Shown here in pieces: positions 1 to 63,847 of a stretch of 63,847 bases of DNA. Position 1 is the first letter of the stretch. Each line of letters starts with the position of its first letter. The notes below the pieces were generated by a model that was given only the letters and a program-made list of their open reading frames with translations, was not told the origin of the DNA and searched no databases. The position numbers and the translations under genes were made by a program. This stretch comes from a virus: IMG/VR virus record IMGVR_UViG_3300023241_000001, positions 1 through 63,847 of that record, one strand, 5' to 3'.

Positions 1-127
1 TATGCTTGTAGAAGGTTCATCTGCTTTTGCGTTCTCTCCTAAACCAGCAGAAGAAGGAGTGTGGGCTGATTATTTTGCTACTTCAACTATTAATGGTTGG
101 GCAGCAACCCCAACAGGAAACATTTAT
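1..127. repeat. Terminal direct repeat closing the contig
   Basis: These 127 bases are identical to 63721-63847. The reading frame of the fibre gene continues through the join without a break. A repeat of exactly 127 bases is what a k=127 assembler leaves on a circular path, so it is most likely an assembly overlap rather than a biological terminal repeat. It shows that the genome is circular or circularly permuted, with 63,720 unique bases. Confidence 0.95.
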
Positions 128-403
128 ACTAAGAAGATAGGTAAGACGGTATTTGTTGCTTATACTATTACTGGAACAAGTAACTCTGCTGTAACTAACT
201 TTACTGTACCATACGCAATAATTGGTTTTAACCAGATACTTTTAAATCGTTCTATTGATAATGGGGGAACTGCTGTTACGGGTTATGTCGCAGTAGATAC
301 AGGAGCGTCATTAATAGGTTTTGCAAAAAATTTGGCAGGAAATGCGTGGACAACATCTGGAACAAAAACAATAAACGGTCAATTTTTTTATGAAACAGAA
401 TAA
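1..403 (+). CDS. C-terminal part of tail-fibre-like protein (5' part at 63122)
   Basis: This is the distal part of a 333-residue protein whose start lies at 63122. It crosses the contig junction in frame. The part here includes the end of a jelly-roll-like domain and a C-terminal beta-rich domain of about 110 residues containing NGWAATPTGNIYTKKIGK, a pattern often seen at the ends of phage fibres. It is followed 9 bases later by a second fibre-like gene, with AAGGAG between. Role inferred as virion receptor-binding or adhesion protein; the exact family is not certain. Confidence 0.75.
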   Translation, partial: MLVEGSSAFAFSPKPAEEGVWADYFATSTINGWAATPTGNIYTKKIGKTVFVAYTITGTSNSAVTNFTVPYAIIGFNQILLNRSIDNGGTAVTGYVAVDTGASLIGFAKNLAGNAWTTSGTKTINGQFFYETE

Positions 404-412
404 AGGAGATAA

Positions 413-1585
413 ATGAAAAAACTAATCATAACAACACTATTCTTACTAACAATATCACTTAACTCCTATGCTACAGACTTATCTTCCTTATATGGAAGCC
501 CAGGAGCTACAGTAGAATTAGACAATCTTGGAACAGTAGCAATAAACACTGACCTTATATCAGATACAGACTCTACAGACGATTTAGGAAGTGCAGCTAA
601 AGAATGGAAAGACCTCTACATAGACGGTACTGCTAATATAGATTCATTAGTTGCAGATACAGCAGATATAAACGCAGGAACATTTGACGGAGTAGTAGGT
701 GGAACGACACCTGCTGCTGGAAGTTTTACAACTTTAGGTGCTACTGGTGGTGCAATTTTCAATGAAGATAGTACTGATGTAGATTTCAGAGTTGAGAGTG
801 ATACTAATGCAAATGCTTTATTTGTTCAAGGAAGTGATGGCAGAGTTGGGATAGGTACAGCAACTCCGTCTTTTATATTAGAAATGAAAGGAGATTCAGC
901 TATCTCTTGGCCTGCAACATCAGGAACAACACAAACTGGTGGAATAGCAAGATTAGAAGGTGCTGATGTAGCTATGATAGATTTTGGTTCAAATGGAGGA
1001 AATGGACTTTGGATTCAATCTGGAAGGTCTGATAATCTAGCTTCACAGTTCTCATTAACTCTGAATAAGAATGGTGGTGATATTGGAATAGGTTTAGCCC
1101 CAACAGCAAGAAATAACACATCCCTACAAATATTGGATGGTATAGGTTTCCCTGCAACTCAAGTAGCCTCATCAGATGCAAATACTTTAGATGATTATGA
1201 GGAAGGAACTTGGACTCCTACATTAGCATTAGTGACGCCAGGAAATAGCTCACATTCTATCCAATTAGGTAGATACCAAAAAATAGGTAATAGAGTTTTT
1301 TTCCATGGCAATATAGGATTTGTAAAAGGAACTGGAACAGGGGTTCTTTCTCTTTCTGGGTTGCCATTTACGTCTGAAAATTTATCAAATCTATATTCAG
1401 CCGTTGCAACAGCTATTTTTGCAATAGGAAATACAGATGAAACATTCTGTGCTGTAAAGTCCCCAAACTCAACATCTATTCTTTTCACTATGCAACCAGA
1501 GAGTACGGCTGGTCATGGTGATGTAACAGATACTGATTTGGGAGCAACTATATATCTAAGAGTTTCAGGACAATATAATATATAA
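413..1585 (+). CDS. Tail-fibre-like protein with signal peptide
   Basis: 390 residues, preceded by AAAGGAG. The N-terminus (MKKLIITTLFLLTISLNSYA) looks like a Sec signal peptide with cleavage after Ala, which is unusual for a virion protein. The body has the repeat style of phage fibres: DLGSAAKEWKDLYIDGTA, then GRVGIGTATPS near residue 145, a motif typical of fibre and collar proteins in front of trimeric C-terminal domains. The end (DDYEEGTWTPTL, then GRYQKIGNRVFFHGNI) is a common phage fibre C-terminal domain. Probable receptor-binding fibre. Whether the hydrophobic N-terminus is cleaved or anchors the protein cannot be told from sequence. Confidence 0.75.
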   Translation: MKKLIITTLFLLTISLNSYATDLSSLYGSPGATVELDNLGTVAINTDLISDTDSTDDLGSAAKEWKDLYIDGTANIDSLVADTADINAGTFDGVVGGTTPAAGSFTTLGATGGAIFNEDSTDVDFRVESDTNANALFVQGSDGRVGIGTATPSFILEMKGDSAISWPATSGTTQTGGIARLEGADVAMIDFGSNGGNGLWIQSGRSDNLASQFSLTLNKNGGDIGIGLAPTARNNTSLQILDGIGFPATQVASSDANTLDDYEEGTWTPTLALVTPGNSSHSIQLGRYQKIGNRVFFHGNIGFVKGTGTGVLSLSGLPFTSENLSNLYSAVATAIFAIGNTDETFCAVKSPNSTSILFTMQPESTAGHGDVTDTDLGATIYLRVSGQYNI

Positions 1586-1648
1586 AAGGAGAAATATGAA
1601 AATACTATCAATCACAATCGGATTACTTTTAATCAAAGGAGAAAATAA

Positions 1649-2146
1649 ATGTTAGAAAAACAAATAAAACTAAAACATGGAATATCAGAATTAGGGAATT
1701 TACAAGTCTATCCAATAATAGAAATACTTGAAGAAGATAAAGTAATAAGTTCCACACGAGGTCAAGCATATACATCTAAGAGCATTAAGAACATGGAAGG
1801 CTTTGACCAAAAAAGTAAAGATATAGTTTCAGTAATCACTCCCAAAGAAGTTAAAGATGCATTCCTTTTAGAAAATAAAATAAGAACAAACAATGGAATT
1901 GAGAAAATAATTACTCACGATCGCATAGTAGAAGAGTCTGGTTGTATAGCCGTTCGTAGAATAACTAGAATTTTTGATAATGGAAAAGAAATTGATAAGA
2001 AGTATCATCGCAGTTGGATAAACCCAGGGGATAATCCAGACAATAATGACATAATTTCAAAAGCATTAGCAATGGGATTACATACACCAAAAGTAATTGC
2101 GGATTATAACGAGAAGAACGCAAAAAGAGAAATCAGCAATAAATAA
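1649..2146 (+). CDS. Hypothetical protein, 165 aa, fibre/terminase interval
   Basis: Family not recognised. It is a soluble, charged protein without signal peptide or membrane segment. It starts after AAAGGAG and sits between a fibre gene and the polyserine gene on the same strand. Position suggests a structural accessory or fibre chaperone, but nothing in the sequence proves it. A 19-codon reading frame beginning at 1596 overlaps its start and is probably not a gene. Confidence 0.75.
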   Translation: MLEKQIKLKHGISELGNLQVYPIIEILEEDKVISSTRGQAYTSKSIKNMEGFDQKSKDIVSVITPKEVKDAFLLENKIRTNNGIEKIITHDRIVEESGCIAVRRITRIFDNGKEIDKKYHRSWINPGDNPDNNDIISKALAMGLHTPKVIADYNEKNAKREISNK

Positions 2147-2196
2147 CCGTCAGTATGGGAATGGGGTGTGCAATTTTTAAATATAGAGAGTAAATA

Positions 2197-5118
2197 ATGG
2201 CAATAATATACGACCAGAGTAGTAATGCTTATGATGACAGCAACCTAAGCTATGACGGAACGTTAGGAAGTTCTAGTTCATCTAGTTCTTCTAGTTCCTC
2301 AAGCAGTTCTAGTAGTTCATTAAGCTCAAGCAGTTCTAGTTCCTCAAGTAGCTCTTTAAGTTCTATCAGTTCAAGTTCATCAAGTTCCTCTAGCAGTTCA
2401 TTCAGCTCAAGCAGTTCTAGTTCATCAAGTAGCTCAAGCAGTTCATTAAGTTCAAGTAGCTCTAGTTCTTCTAGTTCCTCAAGCAGTTCATATAGCTCAA
2501 GTAGTTCCAGTTCATCAAGTAGCTCATTCAGCTCAAGTAGCTCTAGTTCTTCAAGTAGCTCAAGTAGTTCTTTCAGCTCAAGTAGTTCAAGCTCATCAAG
2601 TAGCTCAAGTAGTTCATTAAGTTCTAGTAGCTCTAGTTCTTCTAGTTCCTCAAGTAGCTCATTTAGCTCAAGTAGCTCAAGCAGTTCATCAAGTTCTTCT
2701 TTTAGCTCTAGCTCATCAAGTTCATCAAGTAGCTCAAGTAGTTCTTTCAGCTCAAGTAGCTCAAGTAGTTCTTCAAGTAGTTCCTTTAGTTCAAGTTCTT
2801 CTAGTTCTTCTAGTAGCTCTAGCAGTTCATTCAGCTCAAGTAGTTCAAGCTCATCAAGTAGCTCAAGCAGTTCATTAAGTTCAAGTAGCTCTAGTAGCTC
2901 ATCAAGCAGTTCATTCAGTTCAAGTAGCTCTAGCTCATCAAGCAGTTCTAGTAGCTCAAGCAGCTCAAGTAGTTCCTTTAGCTCAAGTAGCTCTAGCTCA
3001 TCAAGTAGTTCTAGTTCATCAAGCTCATCAAGCAGTTCATTCAGTTCAAGTTCTTCAAGTAGCTCATTCAGCTCAAGCAGTTCTTCCAGTTCATCAAGTA
3101 GTTCTTTCAGTTCTTCTAGTTCATCAAGTAGCTCAAGTAGTTCTTTAAGTTCTAGCAGTTCAAGCTCATCAAGTTCCTCAAGTAGTTCCTTTAGCTCTAG
3201 TAGCTCAAGCTCATCAAGCTCATCAAGTAGTTCTTTCAGCTCAAGCAGTTCTAGTTCATCTAGCAGTTCTAGTAGCTCAAGTAGTTCATATAGCTCAAGC
3301 TCATCAAGTAGCTCAAGCAGTTCTAGCAGTTCTAGCTCATCAAGCAGTTCTTTTAGTTCCTCAAGTAGCTCAAGCAGTTCATCAAGCAGTTCATTCAGTT
3401 CAAGTAGCTCAAGCAGTTCATCTAGCAGTTCTTTTAGTTCAAGTTCTTCTAGTTCCTCAAGTAGCTCAAGCAGTTCATCAAGCAGTTCAAGTAGTTCTTT
3501 CAGCTCAAGCAGTTCTAGTTCATCTAGCAGTTCTAGTAGCTCAAGTAGTTCATCTAGCAGTTCTAGTAGCTCAAGTAGTTCTAGTTCATCAAGTAGCTCA
3601 AGTAGCTCATATAGTTCTAGTAGTTCAAGTAGCTCAAGTAGCTCATTTAGTTCAAGTAGCTCAAGTAGTTCTAGTTCATCAAGTAGCTCATTTAGTTCAA
3701 GCAGTTCAAGCAGTTCTAGTTCTTCTAGTAGCTCATTCAGTTCAAGCAGTTCTAGTTCTTCTAGTAGCTCAAGTAGTTCTTTAAGTTCTAGCAGTTCAAG
3801 CTCATCGAGTAGTTCATTTAGCTCAAGTTCTTCCAGTTCATCAAGTAGTTCTAGTAGTTCAAATAGTTCTTTTAGTTCCTCAAGTAGCTCAAGTAGTTCC
3901 TTTAGCTCAAGTAGTTCTAGCTCATCAAGCAGTTCAAGCTCGTCTAGTTCATCAAGCAGTTCTTTCAGCTCAAGTAGTTCCAGTTCATCAAGTTCCTCTA
4001 GCAGTTCTTTCAGCTCTAGTAGCTCAAGCTCATCAAGTTCCTCTAGCAGTTCTTTCAGCTCAAGTAGTTCCAGTTCATCAAGTAGCTCTAGCAGTTCTTT
4101 CAGCTCAAGTAGTTCCAGTTCATCAAGTAGCTCAAGCAGTTCTTTTAGCTCAAGTAGTTCCAGTTCATCAAGTAGCTCAAGTAGTTCTTTCAGCTCGAGC
4201 AGTTCATCAAGTAGCTCAAGTAGTTCTTTCAGCTCAAGTAGCTCAAGTAGTTCATCAAGTAGTTCATTTAGTTCAAGTAGCTCAAGTAGTTCATCAAGTA
4301 GTTCATTTAGTTCAAGTAGCTCAAGTAGTAGCTCTAGTAGCTCAAGCTCATCAAGTTCCTCTAGCAGTTCTTTCAGCTCAAGTAGTTCCAGTTCATCAAG
4401 TAGCTCTAGCAGTTCTTTCAGTTCAAGTAGTTCCAGTTCATCAAGTAGCTCTAGCAGTTCATTCAGCTCAAGTAGTTCTAGTTCATCAAGTAGCTCAAGC
4501 AGTTCTTTCAGCTCTAGTTCATCAAGCTCATCAAGCTCATCAAGTAGTTCTTTCAGCTCAAGTTCTTCTTCTTCGAGTTCATCAAGTAGCTCAAGCTCAT
4601 CAAGCTCGTCTAGTAGTTCCTTTAGTTCAAGTTCATCAAGTAGCTCTAGTAGCTCAAGCTCATCAAGCTCATCAAGTAGTTCCAGTTCATCTAGTAGTTC
4701 TTTCAGTTCAAGTAGCTCAAGTAGTTCCAGTTCATCTAGCAGTTCATTCAGTTCAAGTAGCTCAAGCTCATCAAGTAGCTCTAGCTCATCTAGCAGTTCA
4801 AGCAGTTCAAGTAGTTCTAGTTCATCAAGCAGTTCATTCAGTTCAAGTAGCTCTAGCTCATCAAGTAGCTCTAGCTCATCTAGCAGTTCAAGCAGTTCAA
4901 GCTCATCAAGTAGTTCAAGTTCTTTTAGTTCTTCAAGTAGTTCAAGCAGTTCAAGTTCATTATCAAGCTCAAGTTCTTCTAGTTCATCAAGCTCGGCTTC
5001 ATCATTACCATATCAAGTTGATTTTGTTAATAAAACATATGATTATGAATTTAAAGATGATACAAGCAATTATAAATTTGATAATAAAACATATAATTAT
5101 AAATTTGATGAACAATAA
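2197..5118 (+). CDS. Giant polyserine repeat protein (973 aa)
   Basis: Residues 1-24 are non-repetitive (YDQSSNAYDDSNLSYDG), residues about 25-935 are nearly pure Ser, and the last 35-40 residues are again non-repetitive and Tyr/Phe/Lys/Asp-rich, with a doubled TYDYEFKDD / TYNYKFDEQ pattern. Within the Ser part a single Phe (about 40), Leu (several) or Tyr (3) interrupts the run, most often after 14 Ser (15-residue period) or 12 Ser (13-residue period). Codons mix AGT/AGC with TCA/TCT/TCC throughout, and the frame is open for 2.9 kb, which argues for selection on the protein. The tyrosine-rich ends resemble short tails of phage virion proteins. Likely an extended virion or surface filament, possibly O-glycosylated. 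No biochemical role is established. Confidence 0.9.
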   Translation: MAIIYDQSSNAYDDSNLSYDGTLGSSSSSSSSSSSSSSSSSLSSSSSSSSSSSLSSISSSSSSSSSSSFSSSSSSSSSSSSSSLSSSSSSSSSSSSSSYSSSSSSSSSSSFSSSSSSSSSSSSSSFSSSSSSSSSSSSSSLSSSSSSSSSSSSSSFSSSSSSSSSSSSFSSSSSSSSSSSSSSFSSSSSSSSSSSSFSSSSSSSSSSSSSSFSSSSSSSSSSSSSSLSSSSSSSSSSSSFSSSSSSSSSSSSSSSSSSSSFSSSSSSSSSSSSSSSSSSSSFSSSSSSSSFSSSSSSSSSSSSFSSSSSSSSSSSSLSSSSSSSSSSSSSSFSSSSSSSSSSSSSSFSSSSSSSSSSSSSSSSSYSSSSSSSSSSSSSSSSSSSSFSSSSSSSSSSSSSFSSSSSSSSSSSSFSSSSSSSSSSSSSSSSSSSSSFSSSSSSSSSSSSSSSSSSSSSSSSSSSSSSSSSSSSYSSSSSSSSSSSFSSSSSSSSSSSSSSFSSSSSSSSSSSSSSFSSSSSSSSSSSSSSLSSSSSSSSSSSFSSSSSSSSSSSSSSNSSFSSSSSSSSSFSSSSSSSSSSSSSSSSSSSSFSSSSSSSSSSSSSSFSSSSSSSSSSSSSSFSSSSSSSSSSSSSSFSSSSSSSSSSSSSSFSSSSSSSSSSSSSSFSSSSSSSSSSSSFSSSSSSSSSSSSFSSSSSSSSSSSSFSSSSSSSSSSSSSSSSSSSSSFSSSSSSSSSSSSSSFSSSSSSSSSSSSSSFSSSSSSSSSSSSSSFSSSSSSSSSSSSSSFSSSSSSSSSSSSSSSSSSSSSSFSSSSSSSSSSSSSSSSSSSSSSSSSSFSSSSSSSSSSSSSSFSSSSSSSSSSSSSSSSSSSSSSSSSSSSSFSSSSSSSSSSSSSSSSSSSSSSSSSSSSFSSSSSSSSSSSLSSSSSSSSSSSASSLPYQVDFVNKTYDYEFKDDTSNYKFDNKTYNYKFDEQ
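3960..4190 (+). repeat. 45-base tandem units inside the polyserine gene
   Basis: Near-identical 45-base (15-codon) units follow one another here, each including CTCAAGTAGTTCCAGTTCAT and ending with a TTC or TTT Phe codon. The rest of the gene has more diverged versions of the same unit. This indicates growth by unequal crossing over or slippage of whole 15-codon units. Confidence 0.8.
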
Positions 5119-5132
5119 CAAGGAGATATAGT

Positions 5133-5438
5133 ATGCCAAACAGAAAAAACTTATATTACGTTGCGGATGATGTAACATTCCGCGGATCATTCGAGATTGT
5201 TGGTGAAGCGCAAACACCGGACACTAATAGCGCCAAAGTTCAAATATGGAAGGTTGGTTCTACTACTGCAGTGTTAGCTGAAACAACAGCTACGATTGCC
5301 GGCACACAAATAAGATATAAATACACTCCATTGATAGTAGGATCATTTGCGTTATTTTTTTACGCAACATTTAATTCAGGGGCAGATAAACGTACAGGAA
5401 CAATAGAATTTTTAGTAAAAAAGAAAGAGGCGCATTAA
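5133..5438 (+). CDS. Small beta-sandwich-like structural protein
   Basis: 101 residues following AAGGAG, 14 bases after the polyserine gene. Alternating hydrophobic residues (VTFRGSFEIVG, AKVQIWKVG, SFALFFYATF) suggest a single immunoglobulin-like or fibre-adaptor beta domain. No family is recognised with confidence. Its place between the polyserine gene and the terminase suggests a virion protein, perhaps a partner of the polyserine protein. Confidence 0.7.
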   Translation: MPNRKNLYYVADDVTFRGSFEIVGEAQTPDTNSAKVQIWKVGSTTAVLAETTATIAGTQIRYKYTPLIVGSFALFFYATFNSGADKRTGTIEFLVKKKEAH

Positions 5439-5439
5439 T

Positions 5440-6039
5440 ATGGTAAATCCAAAATCATTAGAAAATTTAAGATTCAATAAGGATAAGAAAGAAGGATATG
5501 GATATAGGTATTCTTTACCTCAAGAAAAGATTGATGAGTTGTTTAGCCATTTAGCTGAAGGTATTTCATTAAAACAAGCAGCTAAGAATACAAAGATATG
5601 TTTTGAAACTGCAAGGAAATACTTTAATAAAGGAGATAGCAAACGCGGAATAAAACCACTTCAATGGCGACTTACTATGTTTCAGGATAGAATATCAGAG
5701 AAATTTAATGTTTTGCTTGAGGAACGTAGGACAAAGATGCTGTACATTATTAGGGAAACATTAGATAATATAGAAGATAGAATAAAAGATAAAGAATGTA
5801 AATGTTGTAAAGGAGAAGGAACACAATTAAATGGTAAAACTGGTCAGAAGGATTTATGCCAAGCATGTAACGGTGAAGGAAAAATCACTAGCAAACTAAT
5901 GGATAAAACAACAATGAAAGATTTTGAACGATTAGCTAGGTTAGAAGTATTTCTTTCTGGTGGAGTAACTCAAAAAACAGAAGAAAGAAAGATCTTAACT
6001 GCAGAGGAGATAATGCAAGATGCAAGTGATGATACATAA
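5440..6039 (+). CDS. Probable terminase small subunit with DnaJ-type zinc motif
   Basis: 199 residues. The N-terminal half contains a helix-turn-helix-like segment (GISLKQAAKNTKICFETARKY, about residues 43-63), expected of a DNA-binding small terminase. Around residues 126-149 there are two CxxCxGxG motifs (CKCCKGEG and CQACNGEG), the zinc-binding repeat known from DnaJ. The gene overlaps the large terminase by 20 bases, the usual TerS-TerL arrangement. The zinc element is not a standard part of TerS. Function is assigned from position and fold pattern. Confidence 0.7.
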   Translation: MVNPKSLENLRFNKDKKEGYGYRYSLPQEKIDELFSHLAEGISLKQAAKNTKICFETARKYFNKGDSKRGIKPLQWRLTMFQDRISEKFNVLLEERRTKMLYIIRETLDNIEDRIKDKECKCCKGEGTQLNGKTGQKDLCQACNGEGKITSKLMDKTTMKDFERLARLEVFLSGGVTQKTEERKILTAEEIMQDASDDT

Positions 6040-7603
6040 TACAGAAAGAATTGATTGGAAAAAAGAAATTGCTACACGATCTCCAAAGGATGCAAAAAAG
6101 TGGCAGTTTAGTGAGTATAGGCGTTGTGTAGAAGATAAGGTTTATTGGTTTAATAATTATGTATGGACGATAGATACTCGTAAAACGCCATCGATTCTCC
6201 CATTTACTTTACGTGATTATCAAATTAAATTAATCAATCAGTTAGATAAGTATGAAGATGTATTTATTGATAAATGCAGAGATATGGGTATTTCTTGGTC
6301 AGTTATGGGGTGGGAATTACATCAAGTTTGTTACACTAAAGGATTTACCGCATTAAATATTTCTAGAAAAGAATCAGAAGTGCAAGATAACGGTAATACT
6401 TTTCATTCTTTGCATGGTAGGTTGGCATTTATGTATCAACGGCTTCCTCCGTTCATTAAACCAAAGGTACATAATCCTTTTTTAGTTTTTTCAGTTCCTT
6501 TAATGAATTCTGTTATAAAGGGTGAATCAGCTAATCCTAAAGCCGGAAGGGATACGCAATATAAATTTATATTAGTTGATGAAGCAGCTTTTGTTGATTG
6601 CTTAGATGAAATGTATAAAGGATTAAGGAATGCTACAAATACGTTATGCTTAAATTCTACACCTCCGAAAGAAAGTGTGAATAATAAATTTGCGGAAGTA
6701 AAAGATATGAAAAACTCTGGATTTGTTAAACTTGGTTTTGACTGGAATTTAAACCCAGACCATACACAAGGTTGGTATGATAAAAAAACTGCTTCTATGA
6801 GTGAACAGGAAATAGCACAAGAAATATTACGTCAGTACGATAAGGCTTTAACAAATCGTTCTTATCCAGAGTATGATAAGAAATTACATTTATTAAGTCA
6901 TAAAGTATATCTTAATCCAAAATCAAAATTATATTGCTTTATGGATTTTGGTCTTGACGGTGAGCCATTTGTATTTGCACAAAAAGATTTTGAAGATAGA
7001 TTATTTATAATCTATTATAAAATATATAGAGATAAGTTAACTACCGAATTATATCAAGAATTTAAAAAGTGTTTAGATGCTATTAGATATTCAGGAGAGA
7101 TTAAGGATATAATATTTATAGGTGATAAGTCAGGAAACAAAAGAAATAGAGTTACCAAGACAAGTGTAATCAGCGATTGGAAAACAGTATCTAATAATCA
7201 AATATTAATTAAATCTAGAGAACTTTCTAATTATGAAAAGATGAAGTGTGTAAGAACTTGCCTTAAAAGATATATTAATGGACGACCACAATTTAATATA
7301 TCAAATGAACCGACTTGCTTAAACTTTGCACAATGTATCAATGGGGTTACGCTTAATAAATCTAGGGAAGATCATATAGATAATAAATTTACTCATGCTG
7401 TTAATGCTGTTGAGTATGGAATAAATTATTTATTTCCTGTAACAAAAGCATCAGGCGTAGTTGTTAGTTTAGACCCCGGGGATGATATTAGAGATAATGA
7501 AGGGAATTTTGTTAGAAGAATTGGAAGAAATATGTTTAAAGGAACTTCTGTTTCCAGCGTTATTGGTGATAGAAGAATAGCAAGAAGGAGCCATATATTA
7601 TGA
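6020..7603 (+). CDS. terL: Terminase large subunit
   Basis: 527 residues; ATPase-nuclease motor that packages DNA into the prohead. The N-terminal ATPase has a DYQIKLINQL region, a variant Walker A (DKCRDMGISW, about residues 84-93) and a Walker B (YKFILVDEAAF, about 181-191). The C-terminal RNase H-like nuclease has acidic clusters in CFMDFGLD (about 307-314), IIFIGDKSG and the C-terminal HIDNKFTHAVNAVEYG. The start at 6020 has AGGAG about 10 bases upstream inside terS; ATG at 6029 is an alternative. Downstream overlap of 4 bases with the portal gene. Confidence 0.93.
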   Translation: MQVMIHNTERIDWKKEIATRSPKDAKKWQFSEYRRCVEDKVYWFNNYVWTIDTRKTPSILPFTLRDYQIKLINQLDKYEDVFIDKCRDMGISWSVMGWELHQVCYTKGFTALNISRKESEVQDNGNTFHSLHGRLAFMYQRLPPFIKPKVHNPFLVFSVPLMNSVIKGESANPKAGRDTQYKFILVDEAAFVDCLDEMYKGLRNATNTLCLNSTPPKESVNNKFAEVKDMKNSGFVKLGFDWNLNPDHTQGWYDKKTASMSEQEIAQEILRQYDKALTNRSYPEYDKKLHLLSHKVYLNPKSKLYCFMDFGLDGEPFVFAQKDFEDRLFIIYYKIYRDKLTTELYQEFKKCLDAIRYSGEIKDIIFIGDKSGNKRNRVTKTSVISDWKTVSNNQILIKSRELSNYEKMKCVRTCLKRYINGRPQFNISNEPTCLNFAQCINGVTLNKSREDHIDNKFTHAVNAVEYGINYLFPVTKASGVVVSLDPGDDIRDNEGNFVRRIGRNMFKGTSVSSVIGDRRIARRSHIL

Positions 7604-9018
7604 AAAGAAAGAAAGATCAACCAGAACAAGATTCAAGTAATGTTATATTGAATTTTAAAGAACGTAAAAAAAGGTCAATAGAGTTACAGAGAAGAATAGC
7701 TGAATCATACCCAATGGTAGGGGGTACTGGTGAAGATGCTCAATGGCGTTCTTTGACATCTAATTCACTCAGGGATTTGAGCCTCCTTACACAGAATAGA
7801 ATGCAGGATATTGCGTTCTATTTATATGATAGCAATCCTATGGCAGGCAGGATTATCGAGATTATAGAAGATTTTGTTATTGGTGACGGATTTACTTATT
7901 CAGTCAAAGATCCTAATGTAAAAGAAGTTATCGATAATTTTTGGAACGATCCGGATAATAACCTTGATGAAGAAATGAATGTTAATGTTGTTGAACTATA
8001 TTTGTTTGGTGAGTTATGTTTACCGACTTGGGTTAATTCAGCTAACGGTGCAGTTAAGCTAGGGTATATAGATCCAAAGACAATTTTAAAAATTAGAAAA
8101 GATAGAAATAATCCAAAGATACAAAAATCATTAATATGGAAAAGATTAAGTGGTTCTTCTAAAGAACAAGAAATGAGTATAATAAATGTTGATAGAAATC
8201 TTAGGTCAAAAACATATGGGAAGTTAGTTGGAGATTGTTTTTACTTTACAATAAATAAAGTAAGTTCAGCAACGCGCGGTAGAAGTGTGTTATTAAGATT
8301 AGCTGATTGGCTAGATGGATATGATCAATTTCTTTTTACAAGGTTAGAAAGAGCATTCTTGTTGAATTCGTTTATTTGGGATGTTGCTTGTGAAGGAATG
8401 AATGAATCAGAGCTTCAAGAATTTGTAAAAAAATTAGCGCCGCCTAGACCTGGCTCTATAAGAGCTCATAATGAAAAAATCACCTGGAAGTCAGAAACAC
8501 CTAAATTAGAATCAGCTGATGCATCAGGTGAAGCAGCCTTATTTAAGAACCAGATTTTAGGTGGTGCTGGATTCCCGGGGCATTGGTTTGCTGAAGGTGA
8601 TAAAACTACACGTGCAACAGCTATGGAAATGTCGCTTCCTACTCTTAAAAATTTAAAGACTAAACAGAAAAAAATAAAGTTTCTAATTAAGCGGATGTTT
8701 GATTTTGTCATTGACCAAGCAATAATAGCTGGTGTATTAAAAGAGGGTGTTGATAAGACTTTTAAAGTTATTCCTTCTCCAATAGTTTCTAGAGATAGCA
8801 GCAAAGGAACTGCTGAAGCTATGTCAGGATTAATATCTGGATTGGTTCAAGCATCTGATAAAAAATGGGTTAGTGATAAGAAGGCTAAAACTATTATTAA
8901 TGCAGTAATATCACAATTAGGTGTAGATGTAGATAGTGAGGCTGATGATAATGTAGATAGTGATGCTGATGATAATAAGAAAGAAGAAGAAAAAGGAGTA
9001 GCGACAAATGAAGAATAA
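7600..9018 (+). CDS. Portal protein
   Basis: 472 residues. Features of phage portals: a helical segment followed by NPMAGRIIEIIEDFVIGDGF, the central LVGDCFYFTINKVSSATRGRS strand/loop region, and GEAALFKNQILGGAGFPGHWFAEGD near residue 320. The end is acidic (DVDSEADDNVDSDADDN). It forms the dodecameric channel through which TerL packages DNA. Overlaps TerL at its start and the methylase gene at its end, so it is translated in a coupled chain. Confidence 0.9.
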   Translation: MKRKKDQPEQDSSNVILNFKERKKRSIELQRRIAESYPMVGGTGEDAQWRSLTSNSLRDLSLLTQNRMQDIAFYLYDSNPMAGRIIEIIEDFVIGDGFTYSVKDPNVKEVIDNFWNDPDNNLDEEMNVNVVELYLFGELCLPTWVNSANGAVKLGYIDPKTILKIRKDRNNPKIQKSLIWKRLSGSSKEQEMSIINVDRNLRSKTYGKLVGDCFYFTINKVSSATRGRSVLLRLADWLDGYDQFLFTRLERAFLLNSFIWDVACEGMNESELQEFVKKLAPPRPGSIRAHNEKITWKSETPKLESADASGEAALFKNQILGGAGFPGHWFAEGDKTTRATAMEMSLPTLKNLKTKQKKIKFLIKRMFDFVIDQAIIAGVLKEGVDKTFKVIPSPIVSRDSSKGTAEAMSGLISGLVQASDKKWVSDKKAKTIINAVISQLGVDVDSEADDNVDSDADDNKKEEEKGVATNEE

Positions 9019-10834
9019 AGGGTTTTTGATTGCTTTGTTAGAAGATTTCTCTTTAGATAAAATAGACATCGTTTCTAAAAACGATAACTTTATGGAAGGT
9101 GTAAAGCCTGCGTTTGGTTCTCCCGGTGGTAAATTTTTTGTTGCCGGGAAACTAATAAGATTGTTTCCAGAACATAAAAGATACGTTGAATCATTTATTG
9201 GTGGTGGATCTATATTGTTCAGAAAAAAGAGAAGTGAAGAAGAATTTATAAACGATAGAGATAGTGATATTGCTTCTTGTTTTAAGTTTATGAAAGACAT
9301 AACAGAACAACAAGTTGAATCATTAAATAAGCTTGATTGGAAAACATCTAAAGATACATTTAATAAATTGCTTCCTGAGTGGAAAGAAAGTAGTCAGCAT
9401 AACGACCCTGTTTATCAGTTCTATCGTTATGTTTATATCAAAGGAGCTTCAGATGCAGGTCAGATGAGTTCCTTTGATAATAGATCTGAAGGTGATGTTA
9501 TGAAAGTAACTACACGAATGCTAAAGATAAAAGAACGTCTGCAAGACGTAACAATAGAAAATATGGATTACAGAGATTTTATTAAAAAATATGCGAACAA
9601 AGAATCTTTTACTTTTATGGATCCTCCTTATCCGTCAGCTAAGATGGATTGGAAGTGGTGTCCGACACAAAATGAATTTGAATCATTTACAAAAACTGTT
9701 CCGGGTAAGTGGATGGTTACGTATGAAGTTTGTGACGGTTGGAAAGAATCAAAGTATGATAGAAAGATACTTTCTCAATATAATATTGCTGCACCATCAG
9801 CAGGTCATATGGCTAGGAAATCAGAATTAATGGTTTCTAATTATCCAATAAAAGAGAACTCAACTTATTTAGAATCTGAAATAGATGATGATATAAAGGA
9901 ATCAATAGTTGACTTTGTTGATAACCTAAGGTTATCGGAAGTACGTGGATTAGGATTAGGCGTTGGTGGTCCTAGACAAGGTGATGCTGGAACAGATGTT
10001 TGTGTTTGCCCTAAGTGTAAAGAAGAAATTAAACATAACAGAGGAACTCCTTGTAATGAAAGTAAATGTCCTAAGTGCGGAACACCAATGATAGGAAAAG
10101 TTGATAACAAAGAATCTTTAGTTGATGATTTAAAAGATATACTAAAGTTATATGCGGCTAAAAGAAGAGGTGATGATGTTGATAAAACATTCGAGCAGTT
10201 AAAGAGTTCATTTCGTGGTTGTGTATCTGACATCATAGAATCTGGTATTACTGATTTCCATCCAGAAAAGCTTTCTCCGTTTGCTTTAGAGTTGTTTGAT
10301 AAATACACAGAGTATAAATATACTGTTGTGCAACCTGATAAATCTGAACAATCATTTAAAACATTAAAAGAATTAAAAGACAGCAATGTTGATTATCGCG
10401 GATATAAGTTTAATATAAAAATGAAAGAAGCAGAAAAGAAGATAGGTAACTTTACTTTTTATAATCAATGGTGGAGAAACAAAAATGATAAGATAGATAA
10501 TTTTACTGTTTCTACTGATTTAGGAATAGATATTCATTTGTCTGAAAATAAAAGTTTGATCGAAGATGAATTCAAAGAATCAACTTTTTATATAAAACCT
10601 TCAGAATACTCTGTTAGGAAACTTTCAGAGGGAATATCATTTATGTTACCTCATAGTGATTTTAATATTACTGATATGCTTTCTTGGATTAAAGTAATAG
10701 ATAGAGGAAATATATCTATTCTTGAAAGCACAGAGTTAGAGAAAATAATAGAGTTTTCTGGTAAAAAAATTAAAGGTATTTTTACAGCTAAGAGAGAAAA
10801 TGAGAACTCAGACTTTTGGGTTTTGAAAAAATAA
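9008..10834 (+). CDS. D12-class DNA adenine methylase fused to zinc ribbon and unknown C-terminal domain
   Basis: 608 residues. Residues about 33-285 are a Dam-like N6-adenine methyltransferase: FGSPGGKFFVAGKLI and ESFIGGGSILF (SAM-binding), then DPPY at 205-208 (catalytic). Around residues 334-360 there is a zinc ribbon (CPKCKEE and CPKCGTPM). The last 240 residues form an unrecognised domain ending FTAKRENENSDFWVLKK. The methylase would modify phage DNA at short adenine sites, often GATC in this family. It is unusual to find it between portal and capsid genes; the C-terminal part may be a head-morphogenesis module fused to the enzyme. Confidence 0.85.
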   Translation: MKNKGFLIALLEDFSLDKIDIVSKNDNFMEGVKPAFGSPGGKFFVAGKLIRLFPEHKRYVESFIGGGSILFRKKRSEEEFINDRDSDIASCFKFMKDITEQQVESLNKLDWKTSKDTFNKLLPEWKESSQHNDPVYQFYRYVYIKGASDAGQMSSFDNRSEGDVMKVTTRMLKIKERLQDVTIENMDYRDFIKKYANKESFTFMDPPYPSAKMDWKWCPTQNEFESFTKTVPGKWMVTYEVCDGWKESKYDRKILSQYNIAAPSAGHMARKSELMVSNYPIKENSTYLESEIDDDIKESIVDFVDNLRLSEVRGLGLGVGGPRQGDAGTDVCVCPKCKEEIKHNRGTPCNESKCPKCGTPMIGKVDNKESLVDDLKDILKLYAAKRRGDDVDKTFEQLKSSFRGCVSDIIESGITDFHPEKLSPFALELFDKYTEYKYTVVQPDKSEQSFKTLKELKDSNVDYRGYKFNIKMKEAEKKIGNFTFYNQWWRNKNDKIDNFTVSTDLGIDIHLSENKSLIEDEFKESTFYIKPSEYSVRKLSEGISFMLPHSDFNITDMLSWIKVIDRGNISILESTELEKIIEFSGKKIKGIFTAKRENENSDFWVLKK

Positions 10835-10846
10835 ATCATTTTTTCC

Positions 10847-10875
10847 TTGACATTTATAAAAAATAAGACTATATT
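10847..10875 (+). promoter_or_regulatory. Strong sigma70-like promoter for capsid genes
   Basis: TTGACA at 10847-10852, a 17-base spacer, then TATATT at 10870-10875. It lies in the only sizeable gap of this part of the operon, just after the methylase fusion. The downstream gene has CAGGAGG before its ATG. It could boost capsid gene expression independently of upstream transcription. Confidence 0.75.
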
Positions 10876-10917
10876 TTAAGTGTATAGGTTTTTAACAGTT
10901 TATTCACAGGAGGTAAA

Positions 10918-11235
10918 ATGCCTTATCCAACTGAACACACCTGTCGGGTCGCAGAACCATTACCACAGAACTCTGGTATTTTTGCTCGTAAATCAATTGC
11001 TTCTGGTATAAGCATAGTAATGCAAAAATCTAAAGGAGATTCTAACTCTCCTATGAAGGTTCAATCTTATCGATTTGGAAAACACCAATTCACTCATACT
11101 GAAGCTAAAGAATGGTTAAAAAAACATAGTATAGAATATACTGCGTTTGAACCTGCTAGTAGCCCGGATAAGAAAGAAACAAGAGCTGACATTATCAATA
11201 GGATAACTAAAGAGTTATCAGGTGTGATAATTTAA
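10918..11235 (+). CDS. Prohead-protease-associated small domain protein
   Basis: 105 residues, starting after AGGAGG. The opening MPYPTEHTCRVAEP and the later EAKEWLKKHSIEYTAFEPAS resemble the N-terminal module found in or beside many phage prohead proteases (MPYPNEHA... and a short SAP/helical motif). Overlaps the next gene by one base. Role in head maturation inferred from that association and from position. Confidence 0.7.
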   Translation: MPYPTEHTCRVAEPLPQNSGIFARKSIASGISIVMQKSKGDSNSPMKVQSYRFGKHQFTHTEAKEWLKKHSIEYTAFEPASSPDKKETRADIINRITKELSGVII

Positions 11236-13817
11236 TGAAATATAATCATTTACATATTGCTTCATTCTTAGAAAGTAGTTCTTCTGGCGATAAGTGGAAA
11301 GTAATGGTGATCGAAGAAGGACTGTCGAAAAACGGCAAATACTATACAAAGGAAGCCCTCCAAAAATCTATTCCTTTATTTGAAAAATCAAAAGTTTGTT
11401 TTTATGAGTGGAAAGACAAGCATTTTGACCACATACCTTTATCCGTTGAAAAGATGTGTCCGGAAGGATTTCCTCTACAAACAGCCGGCTACCTTGATAA
11501 TGTGAAGTTTGAAACAGTTAAGGTTGAAGGTAGAGAAGTCGCTGGTTTAACTGCATCTTTACACTTATTAGAAAAAAACTCAAGAGTTAAAGATTTGAAG
11601 CAAATGCTTACAAATGCTTGGAAAAAAGGATTAAAAAACCTACTTGGACTTTCCATAAATGCTGAGGGGCCGTCAAGCGTGCGTATGATGAATGGGCAAC
11701 CGATAACAGTTGTCAATGGAATAAGTAAGGTTTTCAGTACCGATTTCGTGACTCAGCCTGCGGCGGGCGGCGGGTTACTAAAAATAATTGAAAGTTTCAA
11801 TACAAAAGGAGGTATGGAACAGATGTTTAAGAAGATTATCGAATCGTTGAAAAGGTTTAATTCGAAGATATTAGAAAGCGTAGATATCGCTAATATCACA
11901 GAAGAAGAAGTAGTAAGTATTTTTGAATCATTAGCTAAAGAAGCTAAAGAGAAAAATTCAGACAAGGCTGATAACCTTGAAGAGATTGTCGGTAAAATGA
12001 AAGACAAGAAATATGAGGAAGCAGAAGCTTTACTTAATGCTATAACAAATGAACAAAAAATGTCAGATAATGATTTGCTTAATGCTGATGATAAAACATT
12101 AAGCCCCGGAGATTTAAAGAAAAAGAAAGCTTTGCTAAAAGTGGAACAAGATGCTGCTGCAAAAGAAGCAAAGAAACAAGAAGATTTAGAGAATAAAAAT
12201 AAAGATTTAGAATCTAAATTAGATGCTATAAATAGCAAACTAGCTATTAGAGAATGCAAAGAGCTATTAGAAGTTGCTTTATCTGAAAGCAACTTGCCAG
12301 AAGTAATCAAACATAAAATTCGTAATTCCTTTAAAAACAAGGTGTTTAAAGAATCAGAGATAAAAGAATCTGTTAAAGCAGAGCGTGATACATTGGCAAA
12401 ATTAGTTGAAAGCAAAGCAGTTATTGATTTTGGTGGTGATTTTGACGGCTCTTTTGTGAAAAGAGATCCTATCACCCGCGTTCAAGCATCTATGGATTTA
12501 ATGTTAGGTTACAAACCTAGTGACGTAGATAAAGATAAGTACAAAGATATTGATGGTTTTAGATCATTAAAAGAAGCTTATGTTGCTTTTACTGATGATG
12601 CAGAAGTATCCGGAAGATTAGGACCTCGTGCATTGTCTAGATTAAGCGAATCAGTTGTTGATGATAACACTACATTTTCCTACGCTTTAGGTTATTCTAT
12701 GCAAAGAAGAATGCTTCCTGAATATAGAGCAATACCTGAACTATGGAAAAAGATAGCAGTGTCAACACCTATCAAAGATTTTAAATTACAGGAAAGAATT
12801 CAATGGGGTGGTTTTGGAGTGCTTCCTACAGTGCAAGCAGCTAGAACAGTTGCCGGAACACCAATAGATAGTGCAACTCCTACATACCCTGAATTAGGGT
12901 TCCCTGGCGATACCGAGGCAACATACGCTGTGATGACTAAAGGTGGAGTAATCACAGTAACAAGAAGATCAATCATTGATGATGATTTGAAAGTATTGAC
13001 AGGAATTCCTAAAAGAGTTGGGAAAGCAGCTGGATATACTTTGAATCAATTTGCGTTTGATTTAATGTTAGGGTATGGAGCTTCTGGAATCAATACTGCT
13101 ACTATTTATGATAGTGCAGTTCTTTACATTGCATCTCATAAGAATTATCGCACAGGTGCATTAGGTTACGATAATCTTCAGGACTTGCTTAATGATATGT
13201 GGTATCAGTGTGAGTTAGGATATAAAACTGACGTGGCAACACAATTAGAAGCAGCTGCTACAACATTAGATGTTACTGCTGGAACTGGTCAGTATTTCAA
13301 AGCCGGAGATTATGCCTGGCTAGACGGAGAAATTGTTCGTGTAGATTCAGTATCTACTGATGCATTGACTATTGCAAGAGGAATGTTTGGAACAACTGAT
13401 GCTCAGCATTTAGTTGCAGTTGATGTAAGAAAAGTTACTCAGTTCTTAGCATTAGAGAAACCTATCCTATGGGTACCTCGTGCTTTGAATGGTACTGCAT
13501 TGGCATTACAGAAATCAGAAAAACATCCAGAGAATGCTGAAGGTGGAATTAATACACTGAGAAATCAGTTTGAAGTAGAACAAAGCCCATTCTTACGTGG
13601 TGATGAAAATAATTACTATATTTCATCTAAGATTTCTGACGTAGAAGGAATAGAAATAGGGTTTTTAAATGGTAAAGAAGAACCAGAAATTTTGGTTCAA
13701 GATCAACCTACTGTCGGAAACGTATTTACCTATGATACGATCCGCTACAAAGTTCGTCATGAATACGGCGGAGCAGTTGTTGATTTCAGAGCGTTTGCAG
13801 GGGCGATTGTAACTTAA
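11235..13817 (+). CDS. Prohead protease - scaffold - major capsid protein fusion
   Basis: 860 residues in three parts. Residues 1-190 look like a prohead serine protease (His63/His66 in KDKHFDHIPLS, Ser140 in LLGLSINAEG, and FSTDFVTQPAAGGG near 167-180). Residues about 195-400 are charged coiled coil, the scaffold/delta region. Residues about 410-860 are an HK97-fold-like major capsid protein (AYVAFTDDAEVSGRLGPRAL to VVDFRAFAGAIVT) with an inserted beta domain near 690-740 (WLDGEIVRVDSVSTDALTI). An internal AAAGGAGG at 11805-11812 precedes in-frame ATGs at 11814 and 11823, so a scaffold-capsid product starting at Met197 may be made in excess. Self-cleavage would release the capsid subunit. 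Confidence 0.9.
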   Translation: MKYNHLHIASFLESSSSGDKWKVMVIEEGLSKNGKYYTKEALQKSIPLFEKSKVCFYEWKDKHFDHIPLSVEKMCPEGFPLQTAGYLDNVKFETVKVEGREVAGLTASLHLLEKNSRVKDLKQMLTNAWKKGLKNLLGLSINAEGPSSVRMMNGQPITVVNGISKVFSTDFVTQPAAGGGLLKIIESFNTKGGMEQMFKKIIESLKRFNSKILESVDIANITEEEVVSIFESLAKEAKEKNSDKADNLEEIVGKMKDKKYEEAEALLNAITNEQKMSDNDLLNADDKTLSPGDLKKKKALLKVEQDAAAKEAKKQEDLENKNKDLESKLDAINSKLAIRECKELLEVALSESNLPEVIKHKIRNSFKNKVFKESEIKESVKAERDTLAKLVESKAVIDFGGDFDGSFVKRDPITRVQASMDLMLGYKPSDVDKDKYKDIDGFRSLKEAYVAFTDDAEVSGRLGPRALSRLSESVVDDNTTFSYALGYSMQRRMLPEYRAIPELWKKIAVSTPIKDFKLQERIQWGGFGVLPTVQAARTVAGTPIDSATPTYPELGFPGDTEATYAVMTKGGVITVTRRSIIDDDLKVLTGIPKRVGKAAGYTLNQFAFDLMLGYGASGINTATIYDSAVLYIASHKNYRTGALGYDNLQDLLNDMWYQCELGYKTDVATQLEAAATTLDVTAGTGQYFKAGDYAWLDGEIVRVDSVSTDALTIARGMFGTTDAQHLVAVDVRKVTQFLALEKPILWVPRALNGTALALQKSEKHPENAEGGINTLRNQFEVEQSPFLRGDENNYYISSKISDVEGIEIGFLNGKEEPEILVQDQPTVGNVFTYDTIRYKVRHEYGGAVVDFRAFAGAIVT
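11805..11825 (+). promoter_or_regulatory. Internal ribosome-binding site within capsid fusion
   Basis: AAAGGAGG is followed by in-frame ATG codons at 11814 (too close) and 11823 (about 10 bases away, good spacing). It falls exactly at the protease/scaffold boundary, as expected if a former stop codon between two genes was lost. Confidence 0.6.
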
Positions 13818-13837
13818 TAACCGAATTAATGGCGATG

Positions 13838-13859
13838 GTCGGGGGAGAAATCTCCCGAC
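13838..13859 (+). other. GAAA-tetraloop hairpin downstream of capsid gene
   Basis: Nine-base stem (GTCGGGGGA with TCTCCCGAC, one G-U pair) closed by a GAAA tetraloop. There is no T tract, so it is more likely an mRNA processing or stability element than an intrinsic terminator. A second weaker hairpin (TTAGGT/ACCTAA) follows at 13867-13886. Confidence 0.6.
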
Positions 13860-13906
13860 ACAGCTGTTAGGTTGGAAAATACCTAATATTAAGGAGGATT
13901 TTTTAA

Positions 13907-14248
13907 ATGAAATTCACAAGATATAAATATGGAGTAGCAAATGAAAGAGGTACTGTTCTCTCTAAAACAGCAGATTATACAATATTAGAAAATGATATTT
14001 TAAGATCCGGTCAGTTTTTTAAAGTTGATGGTCATAAGTTAACATTGCCTGCCGCTAGTGGAAATTTAAAAGGTACAAGTGTATATGTTTTTGGAAGTAG
14101 CGGTTCATCTAAAGTAGCTGTTGTTGCTGGTTTTGGTGGTGGTGGTGCTAGTTATGATACTGTAACCGTAGGAGCATATAATACTATAGAGTTTTGGTGT
14201 GACGGCAGTTATTGGTACGCATTATCTAATGCGGTTGGTGCTAGCTAA
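13907..14248 (+). CDS. Capsid-associated decoration-like protein, short paralogue
   Basis: 113 residues preceded by AAGGAGG. It is a clear paralogue of the next gene: both start with TRYKY, share LTLPAAS and end in EFWCDGSYWYAL. The C-terminal pattern is widespread in phage fibre or head-decoration domains. This copy stops directly after the domain, without the Ser tail of its neighbour. Position after the major capsid protein suggests a decoration or head-fibre protein. Confidence 0.75.
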   Translation: MKFTRYKYGVANERGTVLSKTADYTILENDILRSGQFFKVDGHKLTLPAASGNLKGTSVYVFGSSGSSKVAVVAGFGGGGASYDTVTVGAYNTIEFWCDGSYWYALSNAVGAS

Positions 14249-14265
14249 AATAAAGGAGGACAATT

Positions 14266-14820
14266 ATGCCAAAACCTACCAGATATAAATATAGTGTCGC
14301 TAACCGTAGGGGTACAACCCTAAGTAAATCCGCAGATTACTCTCTGACAGAGAATGATGTTGAAAGAAGTGGATCTTTATTTGTTAAATTAACTTCAGGA
14401 AATACACTAACTTTACCTGCCGCTAGTGATAGTTTAAAAGGCGCTAGTGTTTATGTTAATACATCTGATCAAGGCATTGTATATGTTGCTGCCGGATTTG
14501 GTGGTGGGGGAGCTAGTTATGATACTGCTAATATAGGAAAGTATGAATCTGCTGAGTTTTGGTGTGACGGCAGTTATTGGTACGCATTAAATGTAACTGT
14601 AGCTGGAAATACTTCTAGTTCATCATCCAGTTCATCATCTTTTTCCAGTAGCTCATCAAGTTCATCAAGTAGCTCAAGTAGCTCATTAAGTTCATCAAGT
14701 AGTTCATTAAGCTCGAGTAGCTCAAGCTCAAGTAGCTCAAGTAGCTCAAGCTCAAGCTCAAGCTCATCAAACTCAAGTAGTTCTAGCTCATCTAGTTCGA
14801 GCTCAAGCGAATCTAGTTAA
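14266..14820 (+). CDS. Decoration-like protein with C-terminal polyserine tail
   Basis: 184 residues. Residues 1-115 match the preceding gene (TRYKYSVANRRGTTLSKSADY, EFWCDGSYWYAL). From about residue 117 to the end there are about 68 residues of Ser with isolated Phe, Leu, Asn and a terminal ESS. Codons mix AGY and TCN. If the folded part binds the capsid, the tail would project from the head surface. Confidence 0.8.
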   Translation: MPKPTRYKYSVANRRGTTLSKSADYSLTENDVERSGSLFVKLTSGNTLTLPAASDSLKGASVYVNTSDQGIVYVAAGFGGGGASYDTANIGKYESAEFWCDGSYWYALNVTVAGNTSSSSSSSSSFSSSSSSSSSSSSSSLSSSSSSLSSSSSSSSSSSSSSSSSSSSNSSSSSSSSSSSSESS

Positions 14821-14831
14821 AAGTTAAACCT

Positions 14832-14859
14832 ACCCTTGGCGGTAAACTCCGCCAAGGGT
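14832..14859 (+). terminator. Perfect 11-base-stem hairpin
   Basis: ACCCTTGGCGG pairs with CCGCCAAGGGT around a 6-base loop, between two Ser-tail genes. No clear T tract follows, so it may be a weak terminator or a transcript-stabilising 3' end rather than a full stop. Confidence 0.55.
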
Positions 14860-14877
14860 TACTAAAGGAGATAGATA

Positions 14878-15171
14878 ATGGCATATCCCGCTTATAAATG
14901 CCCTTTTAAAAATAATGCCGGTGCAGGAATTGTTTGTGAGAATATTGCATGTGGATTGTTCAACGTTGTTGAAAATGACTGCAATTTTATTATGAATGAA
15001 CGAAGAAAACATCAGCTAACTGGTAAAGTAGTTCCTAATACAAATACTTATTCTAGTTCGAGTTCTAGTTCTAGTTCGAGTTCATATAGCTCGAGTTCTT
15101 CTTCGTCGAGTTCTTCTTCGTCGAGTTCTTCTTCGTCGAGTTCTTCTTCGTCGAGTTCGAGTTCTTCTTAA
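14878..15171 (+). CDS. Small Cys-containing protein with polyserine tail
   Basis: 97 residues. Residues 1-58 contain four Cys (YKCPF, IVCENIACG, ENDC) and no recognised family. Residues 59-97 are almost pure Ser with one Tyr. It starts after AAAGGAG, ends in the Ser tail, and is followed by AGGGGG of the next gene. A small virion protein is the natural guess from its neighbours and tail. Confidence 0.75.
   Translation: MAYPAYKCPFKNNAGAGIVCENIACGLFNVVENDCNFIMNERRKHQLTGKVVPNTNTYSSSSSSSSSSSYSSSSSSSSSSSSSSSSSSSSSSSSSSS
15091..15150 (+). repeat. Four perfect 15-base tandem repeats coding Ser
   Basis: The 15-mer TCGAGTTCTTCTTCG occurs four times without a mismatch, each coding five Ser. Perfect identity implies recent expansion by slippage, unlike the diverged repeats of the large polyserine gene. 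Confidence 0.9.
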
Positions 15172-15180
15172 GGGGGTATT

Positions 15181-15903
15181 GTGTCTTATACTAGAGAAGA
15201 TTATTTAACACGATTAGAAACTGCACTACAGGATGATGCTGAAAAACTGCAACCTGATGATAAGTATCGTATTTTAACGCAATCTGTAGTAATCTTTTCT
15301 AAAGATAAACCAAACACTAAGATAAAAGAATCAACAGGAGATGGTTCTTCTTATGATTTTGCTCTTCCTAGCGATTGGGTAGAAGGTACTTCTTATATTA
15401 TTGGACAGATTGAATATCCAGCTGATGATTATCAAAATCCTAGTTATCTTGAACAGATAGATTGGAAGTTCTTTAAAAAGAACGTTGAGAGTGTGATGAC
15501 TACTTATATTCGCATTTTAAGTTTCATCCCTGCGAATGGTAAAATATTAAAATATGAATATGCGTTACCTCAAATATTAAATGAGGAAACTTGTACTATA
15601 AATGATAGTTATATAGAGGCAGTTACTAATCTAACTGCCGCTCTTTGTTTTTGGGCTCTCGCGGCTAAATTTGCACAAACTACTGATTCTACTATCGAAG
15701 CTGATGTTATTGATTATCAACGGAAATCTGATCTTTATGCATCCTTAGCAAAAGAGAAGATGTCAGTTTATAATTCATTAATGGGTCTAGGTATAGAATC
15801 TAAGAATTCAGGTGCGGCCTCTGCTGGGATTGCGGTTAAAGATCTTGACATGGAATACTCATGGAAAGAAGATATGTTAACACATCCTATTAGATGGCGA
15901 TAA
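15181..15903 (+). CDS. Head-tail connector (adaptor-like) protein
   Basis: 240 residues starting at GTG after AGGGGG. Mostly helical with a central beta part (YDFALPSDWVEGTSYIIGQIEYP, residues about 60-82), then helices ending TNLTAALCFWALAAKFAQT. Size, helix content and place between capsid and tail-completion genes fit the adaptor that docks on the portal. Family not proven. Confidence 0.65.
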   Translation: MSYTREDYLTRLETALQDDAEKLQPDDKYRILTQSVVIFSKDKPNTKIKESTGDGSSYDFALPSDWVEGTSYIIGQIEYPADDYQNPSYLEQIDWKFFKKNVESVMTTYIRILSFIPANGKILKYEYALPQILNEETCTINDSYIEAVTNLTAALCFWALAAKFAQTTDSTIEADVIDYQRKSDLYASLAKEKMSVYNSLMGLGIESKNSGAASAGIAVKDLDMEYSWKEDMLTHPIRWR

Positions 15904-15931
15904 TTCCCCAAGCAAAGAGATTTAGGAGAAG

Positions 15932-15977
15932 GCGGAGATAGATGAACATATGGTGATTTTTACATCTATCCTTCCGC
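15932..15977 (+). other. Bulged hairpin before a gene lacking a Shine-Dalgarno sequence
   Basis: GCGGA+GATAGATG pairs with CATCTATC+(CT bulge)+TCCGC, about 13 base pairs. The 15988 start follows within 11 bases with no purine-rich site. The loop side carries two very short frames (MNIW at 15942, and a 15-codon frame from 15950 that overlaps the start). This could be a terminator-like element or a translational control hairpin. Confidence 0.45.
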
Positions 15978-15987
15978 TTTATTATGC

Positions 15988-16434
15988 ATGTCATTAGCAT
16001 TAATTAGAACACAAATAAAAACTAAGCTTGAAGCAATATCAGGTGTAGAAAATGTTTATGATTATAAACGTTTCTGTAGCGACCTTACTACATATAATAC
16101 CTTGTTTGTTAAGGATTCTAAAGTAAACACTTGGGAAATAGAAAGGACTTCTTTTGAAAGGATTGGGCATGGGGGGTCAGGTGATGTTGAAGATGTAAAT
16201 AATACTTTTATAATTAGTGGTTTCTATTCTTTTTATGATGAATTAGCCACAGAAAAAACATTTCAAGACCTTATTGAAACTATTTGTGCTAGTTTTATCA
16301 GTGATCCAACATTAGGCGGAACAGCAAATATCGTGCATATTCCTATTACCGGAGAGTTTTCAATGGTAATGTTAGGTGCAGTTTTATGTCATAAATGCGA
16401 TATAACAATTAATATTGATGATAGAATTATTTAA
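15988..16434 (+). CDS. Tail completion / minor tail protein
   Basis: 148 residues. SLALIRTQIKTKLEAISGVENVYDY at the start and HKCDITINIDDRII at the end resemble tail-terminator (gpU-like) proteins that sit between neck and tail tube genes. There is no Shine-Dalgarno sequence before the ATG and no alternative in-frame start back to a stop at 15943, so translation may depend on the upstream hairpin or coupling. Confidence 0.6.
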   Translation: MSLALIRTQIKTKLEAISGVENVYDYKRFCSDLTTYNTLFVKDSKVNTWEIERTSFERIGHGGSGDVEDVNNTFIISGFYSFYDELATEKTFQDLIETICASFISDPTLGGTANIVHIPITGEFSMVMLGAVLCHKCDITINIDDRII

Positions 16435-16448
16435 AGGAGGGAAAGAAA

Positions 16449-17468
16449 ATGGCTAAAATATCAAGAGTTGCTCAATTAGCAGGAAAAGTAGAAACTATTA
16501 GTGGAACAGCAGAAACATTAGCAGCAGCACAAGCTACAATACTGTCATATGAGCCAGTGTTAGATGCTGATTTTGAACAGTATAAAAGAAATCCTGTTGT
16601 GAAGCATATGTCTAGGTTTGCTTCTGAGCCTGGTGCAAGGAAAATGTCGCTTGCTTTTAAAGCTGAGTTAATGGGGCCAATATCCGGATCAAAAGGAACA
16701 ACACTACCACTAACGCCGTTTCTTCGTTCTTGTGGATTGTCAGAAAGCCTTTCAGTTGGAACATCTAATATTTATGTTCCTGTATCAAGTAGTTTTGTTA
16801 CCTGTACAGTAGCTAAATACTTAGATGGAATAAGAAAAACAATGTCAGGTTGTGCCGGTAATGTTAAATTTCAGTTTAAAGTTGGTGAACCTGTTTTTTG
16901 TGAATTTGCAATGGAAGGTAAATATTACGAACATAGCGATACTGCACTGTTAACTCCTACATACCCGGAACAAGTTCCTTTAATTTTTATGGGTGCAACT
17001 GTTACTATTGACAGTGATAGTTTAGTAATGGATACTTTAGAAATTGATATGCAGAATGAAGTTGTTATATCTCCTAGACCTCAAGATTCATCTGGTATTG
17101 ATTATGCTAAAATAGTTGGTAGAAATCCACAAATGTCATTTGACCCTGAATTAGTTTCTATTGCTAGCCATGATTTTTATTCAAAGATACTTTCTCGTTC
17201 TACAATGGCTGTAGTGATTAATATGAATGATAGCAATGGAAATAATATTACTTTTTCATTGCCGGCAGTAAGGTACACAGGATTAAAAGAAGCTGATAGA
17301 AGTGGTATTGCGGCGTTAAGTGCTACTTGCGAAATTTGTAAGAATTCAGACGCGGGTAATGATGAGATAACAATTACTATGGGAACATCATCTAGTTCAT
17401 CTAGCTCAAGTAGTTCAAATAGTTCAAGCAGTTCTAGTTCGTCAAGTTCTAGTAGTGAGAGTGCTTAA
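16449..17468 (+). CDS. Major tail tube protein with polyserine tail
   Basis: 339 residues preceded by AAAGGAGG. The body (MAKISRVAQLAGKVETISGTAE..., FLRSCGLSES, then repeated beta strands) matches the style of phage tail tube proteins, and the gene lies two genes upstream of the tail chaperone pair and four upstream of the tape measure. The last 30 or so residues are Ser with one Asn and a terminal ESA. In a polymerised tube every subunit would display a Ser tail, so hundreds of tails would decorate the tail. Confidence 0.8.
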   Translation: MAKISRVAQLAGKVETISGTAETLAAAQATILSYEPVLDADFEQYKRNPVVKHMSRFASEPGARKMSLAFKAELMGPISGSKGTTLPLTPFLRSCGLSESLSVGTSNIYVPVSSSFVTCTVAKYLDGIRKTMSGCAGNVKFQFKVGEPVFCEFAMEGKYYEHSDTALLTPTYPEQVPLIFMGATVTIDSDSLVMDTLEIDMQNEVVISPRPQDSSGIDYAKIVGRNPQMSFDPELVSIASHDFYSKILSRSTMAVVINMNDSNGNNITFSLPAVRYTGLKEADRSGIAALSATCEICKNSDAGNDEITITMGTSSSSSSSSSSNSSSSSSSSSSSSESA

Positions 17469-17478
17469 AAGGATATGA

Positions 17479-17955
17479 ATGCCTAGTAGTTTTAAATGCA
17501 GAATAGATATTGATGTTTCTAATCCTGATTATAGTGATGCATCTATTCCATTAGGTCAAGTTGCTAGAAAAATTGCTGAAAGTTCAAGAAGGAATATACG
17601 CACACAAACTAGCATTAAAGGACACGCATTTAAAGGTTTATCAGTAAAAACAATTAAAGATAAAAGAAGAGAAGGAAGTGACTATCCTACAAGAGCATTG
17701 TATAGAAAAGGAATTATGTATCGTGCAATTCATGTTTATCAAAGAAGTAAAAATGCATTTGAAGTTGGTATAATTCCTAGAGGTAAACCAAAAAGAGATT
17801 TAGTAGGGTATATTCATCAGGAAATATACCCTATAATAAGAGCGTTTTTAGGATTTGATGCAAAATCTAGGCAATGGTCTAAAGAAAGATTTAGACGATG
17901 GATGAAAGAGAGAAAAGAAAAAGCTAAAAGAACTAAATCAACCTATAGTTATTAA
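17479..17955 (+). CDS. Virion morphogenesis / tail completion protein
   Basis: 158 residues, very basic. The pattern FKGLSVKTIKDKRREGSDYPTRAL, then MYRAIHVY...GIIPRG and a Lys/Arg-rich end resembles the phage virion morphogenesis (gpG/tail completion) family in which KG..LY.TG.L..SI is typical. It sits between tail tube and tail chaperone genes. Confidence 0.6.
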   Translation: MPSSFKCRIDIDVSNPDYSDASIPLGQVARKIAESSRRNIRTQTSIKGHAFKGLSVKTIKDKRREGSDYPTRALYRKGIMYRAIHVYQRSKNAFEVGIIPRGKPKRDLVGYIHQEIYPIIRAFLGFDAKSRQWSKERFRRWMKERKEKAKRTKSTYSY

Positions 17956-17966
17956 AGGAGGGTGTC

Positions 17967-18377
17967 GTGGTAGATCCAATCAGTGTCGGAATGACAAAAG
18001 AATACACATTAGAAAAGGATAAAGTAAATCCTACAATTTGGTTAATAGGTCCATTAGACTCTATTATGAAATCAAAGTTTATTTCAAGCTTTGGTAAAAT
18101 TGAGATAAAAGATGATAAACCAGTTTACGTTCAAGGAGATATTGATTATACACAAAATAATTTTACTATCTTAAAATATGGATTAAAAGGATTTAAAAAC
18201 TTCAAGATCAATGGAAAAGAATTAGAGTTTAAAACAAAAAAAGAAAAAGTTTTCAATATTGAAATTGAAGTTGTTGCTGATGAAACTATGAGAGCAATTC
18301 CTTTATTTGTAATAAATGAATTAGCCGCAATAATTTGGGGTGAAAACGAGGTTGGTGAAGATTTAGAAAAAAACTAA
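17967..18377 (+). CDS. Tail assembly chaperone, G-like (pre-frameshift product)
   Basis: 136 residues from a GTG start after AAAGGAGGG. Position between tail tube and tape measure, and the -1 frameshift signal at its last codons, match the lambda G/GT system, in which G and the G-T fusion coat the tape measure during tail assembly. The final codons are GAA AAA AAC TAA. The sequence itself is not diagnostic. Confidence 0.75.
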   Translation: MVDPISVGMTKEYTLEKDKVNPTIWLIGPLDSIMKSKFISSFGKIEIKDDKPVYVQGDIDYTQNNFTILKYGLKGFKNFKINGKELEFKTKKEKVFNIEIEVVADETMRAIPLFVINELAAIIWGENEVGEDLEKN

Positions 18378-18416
18378 TATTGGCAGTTGAGGTGTCAAGC
18401 TTAGGCCTTAATTGCC
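18368..18416 (+). promoter_or_regulatory. Programmed -1 frameshift site with downstream hairpin
   Basis: The canonical slippery heptamer A AAA AAC lies at 18368-18374 in the correct phase, immediately before the TAA of the G-like frame. A -1 slip enters the following open frame through CTA ATA TTG. Seven bases downstream, GGCAGTT (18382-18388) can pair with AATTGCC (18410-18416, one G-U pair), giving a possible stimulatory stem. Confidence 0.85.
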
Positions 18417-18685
18417 ACGATTGTAATGAACATCAAAAGAAATTTCGTGGGTGTAATGGCAAACCAATTCAGCCATATTTAATAGATGGTAAGCCAGCGG
18501 ATAGGTGCATAGCAAAAATGCTACCACCAGAGGTAAAAACGTATATAAAATATTATGAATATTATAAAAAAGGATTGTTACCTTTCCCCGGTAGTGTTGC
18601 ACAGCAACCAGCAAAACTATTAGATATATTCGACATTTTAGAATCAGCTGAGATAAAAGTAATGAACAGTAAACATAAGGTGTAA
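18374..18685 (+). CDS. T-like extension of tail chaperone (made by -1 frameshift)
   Basis: The frame has no ATG or Shine-Dalgarno sequence near its beginning (TTG at 18380 is the only start-like codon). It is expected to be read from the G-like gene by the -1 slip, giving a fusion of about 239 residues (136+2+101). The T part carries Cys residues in NCHDCNEHQKKFRGC and DRCIAKM, possibly a metal site. It ends one base before the tape measure start. Confidence 0.8.
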   Translation, partial: LILAVEVSSLGLNCHDCNEHQKKFRGCNGKPIQPYLIDGKPADRCIAKMLPPEVKTYIKYYEYYKKGLLPFPGSVAQQPAKLLDIFDILESAEIKVMNSKHKV

Positions 18686-18686
18686 T

Positions 18687-20630
18687 ATGGCAGTAGGCGA
18701 TCAAAATTTTACAGTTAGAGCAACATTTGTTGATAAAGCTTCTGGTAAAGTCATAAAAGCTAATGCAGCAATGATTAATTCCATGAAGAAGGTAGGAGTC
18801 CAATTTCAAAAAACTGGGGCTGAAACTGCTATGGCTTTAGATAAAATGGCGCAAGGACATGAAAAAGCAGGAAGGTTTTCAAGATTCCACAACGCTCAAA
18901 TAGGTAAGCTAATAGGATCTATTGGTTCTATGCGTAACATAATACTTGTTTGGATGTTTGCTTTAGGACCATTAATCAATCTTTTTAAATCAGCTACCAA
19001 AGCTATGATGATACAAGAAGATGCTGTAAAGCGTCTTAGCTTTGCTATGGAAATCCAAGGTACTGCTTCTAAATTTATGCAAAATAATCTTAAAGAATTG
19101 TCTGCTGCTTTTCAAGAAACAACTAGATACGGTGATGAAGCAATATTGGAAGTAATGGAAAAATTAATTACTGTAGGCGGAGTTGTACCTTCTAAATTAA
19201 AAAGAGCAACCCAAGCTGTTGTAGATTTTGCAGCAGGGTCCGGAAGAAGCCTATCAGAAGCGGGTGAGCTAATAGCAAAAAGTGCTGTTGGATATACAAT
19301 GCAAATATCTAGGTTGTTCGGAGTTACTATACCTAAAAGCATGTCTGTAGCCAAACAATTTGAAATGGTTCTTGGATTGATAGAAGGAAAGATGGCTGGA
19401 AGAGCTCAAAGAGATATAAAAAGTTATGCAGGTAGCGTAGCGCAGATGGCTAACGCTTGGAGTGATGCAAAAGAAGCTTTAGGTTTTTTTCTTAATAAAA
19501 CATTTCATTTGCAGGCTGGTATGAAAATAATGAAAGATATGTTTGATACGTGGTCTGGTAAAAATGCTTCTACTGCAATGATGGTATTAGATAAAGAAAT
19601 AAGCAAAGTTGATAAATCGTTACAAATTTTAATTAAAACTAGCAAGAATATAAGTGGGAAAAATTTCTTATTCATGAAACCTGATAATCTTACAAATAAG
19701 ATTGCAGAGAAACAACAAGAAAGACTTGCTTTGATAACAAGAAAAACACAGTTAGAAATTCAATCATTTATGGATTCAATTAGACTTAAAGAACAAGGTA
19801 AAATAATAGAAGCAGAACAAGCTAAAATGGCAACACAAAAAGAATGGGCAGATACATATTCAATATTTCAAAGAACTCGAGCTGATTATCAAATAGAACA
19901 ATTAAATCAAGAGTATGCTTTATACCTAAAAGTATTTGAAGATAATGCAGCTAGAAAATTAGAGATAGAGGAATGGTATCAAGCTAAAGTAACAAAATTA
20001 CGAAAGCTTGCGTTAACAGATGCCAAAGATCAATACGATGCTATGGAAGTAATGACGAAATCATTTGCTGTTAATATGCGTAATTCTATGTCTGATGGTT
20101 TTTTTAAGGTTATCAAAGGAGATTTTGAATCATTAAAAGATGTATTAGTGTCATTTGGTGATGCAATGTTAAAAACTATTACAGATATTATTGCTAATTT
20201 AATAATAATGTCAATATGGCAAAAAGCAGCTGGGCTATTAGGATATTCAGGAGGGGTTGTTGGTGCCGTTATTAATGCAGGAACTGCACGCGCTCATTCT
20301 GGTGGGTATATTATGGATTCAAAAAATAGTTTTGGGTATCGAAAGAAGTTTCATTCTGGAGGAGAAGTTCCCGCAACATTACTTGAGGGTGAGGGTGTAT
20401 TAAACCGAAGAGCAATGGGCAATTTAGGTGTAGATAATTTGAATAAGCTTAATCGCGGAGAAGGTTCCGGCGGCGGCGGCGGAGTAGTAAATAATTATTA
20501 TATTCAAACTATTGATGAACGATCATTCAGAGAAAGGTTACAGCAGAACGGAGATATTTATGCAAATGCTTCCGGAAGAAGCATAATGGATAATCAATCA
20601 TTAAGAGGAATTACACAAAAATATGGCTAA
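18687..20630 (+). CDS. Tail tape measure protein
   Basis: 647 residues: helical, with a hydrophobic segment near residues 85-105 (NIILVWMFALGPLINLF) and a second at about 495-540. The C-terminal Gly-rich part includes HSGGEVPATLLEGEGVLNRRAM, a pattern typical of tape measure ends. By the usual rule of about 0.15 nm per residue the tail would be near 97 nm. Follows the G/T frameshift pair, as in lambda-like phages, and overlaps the next gene by 8 bases. Confidence 0.9.
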   Translation: MAVGDQNFTVRATFVDKASGKVIKANAAMINSMKKVGVQFQKTGAETAMALDKMAQGHEKAGRFSRFHNAQIGKLIGSIGSMRNIILVWMFALGPLINLFKSATKAMMIQEDAVKRLSFAMEIQGTASKFMQNNLKELSAAFQETTRYGDEAILEVMEKLITVGGVVPSKLKRATQAVVDFAAGSGRSLSEAGELIAKSAVGYTMQISRLFGVTIPKSMSVAKQFEMVLGLIEGKMAGRAQRDIKSYAGSVAQMANAWSDAKEALGFFLNKTFHLQAGMKIMKDMFDTWSGKNASTAMMVLDKEISKVDKSLQILIKTSKNISGKNFLFMKPDNLTNKIAEKQQERLALITRKTQLEIQSFMDSIRLKEQGKIIEAEQAKMATQKEWADTYSIFQRTRADYQIEQLNQEYALYLKVFEDNAARKLEIEEWYQAKVTKLRKLALTDAKDQYDAMEVMTKSFAVNMRNSMSDGFFKVIKGDFESLKDVLVSFGDAMLKTITDIIANLIIMSIWQKAAGLLGYSGGVVGAVINAGTARAHSGGYIMDSKNSFGYRKKFHSGGEVPATLLEGEGVLNRRAMGNLGVDNLNKLNRGEGSGGGGGVVNNYYIQTIDERSFRERLQQNGDIYANASGRSIMDNQSLRGITQKYG

Positions 20631-21564
20631 TACTAATATACTAACATTAACACCTGAATTTGGTTTAAAAGAAACTATAAGTTTTAATACCAATATAAGT
20701 GATTCTGAAAGTGGCATAGAACAACGCGATGCTTTATGGGATCATGGATTAAGAGATTATAACCTTACTTGTAAATTCCTAACCCAAACAGCAATGAATG
20801 TAATTTGGGATTTTTATATTGCAAGGTTAGGCGCTTATGATTATTTTTTATTAAAAATTCTTACCGAGTATCAAATAACAGATGAAGCATTAGGGTCAGC
20901 TGATGGAGTAACAGCCGCTTTTTTACTTCATAATTTTCCTGTTGATGTTTCTGCAAATAGTTCTTGTACTGTTGGTGGCGTTGCTAATACAAACTACACT
21001 TTAAGCAATAATTTTACCACTGAAAAATCATATATAACATTCAATCCTATTCCGGCAAGTGGCGCGATATTACTTTCTTATGAATATTATTTTAAAGTTA
21101 GGTTTACTGATGATAAATTAACTAGAGAATTAGCCGCGTATCAGTTATTGCATTCCGGTATTAATTTAAAAGAGATTAGGTGGAGTTCTTATAATCCTCC
21201 TGAAGGAAACTTTAGTTCTTCTAGTTCTTCTAGTTCAATGAGTTCCAGCTCATCGTCTAGTTCAAGTAGATCTTCTTCAAGCTCATCTAGCTCAAGTTCT
21301 AGCTCATCTAGCTCAAGTTCTAGCTCATCTAGCTCATCGAGTTCATCTTCTCTTTCATCAAGTTCTTCGAGCTCATCAAGTTCAAGTAATTCTAGTTCAT
21401 CATCAAGCAGTAGTGATTCTTCTAGTTCATCATCAAGTAGTAGCTCATTTAGTTCAAGCAGTTCTTTCAGCTCAAGTAGTTCTAGTTCATCAAGTAGCTC
21501 ATTTAGTTCAAGCAGTTCTTTCAGCTCAAGTAGCTTTAGTTCATCAAGTAGCTCTAGCGGTTAA
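20623..21564 (+). CDS. Distal tail protein (DUF2460-like) with polyserine tail
   Basis: 313 residues. Residues 1-200 match the DUF2460 pattern of GTA gp12-type distal tail proteins (LTPEFGLKETISFNTNIS, SGIEQRDALWDHGLRDYNL, RFTDDKLTRELAAYQL). From about residue 203 to the end there are about 110 residues of Ser with scattered Met, Arg, Leu, Asn, Asp and, near the end, Phe. Family members normally stop near residue 200-210, so the tail is an addition. Confidence 0.82.
   Translation: MANTNILTLTPEFGLKETISFNTNISDSESGIEQRDALWDHGLRDYNLTCKFLTQTAMNVIWDFYIARLGAYDYFLLKILTEYQITDEALGSADGVTAAFLLHNFPVDVSANSSCTVGGVANTNYTLSNNFTTEKSYITFNPIPASGAILLSYEYYFKVRFTDDKLTRELAAYQLLHSGINLKEIRWSSYNPPEGNFSSSSSSSSMSSSSSSSSSRSSSSSSSSSSSSSSSSSSSSSSSSSSSLSSSSSSSSSSSNSSSSSSSSDSSSSSSSSSSFSSSSSFSSSSSSSSSSSFSSSSSFSSSSFSSSSSSSG
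21280..21336 (+). repeat. 21-base tandem repeats in the Ser tail
   Basis: The 21-base unit beginning AGCTCATCTAGCTCAAG occurs twice perfectly (21280-21300, 21301-21321) and a third copy begins at 21322. Each unit codes seven Ser. Consistent with recent slippage. Confidence 0.8.
21427..21534 (+). repeat. 54-base tandem repeat (18 codons) in the Ser tail
   Basis: The block containing CTCATTTAGTTCAAGCAG and TTCTTTCAGCTCAAGTAG appears twice 54 bases apart, adding two Phe per unit. The Phe-interrupted style matches the giant polyserine protein, suggesting sequence exchange between the loci. Confidence 0.7.
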
Positions 21565-21575
21565 GGGGGTTTAAA

Positions 21576-22436
21576 ATGTTGAGTTTATCTGCAACGTTAA
21601 TAGCTATTAAGAATCAACTGCAACATAAGCCGGTAGAGATACATGACATTTATTTAGGTTCGCAAACTGCCGAAGATTCTAATACCCTTCATTTCATTAA
21701 CTTCTATTTTCCATTATATTTTTTTAATTACCTTAGCCATACATCACAACAATATACTCCTGTAGGCGTGTCAAGAAGTGCAATGAAAAAAAGTACACAT
21801 GGCGAGATAGAGCGTGTTGGATACCAAATAGATAATGTCACAAAAGCAATGTCTGTTTATGCAGCAGCTCATGATTTAAGAAATAAACGAATTGTTACAA
21901 GGCTAATATTCAGAGATCATTTAAGTTCTTACTTAGATGCTAAAATAGTTTTTGATGGCTTTATCCAGAATGTATCTTTTTCTAGAAAAAAAATGGCTGC
22001 AAACTGTACCCCCGTTTTAGGGTCATTAAGTTTTGAAACTGGGTGGCCCTACCAAATTGAATGTAATGCAAGATTTGGAGATAGCTATTGTCAAATAGAT
22101 AAAGATGCAGTAGCTAATAAAGTAATAGGTGCAGTTACAGGCGGAACAACTACTACTATTATAGATACTGTTAATTTAGACCAAGCAGATGATTATTGGA
22201 ACTGGGGTATAATTACATTTACTTCAGGAAACAATAATGGTTCATCGAGAAAGATATTAGATTTTGTTTCATCTACGCATACATTAACATTAGATTATGC
22301 TTTAGACGTTGCTCCAACTGCTACTGATGCATTTGCAGTATATCGTGGCTGTGATAAAACATTAAATTCTTGTGATACAATATTTTCTAATACTATTAAT
22401 TATCATGGATTCCATACAATACCTTTAACAAAATGA
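21576..22436 (+). CDS. Tail tip hub protein (DUF2163 / BR0599-like)
   Basis: 286 residues. The C-terminal half has the four-cysteine pattern of lambda gpL/GTA gp13-type hubs: ECNARFGDSYCQID (two Cys) and RGCDKTLNSCDTIF (two Cys), followed by NYHGFHTIP. In relatives these Cys can bind an iron-sulphur cluster. The N-terminal half (IHDIYLGS..., GEIERVGYQIDNVTKAM) is the hub beta domain. Placed between DUF2460 and NlpC/P60 genes, as in gene transfer agents. Confidence 0.85.
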   Translation: MLSLSATLIAIKNQLQHKPVEIHDIYLGSQTAEDSNTLHFINFYFPLYFFNYLSHTSQQYTPVGVSRSAMKKSTHGEIERVGYQIDNVTKAMSVYAAAHDLRNKRIVTRLIFRDHLSSYLDAKIVFDGFIQNVSFSRKKMAANCTPVLGSLSFETGWPYQIECNARFGDSYCQIDKDAVANKVIGAVTGGTTTTIIDTVNLDQADDYWNWGIITFTSGNNNGSSRKILDFVSSTHTLTLDYALDVAPTATDAFAVYRGCDKTLNSCDTIFSNTINYHGFHTIPLTK

Positions 22437-22828
22437 TAGATTTAAATAAACTTATTGGCATCCCTTTTAAATTAAATCATAAAGACTTTAAATTTTGTGA
22501 TTGTAGAGGAATTGTTTATTTATATTATAAATATGTTAAGAACAAAGAGTTACCATTTACTGACGGAAAAAATATAATATTTAGAAATCAAAAAAAAGAT
22601 AAGAATAGAATGGCATCTGTTTTAAATACTTTTGCTGATATAGTAGATATAAATGATATTGATGAAGGAGATATTGTTGTCATCGATAATCATAAACAAG
22701 TAGGATCATTAGGAGTATGCATTAATAATAAACAAATATTACATATGGACGGAGTTGTTGGATCGTGTCTTACTAGATTAAGATATTTAAAAGAATTTAT
22801 ATCATTAATATATAGACCAAATGATTAA
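22433..22828 (+). CDS. NlpC/P60 tail peptidase
   Basis: 131 residues. The catalytic segment FCDCRGIVYLYYKYV near residues 22-36 corresponds to DCWGLV of the family, giving Cys24 as likely nucleophile. GSLGVCINNKQILHMDG near 100-115 supplies the His. Family members at the tail tip cut peptidoglycan during DNA entry. Overlaps both neighbours by 4-8 bases. Confidence 0.82.
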   Translation: MIDLNKLIGIPFKLNHKDFKFCDCRGIVYLYYKYVKNKELPFTDGKNIIFRNQKKDKNRMASVLNTFADIVDINDIDEGDIVVIDNHKQVGSLGVCINNKQILHMDGVVGSCLTRLRYLKEFISLIYRPND

Positions 22829-25655
22829 AAAAATACTTTTACTATTTGCATTTTTTCAGTTTTTCATCGTTACATACGCTTATGCCGGAGTAGTAGGCGG
22901 CGCAATAGGAGCCGCAATTTGGTCGATAGGTGTTATGATAGTTGATTATGCATGGGTTCATCCTTTTATAACTGCTTTCACCGTAGCGTCTATTGCTTAC
23001 TCATTAGCTTCTGGAAGTAAAGCAGATAAGTTAGGTGCATCAGGTTCAAAATATACATCGCGAAGTATAGAAAACACTTTTTCTAATGAAGGAATTGTTC
23101 CAATAATTTATGGAGGCCCAATACTCGTTGGAGGAAATATAATATGGCAGTCTGAACCCGGGACTACTGTACAAAGATTCATCGGTTTTTGTATAGGTGA
23201 AGTGAGTTCAGTAAGTAATATTATTATTGATGAAAAAGATATAGCAACTTTATCTGGATGTAGTTATACAGCATACACAGGAACTTCTACACAAACTGTT
23301 GATGCAAGAGGATCCGCAACAGTTAAAGGATTAAGAGATGTATGCTATGTTGCCGCAACAATAACTGCCGGAGATGATGTCAGTAGTAACCCAACATTAG
23401 GCGCTAAAATAACAGGAAAGAAAGTTGCTCTTTGGGATGCTGGAATACATCAATGGACTGCTTCTAAAGCATTTTCTAAAAATCCATCCGCTATAATTCG
23501 TGATTATATGGGCTTAAGTGTAGTGCTTGGTGGGTGTGGAGTTTCATCAAGCTTCATTGATGATGATAGCTTTGGTGATTTTTACGAGCACTGTGCTGAA
23601 GGTGTGAGCAATGGTTCTGGCGGAACAGAAGAAAGATATGAATTAACTATTGCTCTTGATACAAAACATTCAGCATTAGATAACTTAGCAAAAATGTTAA
23701 TTACTTGCAATGCACAATTGATACGCAGTGGTGCAACTTATAAAATAGTATATGAAAAATCAGGTGAAACATCAGTAATGGCATTTACTGAGGATAATAT
23801 AGATAACGATACATTTAATTATGGGTATGGAAAGTCAGACGAAATACATAATAAAATAGGAGTAGAATGGATATCTCCGTTAGAAATAAAGAACCCTAAA
23901 AGAATAGCATGGGCAGAAGATGAATTAGATCAGGACATAAGGGGAATACGAGAAAGCAAAATCGAAATGTATGGCATCATAAGACAATCTCAAGCATCTA
24001 GACAAGCAAATAAAATATTATATGAAGGTAAGTTAAATGATATTTGGTGTGAATTTGAATCTACGATTGAAGCAATGCATTGTGAGCAATATGATATTGT
24101 TTCAGTTACGCATTCAAGACCTAATTGGGATACTGCATTGTTTAGAATTATGAGTATAACTGAAGCGAATTTTGGGCGGGCTAAATATGTATGCAATGCA
24201 TATAACAGTTCTGTATTAGATGATGGTTTTGGATCAACCTTCGATGATTGGGATTCTGGAAATCCTCCTAACCCATACGAAGCTGTTGTAGATGTTACTA
24301 ATATTGCTTTATCGGAAACTGGATGGGTTAATGTTGATGGAACGTGGGTAGTTGTAGTTGACGTAAGTTGGACTGCGCCGGCAACAAATCGTGATTTATT
24401 AAACAATTATATTATTGAATTAGCAAAATCAGGAGGTAGTTATACTCAATACGGAATTGCAGATAAATCTGCTACTACATTTAGAATAAGTAGCGGATTA
24501 AATAGTGGTCAAACATATAATATTAAAGTTAAAACACAATCAGTAAAGAATATTATATCTACAGGTCGCATCTCAAATCCAATTACATTAGTTGGAAAAT
24601 CTACTAATCCTTCTAATGTTTCTAGCTTCACTTCCTCTTGGGGTAAAAATTTAGAGTTATCTTGGGCAATTGTTACTGATTCTGATTTATCTGGATATGA
24701 AATAAGAGATGAAGATGCTAACTTTGGAACTGATGATGCACATTTAATATATCGTGGGTTAGCAAATAAAAAAGTTTTAATTCCTTCTAGCCGAGCTCCG
24801 GGTACATATTGGTTGAGATCAATAAATTCAAGCGGTAAGTATTCTATTACTTCAGCCCAAATAACTCCGGTAAATGCTGCCCCGGCGATCCCATTATCTT
24901 TAACTGCTGATATTGTTTTTAATATAGCACGTTTATGCTGGACTGATGATACCGCAACTGATATTGAATACTATGATGTATATTATTCTAAAACTAATGC
25001 TTGGGCTGGAGAAGAAAAATTATTTGGTAAAGTACCGGGGCGTAACTGCACAATACAAGGTGAAAGCTCACAGAATGGAATGTCAGATGATAATGGCGCG
25101 GCAAATACTGATTACGTTACTGATTTAGATTTAGCCGGTTGGGGGCCTGATTATTGGAAAGGAAGTTACATAGAAATAATATCTGGTACAGGAGTAGGTG
25201 AAGAATTAAAAGTATCAGCGTATGCTACAGCTACAGGTAAGTTTACTATGGATGATAATTGGGTAGCACCTCCTGATACAACTTCTAAGTTTTTTTTACA
25301 TCCTGTTAGGTACTATAAAGTAAGAGGTGTTGATGGTTTTGGCGCAGGAAATTTTACATCAGCTGTAGAAGTAAAATATATAGAGTTTACAGAAGGTATG
25401 CTTGGCGATCAAATCATAACCGCGAGGAAAGTTTATGCCGGAGAAGTAATAACTTTATCAGCACAAATAAAAGATGCAATTATTCAAAATGCTCATATTA
25501 TCGATTTGTCTGCTGATAAGATAACAGCAGGTAGCTTGACAATTACAGTTAATGTTGGTAGTGCTGGAAAAATAGTATTAGACGGTGCTAATGATGTAAT
25601 AAAAGTATATGATGCATCAAGCATACTAAGAGTTGAGCTAGGCAAATTATCATGA
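22821..25655 (+). CDS. Central tail fibre / host-specificity protein J-like
   Basis: 944 residues. The N-terminus (MIKKILLLFAFFQFFIVTYA) is signal-like, followed by a Gly/Ala hydrophobic stretch and NEGIVPIIYGGPILVGGNIIW, as in gpI/gpJ and GTA gp15-type proteins. Around residues 490-700 there are fibronectin type III-like domains (TNIALSETGWVNVDGTW..., NLELSWAIVTDSDLSGYEIRD). The C-terminus has the ITARKVYAGEVITLSAQ ... ADKITAGSLTI repeat style of J-type tips. It forms the tail tip and contacts the host. Confidence 0.87.
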   Translation: MIKKILLLFAFFQFFIVTYAYAGVVGGAIGAAIWSIGVMIVDYAWVHPFITAFTVASIAYSLASGSKADKLGASGSKYTSRSIENTFSNEGIVPIIYGGPILVGGNIIWQSEPGTTVQRFIGFCIGEVSSVSNIIIDEKDIATLSGCSYTAYTGTSTQTVDARGSATVKGLRDVCYVAATITAGDDVSSNPTLGAKITGKKVALWDAGIHQWTASKAFSKNPSAIIRDYMGLSVVLGGCGVSSSFIDDDSFGDFYEHCAEGVSNGSGGTEERYELTIALDTKHSALDNLAKMLITCNAQLIRSGATYKIVYEKSGETSVMAFTEDNIDNDTFNYGYGKSDEIHNKIGVEWISPLEIKNPKRIAWAEDELDQDIRGIRESKIEMYGIIRQSQASRQANKILYEGKLNDIWCEFESTIEAMHCEQYDIVSVTHSRPNWDTALFRIMSITEANFGRAKYVCNAYNSSVLDDGFGSTFDDWDSGNPPNPYEAVVDVTNIALSETGWVNVDGTWVVVVDVSWTAPATNRDLLNNYIIELAKSGGSYTQYGIADKSATTFRISSGLNSGQTYNIKVKTQSVKNIISTGRISNPITLVGKSTNPSNVSSFTSSWGKNLELSWAIVTDSDLSGYEIRDEDANFGTDDAHLIYRGLANKKVLIPSSRAPGTYWLRSINSSGKYSITSAQITPVNAAPAIPLSLTADIVFNIARLCWTDDTATDIEYYDVYYSKTNAWAGEEKLFGKVPGRNCTIQGESSQNGMSDDNGAANTDYVTDLDLAGWGPDYWKGSYIEIISGTGVGEELKVSAYATATGKFTMDDNWVAPPDTTSKFFLHPVRYYKVRGVDGFGAGNFTSAVEVKYIEFTEGMLGDQIITARKVYAGEVITLSAQIKDAIIQNAHIIDLSADKITAGSLTITVNVGSAGKIVLDGANDVIKVYDASSILRVELGKLS

Positions 25656-26212
25656 ACGAATTTGGATTAAAAGTATATGATTCATTAGGTTCAAACTACA
25701 CTACAATTACTCCTAAAATATCTACCATTGTTAGCTCTGGAAGAATAACAATGCCTAATACTTTAAATGTTGATAACACTTACGGTGTTGTTATAGACTT
25801 GCCCGGAACTAGTGCGATTCCTAAAGAAGATATTACTGTTTTAATTGCTCCTATTGAACATACATATAAGATAACTAATATTTTATATTCTTCACAAAAT
25901 ATTGGCTATATGGATTCTGCTATGTCTTATTATAAGCACGCAAAGGCAACAGGAGTTATGACTTCTTGGACTGCTGGAAATTTGACTCCATCAACTGCAA
26001 CTACTTATGATGGGTTTGCTGGAATATTCCCTGTTAGCTTTTGGGATATTAAAGGTGGAACAACTTTTACATCTGTATTATTATTCGCGGCAACATGTTA
26101 TTTAGCTTACGATGCTAGCGCAAGTGAGTTTATAAAAGTTTATTCGATCGGAGATAAAGGAGTAAATAAAATAGAATATGTAGTAACTATTAAGAATCAT
26201 AATTATGAGTAA
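25652..26212 (+). CDS. Tail tip tandem paralogue 1
   Basis: 186 residues; one of three consecutive related genes. Shared signature: (Y/F)GL(K/R)V.D..G, IVSSG.ITMP..LN.D.TYGV.IDLPG, then a C-terminal MTSWTAGN and LFAATCYLAYD. Overlaps gpJ-like gene by 4 bases. Probably a small adhesin or spike attached to the tail tip; no family recognised. Confidence 0.75.
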   Translation: MNEFGLKVYDSLGSNYTTITPKISTIVSSGRITMPNTLNVDNTYGVVIDLPGTSAIPKEDITVLIAPIEHTYKITNILYSSQNIGYMDSAMSYYKHAKATGVMTSWTAGNLTPSTATTYDGFAGIFPVSFWDIKGGTTFTSVLLFAATCYLAYDASASEFIKVYSIGDKGVNKIEYVVTIKNHNYE

Positions 26213-27338
26213 TTACGGATTAAAAATATTTGATACTATAGGAAACAGCAGTTTAATTGTTCCAAATATTGCTCAAATAATATCTTCTGGAACAATAACA
26301 TTGCCTAATGCTTTAAATGGTGACGGTACTTATGGTGTAGACATTGATCTACCCGGAGATTATGATATTGATAATACTGACCTTGGTATGATTGTGCAAA
26401 TAAGAGATTTTGATTATCGACTTTCTGTACATGAGTTTACATATCCAACTAATAATTCTTTGAAAGTATTCTATGGTGACGATAGCTATACTTACTATGA
26501 TAAAGATGTAAATACAGGGGTAATGACATCATGGACACCCGGAGATATGACAGCATCAGATATAACTAAGTGGAATCATTTAATACAAATATCATTACTG
26601 GCTGGTTGGGATAAGTTTGGAAGCACGTCAAAAGCAATGCGAATATTCGCCGCAGTGCATTATGGGTTTTTAAATATTGCCGGAGGTACTGCGGCTACTA
26701 CAACATTTTATGGTAGAGATACTACACAAACTGTCAATGGTCAAGCAGGGTATATCTTATCTGAAACACAAGGTTCAACACTCCAAACATATACAATAAC
26801 TAGCGATGCATCTTATAGACTTATTGCTGCTGTAACAACAAACTGTAGTATATATAGAATTTCTTATCCTAGTGGTGCAACATTATTAGGCAACAACGTT
26901 GCATCTGATACAAGTTTTGTAAGAGGTGGAGAAGGATCAGTAAGTGGAACTTGGGCTTGCCCTTTGACTAACTTAACTCCCGGTGATGCAGTTTGTATTG
27001 TTGTAAATGTATGGTGTTATTTTAGAGATAATGCGTGGCTATCAGGTGATAAGGCTTTTGCTATTGTTTTTATTACTACTGTTTCAGAAGATTGGTGTAC
27101 ATTAGAATCTAATACATGGACTGTTTACAGATATATAACTGCTATTGAAAGTACAGGAGCCGGCGGTAACTACGCTACTGTTACATTATCATGGGGAAAT
27201 TCAACAAAAGAAATGAAAACTACAGGGATAAAATATAAACCATTAGTATATTCTGGAAAAGATGTAGCTACTATTGGAACAAATGGTGTTTCAGAAGTTG
27301 ATTATATAATGTATATGAAAAAGTATAGAGGAGATTAA
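26205..27338 (+). CDS. Tail tip tandem paralogue 2 with inserted domain
   Basis: 377 residues. The N-terminal 150 residues and the last 70 follow the pattern of its two neighbours (SNYGLKIFDTIGNSS, IISSGTITLPNALNGDGTYG, MTSWTPGDM). The middle (about 165-320, TQTVNGQAGYILSETQGSTL...) is an extra beta domain not present in the other two. Overlaps both neighbours. Domain gain in one paralogue suggests diversification of receptor binding. Confidence 0.75.
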   Translation: MSNYGLKIFDTIGNSSLIVPNIAQIISSGTITLPNALNGDGTYGVDIDLPGDYDIDNTDLGMIVQIRDFDYRLSVHEFTYPTNNSLKVFYGDDSYTYYDKDVNTGVMTSWTPGDMTASDITKWNHLIQISLLAGWDKFGSTSKAMRIFAAVHYGFLNIAGGTAATTTFYGRDTTQTVNGQAGYILSETQGSTLQTYTITSDASYRLIAAVTTNCSIYRISYPSGATLLGNNVASDTSFVRGGEGSVSGTWACPLTNLTPGDAVCIVVNVWCYFRDNAWLSGDKAFAIVFITTVSEDWCTLESNTWTVYRYITAIESTGAGGNYATVTLSWGNSTKEMKTTGIKYKPLVYSGKDVATIGTNGVSEVDYIMYMKKYRGD

Positions 27339-27889
27339 TGGATTACGGTCTTAGAGTAAGCGATACATTAGGTCATTCAGTCATAATAACTCCTAATGTA
27401 TCAAATATTATAAGCTCTGGAACTACAGCAATGCCGCAAGCACTGAATGGCGATACAACATACGGTGTTGATATTGATCTACCCGGCACTAGCTCATATA
27501 AATTAGAAGATATTGGAGTTCAAATAAGAGTAAGATATTTTACATATTCGTTCTCTGAAAAAATGATTGGTGATGATGCTGGAGGGTATGCTTTTTTTAG
27601 AAGTATATATACTACTAGCAAAACATACTATTCTCGTAATGATGCCACAGGTGCAATGACAGCATGGGTTCCTGAATTTTTTAAAGATACTTTATATAAT
27701 ATGTTTCCTATTGGTTTTTGGGATCCGTTAGGAGCCACTACATTTACATCGGTAAGGTTATTCGCGGCAACATGTTATTTATGTTATGATAATTCAACAT
27801 CAACATACAAAAAAGTTTATACTATTGATGATGCAAAATTCATTGATTATGTAGTTTATCTTAAAAATTTACAAACAGAGGAGGTATAA
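27338..27889 (+). CDS. Tail tip tandem paralogue 3
   Basis: 183 residues. MDYGLRVSDTLGHS, IISSGTTAMPQALNGDTTYG and LFAATCYLCYD match paralogue 1. It starts on the last base of paralogue 2's stop. Part of a tightly coupled cassette after the J-like gene. Confidence 0.75.
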   Translation: MDYGLRVSDTLGHSVIITPNVSNIISSGTTAMPQALNGDTTYGVDIDLPGTSSYKLEDIGVQIRVRYFTYSFSEKMIGDDAGGYAFFRSIYTTSKTYYSRNDATGAMTAWVPEFFKDTLYNMFPIGFWDPLGATTFTSVRLFAATCYLCYDNSTSTYKKVYTIDDAKFIDYVVYLKNLQTEEV

Positions 27890-28284
27890 TGTTATTAGGT
27901 TACAATAAGAATGGAGATATCCAATTTATATTTACTGATGAAAAATATTTAGCAATGAAATATCCAAACAATACAGCAAAGATAAGTAATTTTTGGGGAA
28001 CAGTAAAGCATGATCTAACAGAATTATTTGTGCCTATAAGCACTTTTATAGATTGGGATAATTATAAAAATTATAGAATTGTAAATAGTGTTATTGTAAA
28101 AAAAACTAAAGAAGAAATAAACAAAAATAATATTAAAAAAAACATCATGAAAAGAGAAATCATTAAAAAAAAAATTGGAGGGATGAAAAATGGGAGCTTA
28201 ACAAATAAAGTACCAAAAAAAATAGCAGGAGAAATACCATGGAAAACGGAAATGGAAAACAAGTCACTAGAAGGAATGATGTAG
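27889..28284 (+). CDS. Hypothetical protein, 131 aa, Lys-rich C-terminus
   Basis: Follows the three paralogues after GAGGAGG with a one-base overlap. The N-terminal half (LLGYNKNGDIQFIFTDEKYLAMKYPNN) resembles short phage tail accessory proteins; the second half is Lys/Asn/Ile-rich and may be disordered. Its 3' end overlaps the next start by 46 bases. Confidence 0.65.
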   Translation: MLLGYNKNGDIQFIFTDEKYLAMKYPNNTAKISNFWGTVKHDLTELFVPISTFIDWDNYKNYRIVNSVIVKKTKEEINKNNIKKNIMKREIIKKKIGGMKNGSLTNKVPKKIAGEIPWKTEMENKSLEGMM

Positions 28285-28502
28285 GAAATAAAATATTAAC
28301 GGCTGTAATATCAGCTATGGTAATTGCAATAATGGGAATGACTATCTCAGTTGCAAGCCAAGCAACTGCAAAAGCTAACGCTAATTGTATATCATTAAAA
28401 GCATTAGAGATCGCCCAACAATTTGTTAAAGAATATACTTATACAGCTATTGACGAAATTAAAAGTGATATTAAAGAAATAAAACGAGCAGTAGTAAAAT
28501 AA
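28239..28502 (+). CDS. Small membrane protein with coiled-coil end (holin-like)
   Basis: 87 residues: one transmembrane segment (ILTAVISAMVIAIMGMTISVA, about residues 19-39) and a charged helix (AIDEIKSDIKEIKRAVVK). This XhlA-like layout and the place at the end of the late operon suggest a lysis role, but no motif proves it. GGAG lies upstream inside the previous gene. Confidence 0.6.
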   Translation: MENGNGKQVTRRNDVGNKILTAVISAMVIAIMGMTISVASQATAKANANCISLKALEIAQQFVKEYTYTAIDEIKSDIKEIKRAVVK

Positions 28503-28506
28503 AAAG

Positions 28507-28695
28507 ATGTCTAAAAACAAAATGGATATATTTGAGGAAATCTTCTTATTTTTAATCGATGTACCTTCTATACGTTGGAAACTAAAAAAAATAATAGATT
28601 CCAAAGATACTGTAGATTTTGCTTCGTTAAATGTAAGTTTAAATAAATTAGAATTAGAAATAATACGAAGAAAAAAGGAGGCTCGAGATGAATAA
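28507..28695 (+). CDS. Hypothetical protein, 62 aa
   Basis: A small charged helical protein (MSKNKMDIFEEIFLFLIDV...) ending in Lys/Glu/Arg-rich residues. Overlaps the next small membrane gene by 8 bases. Function unknown; the context is the putative lysis cassette. Confidence 0.55.
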   Translation: MSKNKMDIFEEIFLFLIDVPSIRWKLKKIIDSKDTVDFASLNVSLNKLELEIIRRKKEARDE

Positions 28696-28846
28696 GACAG
28701 TTGCTAAAGTAGTAGTTTTACTGGCATTAGTAATATGTGTCATAATATTTTTCAAGACGATTTTTTTTGGCGTTGTAGTAGGTGCTTTAGCGTCAATAGT
28801 TTATTTTTCTTTAACAGGAAGTACATTAAACTGGAAGAAGAAATAG
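28688..28846 (+). CDS. 52-aa two-segment membrane protein (holin candidate)
   Basis: ATG at 28688 after AAAAAGGAGG. The product is almost entirely hydrophobic: VAKVVVLLALVICVIIFF, then FFGVVVGALASIVYFSL, with a basic end (WKKK). Two transmembrane segments plus a positive tail in the last part of the late operon is typical of small holins. The stop is one base before the next start. Confidence 0.6.
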   Translation: MNKTVAKVVVLLALVICVIIFFKTIFFGVVVGALASIVYFSLTGSTLNWKKK

Positions 28847-28847
28847 A

Positions 28848-29222
28848 ATGGAAAAACCTGCAAACGGAAAATTCAGCCTTAAATACTTTTTGTTTGGTAA
28901 AGGATTACCGGACTGGATATCTGCATGGGGGAGTGGGTGGCGTATAGTAATGACACTTACTATATTATTCTTTATAGTAATTACTATATATAGGGCATTT
29001 TTTAAGAAAGATCAAACTCAATCTCAACACTTGAATGTCTGGCCTCTAAGTTTCTCAACAGTAACATATACTCCGCAACAATCTCAAAAACAAGTAGGGA
29101 AAAAACGCGCTTGGTGGTTACCAACATTCTTCGCGGAAGGGTATGGCTTTTCAGAAACTTCTAATAATGCTACTTCTAGAACTGGTATCGGAGCTAGAAT
29201 CGGTGGGCGATTTGAATTATAA
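28848..29222 (+). CDS. Membrane-anchored protein, 124 aa, end of late operon
   Basis: Residues about 32-50 form a transmembrane segment (IVMTLTILFFIVITIYRAFF), followed by a polar domain rich in Gln and Trp and an end (RTGIGARIGGRFEL) that looks like a beta strand. Last rightward gene before the convergent hairpin. Could be a lysis accessory protein; not recognised. Confidence 0.6.
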   Translation: MEKPANGKFSLKYFLFGKGLPDWISAWGSGWRIVMTLTILFFIVITIYRAFFKKDQTQSQHLNVWPLSFSTVTYTPQQSQKQVGKKRAWWLPTFFAEGYGFSETSNNATSRTGIGARIGGRFEL

Positions 29223-29227
29223 AGTAT

Positions 29228-29285
29228 TATATGCCTAAATCAAACAGAAATGGCGTATTTTGCCACGTTAAAATTTAGGCATATA
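29228..29285. terminator. Bidirectional terminator between converging arms
   Basis: A 13-base perfect inverted repeat (29228-29240 with 29273-29285, core TGCCTAAA/TTTAGGCA) encloses a 32-base loop that itself contains TGGC/GCCA. It lies between the last rightward gene and the end of the leftward operon. AT-rich sequence follows on both sides, so it could end transcription from both directions. Confidence 0.7.
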
Positions 29286-29354
29286 ATTTCTTTGATTCAT
29301 TGCCTTATTAGCACCACGCTAATCCTTGTTAGAAAAAGTGACATTGTACGTGCA

Positions 29355-29843
29355 TTATCGTAATAATATTTGCAATGTTGCTATAATTGCAAAACCTCTC
29401 CCTAATTCCTCTATCCATACAGAATATCTTAGCTTATATTTATTGACAATATAGTTTAAGCCTCCCATAAATACAGCTAAGATAACTGATCTGGCAATTA
29501 ACATTAGCCAACAGCCTGTAATTATAGCGTAAGGGAAATAAGCTAATCCAATAAACAATCCATGTAAATAAAAATTATCCTCTGGATACATCCAATTTAT
29601 TAATCTCGCCAACATATCTTTAATTGGATTCTTACTGTTATCATAATATGTTGTAAGACTTGCTCCCAACAAGCCGTAAGATATGAGATGGATATACCCA
29701 GGCACTTTTAGTTTAAGCACGAATAACACAGAGATGATTGCTACTAATGGAATGAGCCAATCTCTCATCCAAGATTTGAATGGTTTACCGTATCCACCCA
29801 TTCTGTAAAATATTGCGCTGATACACGATAGAAAAAATGTCAT
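29355..29843 (-). CDS. Polytopic membrane protein, 162 aa
   Basis: About four transmembrane segments (LIPLVAIISVLFVLKL; LISYGLLGASLTTYY; GLFIGLAYFPYAIITGCWLM; LILAVFMGGLNYIV-like region). GAGGTG precedes the start. Last gene of the leftward arm. Family not recognised; similar small membrane proteins occur near phage lysis genes. Confidence 0.65.
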   Translation of the reverse strand: MTFFLSCISAIFYRMGGYGKPFKSWMRDWLIPLVAIISVLFVLKLKVPGYIHLISYGLLGASLTTYYDNSKNPIKDMLARLINWMYPEDNFYLHGLFIGLAYFPYAIITGCWLMLIARSVILAVFMGGLNYIVNKYKLRYSVWIEELGRGFAIIATLQILLR

Positions 29844-29866
29844 TAATCACCTCCTCTTAGCTACTA

Positions 29867-30079
29867 TTAATTAACTGGAGTAACTCTTATCTTAGTTTCT
29901 CCGGCTTCTTTGTTATTCAATACACCAACAAAAGAATTAAACTCTGCATATCCTTTTTGAATAATTAAATTACCTTGACCGTCTGAGCTAATGCTTGTTA
30001 CGAATGGTCCGGCTGTTGAACACCCAACGATTGAAAATAAAATCACTGATAACACTATCATCATTATACCTTTATTCAT
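29867..30079 (-). CDS. Small lipoprotein
   Basis: 70 residues with a clear lipoprotein signal: MNKGIMMIVLSVILFSIVGC, with Cys at position 20 in a lipobox. The mature part is short and polar (STAGPFVTSISSDGQGNL). It would be anchored to a membrane after Sec export. It could be an outer-membrane lysis factor or a superinfection-exclusion lipoprotein; not proven. Confidence 0.75.
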   Translation of the reverse strand: MNKGIMMIVLSVILFSIVGCSTAGPFVTSISSDGQGNLIIQKGYAEFNSFVGVLNNKEAGETKIRVTPVN

Positions 30080-30093
30080 ATTTCCCTCCTTTT

Positions 30094-30300
30094 TTACATT
30101 CCACTATTTACATTCCATGTTTTTCTATTATAGCCTAAGTAGTTAGCATTGTTGTAAGGGTTGCCGTCATTAGACGTATCTCTGTAGTGACCACTAACAT
30201 AAGTGCCGTTACTTCTTGAGTATCCGTTTATCCACTTAATTGCTGCAAAACAGTTACCCATAATCATCATCGAGATTAGAACCAACCAAATTATTTTCAT
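30094..30300 (-). CDS. Small secreted protein, 68 aa
   Basis: The start at 30300 (MKIIWLVLIS) is chosen because AAGGAGGTG lies just upstream; a further in-frame ATG at 30324 lacks one. There is a signal peptide (MKIIWLVLISMMIMGNCFA), then WINGYSRSNGTYVSGHYRDTS and NPYNNANYLGYN. The SGHYR...NPYNN pattern is known from small secreted proteins in many bacteria and phages, function unknown. Confidence 0.7.
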   Translation of the reverse strand: MKIIWLVLISMMIMGNCFAAIKWINGYSRSNGTYVSGHYRDTSNDGNPYNNANYLGYNRKTWNVNSGM

Positions 30301-30325
30301 GAACACCTCCTTATTATCTGTCATA

Positions 30326-30505
30326 CTATTTAATGAAATTTATAGCCTCTTGTAAACCATTTCTAATTTTTTTCCTCTCAATCGGAGTATCTGCTTGTAA
30401 AAGATTGTACGCTATATTCTTCCGCATTTTACTTTTAACTATTCCGATCACCTCATCTTTTGTAGATATTTCCCCCAAGATACTGAGTAACTTCTTTTTC
30501 GTCAT
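30326..30505 (-). CDS. Small hypothetical protein, 59 aa
   Basis: ATG at 30505 after AAAAAGGAGG. The product (MTKKKLLSILGEISTKDEVI ... QEAINFIK) is helical and basic. Too short for a default 60-residue cut-off but with a strong ribosome-binding site and no overlap with neighbours. Function unknown. Confidence 0.65.
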   Translation of the reverse strand: MTKKKLLSILGEISTKDEVIGIVKSKMRKNIAYNLLQADTPIERKKIRNGLQEAINFIK

Positions 30506-30520
30506 ATCATCCTCCTTTTT

Positions 30521-31015
30521 TCACTCTACCACCTTCAATTTATAAACATTACCCTTTAACTCTGCTGTGATTATATCTCCTGTTTTGATTGATTCCTCTT
30601 TTGGTTTTATGAGGGTGTACCAGTGTTGCTGACCTATTATCCACCCAGTACTAGCATTCTTACGCAAAATAAAATAACCTACCCCATCATTAGAACTATC
30701 TATAGCTCCTAACACTTCTCTTATATCTCCATACTCATCCTCAACCTTATCATGTCTCCTAACAACATCATTATTCCTATCCACTCCACATTTAGCATAG
30801 GCTACTATTTTGGCGTTGACATTTTCTAAGTCTGCTTTTGACCAAGAAGCACCACTAAATTCAGTTTCTTCTGCTCTTTTCAATATTCCACAACAACTAC
30901 CACAATTTATTCTTTCATTTCCAACATAATCCACTCTACGATAATAACCCTCATTCCCTTTCCACACACACCCAACCTCGAATTTCTGTTTGTTTGCTTC
31001 AAATGTTTTATTCAC
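30521..31015 (-). CDS. Hypothetical protein with Cys cluster, 164 aa
   Basis: Contains VGCVWKG, INCGSCCGI and YAKCGVD; the CGSCC cluster could bind metal. The C-terminal part (GDIITAELKGNVYKLKVVE) looks like a small beta barrel. AAGGAGG precedes the start. Typical early-region accessory protein; family not recognised. Confidence 0.65.
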   Translation of the reverse strand: MNKTFEANKQKFEVGCVWKGNEGYYRRVDYVGNERINCGSCCGILKRAEETEFSGASWSKADLENVNAKIVAYAKCGVDRNNDVVRRHDKVEDEYGDIREVLGAIDSSNDGVGYFILRKNASTGWIIGQQHWYTLIKPKEESIKTGDIITAELKGNVYKLKVVE

Positions 31016-31045
31016 AACCCCTCCTTTTTAATTTATAACGCCAAG

Positions 31046-31336
31046 TTAATGTTTCTTGTTAAGAAAACCCCTTAAACCTTCTGACATTGTGCTATTATCA
31101 TTAAATTCTTCTTCCACTTCTTCTTCCACTTCCGATAACCTTTCCCCAAAGTATGGGGTTTTAGCCAAGCCCTTTAAAACTATTTTATCAACTGGGATAC
31201 ATTCAATCTCTACCACCTCAAACAAGCACTCCTTAACTTCAACCCTTTCACCAACTTTCCATGGAATAAGTTTCCCCTTTACGTTAAGAATCTCTTTTTT
31301 TGTTAAATCATAAATGTGTCCATTATCACTGTTCAT
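31046..31336 (-). CDS. Hypothetical protein, 96 aa, acidic
   Basis: The N-terminal half is beta-rich (GKLIPWKVGERVEVKECLFEVVEIE), the C-terminal half carries an acidic stretch (RLSEVEEEVEEEF). AAGGAGG precedes the start. Function unknown. Confidence 0.6.
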   Translation of the reverse strand: MNSDNGHIYDLTKKEILNVKGKLIPWKVGERVEVKECLFEVVEIECIPVDKIVLKGLAKTPYFGERLSEVEEEVEEEFNDNSTMSEGLRGFLNKKH

Positions 31337-31339
31337 TAT

Positions 31340-31414
31340 CTACCTCCTTTTTAATTTATACCAATAACGCCAAGTTAATAATAATGCTATTACTAGAGAT
31401 ATAATTAGTATCAT
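31340..31414 (-). CDS. Possible 24-aa membrane microprotein
   Basis: The frame MILIISLVIALLLTWRYWYK ends in basic residues and starts inside the ATGA overlap with the upstream gene's stop, suggesting translational coupling. One transmembrane helix followed by Lys/Arg is a plausible microprotein layout. Short length makes this tentative. Confidence 0.35.
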   Translation of the reverse strand: MILIISLVIALLLTWRYWYKLKRR

Positions 31415-31563
31415 TTGTTTATTTCCTCATAAAATATAATCTTTAATAAATCTTCTTTTGTATTCCATTGCTTACTGTATAATAACAACTTGAGATTATA
31501 AATATTCATCCAACTCCCTCCTAAGGTTGTTTCATCATATTCAAAAATTACTTTTATCTTCAT
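31411..31563 (-). CDS. Small hypothetical protein, 50 aa
   Basis: ATG at 31563 after GGAGGGATGT. The product (MKIKVIFEYDETTLGGSWMN ... FYEEINK) resembles an antirepressor-size early phage peptide but no family is recognised. Its stop overlaps the next small start. Confidence 0.5.
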   Translation of the reverse strand: MKIKVIFEYDETTLGGSWMNIYNLKLLLYSKQWNTKEDLLKIIFYEEINK

Positions 31564-31585
31564 ACATCCCTCCTTATAATTAGTA

Positions 31586-31960
31586 TCATATTAATAGTTC
31601 TGGGTTTTCATATATGTTTCCGATTATTCCGACTTCAGGCTCAATCCTAAATGTTATAAATTTACGACCAAAAGATGTCGGTTCATAAAACCCAAAACAA
31701 GCATAATCGTGATTCCATTCAATCTTCGAAACATTACGATATTCTTTAACCACATCCCCCTCATATATCTCCTTATCGTTTTTATCTTTTAATCCTGTGT
31801 ATTGCATAAGTTCCCATTTATGATAATCATCTAATTCTTGATGACCAACAAATCTCCTGAAATCATAGTGGCTTCCATCATCAAATACAATCCCAGTTTG
31901 TACGTTGCAATACATTATCTTATCTACTTTATCCCAAGCTCTAAACTTTATCTCTCTCAT
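31586..31960 (-). CDS. YopX-family protein
   Basis: 124 residues. Starts MREIKFRAWDKVDKIMYCN and continues WELMQYTGLKDKNDKEIYEG DVV, the signature of the YopX family found in many phages. The end GIIGNIYENPELL is also typical. Function of the family is not known. GGAGGG precedes the start. Confidence 0.9.
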   Translation of the reverse strand: MREIKFRAWDKVDKIMYCNVQTGIVFDDGSHYDFRRFVGHQELDDYHKWELMQYTGLKDKNDKEIYEGDVVKEYRNVSKIEWNHDYACFGFYEPTSFGRKFITFRIEPEVGIIGNIYENPELLI

Positions 31961-31979
31961 ACATCCCTCCTTATTTAAA

Positions 31980-32082
31980 GGTCGGTGGCAGGAATTTAAC
32001 CTGCTTTGATGTGTGTCTTACTGGTGGTTCACACTCTTAACCATTTAAACCAATTCAGCGTTTCCCAAACGCCACACCGACC
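31980..32082 (-). tRNA. tRNA-like sequence, unusual long variable region
   Basis: On the minus strand, a 7-base acceptor stem (GGTCGGT/ACCGACC), a D-arm-like GCG..TTTGGGAAA..CGC and a T-arm-like GCAGG TTAAATT CCTGC can be drawn. A weak anticodon stem (AATTG/TGGTT) with loop GTTTAAA would place TTA at the anticodon, which is doubtful. About 34 bases then separate it from the T-arm, with a GTGTG/CACAC stem, longer than normal class II variable arms. No CCA is encoded. Either a degenerate tRNA, a tRNA-like RNA, or a structure mis-drawn by eye. Confidence 0.4.
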
Positions 32083-32092
32083 CATTATTTTC

Positions 32093-32209
32093 TTAATCCA
32101 CAACCCTTTTTTCTTCTTCCTTTATCCTTCTAGTAGACAAGGCATTGTCAATCCAATATTTGTTATGAGCTGGGATTAACTTTTTATGTTTTTCTTTTAG
32201 TTTATACAT
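32093..32209 (-). CDS. Small basic peptide, 38 aa
   Basis: ATG at 32209 is preceded by GGAGGG and follows the stop of the upstream gene directly. The product (MYKLKEKHKKLIPAHNKYWI ... RVVD) is charged. Function unknown; tentative because of its length. Confidence 0.4.
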   Translation of the reverse strand: MYKLKEKHKKLIPAHNKYWIDNALSTRRIKEEEKRVVD

Positions 32210-32371
32210 TTAAATACCCTCCTTTTTTAATTCAGTTTGTTGAACAAGTTGCGTAATACCTTCTTGCAATTTCATATAGTCTTTACTCTTAATCGTCGTG
32301 CTTAACTTCATGTTTACTTGGCAAATGCCATCTCTTTCAAATAACTTAAATTCCCATTCATATAATTTCAT
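32210..32371 (-). CDS. Small hypothetical protein, 53 aa
   Basis: ATG at 32371 after GGAGCAAAA within the preceding gene's end. The product (MKLYEWEFKLFERDGICQVN ... KKEGI) alternates beta and helical segments. It overlaps the upstream zinc-ribbon gene by 14 bases, as is common for real genes in this dense region. Unknown function. Confidence 0.5.
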   Translation of the reverse strand: MKLYEWEFKLFERDGICQVNMKLSTTIKSKDYMKLQEGITQLVQQTELKKEGI

Positions 32372-32570
32372 TTTTGCTCCTTCCGCATATTGCGTATTTG
32401 CTCAAGAATAAACTTCTCGTGTTACACAAATTATTATCAATTTTTTTACATCTAACATCTTTCCCAGTTTCTTCACAATAGCTTATTAAAGACTTTCTCC
32501 CTTTAACCAATTTAGTCCTTCCATCTCGCTTGATTATCTTCTTGCATTTTGGGCATTTAAAATAACTCAT
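32358..32570 (-). CDS. Zinc-ribbon protein, 70 aa
   Basis: Starts MSYFKCPKCKKIIKRDGRTK; further Cys at SYCEETGKDVRC make a four-Cys zinc ribbon, as in small phage proteins that bind nucleic acid or partner proteins. Its ATG overlaps the stop of the upstream small zinc protein (ATGA). Confidence 0.65.
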   Translation of the reverse strand: MSYFKCPKCKKIIKRDGRTKLVKGRKSLISYCEETGKDVRCKKIDNNLCNTRSLFLSKYAICGRSKNEII

Positions 32571-32719
32571 TTCCTACACAAATTATTATCATTTCTTATT
32601 GATACCGCCAAACAAGCGTGGCATAGAGCATATTTATTGTAGCTGTTTAGTTGCTTTCCACACTTACAATGAGTTTGGTTTTTCCTTCTCAATAGGTTTA
32701 TATCTTTTCTTCTAGCCAT
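32567..32719 (-). CDS. Small zinc-binding protein, 50 aa
   Basis: MARRKDINLLRRKNQTHCKC then GKQLNSYNKYALCHACLAV: CxCG and CxxC form a compact zinc site. It starts on the last base of the DNA methyltransferase stop and ends in an ATGA overlap with the next zinc-ribbon gene, so the three are translationally coupled. Confidence 0.6.
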   Translation of the reverse strand: MARRKDINLLRRKNQTHCKCGKQLNSYNKYALCHACLAVSIRNDNNLCRK

Positions 32720-33756
32720 TAAAATAATCTCCTTTCTTGATCTATTCTTTTATTTGCAATCTTTATATAATTCGGATTTAATTCTATTCCGATAAATTTT
32801 CTACTAAATTTTTCTGCTACTACTCCTGTTGTTCCTGAGCCACAAAATATATCTAAAACAGTTCCTCCTATAGGACATCCAGCTTTAATCGGTGTTTCTA
32901 TAAGTTCTTCAGGAAATACAGCAAAGTGAGCTTCTTTAAATGGCTTAGTTGTTATTTTCCATACTGTTCGTTTGTTGCGACCGGGTTTATTTATTAGATT
33001 TTTGAAACTTCTTCTTGTTTGAGCAGGGTCTTTAGATTTATTTCCCATATTTGCTTTCATAAAATCTTTAGTATTTTCTGTTTTTACTTCTTTTCCGAAT
33101 CGACTATCGTTTATTGTAGTTTCTGACATTGGTTCATACTGAGTTTCAAATCGATACTTCTTATTCTTAACGAAGAAAAACATCTTCTCAAAATCTACTG
33201 TAAACCTATCTTTAATACTTGACGGCATACAGTTTGGCTTATACCAAATAATTTCATTCCGGAGTATCCACCCTCGATTGCACATTTCTATTGCAAAGCG
33301 AGAGGGAATTTGGCATAGGCATTTACTTGGTAAAAATACTTTACCTTTTTTAATTGAATAAGTATCTCCTAAATTAACCCAACAAGTACCATCTCTTTTT
33401 AATACTCTTTTAGCCTCATCAAATATTCCGCATAGCCTCATTACATATTCGTGGAATGTTGGTTCTAATCCTAATTGGAAATCTATTTTTTTCGCGCCGC
33501 AATCAGGGCAAATATTTTTCCACCTCGGCGCATCTGTTCCTTTTCTATTTCCGTCTTGTATCGGGCTTGATTTTAATGAGTAATCATACCTACTTTTTTT
33601 CTTTGCATTTGCATGAGTGCAGTTTTTATTGCCTCCTTTCCACGTAGCTGTTCCATAATCTCTTAATCCCCAATAAGGCGGAGATGTAATAATACAATTT
33701 ATGCTTTCGCTTTTAAAAGTTCTTAATACTGTCAACGCATCGCCCTTAATTACCAA
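32719..33756 (-). CDS. Site-specific DNA methyltransferase (beta class)
   Basis: 345 residues. The N-terminus has the catalytic motif IITSPPYWGLRDYG (residues about 22-36) and the SAM-binding motif lies near the C-terminus (GGTVLDIFCGSGTTGVVAEK, then FIGIELNPNYI), the permuted order of beta-class enzymes modifying amino groups of cytosine (N4) or adenine (N6). The start is TTG with AAGGAGGT seven bases upstream. Probably protects phage DNA from restriction; no endonuclease partner is seen. Confidence 0.9.
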   Translation of the reverse strand: MVIKGDALTVLRTFKSESINCIITSPPYWGLRDYGTATWKGGNKNCTHANAKKKSRYDYSLKSSPIQDGNRKGTDAPRWKNICPDCGAKKIDFQLGLEPTFHEYVMRLCGIFDEAKRVLKRDGTCWVNLGDTYSIKKGKVFLPSKCLCQIPSRFAIEMCNRGWILRNEIIWYKPNCMPSSIKDRFTVDFEKMFFFVKNKKYRFETQYEPMSETTINDSRFGKEVKTENTKDFMKANMGNKSKDPAQTRRSFKNLINKPGRNKRTVWKITTKPFKEAHFAVFPEELIETPIKAGCPIGGTVLDIFCGSGTTGVVAEKFSRKFIGIELNPNYIKIANKRIDQERRLF

Positions 33757-33758
33757 AT

Positions 33759-33914
33759 TTACCTCCTTCGCTTATAATCTAAACACCAATTATGTTTGGT
33801 GTATTTAATAAATATCTTTTTCTTTTTGCAATAATATCTTTTGTTTGAGAATAGTTTTTTAAATAAAACATATGAGCTATATAAACAATCTTTACAATTA
33901 TATTTACTAATCAT
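33759..33914 (-). CDS. Small Cys-rich protein, 51 aa
   Basis: MISKYNCKDCLYSSYVLFKK ... YYCKKKK ... HNWCLDYKRRR: four Cys in the CxxC-C-C spacing common in small phage zinc proteins. It starts inside the end of the upstream gene (ATG within AATGATTAG) and its end supplies the Shine-Dalgarno sequence of the methyltransferase. Confidence 0.6.
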   Translation of the reverse strand: MISKYNCKDCLYSSYVLFKKLFSNKRYYCKKKKIFIKYTKHNWCLDYKRRR

Positions 33915-34191
33915 TGACTACTGTTCCGTTAAACATCTCTACTATTTTTTTTACTAATTCATTCTGCATTGCTTTTCTATGAAGATATAGAGATTCAAAC
34001 CTTCTTTTTTCTGTCGGAGATAAAGAATTCCATGAAGCTTCTAGAGGATCCTCAAACTTTGTTTGGAAATTATTTATTACATTTTTCCATTTCTTTTGGT
34101 CTGCTTTTAAATCACTCTCGTTTTCAGAGATATACTTTAATGCTTTAGAAAACCTTTCATATGCTTTTTTAAACTCCGCTATTTTATTCAT
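33907..34191 (-). CDS. Hypothetical helical protein, 94 aa
   Basis: Entirely helical and charged (MNKIAEFKKAYERFSKALKY; SLSPTEKRRFESLYLHRKAM). Overlaps the upstream gene by 4 bases, so probably co-translated. Function unknown. Confidence 0.6.
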   Translation of the reverse strand: MNKIAEFKKAYERFSKALKYISENESDLKADQKKWKNVINNFQTKFEDPLEASWNSLSPTEKRRFESLYLHRKAMQNELVKKIVEMFNGTVVND

Positions 34192-34583
34192 TGTAATTTT
34201 TCCTTTCGTTTTACATAATATTCTTTGTTGTATTTTTTAATCATATCTTTTAAATTTGATTTTTTTGTTAGAGCATATGTTGCTTTAAAAACCATTAATT
34301 CTTTTTTCCGTTCTTTAAAAAATATTGTCATATGGGATTTTGCGCTTTCAAAAAACTTTCTTTGATGTTCTTCTAGCTTATGCTTATTTTGTTCATAGAA
34401 TGCTACTTTACACGTCATATATGGCGCATTGGGTTCATTAGATAACGGAATAATAGCGTGCTTGGGTATCTGTTGAAATACATCAATAATATACTCAAAT
34501 GATTCCGGCATAGTTTCATCTCTTACTTTAGAGATATGTTTTAAATATTTGTAAGCCTTATCTTTTATTCTTATCATTTTCAT
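34188..34583 (-). CDS. Hypothetical protein, 131 aa
   Basis: Basic, helical protein (MKMIRIKDKAYKYLKHISKV). First gene downstream of the repeat-rich 34.6-35.0 kb region, so probably expressed from a promoter there. A role in replication or regulation is possible from position only. Confidence 0.6.
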   Translation of the reverse strand: MKMIRIKDKAYKYLKHISKVRDETMPESFEYIIDVFQQIPKHAIIPLSNEPNAPYMTCKVAFYEQNKHKLEEHQRKFFESAKSHMTIFFKERKKELMVFKATYALTKKSNLKDMIKKYNKEYYVKRKEKLQ

Positions 34584-34682
34584 TTTACAATTCCTTTTTA
34601 TTTGTTCAGCAATCGTTCCATGCTAGGTTTTTTTCTTTGTTCAAAATTTCCTTCAAATGTAGCATTTTTTTGATGTAACATT

Positions 34683-34714
34683 TTTGAGGGTAAAAATGCT
34701 GTTTTACCCTCAAA
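34683..34714. repeat. Perfect 13-base inverted repeat
   Basis: TTTGAGGGTAAAA and TTTTACCCTCAAA are separated by six bases (ATGCTG). Half copies occur nearby (AAGGGTAA near 34869, TTTTAACCCTCAA near 35020). No T tract specific to one strand, so an operator or origin element is more likely than a terminator. Confidence 0.7.
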
Positions 34715-34727
34715 TCAGCGATTTCCG

Positions 34728-34811
34728 CGTAACGCGTAACGGTTTAGCAAAACTGCATTTTCTTTTGGTATCAAACACTTATGTAAATTTCCTAAACCGT
34801 TATACCGTTAC
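34728..34811. promoter_or_regulatory. Operator/iteron pair A (TAACGGT motif)
   Basis: Direct copy at 34728-34748 (TAACGCG+TAACGGTTTAGC) and inverted copy at 34791-34811, reading CCTAAACCGTTATACCGTTA on the plus strand. Each copy has two tandem TAACGG-type half sites, the usual target layout for ribbon-helix-helix repressors. Confidence 0.65.
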
Positions 34812-34910
34812 AATCCCGCACGAAATAACCGTTTTTTCATAAATATTGAACTTGAAAAAGGTGTTTTTAAGGGTAAGGATATATGGAAAAATAGTTTGTT
34901 CGTGCGGAAA

Positions 34911-34993
34911 CGTAATGCTGTAACGGTTTAGCAAAATCAAAAAAACTATTGATTTTATTGAAAACGGAAAAAAATAAACCGTTATACCGTTAC
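34911..34993. promoter_or_regulatory. Operator/iteron pair B (TAACGGT motif)
   Basis: Direct copy at 34911-34932 (TAATGCTG+TAACGGTTTAGC) and inverted copy at 34976-34993 (AAACCGTTATACCGTTAC). Spacing between the copies (43 bases) nearly equals that of pair A (42), so the module has been duplicated. Confidence 0.65.
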
Positions 34994-35022
34994 GCACCCC
35001 CAAAAATCTATGCTGAACGCTT

Positions 35023-37668
35023 TTAACCCTCAATTAACTCCTTTGAAACACTCTCATCATCCTCTACAGCTTCTACACTCTCACCCTCATTGTCGATCAA
35101 TCCTTCAGGAGCATCTGCAACTTCTGGATTTATTATTGAACCAGTTATTGCATTATAAAATGTATCTTTATCACAAGGAAACTTACTATATATATCTTCT
35201 ATCTTAGGTAGAAATCCTAATGTAGAACTTGACCACTCTAATCCTCGTCTAGATATTCTAAATTGTGAAGCTTTACCTCTACCGCCTGCACCTTTTTCAG
35301 AATACTCAATAAGATTTGCCCTCATTAAAACATACATCCATTTCTTAACCTTATCTACTTTCCAATCCATATATTCAGCAATATCTTTATATTTAAAAAT
35401 AAACTCATTCTCATAACTTTCATCTTCTTCTGGCTTCCAATTATCACTCATTGTTTTAATTGCTTTCCAAAGCTGTTCTGCTGATGGGCCTATTTCATAT
35501 ATAGTATATGTCAATATAGATTCCGCTACTGTTTTAGCTACAAAATAATCTGCTAATGTAGAGATTAAATGTATTGTTCCGTCAGGTTGCTTTTTTTGTT
35601 CTCTATGGAATTGGTGTAGTATTGTCACTATTTCAATTAGCACTCTAAATCTTTCCCTATCTCTTCTTATTCTTACAGGTTTATCAGGGAACACAGAAAA
35701 TACCTCTTTTGCGTATGGAATAATTATCTTGAAATCTGGATTAAGTAAACGTTGTATATTTTTCCAGAGATTTAATTCTTTTTCATCTAACTTAAATGTT
35801 TCTCCCATTGCCTTACGAATAGTTATATCACCTATTGCTTGTGTTAACTGTGGAGAATCATCACTAAATACTGAAAAGTTTCTAGTTTCATTTTCATCAA
35901 ACATCTGCGCTTTGGTAGTTGTGATAAGAAATCCTACAGGTCCTTTAACTTTCTTTGTTATAGTTTCCATTTGACCAGAGTGTTGATCCTTAACAGGCAT
36001 CATTAAAATTAAATCGCCTTCTGATTGCGCGGTTCTTATAGAATAATCAGCCGCTTCTGAGCCGGGAAGCTCATTGATAAATATAATTCTGTTTTGCATT
36101 CCGTCCTCGGGTAAATGGAAGAAAGCATTTTGCGTTGCTCTCGTAATGAAATGATAACCTTCTTCCGGTATAAGCCTTTGGATACATTGACACGAAAAAG
36201 ATTTACCACTAGAAGCTTCACCTTTGACTGTTATTGATAATGGCTCTTTTGTTATTCTTGACGTATAACATAAATAAACCATTAGCCTCATTATTTCTTC
36301 TCCAACAACACCCATTTTATTTGTTAAAGAAATGACATTATATAAAACATTTTTATTCTCCGTAAGGAATTTTATTGCTTCATTCTTTTCACCTTCTGTC
36401 ATTATATATAATTGCTTAGGTGCAGTTAATTTATCATGCTCTTCTTTTTCTAATTGCTTTTTAACTAGATCCTCTAATTTAATTAAATCAGAATCTATCT
36501 CGTCCTCTTGTGATGCTTTAACAAATCTTGCTCTATTAGATGCCATACTTAATTTAATAGAATCTTTAAATAATATTTTTCCTGATTTGCTTAATGTAAG
36601 AGATACTTTAAAATTTCCAGATTTCATAAATTCAAAGTTAGCTAATCTAAACTCATAATCTTTCTTTCTAAATACCATTATTTCTTTATCTCTAAAAATC
36701 ATAGTAATGATGCCTTTATCTATTTGCTCTTTTCTCATCTGTGAGCTTGTTAGAGGGCAAGTTGTTTTATCACAATAATTTTGGATTATCGCATCATCAC
36801 AACCATAGCTTTTATAACCACCTTTAAAGACAGAGTTTATTATTTTAATTAGAACTCTTTCAGGTAGAGGTGGTGTATTTCTCTCGTTCCAGCCTGCTAT
36901 TAGAGTTTGAATATCATTCTCTGACATTCCTTTTTCTTTATAATTTATAGCTAATCTGAAACAGGCATTATCTCGATGACCTTTAGAAACTCCTTCTTTT
37001 ATTTTATGTATGCAAGGTAACTCTTTGCTTGGGATATAATGTTTATTATCGGATCCTGTATCTAGCATTGTTACTTTTTTTCTTCCTAAACTTTTTCCAA
37101 TAATAGTTATTTTTATTAGAGTAATATCTGTTTTTTTAATTTTAGAAAGGTCTTTAATATTATTTATAAATGTTTTATTATCATCATCTACAAAAATTGT
37201 TCTATCATTCCCGGCATCTCCACCGAACAAAGGGAGGTTAATGTAGTTTCCAAAAGGATGAGCTTCATTAACGCTGTCTTGCTTAGGAAAGATTTCGCAG
37301 ATAATACCCATCTCACTCAATATATTTTCAAAAACTAATCTTGGCTTTATAGCTTCAATTTTTTCATTGAAGAAACACCAGATATGAAATCCTTTACTCT
37401 TACTTCTTTCAATATAAATATTTAATCTTAACTCTTCTAATTTTTGTTTTATTGCTAATGCTTTCTCGAAGTTATTCTCATCTAAATCTACTGCAATCCA
37501 ATTAACAAACTCTTTATTGTAAATAGGATATATACCCATTCTTTGCATTCCGTCTATATGTTTTTTATATATTTCTAATGTTAGCTTTTCTTTTAGACAG
37601 AAATTATTTCGCCCATAGGCATCATCTCTTCCGGAAAAGAGTTCAGAAAATTGTTTAATGTCATTCAT
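35023..37668 (-). CDS. AEP primase - helicase fusion
   Basis: 881 residues. Residues about 55-150 are an archaeo-eukaryotic-type primase: WIAVDLD (Asp61/Asp63), SKGFHIWCFF (His95) and GNYINLPLF, the arrangement seen in TOTE-type primases. A PriCT-like helical part (GHRDNACFRLAINYKEKGMS) and four Cys/His region follow. Around residue 483-490 is a Walker A (GEASSGKS), then RIIFINELPG as Walker B. The C-terminus is a winged-helix-like segment (YKDIAEYMDWKVDKVKKWMY). It would prime and unwind phage DNA. It ends at the repeat-rich candidate origin. Confidence 0.85.
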   Translation of the reverse strand: MNDIKQFSELFSGRDDAYGRNNFCLKEKLTLEIYKKHIDGMQRMGIYPIYNKEFVNWIAVDLDENNFEKALAIKQKLEELRLNIYIERSKSKGFHIWCFFNEKIEAIKPRLVFENILSEMGIICEIFPKQDSVNEAHPFGNYINLPLFGGDAGNDRTIFVDDDNKTFINNIKDLSKIKKTDITLIKITIIGKSLGRKKVTMLDTGSDNKHYIPSKELPCIHKIKEGVSKGHRDNACFRLAINYKEKGMSENDIQTLIAGWNERNTPPLPERVLIKIINSVFKGGYKSYGCDDAIIQNYCDKTTCPLTSSQMRKEQIDKGIITMIFRDKEIMVFRKKDYEFRLANFEFMKSGNFKVSLTLSKSGKILFKDSIKLSMASNRARFVKASQEDEIDSDLIKLEDLVKKQLEKEEHDKLTAPKQLYIMTEGEKNEAIKFLTENKNVLYNVISLTNKMGVVGEEIMRLMVYLCYTSRITKEPLSITVKGEASSGKSFSCQCIQRLIPEEGYHFITRATQNAFFHLPEDGMQNRIIFINELPGSEAADYSIRTAQSEGDLILMMPVKDQHSGQMETITKKVKGPVGFLITTTKAQMFDENETRNFSVFSDDSPQLTQAIGDITIRKAMGETFKLDEKELNLWKNIQRLLNPDFKIIIPYAKEVFSVFPDKPVRIRRDRERFRVLIEIVTILHQFHREQKKQPDGTIHLISTLADYFVAKTVAESILTYTIYEIGPSAEQLWKAIKTMSDNWKPEEDESYENEFIFKYKDIAEYMDWKVDKVKKWMYVLMRANLIEYSEKGAGGRGKASQFRISRRGLEWSSSTLGFLPKIEDIYSKFPCDKDTFYNAITGSIINPEVADAPEGLIDNEGESVEAVEDDESVSKELIEG

Positions 37669-37701
37669 TTTATCTCCTAAATTATAATTATTAATAATAC
37701 G

Positions 37702-37727
37702 CCGGCGCTAGATTGCTCTAACGCCGG
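37702..37727 (-). terminator. Ten-base-stem hairpin after the 37742 gene
   Basis: On the minus strand CCGGCGTTAG pairs with CTAGCGCCGG (one G-U pair) around a 6-base loop, followed by AT-rich sequence without a long T run. It separates the ssDNA-binding-like gene from the primase and may be a partial terminator. Confidence 0.55.
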
Positions 37728-37741
37728 TTGGAAAAGATGGA

Positions 37742-38488
37742 TTACTCAGAGTTTTCTTCTGTCAACTCAACGTCAATGTCAGCTTTACGTCTATAAAGCG
37801 AATCAAACATCTTTTTTGCAGTATCATATTCTTCGTTTGTGCATCTCCTAACGAATTTAATAATAGGTACTGCATAAGTTCCTTTTGTTCCTTTTTCAAT
37901 CTTTGAGGAAAGATTATATACTCTAGCAAACATATCTTCGCCAGAATACCTCGCCATTGAAAGGAATGTTTTCGCTGTTTTAATTGCTGTTTTCATCATC
38001 GACAATGAGAGTGGGAATTGTTGTAGTCTATCAACAAGTATGCAAGGAAAATTGTAAACCTGCGAGAATTTAGGTGGCTCTTTTCCTTCCCAAGCTGAAC
38101 CGGGAACCTCTTCAACAGGTTTATCTAAAAATTGCTCATATTCCTCAATAGCCATTGTTACTTTAATGTTATCTCTAGACATCATTACAAGCCCGCGCTC
38201 AAGATCAAATTGAGCTCTGGTTTTAAACATGAACAAAGGAATTATTTCTAATTCATCACCAAACACTTCATCAGTTAAGTTATTAAATAACTCTCCCATT
38301 TTTGCGTTTCCATCAACGCATACTTGAGATAATCCTTGAGCAAGCCCAAGCCGAGCTATTTTAATATCTCCTTCGTCCATTGCCTCAAAACCTGCCGGAA
38401 CGTGTGATTTGTCTGTTCCTCCTGATACTCTTAATTCGAGATTCTGTGATTCGTTAGATGTTACTTCATTCTTTTTTTCTTCACTCAT
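37742..38488 (-). CDS. Phage replication/recombination-associated protein (ssDNA-binding-like)
   Basis: 248 residues, acidic tail (ADIDVELTEENSE). The pattern GDIKIARLGLAQGLSQVC, ... DELEIIPLFMFKTRAQFD ... resembles a widespread phage protein found next to replication genes and sometimes called a single-stranded DNA-binding protein. The acidic C-terminus fits that idea. The assignment rests on layout rather than a hallmark motif. Confidence 0.6.
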   Translation of the reverse strand: MSEEKKNEVTSNESQNLELRVSGGTDKSHVPAGFEAMDEGDIKIARLGLAQGLSQVCVDGNAKMGELFNNLTDEVFGDELEIIPLFMFKTRAQFDLERGLVMMSRDNIKVTMAIEEYEQFLDKPVEEVPGSAWEGKEPPKFSQVYNFPCILVDRLQQFPLSLSMMKTAIKTAKTFLSMARYSGEDMFARVYNLSSKIEKGTKGTYAVPIIKFVRRCTNEEYDTAKKMFDSLYRRKADIDVELTEENSE

Positions 38489-38501
38489 CTTACCCTCCTT
38501 T

Positions 38502-38903
38502 TTACTTCATTAATGTTATGGCTAACTCTGGTTTAAAGAAATATTTAAATAGATCATCCGGAATTTGCTCTCCTTCTTTTAGTAGACCAGAGATAAAGGA
38601 AGATAAGGTTTTATTATGTATAGCTGACTTAATCATATCTGACCTGCCGCAATCCTCAGCAATCCACCTTAAAGCTTCTTCTTTTTTATCTTTGTCAACA
38701 CTAACATAGAGCGTTTCTTTTCGGACAGCAGAACAATTCAAAGTATTGCTTTTAAATGACTTTAAATCTCTGTTCTCCATATACTCTATTAGAGCTAATT
38801 CCGCTTCTTGTTTCACCTTTTTTGCATCTGACAAGAGTACAGTAAATTCTTTTTCTCTTGTTCTAGCATCAAGGACTAACTGAAGTAACTCTGTTTCATT
38901 CAT
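38502..38903 (-). CDS. Conserved phage hypothetical protein, 133 aa
   Basis: The N-terminal coiled coil (ETELLQLVLDARTREKEFTV) is followed by NTLNCSAVRKETLYVSVDKD and LFKYFFKPELAITLMK, a layout common in phage proteins beside ssDNA-binding or recombination genes. GAGGTG precedes the start. Function unknown. Confidence 0.65.
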   Translation of the reverse strand: MNETELLQLVLDARTREKEFTVLLSDAKKVKQEAELALIEYMENRDLKSFKSNTLNCSAVRKETLYVSVDKDKKEEALRWIAEDCGRSDMIKSAIHNKTLSSFISGLLKEGEQIPDDLFKYFFKPELAITLMK

Positions 38904-38921
38904 TCAACTCACCTCCTAAAA

Positions 38922-39122
38922 CTATTCTTTTGATATTGTCCAGATTGCTTTTCCTTCTTGATTCTTGAGCGTAATCTCCCCTTTTGCATAACGCTTATCA
39001 GAAACATAACTAGCGTTAATTTTCCGCGATGCAGCTACTTTTGCGCTAAAGTTATCTCTTGCTGGTATTGGCAACGTTGTTGTCATATTCTCGTACGTAG
39101 CAGATAGAACATAGATTCTCAT
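38922..39122 (-). CDS. Small hypothetical protein, 66 aa
   Basis: MRIYVLSATYENMTTTLPIP...SAKVAASRKINASYVS: a small alpha/beta protein. AGGAGGTGAG precedes the start. Not recognised. Confidence 0.6.
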   Translation of the reverse strand: MRIYVLSATYENMTTTLPIPARDNFSAKVAASRKINASYVSDKRYAKGEITLKNQEGKAIWTISKE

Positions 39123-39137
39123 TTTTCCTCACCTCCT

Positions 39138-39347
39138 TTATTTTATTTTTTCATTCCACACTAATCTCATATCAAAACCTTGTTCCAAACAATATATTTT
39201 ATGTTCTAAATTATCTTTCTTAATCTCAATTACTCTATAATTTTCATATGGCTTATGCATAGGAGCGCAACCTAAAATAAGCCACATGAAAACTACACTT
39301 AATAATAAACATACCAATATACACAAAAAAAGAAATAGCTTATCCAT
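39138..39347 (-). CDS. Small membrane protein / lipoprotein candidate, 69 aa
   Basis: An N-terminal hydrophobic segment (FLFLCILVCLLLSVVFMWLI) is followed by LILGCAPMHK, which fits a lipobox with Cys27. The mature part is short and charged. It overlaps the VRR-NUC gene start region by 8 bases. Confidence 0.6.
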   Translation of the reverse strand: MDKLFLFLCILVCLLLSVVFMWLILGCAPMHKPYENYRVIEIKKDNLEHKIYCLEQGFDMRLVWNEKIK

Positions 39348-39657
39348 TATATTTCTCCTTTATTATTGTCATTATCTTATCAATAAACTCATTCAATGTT
39401 TCTTGTTTATCAATATATAATAATGATTCTCCACCGGCAATCATGAACGCTGTCATTTGATAACTTTGATATAAAGTTAATGCACCGTCAGCACTCTTGA
39501 ATTCAATAGCGAATGGAACTCCTTTGATAACTAAGAAACCGTCAAATGGTTTTTTATTTCCGAGATTGAGTGTATCTGGTATTTTATACCAAAAGCAATT
39601 AGGGTCTGCTTTCGCTATCTTATCCTTAAACTTTTGATATAATTTTCTTTCACTCAT
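39340..39657 (-). CDS. VRR-NUC-type nuclease
   Basis: 105 residues. PFDGFLVIKGVPFAIEFKSA carries the D...ExK catalytic pattern of PD-(D/E)xK nucleases, and FWYKIPD before it and GALTLYQSYQ after it match the VRR-NUC (Holliday-junction resolvase-like) layout. Likely helps resolve replication or recombination intermediates. Overlaps neighbours on both sides. Confidence 0.8.
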   Translation of the reverse strand: MSERKLYQKFKDKIAKADPNCFWYKIPDTLNLGNKKPFDGFLVIKGVPFAIEFKSADGALTLYQSYQMTAFMIAGGESLLYIDKQETLNEFIDKIMTIIKEKYNG

Positions 39658-39971
39658 AATCCATCTCTCATTTCTTCATCTTCGATCAACCCTCTTAACA
39701 ATGCTAGATATACTCTTGCATCTTTAATCCTACTTTCAATTGGCTCTTCTGAAAAAGTTTGATTGTTTCTGATATAACTGCAAATAGAATCTAAATGTTT
39801 TTTGAGATATACCCATAATACTAACTTTGCATCTATGTTTAATTCTTTACCTAATCTTTTAAAATTATCTAATTTATCGCCTTGAGTATATTCTTTACCT
39901 TTTTCTGAGCTAACCTTGATCTCTTCTTCTACCATGTTTTTATATAATTTATGAAAATATTCTGCATCCAT
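39654..39971 (-). CDS. Nucleotide-modification-associated (DUF1599-like) protein
   Basis: 105 residues. KGKEYTQGDKLDNFKRLGKE, VLWVYLKKHLDSICSYI and ESRIKDARVYLALLRGLIED match the DUF1599/Nmad1 pattern found in many phages. The fold resembles all-alpha nucleotide pyrophosphohydrolases. Substrate unknown. Confidence 0.8.
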   Translation of the reverse strand: MDAEYFHKLYKNMVEEEIKVSSEKGKEYTQGDKLDNFKRLGKELNIDAKLVLWVYLKKHLDSICSYIRNNQTFSEEPIESRIKDARVYLALLRGLIEDEEMRDGL

Positions 39972-39973
39972 AC

Positions 39974-40132
39974 TTACCTCCTTTTTTTACTTGCTATAAA
40001 CTTTTTCATTGCTTCTCTAAAGTAAGGCAAAAAAGAATTATAACAATCATTGCACAAACCATGACTATTTAATGGAGTTGGTAAATTTTCCTCTTTCTTT
40101 CCACATTTACGGCACTTAGTTCCTTTATTCAT
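39974..40132 (-). CDS. Small zinc-ribbon protein, 52 aa
   Basis: MNKGTKCRKCGKKEENLPTP ... HGLCNDCYNSF: two CxxC pairs form a zinc ribbon, followed by a basic helix. The start at 40132 overlaps the helicase stop (TAATG) and has GGGG upstream, so it is preferred over an in-frame ATG at 40159. Confidence 0.65.
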   Translation of the reverse strand: MNKGTKCRKCGKKEENLPTPLNSHGLCNDCYNSFLPYFREAMKKFIASKKRR

Positions 40133-41739
40133 TATTGCCCCTTTAACATGTTTAAACATGATTCTGATAGGTTCTGTTTGGTTTTTAATGCCTTATATAT
40201 CACTTCATCAATAGAGTTCTTAGCAAGTAGTTGAAAGTATGTAGTATTATATTTTTGACCAATCCTGTGGCATCTGTCGCACGCTTGGACGTATTCCTCA
40301 TAACTATAAGATAACGAATACCAAATAGAATAACTACACTGTTGGAGATTTAATCCATGCCCTCCTGATTTCGGATGAGCTATTAAGAAACGTTTTTTCC
40401 CTGCTTGAAAGTCTTGTATATTTTTAATCTTTTCTTTCTGAGGTATTGTGCCGTTTAATAATACAGCATCATCTCCTAATAAGAGCTTTAGCTCTGCTGA
40501 TTCCCAATGGTATTGTATCCATATTATTATTTGTTTATTTTTAGGTATTGAGTTTATTGTTTCAGTTAATACTTTAATTTTTGAATCACTTACTTTAACA
40601 GGAATCCCATTTATATTTATTACGAATCCTCCTGTTATCTCTCTAAGCTTACATATCTTTGATAATTCATTAGCGGCTAGAGTAATACTATCTTTAAATT
40701 CTAAAACATTCTCTTTCTTCATTGATTCATATGCTTTCTCTTGCACCTTATCCATATAGACTAATCTAGTTTCAAATATTTGTTCTGGTAAATCTAATGC
40801 ATCTTCTTTTTGTAAAGAGAATGCTTGTCTTGATATTCTATCCATTATTGCCTCTTTGGCTCCACTCATTGTGCGGTAAAGATAACCTCCGTAACCTGTT
40901 GAGTAAAAGAAACTATTTCTATATTTATAAAAATTATCACTAAGTAGCTCATCATTAACAAACGCCATTTGACCCCAATACTCTAATAAATTATTAGGCG
41001 CTGGAATACCGCTTAAACATATTCTATGTTTTATTTTATTTTTATAGTCAAGAATAGTTTTAGTTATCGCTGATGAGTGTGATTTTATTTTAGCGCTCTC
41101 ATCTATTATTAAACAACTTATTTTGTTCTCAATAGACGGTTTCTTTATCTTTGATAGTTTTTTAAACCCTTCAAAATTTATAATATATACATCGTAATCA
41201 TTGTTCCACTCTTTCAAATTATTCCATAGCACAATTGACCTGAGATTACTCCATTTATTTATTTCTGCTACCCATACACTCTCTAATGTAGATAAAGGCG
41301 CAATGATGATTGCCGGTAACTTCCAATGCTCTATTAGTTTTATAGCTGTTAATGTTTTGCCGAGCCCCGGATCCATAAACAAAGCGTAGCTATCAAACAT
41401 AGCAGCAAGAGCAATAGCTTTCTTTTGATGCTGATAGCACATTGATAAATCAGTTTTACCTAACTTATCAATCAAGCAATCATTTATTTTTATTTTATTA
41501 GCGAGGTTAACTTTTTCGTGGTACTTTTGTTTCTCGTTGCGTAATTGTTGGTATATAATCTTAGTATCTAAATCGTATTGAATATTTAGATGCTCTATTA
41601 TATCTATTAATTTTCTTTTTGGGAATACCCACGAAGAGGTTGCTTTATGAAACTTATATTCTCCGATTGATTTGACTAATTCTTTTTCTTCAAACAGGCA
41701 TTTTACGATTGCCGAATCATTATTTACAGATACAAACAT
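40132..41739 (-). CDS. SNF2-family helicase
   Basis: 535 residues. Motif I DPGLGKT (about 123-129), motif II LIIDESAK (about 208-215), motif III LSGIPAP, and C-terminal motifs LNGTIPQKEK, HPKSGGHGLNLQ and QACDRCHRIGQ (about 484-494) define a full SNF2/superfamily 2 ATPase. Phage members act on DNA during replication or recombination. The gene is the first one after the consensus promoter at 41.8 kb. Confidence 0.92.
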   Translation of the reverse strand: MFVSVNNDSAIVKCLFEEKELVKSIGEYKFHKATSSWVFPKRKLIDIIEHLNIQYDLDTKIIYQQLRNEKQKYHEKVNLANKIKINDCLIDKLGKTDLSMCYQHQKKAIALAAMFDSYALFMDPGLGKTLTAIKLIEHWKLPAIIIAPLSTLESVWVAEINKWSNLRSIVLWNNLKEWNNDYDVYIINFEGFKKLSKIKKPSIENKISCLIIDESAKIKSHSSAITKTILDYKNKIKHRICLSGIPAPNNLLEYWGQMAFVNDELLSDNFYKYRNSFFYSTGYGGYLYRTMSGAKEAIMDRISRQAFSLQKEDALDLPEQIFETRLVYMDKVQEKAYESMKKENVLEFKDSITLAANELSKICKLREITGGFVININGIPVKVSDSKIKVLTETINSIPKNKQIIIWIQYHWESAELKLLLGDDAVLLNGTIPQKEKIKNIQDFQAGKKRFLIAHPKSGGHGLNLQQCSYSIWYSLSYSYEEYVQACDRCHRIGQKYNTTYFQLLAKNSIDEVIYKALKTKQNLSESCLNMLKGQ

Positions 41740-41754
41740 ATGAAAACTCCTTGT

Positions 41755-41774
41755 TTATACCGTTACGAGTATTG
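41755..41774. promoter_or_regulatory. Operator, downstream arm
   Basis: TTATACCGTTACGAGTATTG is the exact reverse complement of 41860-41879. On the leftward transcript it lies about 38-57 bases downstream of the predicted start, between the promoter and the helicase gene. Confidence 0.7.
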
Positions 41775-41818
41775 CGAATCAAAGCAAATGATTTTTAATA
41801 GAATGTTATTGAAAATCC

Positions 41819-41846
41819 ATTATAACATTGCTTTTTTTCGTGTCAA
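41819..41846 (-). promoter_or_regulatory. Consensus sigma70 promoter, leftward
   Basis: On the minus strand TTGACA (41846-41841), 16-base spacer, TATAAT (41824-41819): both hexamers match the consensus exactly. It drives the helicase and downstream replication genes. It sits between two inverted copies of the operator, immediately downstream of the ribbon-helix-helix gene. Confidence 0.85.
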
Positions 41847-41859
41847 GGGCTTTTTTTTA

Positions 41860-41888
41860 CAATACTCGTAACGGTATAACGGTTTAGG
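41860..41888. promoter_or_regulatory. Operator, upstream arm
   Basis: CAATACTCG is followed by TAACGGTATAACGGTTTAGG, containing two tandem TAACGGT octamers. The first 20 bases (41860-41879) pair perfectly with 41755-41774. It lies upstream of the -35 box and two bases from the end of the ribbon-helix-helix gene. Confidence 0.75.
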
Positions 41889-41891
41889 TTA

Positions 41892-42077
41892 TTAACCAAT
41901 ATTCAATATTTCTGGATGTTCCATTGCGTTCCTAACAAGCAATCTTATTAGCGCTGACCGCGATGCTATCTCGGGAATTTTCTTCTTTACTTTCCTATCA
42001 AGGAATGTAATTTCGCTTTGAGTAAATCCCACCAATATATTAATTTTGCGGTCTTTTGCGCTCACTTTTTTTGTCAT
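41892..42077 (-). CDS. Ribbon-helix-helix regulator (61 aa)
   Basis: A basic N-terminus, then KINILVGFTQSEITFLDRKV and SRSALIRLLVRNAMEHPE: a beta strand and two helices as in Arc/MetJ/CopG-type DNA-binding dimers. GGAGG precedes the start. Tandem half-site operators lie just downstream and around the helicase promoter, and similar sites lie in the candidate origin, so it is the obvious candidate to bind them. Confidence 0.8.
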   Translation of the reverse strand: MTKKVSAKDRKINILVGFTQSEITFLDRKVKKKIPEIASRSALIRLLVRNAMEHPEILNIG

Positions 42078-42090
42078 AATCCTCCTTTTA

Positions 42091-42309
42091 TTAATCTTTG
42101 TCTTGGTTTCCTAATAGTGTGAAAGTAATTCCATTCTTTCTCATTTCTACGAGCAAAGTGTTAACTATTTTGTTCATAACATATTCATTAGCAAAAGGTC
42201 CGTGAGTATGTATATGCCCTGTCTTATTAATTACCACTACTAAATGCTCATCAGCATCATTTAACTCTGGAATGTCATTTTTGTTCTCGCAGTTAAATGG
42301 ACATTTCAT
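42091..42309 (-). CDS. Small hypothetical protein, 72 aa
   Basis: MKCPFNCENKNDIPELNDAD, then LVVVINKTGHIHTHGPFANE: Cys/His-containing N-terminus, alpha/beta remainder. Overlaps RNase H by 17 bases. Found between RNase H and the regulator; function unknown. Confidence 0.6.
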   Translation of the reverse strand: MKCPFNCENKNDIPELNDADEHLVVVINKTGHIHTHGPFANEYVMNKIVNTLLVEMRKNGITFTLLGNQDKD

Positions 42310-42715
42310 TTATCCCTCCAGTTTTTGCTGCTCTATCAGCTAAATGGATTAATTGTCTAGGTATCCAACTTATCTTGAAGTTTAATACTTGCTGTTTTAA
42401 TTCCATAAACTCTAGATAGAGCAATTTTGTGTTTTTGTGTTTAATCCTCCAATATCCTTTTGCTTGATTGACAACAGTTTTGCTATCAGAAAAGATATAC
42501 TTTTCAGCTTTTCTATCTTTTTTATTAGCAAACCTCATCCCTGCAATTAGCGCTGACCACTCTGCCTGCATACTTGTCTTGATGCCAATATCAGCACAAT
42601 ACCTATAATTAGGCAGAATGATTTTTGAGTTTCTAGAGCGATCCCAAGCTACAACTCCTATCGATGATGGTCCGGGATTACCTCTACTAGATCCGTCACA
42701 AAGAATTACTATCAC
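42293..42715 (-). CDS. rnhA: Ribonuclease HI
   Basis: 140 residues. Catalytic pattern: CDGSSRGNPGPSSIGVV (Asp7), QAEWSALIAGM (Glu52), YIFSDSKTVVNQAKG (second Asp) and IPRQLIHLADRAA (last Asp). Removes RNA primers or R-loops during replication. Three bases separate it from the ParB-like gene upstream. Confidence 0.9.
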   Translation of the reverse strand: MIVILCDGSSRGNPGPSSIGVVAWDRSRNSKIILPNYRYCADIGIKTSMQAEWSALIAGMRFANKKDRKAEKYIFSDSKTVVNQAKGYWRIKHKNTKLLYLEFMELKQQVLNFKISWIPRQLIHLADRAAKTGGINEMSI

Positions 42716-42718
42716 TGT

Positions 42719-44311
42719 TTAGCTCCCTTTTATCATTTCTTTTGGCACTTTTGTTTTTGTAAGTCCTAACATTTCTTTAATAATTTCTCCCTTCTTTTCT
42801 TTCCAAGCTAAGCTACCTACTTTAAGTTTCAATTCTTTTGACAGTTTTTGCAAACCAGCTTTTGAGAATTTTTCGAGATATTCTTGAGTAATTCTGAATT
42901 TCTTACCGATATTAATACCGGCTTCTTCACCAAGATCCTCTAATTCTTTTGTTTCGTATTTACTCAATCTATCTAACACAACTTTTTCAACAATTTTAAG
43001 CAATTCATCGGTTTTTAATTTCAATAAGAAATTTTTAAACTCTTTTGTTCCTCTTACTTCGTAATTTGGTAAATCTTTCTTAAATCCAAGATAACCAGAT
43101 ATACTATTACTTGCTCCTGACTCCATATCAAAGAGTTGGTCAAGCAATATTCGATTAATTTGCACCACTTTAGCATTTACCTTGAGTTCAGATATAAAGA
43201 ATTGTCGTTTAAATATATCCACTCTGTTTGCTTTCTGCCTCGCTTCATACTGAGCTGATGCATCTATTTCTTTATCACCTGTTTTGATTGACATTGCTTT
43301 ACGCTCTACTGCTTTTGATTTCCGCATTGTTCGTTTGAAGCAATCTCTATTCAAGCAAACTTGTTTCTCTCTACCGGTTGGTCCGATAATAATAGCAAAT
43401 GTTGGACAAGTTTTTATGCACTCTGTTTTGAATTGCTCTGCCGGAAATCCATTACCTTCATAACCAGAAAAATCAACGATGTCTTTTAATAACTCTGCAT
43501 CCTTTGACCCATATTGAGGTTCGGTTTTCAATATTATTACTTTTTTGCCTTTTTTCTTGTACGCTTCCTCTTTTTCTTTTTGTACTTCTCTTATTTTCTT
43601 TGAGAAACAAAGATTATTCATACATTTTCCTTTAAGAGAATTACTCCTATCAAACAAATCATCGTATGTACTGCCATTAAATGAGCAAGTTTTACAATCT
43701 TTCTTGTTAAAGCAAGCAGTTTCTAATCTTTGCGAGTAGTTTTCTAATTCTCCTTCTGCTTTCACCGGAGAATATCGGTAGCGAATAATATCATTAGCTA
43801 AATGCTTTTGGTACTTAGCATCAGATAACCTTGTAAGCACGAATCCATGATCTGCGGAGATTTTACCTTCTTTAATCATTTTCTTTACTTCATCACATAA
43901 ATCAAGGAGTGACAATATTCTCTTTACACGATACTCAGATTTACCAGTGATTACCATAATGTCTTTTGCTTTGTAGTTTTCTCCTAATGATTTGTATGCC
44001 AATGCCTCATCAATAGGGTTTAAATCTTTGCGCTGTAAATTTGCAACTAATTGATACTCAACTCTATCATTTTTTTCAGCATCAACAGATAACACAGGAA
44101 TCTCTGTAAGACCTGCGTACTTTGCCGCGCTGAATCTCCTATGACCATCGAGTAAATCAATTTTACTTCCATTCTTCCTTACTAATAAAGGTTGAAGTAT
44201 TCCTTTCTCTTTTAATGAGATAATCAAACTAGATAAACTTTCTTTCGTAATATCTTTTCTGATATTCTCTCCAACAATTATTTTGTCTATTGTTACCGTA
44301 GATAATTCCAT
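42719..44311 (-). CDS. ParB-like domain protein with Cys-rich middle
   Basis: 530 residues. Residues 1-100 are a ParB/Srx domain (GILQPLLVRKNGSKIDLLDG, then HRRFSAAKYAGL), followed by NLQRKDLNPIDEALAYKSL and a helix-turn-helix (TGKSEYRVKRILSLLDL, then EGKISADHGFVLTRL). Cys clusters around 203-235 and 300-330 (CFNKKDCKTCSF, CLNRDCFK) are typical of plasmid/phage ParB relatives. ParB proteins act as CTP-dependent DNA clamps in partition; without a ParA here a replication or regulatory role is equally possible. Confidence 0.82.
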   Translation of the reverse strand: MELSTVTIDKIIVGENIRKDITKESLSSLIISLKEKGILQPLLVRKNGSKIDLLDGHRRFSAAKYAGLTEIPVLSVDAEKNDRVEYQLVANLQRKDLNPIDEALAYKSLGENYKAKDIMVITGKSEYRVKRILSLLDLCDEVKKMIKEGKISADHGFVLTRLSDAKYQKHLANDIIRYRYSPVKAEGELENYSQRLETACFNKKDCKTCSFNGSTYDDLFDRSNSLKGKCMNNLCFSKKIREVQKEKEEAYKKKGKKVIILKTEPQYGSKDAELLKDIVDFSGYEGNGFPAEQFKTECIKTCPTFAIIIGPTGREKQVCLNRDCFKRTMRKSKAVERKAMSIKTGDKEIDASAQYEARQKANRVDIFKRQFFISELKVNAKVVQINRILLDQLFDMESGASNSISGYLGFKKDLPNYEVRGTKEFKNFLLKLKTDELLKIVEKVVLDRLSKYETKELEDLGEEAGINIGKKFRITQEYLEKFSKAGLQKLSKELKLKVGSLAWKEKKGEIIKEMLGLTKTKVPKEMIKGS

Positions 44312-44312
44312 A

Positions 44313-44492
44313 CTAATCTCCTTGTGTTACTGTCATCTTGACAGCGAGTTCTTTCTTAAAATAATCTTTCTTCAAATAAATCCTCTTCGGGAACACGATT
44401 GGAGATAACTCCTTATTCTTAACTACAAATATATGATATTGTTGTGTAGTTTTGCCTGCGTATTCAAATTCTATCTCCACACTTTTACTCAT
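44313..44492 (-). CDS. Small hypothetical protein, 59 aa
   Basis: The start at 44492 (MSKSVEIEFEYAG) is preferred because AAGGAGGTGAGT precedes it; an upstream in-frame ATG at 44513 lies within the overlap with the previous gene. Beta-rich, basic. Unknown. Confidence 0.55.
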   Translation of the reverse strand: MSKSVEIEFEYAGKTTQQYHIFVVKNKELSPIVFPKRIYLKKDYFKKELAVKMTVTQGD

Positions 44493-44509
44493 ACTCACCT
44501 CCTTTTTAT

Positions 44510-44716
44510 TCATTCTTTATCATCTTCTTGTGGGAAAACTTGTGGTAAAAATGTTAAATCTTCAGGGCATGTAGCAGCTCCAGTATAGTCTCGGAATTTA
44601 TTCCATAGATTATCACAATGATAAACAACAAAGATAAATTGTTTATTCCAAGATTTAATTCTACCTTGCTCTTTTTTAAAGCCACTATCATAAATAACCC
44701 AATTACCAATATTCAC
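44510..44716 (-). CDS. Small hypothetical protein, 68 aa
   Basis: MNIGNWVIYDSGFKKEQGRI, then KQFIFVVYHCDNLWN: SH3-like beta barrel pattern common in phage accessory proteins. Unknown function. Confidence 0.6.
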   Translation of the reverse strand: MNIGNWVIYDSGFKKEQGRIKSWNKQFIFVVYHCDNLWNKFRDYTGAATCPEDLTFLPQVFPQEDDKE

Positions 44717-44770
44717 TTTTTTTAATTCAGCAATTTAAATCAACTCATCACCTCCTTTAAATTTTTTATA

Positions 44771-45064
44771 TTACTTAGTATCTATTATCTTTTTTTGCTG
44801 ATTCATATATTGAATAGCACAGTTTTTTAATTCTCTGATTAAATCTCCTATCAAAGATAAAGATTTCATAGAAACTTCCATTTTACCTAAGGTGTAATAT
44901 TCTTTTGTAGTCATTACAACTGTAGTTATTTTTTTCCCATAATCATCAATAAGAGATACATTAATACTTACACTAGGAAGTGCATTCTTGCACTCAATGC
45001 TTATTCCAGTTATCTCTCCCTCAACAATGTTAATCGGCAACATTTTCATTTCCTTTTTTTTCAT
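44771..45064 (-). CDS. Hypothetical protein, 97 aa
   Basis: The start at 45064 (MKKKEMKMLPINIVEGEITG) is chosen since GAAGGAG lies just upstream; a longer frame reaching 45220 runs antiparallel in phase through the upstream gene and is unlikely. Beta-rich first half, helical second half. Unknown. Confidence 0.6.
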   Translation of the reverse strand: MKKKEMKMLPINIVEGEITGISIECKNALPSVSINVSLIDDYGKKITTVVMTTKEYYTLGKMEVSMKSLSLIGDLIRELKNCAIQYMNQQKKIIDTK

Positions 45065-45077
45065 ATTAACTCCTTCT

Positions 45078-45356
45078 TTAATATCTATATTTTTTAAACG
45101 CTTCATAATCACAATTGACACACATTTTAATATGGTGTGTTCCGAAAATTTTCTTTCCATGCTTTTGTATCCATTCTGCATTATGATTAGAGAGATGACA
45201 ATAAATAGTCCAATCACCAATCTCTCCTGTTACTGCTACCCAACGAAGTTCTTTACCTGTTTTAGCTATAAATAAACCAGACTCATTATCAATAGCTGTT
45301 CCGGTTGCAAATATAAAATGCTTCTTTAGCTCTTTTAACTTCTTAACTGTTAACAT
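45078..45356 (-). CDS. Hypothetical protein, 92 aa
   Basis: LTVKKLKELKKHFIFATGTA, IAKTGKELRWVAVTGEIGDW, HHIKMCVNCDYEAFKKYRY. GGAGGTGAGG precedes the start. Not recognised. Confidence 0.6.
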   Translation of the reverse strand: MLTVKKLKELKKHFIFATGTAIDNESGLFIAKTGKELRWVAVTGEIGDWTIYCHLSNHNAEWIQKHGKKIFGTHHIKMCVNCDYEAFKKYRY

Positions 45357-45368
45357 TTCCTCACCTCC

Positions 45369-45551
45369 TTATACTCCACTTGCTAATTTTCTGAGTGATC
45401 TCCACTCTTTTTCTGACATCATTTTCAACCATTGTTCTCCGGTGTGGTTTAAATCTTTTTTTACTTGCTTTACTGCATCTTTTTTAGTATCAGCATTAAA
45501 TATAAAAAATTTAAACTTTTTATTAACTACTTGTAAGACATAATACTCCAT
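45369..45551 (-). CDS. Small hypothetical protein, 60 aa
   Basis: MEYYVLQVVNKKFKFFIFNA, then helices rich in Lys. AAGGAGGAAA precedes the start. Unknown. Confidence 0.55.
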   Translation of the reverse strand: MEYYVLQVVNKKFKFFIFNADTKKDAVKQVKKDLNHTGEQWLKMMSEKEWRSLRKLASGV

Positions 45552-45567
45552 TTTCCTCCTTCTTTAA

Positions 45568-45741
45568 TTAAAATCTTTCTGTTATTGTTAATTTATTTCC
45601 TTTAACTTCTAAATCACAATTAGAATATCCATTTCTATGAGCCCAATTTAATATAGCCTCTTCTTTAGATAAATTTGGATAAACCTTTTTAAATGCTTTT
45701 ATCTCTTCTGCATCAAACTTTATTATTTGTTTGCTTTCCAT
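45568..45741 (-). CDS. Small hypothetical protein, 57 aa
   Basis: ATG at 45741 after AAAGGAG. The product (MESKQIIKFDAEEIKAFKKV ... TITERF) is a small alpha/beta protein. Fits exactly between its neighbours, which supports it being real. Unknown. Confidence 0.6.
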   Translation of the reverse strand: MESKQIIKFDAEEIKAFKKVYPNLSKEEAILNWAHRNGYSNCDLEVKGNKLTITERF

Positions 45742-45754
45742 AAAACTCCTTTGT

Positions 45755-46036
45755 TTACGTTACCATTTGAGCTATTTCCCAAAGTTTACTCATCTCTTTT
45801 TTATCTTGTTTTACATCTGCTTTAGCATTATCTAATAATCCACTTTCTTCAAAATCTCCGTAATATCCCCAACATCCACCTTTCTCATTTCCTAATTCAT
45901 CCTCTATCATAAATCCATAAATGTTACCACTCAAGTAATCATTCCAAGTTTTAATCAAATCTAGAGCTAAACCTCTTGCTATCTTTTTTGTTTTAGCTTC
46001 TGTTTTATTAACAAACACTAATCCTAATTGGCTCAC
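45755..46036 (-). CDS. Hypothetical protein, 93 aa
   Basis: TKKIARGLALDLIKTWNDYL, then GFMIEDELGNEKGGCWGYYG. The pattern of a helix followed by a short beta part with CWGYYG is seen in small phage early proteins. Unknown. Confidence 0.6.
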   Translation of the reverse strand: MSQLGLVFVNKTEAKTKKIARGLALDLIKTWNDYLSGNIYGFMIEDELGNEKGGCWGYYGDFEESGLLDNAKADVKQDKKEMSKLWEIAQMVT

Positions 46037-46039
46037 ATC

Positions 46040-46357
46040 TCATCTCCGATCGGGAAAATTTCCTTCATTCTTTAGAGCTAAGCTAACTCCGCTATGAATG
46101 TATGCCTCTAGTCTGAAGATATAATATTCTTTAATATATTTCAGAGCTTCTTCGTCATTATCTCCATACTCGTCCACTCCTTCGTTGGCTATACATATTG
46201 CTAATTTTTTATTAACATTAGTATCTACATAAAAATCTCTATGATAGCCAACGAGAAATAATACTTCATCTCCGTTACTATCAGGACTTTCCGGGTCTTG
46301 GTCTTGATAAATATTTATTTTATAACCTTTATATTCTTTCTGTTCTACGATTTCCAT
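46040..46357 (-). CDS. Hypothetical protein, 105 aa
   Basis: YKGYKINIYQDQDPESPDSN, then GDEVLFLVGYHRDFYVDTN. Related in style to phage proteins with a split beta-hairpin and a long C-terminal helix. GGAGGTAGAG precedes the start. Unknown. Confidence 0.6.
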   Translation of the reverse strand: MEIVEQKEYKGYKINIYQDQDPESPDSNGDEVLFLVGYHRDFYVDTNVNKKLAICIANEGVDEYGDNDEEALKYIKEYYIFRLEAYIHSGVSLALKNEGNFPDRR

Positions 46358-46371
46358 CTCTACCTCCTTTA

Positions 46372-46548
46372 TTATTTAGTGATTTTATATTTATACATAT
46401 CTCGTTGAACTCCGCAAGGTTTAATATCCTCAAACCCTTTGTCATCAATATAAGTTTCAAATACTCTTCCATATTTATCTGTTATTTGCCCATTAACTAT
46501 TTTTAAACCCATTTTCTCTTTCAATTGCTTTGTAACTCTTGTTTTCAT
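46372..46548 (-). CDS. Small hypothetical protein, 58 aa
   Basis: ATG at 46548 after AAGGAGGG. The product (MKTRVTKQLKEKMGLKIVNG ... YKYKITK) is basic. Fits between its neighbours. Unknown. Confidence 0.55.
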   Translation of the reverse strand: MKTRVTKQLKEKMGLKIVNGQITDKYGRVFETYIDDKGFEDIKPCGVQRDMYKYKITK

Positions 46549-46630
46549 TTTCCCTCCTTAATATAATGGAGTGCGTAGAGCCAAGGCACTTAGCCTCGCA
46601 GTATTGTTCCGCTCCCCAATATTTCGAGAT

Positions 46631-46822
46631 TTACTTTTCTGGTAGAGTTGTAATAGTTGTAATAGTTTTTCTATCTGCTGAGAATGTATCTGAATAAGAG
46701 ATATCATTATCAACTCTCAAGCGATAAGTTGTTCCTCTTTCCAATATCCTTATCTCTATAATCGTTGCATCTACCATAACTTTATCTCCAATCCCGATCT
46801 CTTTAATTTCTTCTGTTTCCAT
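46631..46822 (-). CDS. Small beta-barrel-like protein, 63 aa
   Basis: IKEIGIGDKVMVDATIIEIR, then TYRLRVDNDISYSDTFSADR: a compact beta protein, OB-like. AGGAGG precedes the start. The 82 bases upstream (46549-46630) show no gene. Unknown. Confidence 0.55.
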   Translation of the reverse strand: METEEIKEIGIGDKVMVDATIIEIRILERGTTYRLRVDNDISYSDTFSADRKTITTITTLPEK

Positions 46823-46835
46823 TAGTACCTCCTTT

Positions 46836-47411
46836 TTATACTTTAACTTTTGTTGAATATAACTCAGACATATCTTTTGAAACTTTCGCTCCGTCTGCCT
46901 CTACTTTCTCCCAATTTGGTTCTTTACTATCTGGATTTATATCCAATTCACAAACGAAGCAATGAGCGTAGTTTGGAGAATTCCATTCATTCCCATTCAC
47001 TCCTTTTTCTTTAGTTTCTCCTTTTGCTCTACCCTGAACATAGATAGTAAGTGTTTTCTTCTCAACATCAATTGCATATACCCACTCTATAAATAGAGCA
47101 TCTGCTGTTTTTTCATTCATTGTTCCGTCAGGAACTCCATCTCTCATAACGAAATCAGGAGTATGGCAATAGCAACTCTCTGGAAAGTTTGACCAACCTC
47201 CACGATGCCCCTTGATATAAATATCAACAAAAGATCGGAGAGCACGAGTTCCGTCATTTGAAACTCCAATTACTCCTTTGTTTAATATAAATTTTTTCAT
47301 CAATATATCCCATATCTCTTTTCCTCTACAAGTAGGATAACCGTCAAAATGACAGTAAACTCCTTTGAATCCAGTTTTTGTTTTCTCCGCTATACAGCTT
47401 CTCGTTGACAT
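46836..47411 (-). CDS. Conserved phage protein (MSTRSCIA family)
   Basis: 191 residues. The opening MSTRSCIAEKTKTGFKGVYC and HFDGYPTCRGKEIWDIL match a conserved protein often found in early regions of large phages, where the N-terminus reads M(A/S)TRS.I...GVYCH.DGYP. Function unknown. Confidence 0.75.
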   Translation of the reverse strand: MSTRSCIAEKTKTGFKGVYCHFDGYPTCRGKEIWDILMKKFILNKGVIGVSNDGTRALRSFVDIYIKGHRGGWSNFPESCYCHTPDFVMRDGVPDGTMNEKTADALFIEWVYAIDVEKKTLTIYVQGRAKGETKEKGVNGNEWNSPNYAHCFVCELDINPDSKEPNWEKVEADGAKVSKDMSELYSTKVKV

Positions 47412-47435
47412 TTCCCCTCCTTTTTTACTCTTTCC

Positions 47436-48386
47436 TTAATTTTTTACTAAAGCCAGAGCAGTATCATACGCTTTCATCTTTAATGTTGCGCCACTCCCGA
47501 GCCAAATATTCTGTAATCTATTAGAGGGATTGTTGTTTTTAATACCTCTAAAATGATCAACGTAACGAGTAACTGCGTTGTAAGCACTCCATAGTGTATC
47601 TTTACTCTCTGAATATTCTGGACGGTTGTGGAGATTCATTAAATCACCAATTTGGTTTTGTTTTCTCTGAGATATATCTAAATCGTCTTTGCCACAGATA
47701 AGAGATGTGAAATAAACCTCTGCTTGCTCATCCCTTACCTTCTCTCCTGCAAATGCTTTTAGCGATTCTTCAAAGTCAGAGTAGAAAGTTACTGCTATTC
47801 CTAATGCTCTTTGCGCTTCTCTTATTTTGCTGTTAATATTTCCTGTATGTCTAATGGAGATTCCGTCTTTAGTTCTGGACAGAGCAGCGGAAAGAGTATT
47901 TTGACATACTACTCTTACAGGAGTGAAGAACATCTTCAAAGCTGAACAGCCATCGTGTGAATTCGTGAGTAAAAGATATTTCTCCACAACATCCTTTTTC
48001 GTTACTTCGATAATATCTGGTAGCTCTGCAAGTATCCATATTCGCTCGCCCTTACCTAAAGCTCCGGCAGTATGATACATTGCAAATTTATCTCCAACTA
48101 CTGAATCGAAGAAATCAAATGACTCTGTATTTTGCACAGGTTGATATGAGCTACCAACAATCCCAAGAGGTTGGTTTGTGTCAATTCTAACTGTTGCGAA
48201 TTTATTCTCGATTTCTACTCGGTCCTCTGTATAAATCTTTTGGAGATTAACTTGATAATCCAACTTTGATGCCTCAATTGCCTCTTTCGCTGTTGCTGGA
48301 TTATCGAGCTTTACTCCTAATCCGTGCCAAGGAACCGCTCCGGTGTAAAACATTCTGTTACCATTCTCATTTAAATTATGAGCCAT
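47436..48386 (-). CDS. DUF932 phage/plasmid-like protein
   Basis: 316 residues. MAHNLNENGNRMFYTGAVPW, HGLG, NFQ-like LGIVGSSYQPVQNTESFDFFD and later SALKMFFTPVRVVCQNTLSAA match the DUF932 (TIGR03299) family present in many phages and plasmids. Function not established. GGAGGT precedes the start. Confidence 0.88.
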   Translation of the reverse strand: MAHNLNENGNRMFYTGAVPWHGLGVKLDNPATAKEAIEASKLDYQVNLQKIYTEDRVEIENKFATVRIDTNQPLGIVGSSYQPVQNTESFDFFDSVVGDKFAMYHTAGALGKGERIWILAELPDIIEVTKKDVVEKYLLLTNSHDGCSALKMFFTPVRVVCQNTLSAALSRTKDGISIRHTGNINSKIREAQRALGIAVTFYSDFEESLKAFAGEKVRDEQAEVYFTSLICGKDDLDISQRKQNQIGDLMNLHNRPEYSESKDTLWSAYNAVTRYVDHFRGIKNNNPSNRLQNIWLGSGATLKMKAYDTALALVKN

Positions 48387-48398
48387 ATAAACCTCCTT

Positions 48399-48590
48399 TT
48401 AACTTTTAACTAAACTCTTTGTTGCGTTTTCACTATCTTTTCTCCCTAACTCGAAGCACCTTTCACAGTTGCAAGATAATTTTCCTGTTCCCTCCCACAT
48501 AACCCAATCTCTGTAGTCAGTAGATGCTCCGATAAAAAAAGATACCTCTTCTTTTACCTTACCGCAGTAGTCGCAATATAATTTCTTCAT
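48399..48590 (-). CDS. Small zinc-ribbon protein, 63 aa
   Basis: MKKLYCDYCGKVKEEVSFFI ... LSCNCERCFELG: two Cys pairs form a treble-clef or ribbon zinc site. AAGGAGGTGAGG precedes the start. Unknown role. Confidence 0.65.
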   Translation of the reverse strand: MKKLYCDYCGKVKEEVSFFIGASTDYRDWVMWEGTGKLSCNCERCFELGRKDSENATKSLVKS

Positions 48591-48688
48591 TTTTCCTCAC
48601 CTCCTTTTTAGAATAGATTTATGCTGAGATAACAAATAATACCTCTTTCTTATATCAGCACAGATAACTTGCTGAACTCTTTTACCTC

Positions 48689-48735
48689 GTCAGAGCCGGT
48701 ATCTCCGGCTGACACCTGCGATTTCTCGCAGGTGT
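48689..48735 (-). terminator. Tandem stable hairpins
   Basis: On the minus strand, a perfect 10-base stem (ACACCTGCGA/TCGCAGGTGT, 48712-48735) with a GAAA tetraloop is followed by a second stem (CCGG core, 48689-48713) with a 2-base bulge. The gap 48591-48746 has no gene. Lacking T runs, these may set mRNA ends or partially stop transcription within the early operon. Confidence 0.55.
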
Positions 48736-48746
48736 TTCGGCATCTC

Positions 48747-49283
48747 TTAGTTATGATAATCAACTACTACTGCCCACTTCTTACCAACTAATTGCTCTTC
48801 TGATAAATCAACCTCATCTTCCTCTATATCGCAGAAATGCTTGTACTCTTCTTCTGCAATCAACTCTTTAATTAAGTTGTCATACAATACTTTATCAATT
48901 ATTTGAGCATCATCTTCCTCTCCGATAGGATTATACTTATCTCTCCAGAAAGGAATTACTCCTGTATAGTCTGGAAAGTATTTATTGAACATAGATGCAA
49001 ATTGTTCTCTTCTCTGTTTTTCTGTATCTTCGGCGCTAGTATTCCAACCAAAATCTTTTTCAAACTCTTCAACGCAAGTTTTTAATTTTACTTTATCTAA
49101 TCTCACCGATGATAAATCTCCTGACCATCTCCCACCTATAACAAACCAATCAGCCATTCCTGAAGCAAATCTCCCTTGCCCGCAGAAGCCATTCTCATCC
49201 AACCAACCTTGAACAAAATGCCTCGCTTCCTTGGAGTCATTTGCTTTTTCTTTATCCATAGTTACTATCATTCTATAATGCAT
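48747..49283 (-). CDS. Conserved phage hypothetical protein, 178 aa
   Basis: MHYRMIVTMDKEKANDSKEA, FCGQGRFASGMADWFVIGGRW, SGDL: the GMADWFVIGGRWSG motif recurs in early proteins of several phages. Acidic C-terminus. Function unknown. Confidence 0.65.
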   Translation of the reverse strand: MHYRMIVTMDKEKANDSKEARHFVQGWLDENGFCGQGRFASGMADWFVIGGRWSGDLSSVRLDKVKLKTCVEEFEKDFGWNTSAEDTEKQRREQFASMFNKYFPDYTGVIPFWRDKYNPIGEEDDAQIIDKVLYDNLIKELIAEEEYKHFCDIEEDEVDLSEEQLVGKKWAVVVDYHN

Positions 49284-49301
49284 CTCTTCCCTCCTTTTTG
49301 T

Positions 49302-49478
49302 TTACCATAACTCGTCTATATAATCAGGTTCTAAACCAAACCACTCTTGACATATTCCGAAAGGCATTTCTCCTTGAGATAACCTTTCATCAAAATCATC
49401 TTTCGCTTGGGAGATCAAATCATCAGCCTCTTGTTCACTGATTCCATCTCTTTTCATTATAACTTCTTTGATACTCAC
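49302..49478 (-). CDS. Small acidic protein, 58 aa
   Basis: GTG start at 49478 (an ATG two bases upstream is followed directly by TGA) with GGGGG upstream. The product (MSIKEVIMKRDGISEQEADD ... GLEPDYIDELW) has a helical D..SE.EA..LI..AK pattern and CQEWFGLEPDYIDEL, typical of small phage early proteins. Unknown. Confidence 0.6.
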   Translation of the reverse strand: MSIKEVIMKRDGISEQEADDLISQAKDDFDERLSQGEMPFGICQEWFGLEPDYIDELW

Positions 49479-49480
49479 AT

Positions 49481-49621
49481 TTACCCCCTTTTTGTTTTGA
49501 AGTAAAGAGCATATAACTGCTTTTTACTCATTTTGCCTAATCTCTTCTTGCTATATCCGCAAGCAAGAGATAAAGCATTTATCAACTCTGATTTGTATCG
49601 AGGAACCAAAAAATCTCTCAT
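49481..49621 (-). CDS. Small basic protein, 46 aa
   Basis: ATG at 49621 after AGAGGTG. MRDFLVPRYKSELINALSLA ... KRLGKMSKKQLYALYFKTK: helix-rich, basic, reminiscent of a short SAP/HeH-like nucleic-acid-binding motif. The stop region contains the Shine-Dalgarno sequence of the next gene. Confidence 0.55.
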   Translation of the reverse strand: MRDFLVPRYKSELINALSLACGYSKKRLGKMSKKQLYALYFKTKRG

Positions 49622-49622
49622 A

Positions 49623-49772
49623 TCACCTCTTTTGTTTAATCACATCATAATTAAAGTCGAATGAGTGTAGTTGCACGTGGAGTTTATTTATCTCGTACTT
49701 TAAACTATGAATTTTTACTTTAATCAACTTTTGTTGCTCTACTTGGTTTTTTACAAGAACTGCTTGTTTCAT
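49623..49772 (-). CDS. Small coiled-coil protein, 49 aa
   Basis: ATG at 49772 after AAGAGGTAAAG. MKQAVLVKNQVEQQKLIKVK, IHSLKYEINKLHVQLHSFDF: heptad-like coiled coil. Fits between its neighbours. Unknown. Confidence 0.5.
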   Translation of the reverse strand: MKQAVLVKNQVEQQKLIKVKIHSLKYEINKLHVQLHSFDFNYDVIKQKR

Positions 49773-49783
49773 TTCTTTACCTC

Positions 49784-50179
49784 TTATTCCTCTCTGTAAA
49801 ATACTTGGTCTTTATACTCATACACTTTTGTCATATCCTTAACCCAATAAGGAGTTCCGAACGCTTTAATATTTTCCCAATGAGTTGCTCCAGAAGTAAT
49901 ATCTTTGTTCATACTCTCAAGCCACGCTTTTTCTGCGAGATCAAATACCCATTGAGGCTCGTTGCTGACGTGCTTCGCATTCTCTCCGTAAACTCCTTTC
50001 AATGTTCCGCGATTCCGTATTGCGCAAGCCACCGCAACCATTCCGATATAACCTTGATTACTCGCTTCACCAATGATTGCTCTTATTGCTCTTTGCTTAT
50101 CAATATTCGCTGAATAACTCGAAGTGTGAAAGATAAGCAGAAAGATAAGAGCTAGTAAGCGTTTTTTGCTCTTGCTCAT
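49784..50179 (-). CDS. SleB-type cell wall hydrolase with signal peptide
   Basis: 131 residues. Signal peptide MSKSKKRLLALIFLLIFHTS, then AIRAIIGEASNQGYIGMVAV with the catalytic Glu expected in GE(A/S), NRG, and the C-terminal GATHWENIKAFGTPYWVKDM typical of cell wall hydrolase 2 (SleB) proteins. It would be exported and cut peptidoglycan as an endolysin. Its place in the early leftward arm, far from the late holin candidates, is unusual. Confidence 0.85.
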   Translation of the reverse strand: MSKSKKRLLALIFLLIFHTSSYSANIDKQRAIRAIIGEASNQGYIGMVAVACAIRNRGTLKGVYGENAKHVSNEPQWVFDLAEKAWLESMNKDITSGATHWENIKAFGTPYWVKDMTKVYEYKDQVFYREE

Positions 50180-50188
50180 TTTTTCTCC

Positions 50189-50338
50189 TTATACTTTTGC
50201 TGATTTACATTGAGATAACCAAAATTCTTGTTTGCAACAAAATACTCCGTATCTCGTTTCCTCACTTGGATGAATCTCTCGGTTGCAGAAAGGGCAATAA
50301 AACTTATGTTCTATCAACTCTCTTAACGCTATAAACAT
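50189..50338 (-). CDS. Small zinc-binding protein, 49 aa
   Basis: ATG at 50338 after AAGGAGGTGAGG. MFIALRELIEHKFYCPFCNR, then GVFCCKQEFWLSQC: CPFC plus CC form a zinc site. Unknown role. Confidence 0.6.
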   Translation of the reverse strand: MFIALRELIEHKFYCPFCNREIHPSEETRYGVFCCKQEFWLSQCKSAKV

Positions 50339-50389
50339 TTTCCTCACCTCCTTTATTGTTTAAATAGCTCATCAGTATGTTATACATAG

Positions 50390-50410
50390 ACGGCGGAGAT
50401 AATCCGCCGT
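50390..50410. terminator. Eight-base-stem hairpin
   Basis: ACGGCGGA pairs with TCCGCCGT around GATAA, in the gap 50339-50486. No T tract on the minus strand. A 16-codon frame (MDDEMLAWLFPESYRD) at 50419-50469 lies just upstream but is too short to call. Confidence 0.5.
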
Positions 50411-50486
50411 TTCGCTATTCAATCCCTATAACTCTCTGGAAATAACCACGCTAACATCTCATCATCCATCTTTCCTCCTTGGTTAA

Positions 50487-50744
50487 TTATATCAACTCTT
50501 TGATTATATTTCTTAAAGCAGTATCAACGTGTTGGTCATAAGCGTAAGTATAAACTTCTCTAACAATAAAGTTGCTCAACCCTGCAAGATATAATAAATC
50601 CCAGCGTAATCTCTTCTCTTTATCTTTGCCAAGATTATTGTCGATATAATACTTCAACTCTTTTTCAACCGTTGTTTTGTTATGCACTAACACTTGAGAT
50701 ATATCCTTTTTCATTTTTTCGTAGTGGTTACTCTTAACCTTCAT
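50487..50744 (-). CDS. Hypothetical helical protein, 85 aa
   Basis: MKVKSNHYEKMKKDISQVLV, then KRLRWDLLYLAGLSNFIVRE: all-helical, basic. AAAGGAGG precedes the start. Early gene of unknown function. Confidence 0.6.
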   Translation of the reverse strand: MKVKSNHYEKMKKDISQVLVHNKTTVEKELKYYIDNNLGKDKEKRLRWDLLYLAGLSNFIVREVYTYAYDQHVDTALRNIIKELI

Positions 50745-50755
50745 TAAACCTCCTT

Positions 50756-50923
50756 TTAGCTTCCGTATAATCCGTAAGAGTTTAAAAGCTGTATTGCTTG
50801 CATTGCAATTAAATTATTATTGCAATATACCTCAAGATGATCATCCAGCCTATATAATAGCTGAAATAACGTATTAACTTCTTCCTTCGTTATCCTCTTT
50901 ACTTCTATGTTCTCTTTCTTCAT
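50756..50923 (-). CDS. Small hypothetical protein, 55 aa
   Basis: ATG at 50923 after AAAGGAGG. The product (MKKENIEVKRITKEEVNTLF ... NSYGLYGS) is helical with a DDHLEVYCNN centre. First gene after the non-coding stretch to its right. Unknown. Confidence 0.55.
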   Translation of the reverse strand: MKKENIEVKRITKEEVNTLFQLLYRLDDHLEVYCNNNLIAMQAIQLLNSYGLYGS

Positions 50924-51200
50924 AAACCTCCTTTGTTTAATCTATGCTGATATTCTTTGATACTTCGTTATTGTAATGAGGGGAGGGGAGAGGTATCGCG
51001 CTCCCGCATTACTTCAATGCTTCATTTAATCCTCTATTATATATAATATAATAATATATTTATAGTAAGTTACTTTACTATATATAGTATATATACAATA
51101 AGAGTGCAATTTTAAAAAAACGTTTGGTTTAAATATAACTTAAAACTCCTAATAACAGATATAATTGGAGATAATTGGAGTTAGCTCTTAGAATCTTTTC

Positions 51201-51262
51201 TGTTGCCTTGAAAGTAATAGCTTTTTTGTTGCCTTGAAAGTCTTTTCTGTTGCCTTGAAAGT
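51201..51262. repeat. Three copies of TGTTGCCTTGAAAGT
   Basis: Perfect 15-base copies at 51201-51215, 51227-51241 and 51248-51262 (start-to-start spacing 26 and 21). Spacing near two helical turns suggests protein-binding sites. Similar TCAAGG sequence lies outside the right arm of the neighbouring inverted repeat. Confidence 0.75.
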
Positions 51263-51267
51263 CTAGC

Positions 51268-51292
51268 AGTGTATTTTTTTTTGGGATGCTTT
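51268..51292. repeat. Inverted repeat, left arm, flanking one gene
   Basis: AGTGTA, nine T, GGGATGC and TTT. It matches the right arm at 51856-51879 in inverted orientation with only one base difference in the T/A run. The two arms enclose only the gene at 51314-51829. Confidence 0.8.
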
Positions 51293-51313
51293 TAAAAATT
51301 TTTAACTATTACT

Positions 51314-51829
51314 TTACGCCGAAACATTACTTTTTACTAAGCAACTTGCTTTGTAAACTATATTGTCCGCAACTCTGTCAACGCCGTTGATGCCTTGCAA
51401 TGCAAGTTTAGCTTTGAAGTTTTTCTGCCAGTTTGGATTATTTACATCAATAGTGATATCGTTAATCCCTTCACGTTTTAAAGTTAAACTATTATCTGTC
51501 AACAAAAATTCTTGCTTGCGTTTGTTTAAACTTGCATCATTCTTGTAGTTAACGAAAGCTAAAATCTCCTTAGCGAAAGCTACTTTTTCGCGGATATCAA
51601 CCATTGATAATTTGAATTCCGCTTTAAGTTTTGCGACGTCTGTTTTAGCTGTTTCAAGTATTGTTTTTGCCTCTTCAAGCTGTTTTTCCTTGTCGCTGTC
51701 GCTCAAGCAATCCCGATATTCAGTAGCAATGACTTGTTTCTGCTTCTGCATCTCCGCCTTTAATGCTTTTTGTTTTTCCTTTAGTAGCTTAGCATCCGCC
51801 AATAAATCTTGAATTGTTTTTTTAGCCAT
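51314..51829 (-). CDS. Coiled-coil protein in inverted-repeat cassette, 171 aa
   Basis: The first 110 residues are a long charged coiled coil (MAKKTIQDLLADAKLLKEKQ; KTDVAKLKAEFKLSMVDIR), then a beta part (SLTLKREGINDITIDVNNPN) and a helical end. No transposase or known family is recognised. The gene is flanked by 24-25 base inverted repeats and uses somewhat more G/C-ending codons than its neighbours. A weak GGCGGT lies before the start. It is the first gene of the leftward arm after the promoter at 51.9 kb. Confidence 0.7.
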   Translation of the reverse strand: MAKKTIQDLLADAKLLKEKQKALKAEMQKQKQVIATEYRDCLSDSDKEKQLEEAKTILETAKTDVAKLKAEFKLSMVDIREKVAFAKEILAFVNYKNDASLNKRKQEFLLTDNSLTLKREGINDITIDVNNPNWQKNFKAKLALQGINGVDRVADNIVYKASCLVKSNVSA

Positions 51830-51855
51830 TTTGGTACCGCCTTATTATTGTTTGT

Positions 51856-51879
51856 AAAGCATCCCAAAAAAAATACACT
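51856..51879. repeat. Inverted repeat, right arm
   Basis: AAAGCATCCC, eight A, TACACT; inverted partner of 51268-51292. In the leftward transcript it lies about 20-45 bases downstream of the predicted start of the 51.9 kb promoter. Confidence 0.8.
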
Positions 51880-51907
51880 AATTGTCAAGGAACTATATTG
51901 ATACATC

Positions 51908-51935
51908 ATTATCGCATATATATATATCTTGTCAA
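51908..51935 (-). promoter_or_regulatory. Leftward early promoter
   Basis: On the minus strand TTGACA (51935-51930), 16-base spacer of alternating TA, then GATAAT (51913-51908). Placed at the head of the leftward arm. Confidence 0.7.
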
Positions 51936-51966
51936 TATATATTTTTTACCGCTGGGATTATATTAC

Positions 51967-51995
51967 TTGACATAACTATATATGTATGCTATAAG
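51967..51995 (+). promoter_or_regulatory. Rightward promoter 1
   Basis: TTGACA at 51967-51972, 17-base spacer, TATAAG at 51990-51995. Nearly consensus. It points into about 390 bases without a sizeable gene before groES, so the transcript would have a long leader or be a small RNA. Confidence 0.7.
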
Positions 51996-52218
51996 ATGAA
52001 AAGTTAGAAAAAAGATTATAAGAAATCCGCACCTCCTCTCCCCTATATAGCTTAGAACTCTCATTTCAGCACATCTAACATTCTCTCTCAACTAAAAATC
52101 GTTCGCACCTTATTGCCTTTTTTCCATTTCCCTACTTTTATATTTAGCTTAGACTTTGATTTCCCATAAAAAAGGTATAGCGAGAATTCCAAGCATTATA
52201 AAAAAAACAAAAAAACAC
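51996..52218. other. Non-coding stretch between divergent promoters
   Basis: AT-rich sequence with a pyrimidine-rich block (CTCCTCTCCCC near 52035). No reading frame with a ribosome-binding site was found on either strand. It is probably leader or control sequence for the rightward arm. Confidence 0.5.
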
Positions 52219-52247
52219 TTGACTTAACATCAAATTTGGTATATATT
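52219..52247 (+). promoter_or_regulatory. Rightward promoter 2, ahead of groES
   Basis: TTGACT at 52219-52224, 17-base spacer, TATATT at 52242-52247. The predicted start near 52254 gives a leader of about 110 bases before an intrinsic terminator. Probably the main promoter of the rightward arm. Confidence 0.72.
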
Positions 52248-52303
52248 TTGTGTATTGATAAAAGTGTAGACCTATGTGGCGATAAAAGCTAAAAGAAAAT
52301 ATA

Positions 52304-52393
52304 ATGAATAAGATAAAAACAAATGAAAGCAAAAGTTCAGCCCTGAATAATTCAGGGTTTTTTTATTTTGTAAGCAAAAAGGAGGAAGTATGA
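52304..52393 (+). CDS. Leader peptide candidate spanning a terminator, 29 aa
   Basis: ATG at 52304 opens a frame (MNKIKTNESKSSALNNSGFF...) that reads through the terminator stem and ends in TGA overlapping the groES ATG. The upstream ribosome site is weak (AAAAGAAAA). If translated, a ribosome on this frame would cover the terminator stem, suggesting translation-controlled attenuation and coupling to groES. Confidence 0.35.
   Translation: MNKIKTNESKSSALNNSGFFYFVSKKEEV
52341..52364 (+). terminator. Intrinsic terminator before groES
   Basis: CCCTGAA-TAA-TTCAGGG followed by seven T. A textbook intrinsic terminator placed between promoter 2 and the first gene of the rightward arm, so transcription of the arm must pass it. 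It resembles promoter-leader-terminator arrangements controlled by antitermination. Confidence 0.82.
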
Positions 52394-52692
52394 ATATAAT
52401 TGAACCGTTAAATAAGCGGATAATAGTTGAGCCAGATGCAAAGGAAAGTGTATCGAAAGGTGGGATTTTCATACCGCAGACTGCCAGCCAGAAAGCACCA
52501 ACGAAAGGTAGGGTCGTTTCAATAGCGAGTGACTGCGCTATAAAGATTCGGCTAAGCAAAGGGGATTTGGTTATTTTCCCGAAGTTCGCCGGCACAGAGA
52601 TTATCGTGCCACCATTAGATATAGAAGGGAAAGATAAAGTATTACAGATTATAAAGGAAGAGGATATACTTGCCGTTATCAAACCAAGTTAA
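52390..52692 (+). CDS. groES: GroES-like co-chaperonin
   Basis: 100 residues. MNIIEPLNKRIIVEPDAKES, the mobile loop SKGGIFIPQTASQKAPTKGR (hydrophobic triplet IFI) and GDLVIFPKFAGTEI are diagnostic of Cpn10/GroES. It caps host GroEL to fold phage proteins, as T4 gp31 does for its capsid protein. No GroEL is present. AAAGGAGG precedes the start. It is the first gene of the rightward arm. Confidence 0.93.
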   Translation: MNIIEPLNKRIIVEPDAKESVSKGGIFIPQTASQKAPTKGRVVSIASDCAIKIRLSKGDLVIFPKFAGTEIIVPPLDIEGKDKVLQIIKEEDILAVIKPS

Positions 52693-52703
52693 AAAGGAGA
52701 ATA

Positions 52704-53114
52704 ATGGACGATAAAAACGGTACATTAGGAAAAAAAAGAGAAGATCTAAGAGAAAGCCAAGTAGCAGCAATAAAATCAGCTGTTTTAGAAACATTGCATA
52801 AACTAGAAGATCTAGAGAAGGAAAAGCAAATTATACATGGCGCCATTAAGATATTGAAACACGACCTATTTGATTTGAAGGATGGGCGGTTGGACAGGAT
52901 AGTCGAGCGTCACGAGATAGATGAGAGATCAAAGGAGTTGAGTGCAGTTTGTATTGAAAGGATTAAGGACCAAAAACCCTCAGCGCCTTGGTTTATCTTG
53001 TATGGGTTGAAAGGAAAGGCAGATAAAGGATCTACTGATGTAAATAACTCAATTACTAAAACTCATGCTTCTGGAAGTTATAAGTTATCTGATGGAAGCA
53101 TCAAATATCTATGA
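52704..53114 (+). CDS. Coiled-coil hypothetical protein, 136 aa
   Basis: Residues 10-60 form a charged coiled coil (REDLRESQVAAIKSAVLETL; HKLEDLEKEKQIIHGAIKIL). The end SGSYKLSDGSIKYL is polar. AAAAAGGAG precedes the start. Unknown function. Confidence 0.65.
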   Translation: MDDKNGTLGKKREDLRESQVAAIKSAVLETLHKLEDLEKEKQIIHGAIKILKHDLFDLKDGRLDRIVERHEIDERSKELSAVCIERIKDQKPSAPWFILYGLKGKADKGSTDVNNSITKTHASGSYKLSDGSIKYL

Positions 53115-53117
53115 CAA

Positions 53118-53351
53118 ATGGTAAAAAAACAGATTAAGATAGACGTCGATGAAGGATCTGATACATTCGGGATGTTCGTGGTGTTGGAAGGAATATTTTA
53201 TGTTACCCACCACAAATGTGATTTCAAGAATAACGTCCTTATTAGCAAGGATAATAGGGTGAGAATAGCTAAATCGATGCTAAATGGTTTGGAAAAGACA
53301 CTAGATACAGGGTTAAGAGTAGAACAGCTAACTTATAGCAAAAGGAAATGA
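53118..53351 (+). CDS. Small hypothetical protein, 77 aa
   Basis: Begins three bases after the preceding stop without a clear ribosome site, so it is probably coupled. Alpha/beta pattern (IKIDVDEGSDTFGMFVVLEG). Unknown. Confidence 0.55.
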   Translation: MVKKQIKIDVDEGSDTFGMFVVLEGIFYVTHHKCDFKNNVLISKDNRVRIAKSMLNGLEKTLDTGLRVEQLTYSKRK

Positions 53352-53355
53352 TAAA

Positions 53356-53937
53356 ATGATTAAATATAATGTTGATTACTATTACAATCTTTTGAAGATT
53401 CATACGTGTACAGCAAAGGAAATTAATGACTTGCGGTGGAATTTTGTCGCAAAATATACAATGATTGATAAAATCGCTAGACAATATGCAACAGTTCTTG
53501 ATTATGGGTGCGGTCCGGGCTGGTTTGCTGCATTTAAGCCTGACTACATTAGGCAGAATAACATTGATACTTTCGATATTATGCCTGTTCCGCAGACAGG
53601 GATAAGAAGGATTCAGTATAGCGTTGTAACGCTTTGGGATGTGCTGGAACATATTGCGGATTTTACTGATATTGAGAATGTGATTAATCGGACAAATTTT
53701 GTTGCGATGACTATTCCGATTAAACCTGATAGCATAAGGTGGAATTCGTGGAAACACTTTAAGCCGGGCGAGCATCTCCATTATTATACAGTTGATTTAC
53801 TAAAAGCATTGTTTAGATTGTATGGTTTTTCATTAAAAATTGATGAAATGATTGAATGTCCTCCAAGAAGCGATGTGCATTCATTGATTTTCGAGAAATC
53901 TGATTGGGTTACTACAACGACGAGGAATAATGGATAA
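53356..53937 (+). CDS. Class I SAM methyltransferase
   Basis: 193 residues. Motif I VLDYGCGPGWF (about 47-57), acidic FDIMPVP, TLWDVLEHI (the methyltransferase-type WDVLEH motif) and HYYTVDLLKALFRLYGF follow the small-molecule/sugar methyltransferase pattern (Methyltransf_23 type). It opens the sugar-modification cluster. Overlaps the next gene by 8 bases. Confidence 0.82.
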   Translation: MIKYNVDYYYNLLKIHTCTAKEINDLRWNFVAKYTMIDKIARQYATVLDYGCGPGWFAAFKPDYIRQNNIDTFDIMPVPQTGIRRIQYSVVTLWDVLEHIADFTDIENVINRTNFVAMTIPIKPDSIRWNSWKHFKPGEHLHYYTVDLLKALFRLYGFSLKIDEMIECPPRSDVHSLIFEKSDWVTTTTRNNG

Positions 53938-55705
53938 AGAGAAAGTAGTCTTAGTAAACGATTTATCCCCGGGCGATATTTTAATAATGTCAGTGGCGAT
54001 CCGGTCATTGTATAAAGCTTACCCTAATAAGTATATGATTGACGTTCGTTCGCCATGCAATGAGATATTCAATAATAATCCTTATATTCAAAAAATACCG
54101 ATAAGTAATAATGCTAAAGTCAATGAGGCTATCGAGAAATTAAAGAAAAATGACAACCTTCCTCCGATATTGGTGGAAGATACTAAATATATTATATCCC
54201 ACTACCCTCTTATCCATATTTCTGGCATGTCAGGGCTTCCTTTTGCTGATGGGCATCGAATGTTTTTGGCGCAGAAGCTAGGGATTGAAATACCGCGAAC
54301 AGGTATGAAGCCAGATATTTTCTTTTCAAACGAGGAATTGGCACTACCTAGGCAGATAAAAGGCAAATATTGGCTGATAAATGCTGGAATCAAGAATGAC
54401 TACACCTTAAAATACTATCCTTACTATCAAGAAGTGGTAAATCTGCTAAAAGATAAGATTCAAGTCGTTCAAGTTGGACATACAGCTCACAACCACCCAC
54501 TATTGGACAATGTATTGGATTTAAGGGGGAAAACTAACCTAAGGCAACTGTTTCTACTGTCTAAGTACGCAGAAGGGGCTATATGCCCAGTTTCGTTGCA
54601 AATGGTTATAATGGCATCGTTAAGTAAGCCTTGCGTAGTGGTTGCCGGCGCCAGAGAGGGGGTTAGGTGGCAATTAAATCCAGATCATCGCTTCCTATAT
54701 ACTAATGGCGCAATTAAATGTGCAAAGTATGACGGCTGTTGGCGGTCAAAGATAGAAGAATGCACGTTCAAATCTTCTGAAGGTAATCCAATGTGCATGG
54801 AATTAATTCGCCCGGAGGACATCGCGCGAGCGGTAGAGTTGTATTACTTAGGTGGAGTGTTGAAGTATGAGAAAGAAAACCCGGTTATTCTTAACCAAAA
54901 AGAAGGAGTAAATAAAATGGATAAAGTGACTCTTAACGCTATTGTTCCTGAGAATACTGGTGATAACACTGCAGTTCCAAATATATTAAACGCTGATAAT
55001 AGCAATTTAAACAAAGATATTATAGATGTTAATAAAATAACCGTTTCTGAATCTTTTCCTGTCGGTATTAATTCTCCACAAGCAACATCTTCGATATTTA
55101 ATATATTAAGGATATTAAAGAAGTTAAATGATAGCGATACATTTCTCGAGGCGTATCACTGGCATTTGAATAAGCGTAAAGATACATTTATGGATACGTA
55201 TCATTTTATGCAGTGGGTTGGTGCTAATGTAAGACCTAAACGAATATTAGAGATAGGAACACGCACTGGTATATCAATTTGCCAATTATTATCAGCCTAT
55301 ACTAATTATGATAGTTTAGAAGAAATAATACTTTGTGATTTGTTTAATGATGGATTAGCAACGCCTCAAGGCGTTTTAAATGCTTTGAACTATTTGAATA
55401 TTCCAACTGATAAAGTTAAATTCATTGTTGGCAGTTCATTAGATGAAATACCTAAATTTATTGGAAAGCAAACTTTCGATTATATTCTTGTTGATGGAAA
55501 TCATGATAAAGATTATGCAAGAAAAGATTTAATTAATGCAGTTCAATTAATAGAAAAAGGCGGTTACATTGTCTTTGATGATATAACACCTGACGGCTGT
55601 TCACTCCAAGATGTATGGGATGAGTTTAAAACAAATAACAATGCCTCTTTTAATTTCATGGAGAATCATGACGGTAAAGGATTAGGCGTAGCTAAAAAAA
55701 TATGA
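53930..55705 (+). CDS. GT9-like glycosyltransferase fused to SAM methyltransferase
   Basis: 591 residues. Residues 1-320 resemble heptosyltransferase/GT family 9 (VLVNDLSPGDILIMSVAIRS, YWLINAGIKNDYTLKYYPYY, EGAICPVSLQMVIMASLSKP). Residues about 400-591 are a Methyltransf_24-type enzyme (RILEIGTRTGISICQLLSAY, FDYILVDGNHDKDYARKDL, GGYIVFDDI). The link at 320-330 reads QKEGVNKMDKV, the translation of a Shine-Dalgarno sequence (AGAAGGAG) and ATG at 54917, so the methyltransferase may also be made alone. Role: sugar transfer plus methylation on a surface glycan. Confidence 0.82.
   Translation: MDKEKVVLVNDLSPGDILIMSVAIRSLYKAYPNKYMIDVRSPCNEIFNNNPYIQKIPISNNAKVNEAIEKLKKNDNLPPILVEDTKYIISHYPLIHISGMSGLPFADGHRMFLAQKLGIEIPRTGMKPDIFFSNEELALPRQIKGKYWLINAGIKNDYTLKYYPYYQEVVNLLKDKIQVVQVGHTAHNHPLLDNVLDLRGKTNLRQLFLLSKYAEGAICPVSLQMVIMASLSKPCVVVAGAREGVRWQLNPDHRFLYTNGAIKCAKYDGCWRSKIEECTFKSSEGNPMCMELIRPEDIARAVELYYLGGVLKYEKENPVILNQKEGVNKMDKVTLNAIVPENTGDNTAVPNILNADNSNLNKDIIDVNKITVSESFPVGINSPQATSSIFNILRILKKLNDSDTFLEAYHWHLNKRKDTFMDTYHFMQWVGANVRPKRILEIGTRTGISICQLLSAYTNYDSLEEIILCDLFNDGLATPQGVLNALNYLNIPTDKVKFIVGSSLDEIPKFIGKQTFDYILVDGNHDKDYARKDLINAVQLIEKGGYIVFDDITPDGCSLQDVWDEFKTNNNASFNFMENHDGKGLGVAKKI
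54901..54919 (+). promoter_or_regulatory. Internal ribosome-binding site within GT9-methyltransferase fusion
   Basis: AGAAGGAG followed eight bases later by an in-frame ATG (54917-54919), codon 330. It marks the boundary between the two domains and suggests a recent gene fusion by loss of a stop codon. Confidence 0.65.
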
Positions 55706-56739
55706 AAATATTAATTACTGGCGGAGCAGGTCTTGTTGGAAGTCATTGTGCGGAACATTTTGCTAATAAAGGAGATTCTGTTGTTATCCTTGATAATTTA
55801 ATGCGCTCTAAGTTATTTGGATATGATAAAGAGTCAGTTGAGTTTAATTGGAACTTTTTAGGTTCGTTTGATAATATTGAACGTATAAAAGGCGATGTTA
55901 GAAATGTTGAAGATGTAAACAACTCTATGAGTAAAGGTGTTGATGCAGTTATACATACCGCTGGCCAGCCGGGAGTTCCTAGTTCTACAAGAATGCCGAT
56001 AGAAGATTTTCAGATAAACGCATTCGGCACTCTTAACGTTCTTGAGTGTTTGAGAAAAATAAATCCAAAAGCTACATTTTGTTATTGTTCTACCAATAAA
56101 GTTTATGGCGAGAATGTAGACACGATACCATTAGAAGAAGGAAGGACACGATATAATTATTTAGGTACTAAAGGAGTTAAAGAAACTCTGCCTGTTGATT
56201 TAACAGGACATACTCCGTATGGTGTCTCTAAATTAGTCGGAGATTTATATGCTCAGGAATATGCACATATTTATGGGATGCGAACTGGTGTATTTAGAAT
56301 GTCTTGTATTTATGGGATTAGACAGTTTGGCTTTGAGGATCAAGGTTGGGTTGCTTGGTTTATAATTGCTAATTTATTAAAGAAAGAAATAACTATTTTT
56401 GGCGATGGTAAGCAAGTTAGAGATCTTCTTTATGTTACTGATTTAGTAGATGCTTTTGATAAATTTATATATAGCGATGTTAAGTCAGATGTTTTCAACA
56501 TAGGTGGAGGTTCTGAGAATACGGAGTCTTTAAAGGAATTCATAACACACTTAGAATCTCTGACGAATAGATCTACACAATTGAAATATGCTGATTGGCG
56601 GCCGTCTGATCAAAAGGTATATATTACAGATATATCTAAGGTTAAAAAAATTCTTAATTGGGAGCCTAAGATTCATACACTTACAGGTATAAAAAAAGTT
56701 ATAAATTGGATTGATAATAATAAGGAAATATTTATTTAA
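55702..56739 (+). CDS. NAD-dependent sugar epimerase (CDP-paratose 2-epimerase-like)
   Basis: 345 residues of the short-chain dehydrogenase extended family. Rossmann motif TGGAGLVGSHCAEHF at 6-20, catalytic YGVSK near residue 173, and GVFRMSCIYGIRQFGFEDQG, WVAWF, a stretch characteristic of RfbE-type CDP-sugar 2-epimerases. It makes an activated sugar for the glycosyltransferases around it. Overlaps the preceding stop by 4 bases. Confidence 0.85.
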   Translation: MKILITGGAGLVGSHCAEHFANKGDSVVILDNLMRSKLFGYDKESVEFNWNFLGSFDNIERIKGDVRNVEDVNNSMSKGVDAVIHTAGQPGVPSSTRMPIEDFQINAFGTLNVLECLRKINPKATFCYCSTNKVYGENVDTIPLEEGRTRYNYLGTKGVKETLPVDLTGHTPYGVSKLVGDLYAQEYAHIYGMRTGVFRMSCIYGIRQFGFEDQGWVAWFIIANLLKKEITIFGDGKQVRDLLYVTDLVDAFDKFIYSDVKSDVFNIGGGSENTESLKEFITHLESLTNRSTQLKYADWRPSDQKVYITDISKVKKILNWEPKIHTLTGIKKVINWIDNNKEIFI

Positions 56740-56740
56740 A

Positions 56741-57391
56741 ATGCAACATCCTAAAGACATTGAATACTTTAAAGAATACCCAGCACCGCTAATGGAATTA
56801 TTTCATTCAGCACATTTTACTAATATAAATGCGACTGATTCTTTTTTTGGCTGTATGCTTTATTTTTTAATTAGAGCATTCAGATGTCAGAAAGTTTTAG
56901 AGATAGGATCCGCAGAAGGTTATTCAGCATGGTATATGGCTAATGGTGTCAGAGATAATGCTATAAGGCATAACTTTAAAGACGTTATGTATTATGGAAT
57001 AGATATTGTTAAGATAGGTGAAGTAGAAAAAATTTTAACTGACCATAATCTTCCGAATACTATGTTACCAATAGACACAATAACTTTGGGGAAAGAAGTG
57101 TTTGAAGATACTAAATTTGATTTAGTATTCCAAGACGGCTGTCATGAAGCAACTCATGTATTTCATGAGTTTAAAACTCTCTGGCCATTATTAAAAGGTA
57201 ATGGTTTAGGCTATTGGATTATGCACGACACGCGAGGTCCGGCTGAAGAAGGTTATAAAAGGATTTTAGAATATATAAAACAAGAAAATATAGATATTCA
57301 ACATATTAATTTGGATGAAGGTATTTATGGATTAGGTATGTTTAGAAAAATGGAAGGCTTTGATTATTCTAAGAAACTTTGGAATGACTAA
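56741..57391 (+). CDS. Class I SAM methyltransferase
   Basis: 216 residues from ATG at 56741, one base after the preceding stop; an upstream in-frame ATG at 56711 lies inside the epimerase. VLEIGSAEGYSAWYM (motif I) and FDLVFQDGCHEATHVFHEFK, GLGYWIMHDT mark a Methyltransf_24-type fold, similar to the two other methyltransferases in the cluster. Target probably a sugar. Confidence 0.78.
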   Translation: MQHPKDIEYFKEYPAPLMELFHSAHFTNINATDSFFGCMLYFLIRAFRCQKVLEIGSAEGYSAWYMANGVRDNAIRHNFKDVMYYGIDIVKIGEVEKILTDHNLPNTMLPIDTITLGKEVFEDTKFDLVFQDGCHEATHVFHEFKTLWPLLKGNGLGYWIMHDTRGPAEEGYKRILEYIKQENIDIQHINLDEGIYGLGMFRKMEGFDYSKKLWND

Positions 57392-57396
57392 TATTA

Positions 57397-57840
57397 ATGA
57401 GTAAAATGAAAAATAAAATTATAGGTTACGCATACGTAGTGGGAGATATAATTCATACAGGTCATTTATTACATCTTGAAAACTGTTCAAAATTATGTGA
57501 TGCGCTTTTTGTAGGAGTATTATCGGAGAAGGCAGTAATGGAAAAGAAGCCTAGCCCAATAATGTCTTTAGCAGAACGCATTTACATTATAAACAGTTTG
57601 AAGTTTGTAACTTGTGCTATATGTCAGGATGACTATAGTCCTTTGGGGAATTGTAAGGCAACCAAGCCAGATATCTTATTTGAGTCAACTTCGCATTCAG
57701 AATATCCAGCTAATAACTTTATGAAATCGATTGGCGGTCGAGTTATTGTAATGCCTTACTTCAGTGAACAGAGTTCAACAAACATTAAGGAGAAGATAAA
57801 TGCGGATAATAATAATGGCAATAGTTCTAATAATGGTTAA
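57397..57840 (+). CDS. Cytidylyltransferase-like nucleotidyltransferase
   Basis: 147 residues. IGYAYVVGDIIHTGHLLHLE contains the HxGH motif (HTGH) and QSSTNIKEKI corresponds to the ISSTxI(K/R) motif of glycerol-3-phosphate/choline-phosphate cytidylyltransferases. It would activate a small phosphorylated alcohol with CTP. With the LicD-like gene downstream this suggests addition of a phospho-substituent to a glycan. Its 3' end overlaps a lipoprotein gene. Confidence 0.82.
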   Translation: MSKMKNKIIGYAYVVGDIIHTGHLLHLENCSKLCDALFVGVLSEKAVMEKKPSPIMSLAERIYIINSLKFVTCAICQDDYSPLGNCKATKPDILFESTSHSEYPANNFMKSIGGRVIVMPYFSEQSSTNIKEKINADNNNGNSSNNG

Positions 57841-57976
57841 TGGTTGCGCTGGGTTAGGTTTAAATAAAAAATGCACAGTAATACCAGACGAGATATGGAT
57901 ATCAGGAGATTTAGATCCAAATAATAATTACAACGCTGTTGAATATACCGGGGGGATAAAATGGAAATTAAAATAA
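57800..57976 (+). CDS. Small lipoprotein hidden in an overlap, 58 aa
   Basis: ATG at 57800 after AAGGAGAAGATAA. MRIIIMAIVLIMVNGCAGLG is a lipoprotein signal with Cys16 in a VNGC lipobox; the rest (CTVIPDEIWISGDLDPNNNY) is polar. It overlaps the cytidylyltransferase by 41 bases and the next gene by 16. Rz1-like overlapped lipoproteins are known in phages, but this one is in a sugar cluster. It could hold a complex at the membrane. Confidence 0.65.
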   Translation: MRIIIMAIVLIMVNGCAGLGLNKKCTVIPDEIWISGDLDPNNNYNAVEYTGGIKWKLK

Positions 57977-58365
57977 AAGAAACTGAAACAAGGTCGGTAG
58001 TAAAAAGTGCAATTTGGCGTGTTGTAGGAGTGCTCGTACTTGGAGCCGTAACTTATTTTTATACTAGACAATGGGTACAAACATCTTGGATAACTTTTTT
58101 ACATCATGGAGTGTTCTTTTTTGTATTCTGGGCACATGAGAGATTTTATTTACATACTGATTTTGTTGGTTTAAAGAGAAAAATTTTAAAGATGATTACA
58201 TATGAGAGCATACTAGGTTTTCTAATCCTAGGTGTAATCACCTTAATAGTCACTGGGGATGTTCAGACTATGAATAAAATAACCATTACTTATATTCTAA
58301 TCAAACATTTTCTTTATGTATTTAATGAGTTTATCTGGGATAAGATTAATTGGGGTAAAAAATGA
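57961..58365 (+). CDS. DUF2061-like membrane protein
   Basis: 134 residues with about four transmembrane helices. TRSVVKSAIWRVVGVLVLGA and VFWAHERFYLH follow the DUF2061 pattern (K..tWR..., HER.W), a family often seen next to sulphate or sugar modification genes. It starts inside the lipoprotein gene and overlaps the LicD-like gene. A role in moving lipid-linked sugars is possible but unproven. Confidence 0.72.
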   Translation: MEIKIKETETRSVVKSAIWRVVGVLVLGAVTYFYTRQWVQTSWITFLHHGVFFFVFWAHERFYLHTDFVGLKRKILKMITYESILGFLILGVITLIVTGDVQTMNKITITYILIKHFLYVFNEFIWDKINWGKK

Positions 58366-59003
58366 AAAAATGGTCTTCGCACGACGCGTTGTATAAAGAA
58401 ATGACCAGTAAGGAGAAATACGAAGGTCATCCTCAACGAATGAATTTTAAGAGGACTAATGAATATTTACAAGATTTAAGATTAGTCTTTGGAAAAGTAG
58501 GAATAAAATTCTTTTTATTCTGCGGAACATTAGTTGGGGCTATCCGCGATCATGATTTCCCTTGGCTAGACGATGATGCTGACGTTGGTGTTCTTTTCGA
58601 AGATGCAGATAAGTTTGTTGAAGCTGAGAAAATCTTTAAAGAAATGGGTTACTATACTTGTTTCGGTGAGACAATCGATGGTCGCAGAACATCTGGATAC
58701 ATTGCAAGAAAAGAGCATAGAGAGAAAATAGATTTTTATGTTCTTTTTTCTTTTGGCGGAGAACGTTGTTTTTACAGATTTGTTAAAGACGGATATGATT
58801 TGTATATACCATATCCTCAAAAATACTTTGACAATTTGAAAGAAATAGAATTTAAAGGAGAGAAGTATTTTGTGCCTAATCCGCCAGAAGAATTTTTAAC
58901 ATACCTCTGGGGCAATTGGAAAGTTCCGAGAGGCGGTCAATGGGGTCTTATCAGCCATAAAAAGGTTTTAAAAGAAGAATTCAAACATGAGGGGGCACGA
59001 TGA
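58362..59003 (+). CDS. LicD-like phosphotransferase
   Basis: 213 residues. FLFCGTLVGAIRDHDFPWLD, DDADVGV is the nucleotidyltransferase-fold active site of LicD proteins (G.LLG..R....PWD.D.D). LicD enzymes transfer phosphocholine or similar groups from a CDP-activated donor to sugars. The cytidylyltransferase two genes upstream could provide that donor. Overlaps the next start by 4 bases. Confidence 0.8.
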   Translation: MKKWSSHDALYKEMTSKEKYEGHPQRMNFKRTNEYLQDLRLVFGKVGIKFFLFCGTLVGAIRDHDFPWLDDDADVGVLFEDADKFVEAEKIFKEMGYYTCFGETIDGRRTSGYIARKEHREKIDFYVLFSFGGERCFYRFVKDGYDLYIPYPQKYFDNLKEIEFKGEKYFVPNPPEEFLTYLWGNWKVPRGGQWGLISHKKVLKEEFKHEGAR

Positions 59004-59875
59004 AATACGCATTTACACTTTCTTGCACTGGTGGATATTTGTTCGGTATGATAAGTGCCATGAACGCTATGGCTCATTTTGGGGTAAGAGCTGATTGGGA
59101 AGTTGCTTATGCCAATATACCTTCAGAAATGAGAAATAAAATATCTTGCTCTTTTCCATTTAAAGTTAATTGGACGTTTATACCAGAATTGATCGAGGGA
59201 ACAAATAAGATAGCTGATAGGCATTGGATCGCAACTTGGTTGATGACAAAGAAAGTTATTAATAATTATGACGCTATATGCCACACTCAAGCAGACCATA
59301 TGCCTTTAAGCAATATGACAGCTCTTTTCAAAGCGGCTGCTGATGGCTGTCTTGTTTTAACAGAACATTTCAATTATTCTAACACTATAGAAGATTTATA
59401 CGCAAGAAATTCTCCTGTTGTTGATAGAGGGCAGTGTTCGTTGACAGACCAATTCATTTTTGCAAATCCAACACATAAGAATATCTTTTCCACTGTTGCT
59501 GAGACAATGGATCAGAAGTTAGAGGGAGATAGAAACCATCCGGTTATAATTCTCAACAATGTTGTAAAGGCAGCTGTTCCTTTTGAAGAAGTGATTACTC
59601 TTGAGCGTCATATATGGGCGTTCCAAAAGAATCTTAATAATATACCTTTACGTAGAAGCGGAAATAATATCTTAACGAATAATGACGTTAGGCTTCGAGG
59701 GATCCACAACCGTTGGTGGCAGAAAGGAAGGGCTAATAGTGAGCTAAGGAATAATCCTGGAAAAGACATGTCAATCACAATAGCTAACTGGAATTTAATT
59801 CGTGACTATATGGCTGAGTTCAATGCAATGCGTCCAGAAATAGCAGTGGAGGATTATGAAAGAACTGTTTGGTAA
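59000..59875 (+). CDS. Glycosyltransferase-like protein
   Basis: 291 residues. YAFTLSCTGGYLFGMISAMN, IATWLMTKKVINNYDAICHT and QADHMPLSN have the layout of GT-A fold transferases with a DxD-like acidic site. It lies between LicD-like and methyltransferase genes in an overlapping chain. Family assignment is by pattern and context. Confidence 0.62.
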   Translation: MKYAFTLSCTGGYLFGMISAMNAMAHFGVRADWEVAYANIPSEMRNKISCSFPFKVNWTFIPELIEGTNKIADRHWIATWLMTKKVINNYDAICHTQADHMPLSNMTALFKAAADGCLVLTEHFNYSNTIEDLYARNSPVVDRGQCSLTDQFIFANPTHKNIFSTVAETMDQKLEGDRNHPVIILNNVVKAAVPFEEVITLERHIWAFQKNLNNIPLRRSGNNILTNNDVRLRGIHNRWWQKGRANSELRNNPGKDMSITIANWNLIRDYMAEFNAMRPEIAVEDYERTVW

Positions 59876-60020
59876 AATAGAAACTCCTAGGTGGGAGGTT
59901 GTTGAGACTTTAATTAATAAATATGATCTTAGGAAAATAGCTGAGATAGGTATTTTCCATGCAGACATGGCATGCAAGGTGTTGCATGGTGCTAGGGTTA
60001 CAACAATTAAACAATTTTAA
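59856..60020 (+). pseudogene. Truncated methyltransferase fragment, 54 aa
   Basis: ATG at 59856 (after GGAGG inside the previous gene) opens MKELFGKIETPRWEVVETLI, then NKYDLRKIAEIGIFHADMAC and stops at 60020. It matches the start of the next gene (LIRQYNLKQIAEVGVYRGDT) but lacks the rest of the enzyme. It is therefore a remnant of a tandem duplication, or a decoupling leader for the intact gene that starts one base later. Confidence 0.65.
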
Positions 60021-60021
60021 T

Positions 60022-60627
60022 ATGTGGGAAATAAAAAGAAATCTAAAATTTGAGAAACTAACTGAAGGCTATAAATTATTCCCAATTCAGAATTTAATGC
60101 GTTGGGATTTGCTGACGTTATTGATACGACAATATAATTTAAAGCAAATAGCTGAAGTAGGAGTTTATCGAGGCGATACTGCAAAAAGAATATTGAGAGA
60201 ACATCATTCTTTCTTTGATAAAGGAAACATGGGTAGCCCTTTACAATTTAAGCATTACTACATGATAGATCATTCACCTTCGAAACAATGCTTAGAACTT
60301 GCAAAAGAATATTCTGATATAAGCACTTTTCTTTGTGCTAAATCAATAAATGCCGTTAAAGATTTTCAAGATAATTCCCTGGACCTTGTTTTTGTTGATG
60401 CTTGTCATTGGTATAAAGATGCAAAAGAAGATATGGTGGCATGGCTTTCTAAAGTAAAAAAAGGTGGTTGGTTTGTTGGACATGATTTTTATTTAGATGG
60501 TGTTGATAAGTGGCATGAGGATGTTAGGAAAGCCGCTGACGAAGTATTAGGTTATCGTGATTATTATATTTTCCCTGACGTTGAGCCATGTGGTAGAGGT
60601 TGCATGTTTATGAAACGCATAATGTAA
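60022..60627 (+). CDS. Class I SAM methyltransferase
   Basis: 201 residues from ATG at 60022, directly after the stop of the truncated copy and without a Shine-Dalgarno sequence, so probably coupled to it. IAEVGVYRGDTAKRI (motif I), LDLVFVDACHWYKDAKEDMV and GGWFVGHDF indicate a Methyltransf_24-type enzyme. A longer frame from 59959 exists but starts inside the duplicate. Confidence 0.78.
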   Translation: MWEIKRNLKFEKLTEGYKLFPIQNLMRWDLLTLLIRQYNLKQIAEVGVYRGDTAKRILREHHSFFDKGNMGSPLQFKHYYMIDHSPSKQCLELAKEYSDISTFLCAKSINAVKDFQDNSLDLVFVDACHWYKDAKEDMVAWLSKVKKGGWFVGHDFYLDGVDKWHEDVRKAADEVLGYRDYYIFPDVEPCGRGCMFMKRIM

Positions 60628-60640
60628 AAGGAGATAACAA

Positions 60641-61678
60641 ATGGAAGAAGTAAATACAAACCCTGGAAAAGTTTTCTCAGTAGAATGTAACGAGCCTAGA
60701 AGTAAGTATGCGTATGTAGTTTGTGCAGATATACGATACCTTCCAGAAGTTGTTGCCGAATTGAATTCTTTAGATTATGTTGGCAATACTCAAGACGTTC
60801 ATTTCTATGGTTCTAAAATTCCAATGATAGTTAAAGACCAATTCAAATTACTTAATTATAGAATTATTTTTCATGACATTAGTGAGGAAGAAATAAAAGA
60901 ATCTCATGGTCTTAGTGAAGTTGTTTGTCGTAAGCGATATTGGTTTGCAAATAAGATAGGTAAACTTTATGATGCAATATGTGTTTTAGATGCTGATATG
61001 ATATTCTGCCGAAACCCAATACATTACTTTACAATGGCAGCAAAGACTGGATTGGTATTATGTGCCGGTAAAGAGCAGAATAAAGTTTACGATGATCCGC
61101 ACCATCAATTCAAAGGAGAATGGTTAATGCCGAAGGGTTATTATAATCCTGTTGATTTATGTAATTGTCCGCTGTTCGTTGATATGAAGATATGGGGTGA
61201 ATGCTTAGCTAAAAGTTTTTCTATATTTATGGACGGTTTTGATGAAATGAAAGGCACTAATTTCAAAGCTCCAGATATGGACGCAATGAATTTATGTTTG
61301 TTAGAAGCTGGCTCAGCAGATAAGACAGTTGTCTTGGCAGGGATTCAATGGTTATCGACCAACGAGCAATTACTCAAGCCATATATTCGTGCCGTTAAAG
61401 ATAGAGGATTAATAAAGACTGAGTGTGGAATCCCAATTTACTCTTATCATGGCCAATATTACCATAAAAAGTGGCGTAATTGCCAGATAGAGAATCGGCA
61501 TGGCTGTGCTGCTAGATACTTAAAAGCTAATAAACATAAAGAAACTCAGGAACATATGGATAGTCAAGCTCAAGGTTCGATGAATTTACTTTATGAGAAT
61601 TTCAAGAAAATGTTGAATTTTAGGATAAAGATACCTATAATAAACTATAGGCATCCCGAAAAGCCTTATGAGGAGTAA
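60641..61678 (+). CDS. GT8/GT-A-like glycosyltransferase
   Basis: 345 residues. YDAICVLDADMIFCRNPIHY carries the DxD motif (Asp-Ala-Asp) of GT-A transferases, with KIGKLYDA before and LCNCPLFVDMKIWGE after, as in glycogenin/GT8-like enzymes. AAAGGAGATAAC precedes the start. It would use a nucleotide sugar to extend a glycan, possibly on protein. Confidence 0.75.
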   Translation: MEEVNTNPGKVFSVECNEPRSKYAYVVCADIRYLPEVVAELNSLDYVGNTQDVHFYGSKIPMIVKDQFKLLNYRIIFHDISEEEIKESHGLSEVVCRKRYWFANKIGKLYDAICVLDADMIFCRNPIHYFTMAAKTGLVLCAGKEQNKVYDDPHHQFKGEWLMPKGYYNPVDLCNCPLFVDMKIWGECLAKSFSIFMDGFDEMKGTNFKAPDMDAMNLCLLEAGSADKTVVLAGIQWLSTNEQLLKPYIRAVKDRGLIKTECGIPIYSYHGQYYHKKWRNCQIENRHGCAARYLKANKHKETQEHMDSQAQGSMNLLYENFKKMLNFRIKIPIINYRHPEKPYEE

Positions 61679-61680
61679 TA

Positions 61681-61728
61681 ATGCTGAGACTTAAAAGAAT
61701 ATGGGCAAGTGAAAAAAGATTAGTTAAA
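61681..61728 (+). pseudogene. 5' remnant of a GT9-like gene interrupted by the HNH element
   Basis: After GAGGAG the frame begins MLRLKRIWASEKRLVK, matching MLRIKQIWKGNKKLVD at the start of the intact gene at 62195 (8 of 16 identical). Beyond that the frame runs antisense through the HNH gene and is not a protein. The remnant retains its ribosome-binding site. Confidence 0.6.
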
Positions 61729-62154
61729 TCTACCAAGTTTATTTCTTTTTCTATTTTTCCAATGAGTTTGACCAACGTTATGATTATGACCATGAATTTT
61801 TTGCGTAGTCAATTCAAGATTTATAATTCTATTATCATTAAGAATACCATTGATATGATGAATTATTTCTTCAGGTTTAAGATATCTACCAAGTTTCTTT
61901 TCCATTACCAATCGATGTTCCATTACATAACCATGGCTGTCTCTAAATGGATGATCTTTAGAAAGGATTTGTACATACCCATTTCTTTTTCTTCGTCCTC
62001 CTTTCCATCTATAATGATTTTTACCATTAGGAACATTTTTAATAAACAATTTAATAGAGCATTTTCTAGAACAAACAAAATCTTTTTTATTTTTGATTTG
62101 ACAAGGGAATCTTTCAATTCTTTTACCACAAATAGAACATTTTTTAATAACCAT
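61720..62154 (-). CDS. HNH homing endonuclease
   Basis: 144 residues. An N-terminal zinc finger (KKCSICGKRIERFPC, DFVCSRKCS) is followed by RWKGGRRKRNGYVQILSKDH and the HNH core EHRLVMEKKLGRYLKPEEII, HHINGILNDNRIINLEL. It is encoded opposite to its neighbours, inside the glycan cluster. The start at 62154 (MVIKKCSICG) is chosen because it coincides with the predicted transcription start and removes a poor N-terminus. It nicks DNA to promote its own spread. Confidence 0.9.
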   Translation of the reverse strand: MVIKKCSICGKRIERFPCQIKNKKDFVCSRKCSIKLFIKNVPNGKNHYRWKGGRRKRNGYVQILSKDHPFRDSHGYVMEHRLVMEKKLGRYLKPEEIIHHINGILNDNRIINLELTTQKIHGHNHNVGQTHWKNRKRNKLGRFN

Positions 62155-62160
62155 AGTCCT

Positions 62161-62189
62161 ATTGTAGCAATAGGACAGCGAGGAGTCAA
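62161..62189 (-). promoter_or_regulatory. Promoter for leaderless HNH transcript
   Basis: On the minus strand TTGACT (62189-62184), 17 bases, TACAAT (62166-62161). The predicted start falls at about 62154, the A of the HNH ATG, so the mRNA would have no leader. No Shine-Dalgarno sequence precedes the ATG, consistent with leaderless translation. Confidence 0.65.
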
Positions 62190-62194
62190 GTAAT

Positions 62195-63037
62195 ATGTTG
62201 AGGATAAAACAAATCTGGAAAGGCAATAAAAAATTAGTAGATTACATTAAAGAACATAATCCAAAAAAGATCGGATTATGTTTTGGGCACGGATTAGGCG
62301 ATACAGTTATGTTCATGTCTCCTTTCGAATCTTTATGTCAAAAATATCCAGAAATTAAGTTTACTTTAATAATGCAGAAAGGTTTAGGCTTTGAAGAAAT
62401 AGAGAAAGATATACTTAGTAATAATATTGATGTTGTGTTTACTAATGACTTGTCATACAACGAAGTGGTACTTGGATATGACATTATTGCAGATATTGAT
62501 TTTCCAATGAGTGAGGGGCAGATAAAATTGACTAAGGGTGAATATTGTTGTGTTCATGAATTAGGTATTGATCCTGTGAATGGTCATAAAAAGATAACTT
62601 GCGGAAAAAATAGACTAATAGGAATACATTATTTTATAACTTGCTTACCTGATGCGTGCAATCCAGACGAAGAAACTGCTAAACGAATATGGGATGATGT
62701 TTTAGGTGCTGGTTTTATTCCGATAGAAATGCATTTCCAACATGTCTTTCACAATCCTGTAAATAAGAAGTTTGATTTTGTTGATAGCAATGTAAGAAAA
62801 GTAAAGCCTCAAGTAAGCACACTAGTAGGATTGATCGAACAGTGTGCTGGAGTTATTTGTGTAGTTAGCGGTAATCTTCATACAGCGATTTCTGTGCTTC
62901 CTCCGGAAAGGATATTCTTTTTAGAAAAACATTTTAAATTAGAATCATTCACAAAATTAGAAATTGCTAGGGCATCAATTATGCCTAATGAATATAAGAA
63001 CGAAGTCAGAGATTGGCTTGTAAGTTTAGATAAATAA
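62195..63037 (+). CDS. GT9-like glycosyltransferase (heptosyltransferase-like)
   Basis: 280 residues. KKIGLCFGHGLGDTVMFMSP, FESLCQKYP at the N-terminus and LVGLIEQCAGVICVVSGNLH, TAISVLPPERIFF at the C-terminus match GT family 9 (LPS heptosyltransferases), in which the C-terminal D/S-G-x-x-H segment binds the ADP-sugar. GAGGAG precedes the start. Last gene of the glycan cluster, followed by a strong terminator. Confidence 0.8.
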   Translation: MLRIKQIWKGNKKLVDYIKEHNPKKIGLCFGHGLGDTVMFMSPFESLCQKYPEIKFTLIMQKGLGFEEIEKDILSNNIDVVFTNDLSYNEVVLGYDIIADIDFPMSEGQIKLTKGEYCCVHELGIDPVNGHKKITCGKNRLIGIHYFITCLPDACNPDEETAKRIWDDVLGAGFIPIEMHFQHVFHNPVNKKFDFVDSNVRKVKPQVSTLVGLIEQCAGVICVVSGNLHTAISVLPPERIFFLEKHFKLESFTKLEIARASIMPNEYKNEVRDWLVSLDK

Positions 63038-63062
63038 GAATAAAGTACCAAACTTTAATTTG

Positions 63063-63099
63063 GCAGAGATATATGAATAATGTATCTCTGCTTTTTTTT
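63063..63099 (+). terminator. Intrinsic terminator after glycan cluster
   Basis: GCAGAGATA and TATCTCTGC form a nine-base stem with an 11-base loop, followed by eight T. It separates the glycan cluster from the fibre genes with only 22 bases to the next start and no visible promoter, so the structural genes must be reached by readthrough or antitermination. Confidence 0.88.
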
Positions 63100-63121
63100 G
63101 GTCTTAAATAAGGAGGTTAAA

Positions 63122-63847
63122 ATGGCTATAGAACAACCAGTTGCAAGTGATCCTTTAAATGTACCAAGTCATTCATTACAGCATAGAATAATAGCAGCTG
63201 ACGCATCTGCTCCAGTTCAGAGTATAGCCGTTGATGCAAGTGGCGTTCTTGTTGGAGGCACACCTTTGTTTAGCACTATTAACCCCACTAACTTATTATC
63301 TAACGGAAACTTTGAAGCTTGGACAGCAGGAACAGCAGTTGCTCCTGATGGGTGGGCATTAGCAGGTGTTAGTGCAAGTGTAGCAAGAGAAGGAACAATA
63401 ATTAAAGTAGGAACATATTCTGCTAAAGTTACGAGAGCAGGGGCAAATGCTTATATACATACAACCTTTCACGAAGCTAAAGGTGCTGATTATTATAAAA
63501 GTAGAACTGTTACTTTTGGTGTTTGGGTCTACGCCACCGTAGCTGATAGAGCTAAATTAGGTATAGGAGATGGTCTAACTAATAGTTGGTCATCTTTTCA
63601 CACAGGGGGTTCTACTTGGGAATGGCTTACAGTTACAAAAACATTTGCTGCTGGAGCAACTGAAGGAAGAATGTTGTGTTTTATAGATACTGGCGATACT
63701 TCAGGATACTTCGACGGTGTTATGCTTGTAGAAGGTTCATCTGCTTTTGCGTTCTCTCCTAAACCAGCAGAAGAAGGAGTGTGGGCTGATTATTTTGCTA
63801 CTTCAACTATTAATGGTTGGGCAGCAACCCCAACAGGAAACATTTAT
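63122..63847 (+). CDS. Tail-fibre-like protein with CBM-type domain (5' part, continues at 1)
   Basis: First 242 of 333 residues; the remainder is at 1-403. AAGGAGG precedes the start. Residues 1-55 form a fibre anchor (MAIEQPVASDPLNVPSHSLQ). Residues about 58-205 look like a carbohydrate-binding jelly roll of the CBM4/9 type (NLLSNGNFEAWTAGTAVAPD, GWALAG; VWVYATVADRAKLGIGDG; DGVMLVEGSSAFAF). Such domains in phage fibres bind host surface glycans. Confidence 0.8.
   Translation, partial: MAIEQPVASDPLNVPSHSLQHRIIAADASAPVQSIAVDASGVLVGGTPLFSTINPTNLLSNGNFEAWTAGTAVAPDGWALAGVSASVAREGTIIKVGTYSAKVTRAGANAYIHTTFHEAKGADYYKSRTVTFGVWVYATVADRAKLGIGDGLTNSWSSFHTGGSTWEWLTVTKTFAAGATEGRMLCFIDTGDTSGYFDGVMLVEGSSAFAFSPKPAEEGVWADYFATSTINGWAATPTGNIY

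Follow-up and report, generated by a model that had tools for sequence, protein, structure and literature searches.

The 63,847-nucleotide IMG/VR virus record IMGVR_UViG_3300023241_000001, analysed over its whole length and called the window below, encodes C-terminal polyserine tails on four proteins of its late region, which raises the question of what these serines are for. The original prediction held that they are acceptor sites for sugars made by the phage's own glycan cluster.

Polyserine tails in the window and its clade

All features described lie on the + strand. Measured between the first SSSS and the stop codon, the tails have 68, 39, 26 and 116 residues; the four tailed proteins predicted originally were recovered, with the last two lengths corrected from about 30 and about 110. 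The first tail (nt 14614-14817, 63 Ser) belongs to a decoration or head-fibre-like protein (14266-14820), which comes after the capsid gene and whose structure model weakly resembles phage fibre and head-fibre proteins. The second (nt 15052-15168, 38 Ser) is carried by a small Cys protein (14878-15171), a putative virion protein with no informative family match in Pfam and PHROG searches. The third (nt 17388-17465, 23 Ser) ends the tail tube protein (16449-17468), which matches the tail family PHROG 290 (E 2.8e-14). The longest (nt 21214-21561, 105 Ser), with length variation in 54-bp units, ends the DUF2460 distal tail protein (20623-21564; Pfam E 4.9e-21, 75.6 bits versus a cut-off of 30.4; TIGR02217 'phage distal tail protein', E 4.7e-8 with a score under the model's cut-off). 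A tandem paralogue of the decoration-like protein (13907-14248, 63% identical) has no tail and serves as an internal control; in G030 and G034, unlike the window, both copies are tailed. Polyserine is also found in a giant protein (2197-5118, 973 residues), in which 855 of the last 949 residues are serine and Phe, Leu or Tyr recurs about every 13-15 serines (45-bp period).

The pure serine runs of these five proteins measure 36, 27, 27, 20 and 12 residues, compared to 4 in the next-best of the window's 133 mechanical ORFs (60 residues or longer), which rules out a chance origin. Because TCN and AGY serine codons are mixed in every tract, these are not simple triplet runs, and plain triplet expansion is ruled out as well. 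No tRNA gene was found in the window, and so no phage serine tRNA to serve these codons. Of 90 collapsed tails, 57 end in A, G or T.

Polyserine tails mark one phage clade. The tube-protein tail is present in 28 of 28 clade rows versus 0 of 11 outgroup rows (27 clade loci, the window and 11 outgroup loci), a single change on a tree that carries a warning for long outgroup branches; same-species loci, the near copies L027, L028, L029 and L031, the outgroup locus L089 (open at the contig end) and the outgroup near copies L091, L096 and L098 were left out. In the clade gene lists examined (G005, G015, G003, G034, G064, G027, G032, G030, G023 and G066; G017, G006, G012, G013, G016 and G019 were set aside), the same proteins are tailed and the capsid and hub homologues have no tails. 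In the clade records listed, no domain follows the serines of the tube protein, nor those of the Cys protein in records with a homologue. Polyserine proteins also stand at the position of the giant protein in G005, G064, G066, G027, G034 and L188.

Between the window and G003 the DUF2460 tail shows 95.5% residue identity and 42.9% codon identity: 64 of 112 aligned codons differ, and residues differ at 5. The residue is kept in 59 of the 64 codon differences, 15 of which are TCN/AGY switches (binomial P 6e-30, taking 0.25 as the chance level). This tail is conserved as serine, not as DNA; for the other three the comparison is ambiguous because their lengths differ. The DNA of the serine tracts has tandem periods of 9, 45, 54 and 90 bp, and in a same-species record the DUF2460 tail is shorter by 18 residues, i.e. 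one 54-bp unit. A host that itself carries polyserine was considered and rejected: the single bacterial assembly that contains a relative (L160, 'uncultured bacterium isolate DRR093005_bin.42') has the phage on its own 67-kb contig, which bears a 127-bp repeat, and each of the 10 matches to a 14-codon serine-type pattern falls on this contig.

Serine tracts between two folded domains, not present in the window with its terminal tails, occur in the relatives G003 and L030. Their decoration proteins have an internal polyserine followed by an F5_F8_type_C_2 domain (E 5.8e-7, above the cut-off, and E 5.3e-6, just below it, respectively), and a second, C-terminal polyserine tail after this added domain, which is galactose-binding-like. 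The decoration proteins of L023, L073 and L074 finish in a domain after the polyserine, with no further tail. G034 has four DUF2460 copies, each with a C-terminal extension; the preceding serine runs are long in two copies and only 9 residues in two. Polyserine as an internal linker in some relatives was absent from the original prediction.

The sugar gene cluster and its association with polyserine

The cluster comprises a methyltransferase (Methyltransf_23, 53356-53937; homologues in G005, G034, L195 and L232) and a core protein with a GT9-like N-terminal part fused to Methyltransf_24 (53930-55705; the methyltransferase by Pfam, heptosyltransferase models weak at E 0.02-0.03), which has homologues in the module loci discussed below. 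These are followed by an NAD-dependent sugar epimerase/dehydratase outside the core (55702-56739; Epimerase, E 4e-47), a core methyltransferase (Methyltransf_24 by Pfam, 56711-57391; also in module loci), a nucleotidyltransferase (57397-57840), whose best model, heptose-1-phosphate adenylyltransferase-like, is below cut-off, a LicD-family protein (58362-59003; Pfam), a protein of no assigned family with homologues in several module loci (59000-59875), and two further core proteins, the GT8-like (60641-61678) and GT9-like (62195-63037) glycosyltransferases. A terminator-like stem-loop (63062-63092, by pattern only) lies between the cluster and the fibre/polyserine genes. For the identity of the sugar, heptose is no more than a lead.

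Five of 10 GT8-like members match the Glyco_transf_8 profile (best E 6.2e-5), a list that does not include the protein of the window itself, and the DxD motif L116 D117 A118 D119 (LDAD), which we take to be the GT8 metal motif, is invariant in 10 of 10 aligned. GlyE (E 3.9e-3) and glycogenin rank first among the structural matches, which give weak support because the model is poor (pLDDT 49). The GT9-like protein matches a GT9 structure (3tov) at E 0.005-0.01, and none of 10 GT9-like members has a Pfam GT9 match. From these several lines, with remote matches, the phage is predicted to encode glycosyltransferases. A tblastn search of 50,697 named phage records with the three core transferases (W60641, W53930 and W62195) gave no match at E 1e-3. 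A GtfA/GtfB-type initiating pair was not among the Pfam matches of the ten cluster proteins, three of which were matchless altogether. LicD, originally named as a cluster partner, proved to lie outside the conserved core and was rejected as a core enzyme: a search of 21 records turned up homologues in 2, both of the window's species, and more distant relatives occur in L189, L190, L231 and also L225, which is without polyserine.

Co-occurrence of serine tails with sugar genes had been proposed as a check and was found. At 18 of 19 dereplicated IMG/VR loci, the flanks fetched around the GT8-like gene (up to about 10 kb) contain a polyserine run of 30 residues or more; at the remaining one the contig ends inside the GT8 gene. 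The 19 were drawn from 32 by dropping 11 of the window's species, L183 (a copy of L182) and L233 (overlapping L230, 100% over 6 kb). At this limit none of 26 control loci had polyserine (0/15 outgroup tube loci, 0/3 phage loci that share the epimerase of the window without its GT8, 0/8 named phages); at a limit of 15 it was 1/26, a named phage with a 15-residue run. The Fisher P values (1e-11 at ≥30 and 2e-10 at ≥15) overstate the evidence because loci share ancestry. The controls are unmatched to the GT8 loci in length or gene content; the eight named phages are picks from search matches, and for two of them coverage was limited to the first 50 kb.

Each of the ten clade contigs observed to extend into the region carries a sugar/methyltransferase cluster; among these, related phages with tails and no glycan cluster, which the original prediction had named as evidence against itself, were not found. 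The clade members G015 and G066 have tails and lack the GT8/GT9 core; they carry another set (DegT aminotransferase, methyltransferases and a weak GT1 domain), so that one sub-branch pairs its tails with a different sugar cluster, and orthology of one of its proteins with the GT8 family was unsupported (hhalign probability 0.2%). Non-clade polyserine records, i.e. those with no clade gene on the fetched stretch (26 records from a polyserine DNA pattern scan minus the clade members L121, L125 and L143), gave 0/23 GT8 matches, with a single GT8 protein as query and many records being fragments.

The block recurs in phages of other architecture. PHROG 334 capsids are found in the module phages L229, L195, L196, L231 and L234 and in the L235 contig, and in the first five polyserine is on the gene after the capsid gene; G075 and G077 represent two further gene layouts. 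L228 carries the module together with an AAT-1-like tube that has a C-terminal polyserine tail. This tube shares the broad PHROG 290 with the window tube and gives no profile alignment with it (hhalign probability 0.5%); AAT-1 and MACPNOA1, which are among its 154 matches, have tubes that stop with no tail. The L228 tail is thus a probable parallel gain. Overall, the data show that polyserine proteins and the GT8/GT9/methyltransferase block are linked in genomes across lineages.

Possible roles of the serines

The finding of the same sugar-transferring genes beside serine-run proteins in differing phages suggests that the particles are sugar-coated on a serine scaffold. We consider it moderately probable that the tails are a hydroxyl-rich scaffold for phage-encoded O-glycosylation, and infer that they are glycosylated. 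The GT8-like and GT9-like transferases would be active, presumably late in infection, and would put sugars on the serines, as the candidate acceptors, of the head-fibre-like, tube, distal tail and giant fibre-associated proteins; the methyltransferases would cap the added sugars, in this presumed order, and the outcome would be a mucin-like virion with a putative sugar coat that may serve shielding, adsorption or solubility. Polyserine proteins and transferase block would then be one functional module, spread between phage lineages. Whether it is a self-contained, horizontally moving virion-glycosylation module, in which a GT9/methyltransferase - methyltransferase - GT8 - GT9 block is combined with polyserine acceptor tracts grafted onto the recipient's surface proteins (tube, head fibre, post-capsid protein, distal tail or fibre), we regard as evenly balanced.

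The glycan reading is favoured by the presence of polyserine beside GT8 (18/19 versus 0/26), the module in phages with different virion genes, the cluster in the ten clade contigs, the retention of serine in the DUF2460 tail, the probable parallel gain in L228, the second terminal tail after the sugar-binding-like domain in G003 and L030, the first ranks of GlyE and glycogenin, and the C-terminal glycans reported on mycobacteriophage capsid and tail tube. Against it speak the 0/23 non-clade records, the tails of G015 and G066, the terminator-like element parting the cluster from the fibre genes, the decoration polyserine that links to another domain in several relatives, and the remoteness of the GT8 (5/10 members) and GT9 (E about 0.01) assignments. 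The cluster could alternatively target the host surface or DNA. The acceptor role originally proposed is supported in part: the co-occurrence with GT8, also in other phage architectures, favours it, and the part given to LicD did not hold.

An unlikely alternative, though one that deserves attention, is that the polyserine stays unmodified and acts as a flexible, hydrophilic spacer or brush keeping domains off the particle, the window's bare tails being remnants after loss of a terminal domain. This would fit the internal polyserine of the G003 and L030 decoration proteins and the terminal domains of L023, L073 and L074, and a plain spacer role explains the extensions of the four G034 DUF2460 copies; polyserine linkers also part the modules of more than a quarter of the S. 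degradans carbohydrate depolymerases (PMC2386152). A spacer, however, predicts neither the link with the GT8/GT9 block nor its place beside polyserine in other phage types. Moreover, the tube and Cys proteins in the clade records listed finish in bare tails with no domain behind them, and the added domain of G003 and L030 is itself followed by a terminal tail.

The position of the nearest polyserine gene, in most loci downstream of the GT block, from directly adjacent to about 3 kb distant, and often large and fibre-like by position, would also be expected if the GT block and polyserine fibre genes were neighbours only as an exchanged receptor or host-range cassette, with the sugars going to the host envelope (e.g. 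for superinfection exclusion) and the serines bare; genes of the LicD, epimerase and heptose types fit with surface glycans. We hold this to be quite improbable, as polyserine is also on the tube, decoration and DUF2460 proteins 14-21 kb into the window, away from the cassette, on the gene after the capsid gene in the five PHROG 334 phages, and on the L228 tube. That the tails are functionless by-products of DNA repeat expansion, as the tandem periods and the one-unit difference in the DUF2460 tail might indicate, can be given almost no weight in view of the residue-keeping codon changes, the clade-wide tailing of the same proteins with untailed capsid and hub homologues, and the probable parallel gain in L228.

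Significance and relation to known systems

To our knowledge, protein glycosylation of phage particles is known from few systems, and no report of polyserine tails on phage virion proteins was among the matches listed in a literature search of partial coverage. If the tails are acceptors, the system would be modular and would occur in phages of several architectures; its acceptor would be a homopolymer open to fusion with different proteins, and its transferases are those that went unmatched in the 50,697 named phage records. The role of sugar coats in environmental phages would become directly addressable, and the tails would be a candidate genetic tag to glycosylate chosen proteins in bacteria. 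If the module reading is true, unrelated uncultured phages would gain a mucin-like sugar coat.

In mycobacteriophages, glycans have been reported at the C-termini of capsid and tail tube subunits (Freeman et al. 2023, as cited in PMC12619734), with capsid glycans on Che8 and Rita (as cited in PMC11256854). Che8 and other mycobacteriophages resemble the window in having phage-coded glycosyltransferases, their modified sites being the capsid and tail tube C-termini. Unlike theirs, the window's three core transferases are unmatched among the named phage records searched at E 1e-3, and the candidate acceptors are polyserine homopolymers common to different proteins.

In serine-rich repeat adhesins of the PsrP/GspB type, as in the window, a serine-rich tract adjoins a GT8-like enzyme; GlyE, the best, weak structural neighbour of the window's protein, acts in O-glycosylation of PsrP (PMC12656782). 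These adhesins differ in that no GtfA/GtfB-type initiating enzyme was recognisable among the ten cluster proteins scanned (three without a Pfam match), and in that they are secreted, whereas the predicted target here is the virion. The autotransporter heptosyltransferases TibC/AAH transfer heptose from ADP-heptose onto serine (PMC4358343); the window likewise has GT9-like and heptose-nucleotidyltransferase-like genes, but the profile of its GT9-like protein reaches a plain GT9 structure only at E≤0.1. Finally, the polyserine linkers of carbohydrate-degrading bacteria are long serine tracts between domains, as in the window's relatives, whereas the tracts of the window itself are terminal, occur on virion-type proteins and extend up to 949 residues.

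Polyserine tracts on virion-type proteins

The four C-terminal serine tails and the giant polyserine protein of the original prediction are present. Counted from the first SSSS, the tails measure 68 residues in the decoration-like protein (14266-14820), 39 in the Cys protein (14878-15171), 26 in the tube (16449-17468) and 116 in the DUF2460 protein (20623-21564). The giant protein (2197-5118, 973 aa) holds a 949-residue tract with 855 serines. The window has 133 mechanical ORFs that reach 60 aa, and serine runs longer than four occur in these five alone. A survey of 102 phage proteomes gives 115 residues as the longest low-complexity region, and alanine, glycine and proline as the residues most enriched in such regions (PMC6821194); the 949-residue tract thus lies far beyond the surveyed range. 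Phe, Leu or Tyr recurs every ~13–15 residues of the giant protein (DNA period 45 bp), like evenly spaced stickers. Over all loci, A, G or T comes last in 57/90 collapsed tails and position −3 is often Glu or Thr; Cys-Arg pairs recur inside the polyserine tails of another phage (IMG/VR locus L033, 6877-7563).

DUF2460 was assigned to 20623-21564 and PHROG 290 (tail protein) to the tube, whose relatives in 16 named phage records (23–31% identity) are annotated 'tail tube protein' in two. The Cys protein matched no informative family. The decoration-like gene follows the capsid gene and has an untailed paralogue (13907-14248). The structure model of the decoration-like protein (pLDDT 75) gave an uncharacterised protein as best viral match in BFVD (E 8.7e-6), besides a tail fibre (E 4.9e-5) and a head fibre protein (E 3.1e-4); in the PDB a phage capsid spike ranked second, a weak match (E 0.014).

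The tube-alignment scan yielded relatives to 59% identity, followed by a gap down to 38% and lower. In the tube tree, 28 tailed rows (the clade) are separated from 11 untailed rows by a branch with SH-aLRT 100. Outgroup tubes stop 1–14 residues past the aligned part without a serine run, except L089, which is cut by the contig end. Polyserine occurs on the tube, decoration-like and DUF2460 proteins of the listed clade records, and on the Cys protein wherever a homologue was found, the one exception (DUF2460 of L083) being cut by the contig end; the listed capsid and hub homologues have none. Run lengths extend from 10 (L081 DUF2460) to more than 100. No recognisable Cys homologue was found in the related contigs G034 and G030, in which both decoration paralogues are tailed. 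The J-like tail-tip protein carries polyserine in G015, G030, G032, G034 and G066 but not in the window. A short polyserine tail also ends a truncated homologue of window 15181-15903 in L151 (2611-2958; contig G027), a further protein that acquired one; a tail is present in L032 as well.

Retention of serine and linker use

The DUF2460 tails of the window and clade contig G003 align with their interruptions at matching places. Over 112 codons, residue identity is 95.5% and codon identity 42.9%, compared with 83.8% and 55.8% in the body; 56 of 101 Ser-Ser pairs use different codons, with a TCN/AGY switch in 15. Residue and codon identities are 86.8% and 20.6% for the decoration-like, 89.5% and 36.8% for the tube and 85.0% and 5.0% for the Cys tail, where unequal lengths make codon pairing uncertain. 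The codon differences could stem partly from repeat shuffling, although the conserved interruptions argue against much of it in the DUF2460 tail. In a same-species record (2/22 overlapping loci) this tail is 18 residues, or one 54-bp repeat unit, shorter; tail length thus shifts fast while serine is retained.

The decoration-like protein runs on past polyserine into a further domain in G003, G005, L030, L023, L073 and L074. This domain is F5_F8_type_C_2 in G003 (E 5.8e-7, above cut-off) and falls slightly below cut-off in L030; a second polyserine tract closes the protein in both (21 and 34 serines, respectively) and is absent from the protein end in L023, L073 and L074. In G034, DUF2460 copies of 623–705 aa with C-terminal extensions form a tandem row of four (L145, 9032-17006), possibly a display array; 74 and 68 serines precede the extension in two and only 9 in the others, and two of the four give sub-cut-off galactose-binding-like matches. 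In these domain layouts, polyserine also links virion anchors to likely sugar-binding domains, which fits a plain spacer and a glycosylated linker equally.

Association with the sugar cluster

The sugar cluster (53356-63037) is encoded on the same strand as the virion genes. Its GT9-like genes and one GT8-like gene are accompanied by methyltransferases, a sugar epimerase, a nucleotidyltransferase and LicD. Co-transcription with the virion genes is not claimed because of a terminator-like hairpin 3' of it (63062-63092). Since the window ends share an exact 127-bp repeat (1-127 and 63721-63847), we interpret the window as a complete circular assembly (~63.72 kb), in which the cluster at 52-63 kb continues into the fibre and polyserine genes at the start. 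A terminal repeat of this length also occurs in G034 and the 67-kb contig of L160, which, like the window, look like circular assemblies; the repeat may reflect k-mer overlap from the assembly. By eye, a small GroES co-chaperonin-like protein stands at the cluster start (52390-52692; counterparts in G005, G034 and G066), and an HNH-type homing endonuclease-like ORF on the minus strand (61720-62226) separates the GT8-like gene from the GT9-like one, with a similar minus-strand ORF at this place in L188.

A search for tails without a glycan cluster, which would speak against the proposed role of the tails as sugar acceptors, instead found a sugar/methyltransferase cluster in all ten clade contigs seen reaching the region (window, G005, G034, G064, G027, G015, G066, L188, L192 and L186, the last placed in the clade by eye from fibre genes), with just the last cluster genes visible in G027 and L192. 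The contigs of G003, G023, G030 and G032 end before it. The GT8/GT9 core is absent from G015 and G066, where a DegT aminotransferase (tested against Pfam in G066) is accompanied by methyltransferases, a weak GT1 domain and two related unknown proteins.

Co-occurrence of tails and transferases was borne out for GT8: a polyserine run of at least 30 was found in 18 of 19 dereplicated GT8 loci, and in 0/15 outgroup tube loci, 0/3 phage loci bearing the window's epimerase (judged by eye, two of these carry many other sugar genes; one, L225, has LicD-type genes) and 0/8 named phages, among them JP1, which has an annotated glycosyltransferase. With the limit lowered to 15, one named phage counts. A polyserine DNA pattern matched 45 stretches in IMG/VR; the GT8 protein had no match in the 23 non-clade records searched from this set, and polyserine therefore serves other uses too. 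Other phages (L103, L115, L117 and L133) have a 1,200-residue protein ending in 30–40 serine-rich residues and GYGY; their records gave no GT8 match.

GT8-like alignments, used as queries in two scans, picked up 32 loci; GT8 identity outside the clade is 42–57%. In these non-clade loci, the block of GT9-like/methyltransferase fusion (W53930), methyltransferase (W56711), GT8-like (W60641) and GT9-like (W62195) genes recurs in varying order in L189, L190, L191, L195, L196, L229, L230/L233, L231, L232, L234 and L235; the 7.6-kb contig L228 has just W60641 and W62195 homologues. Same-strand polyserine ORFs are present in all of these, L228 included, except L232, whose contig stops inside the GT8 gene. 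By ORF ends, the next polyserine ORF starts 1 bp (L233), 9 bp (L229) or 72 bp (L190) after the GT8 stop and overlaps GT8 in L191. L229, L195, L196, L231 and L234 have a PHROG 334 capsid whose gene is followed by that of a polyserine-tailed protein; the L235 contig has a PHROG 334 capsid as well. The L228 tube ends in a 32-residue polyserine run and is 28.8% identical to that of Pseudomonas phage AAT-1; the AAT-1 and MACPNOA1 tubes (two of 154 records) have no polyserine at the end. Since both fall in PHROG 290, the L228 and window tubes may be very distant relatives; their profile comparison gave no alignment. The clade tube profile matched one of 18 GT8-bearing records (G034), some of the other 17 being clade fragments that end before the tube.

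Proposed glycosylation of the serines

From the gene association we infer, as the best reading, serine glycosylation of virion proteins with methyl capping. GT8/GT9-type transferases would put sugar on serines of virion surface proteins, and the methyltransferases would then cap those sugars. Such glycosylation is plausible because the window's GT8-like protein has a weak predicted fold match to GlyE, an enzyme of PsrP O-glycosylation (PMC12656782), and because C-terminal glycans are reported on mycobacteriophage capsid and tube proteins (as cited in PMC12619734).
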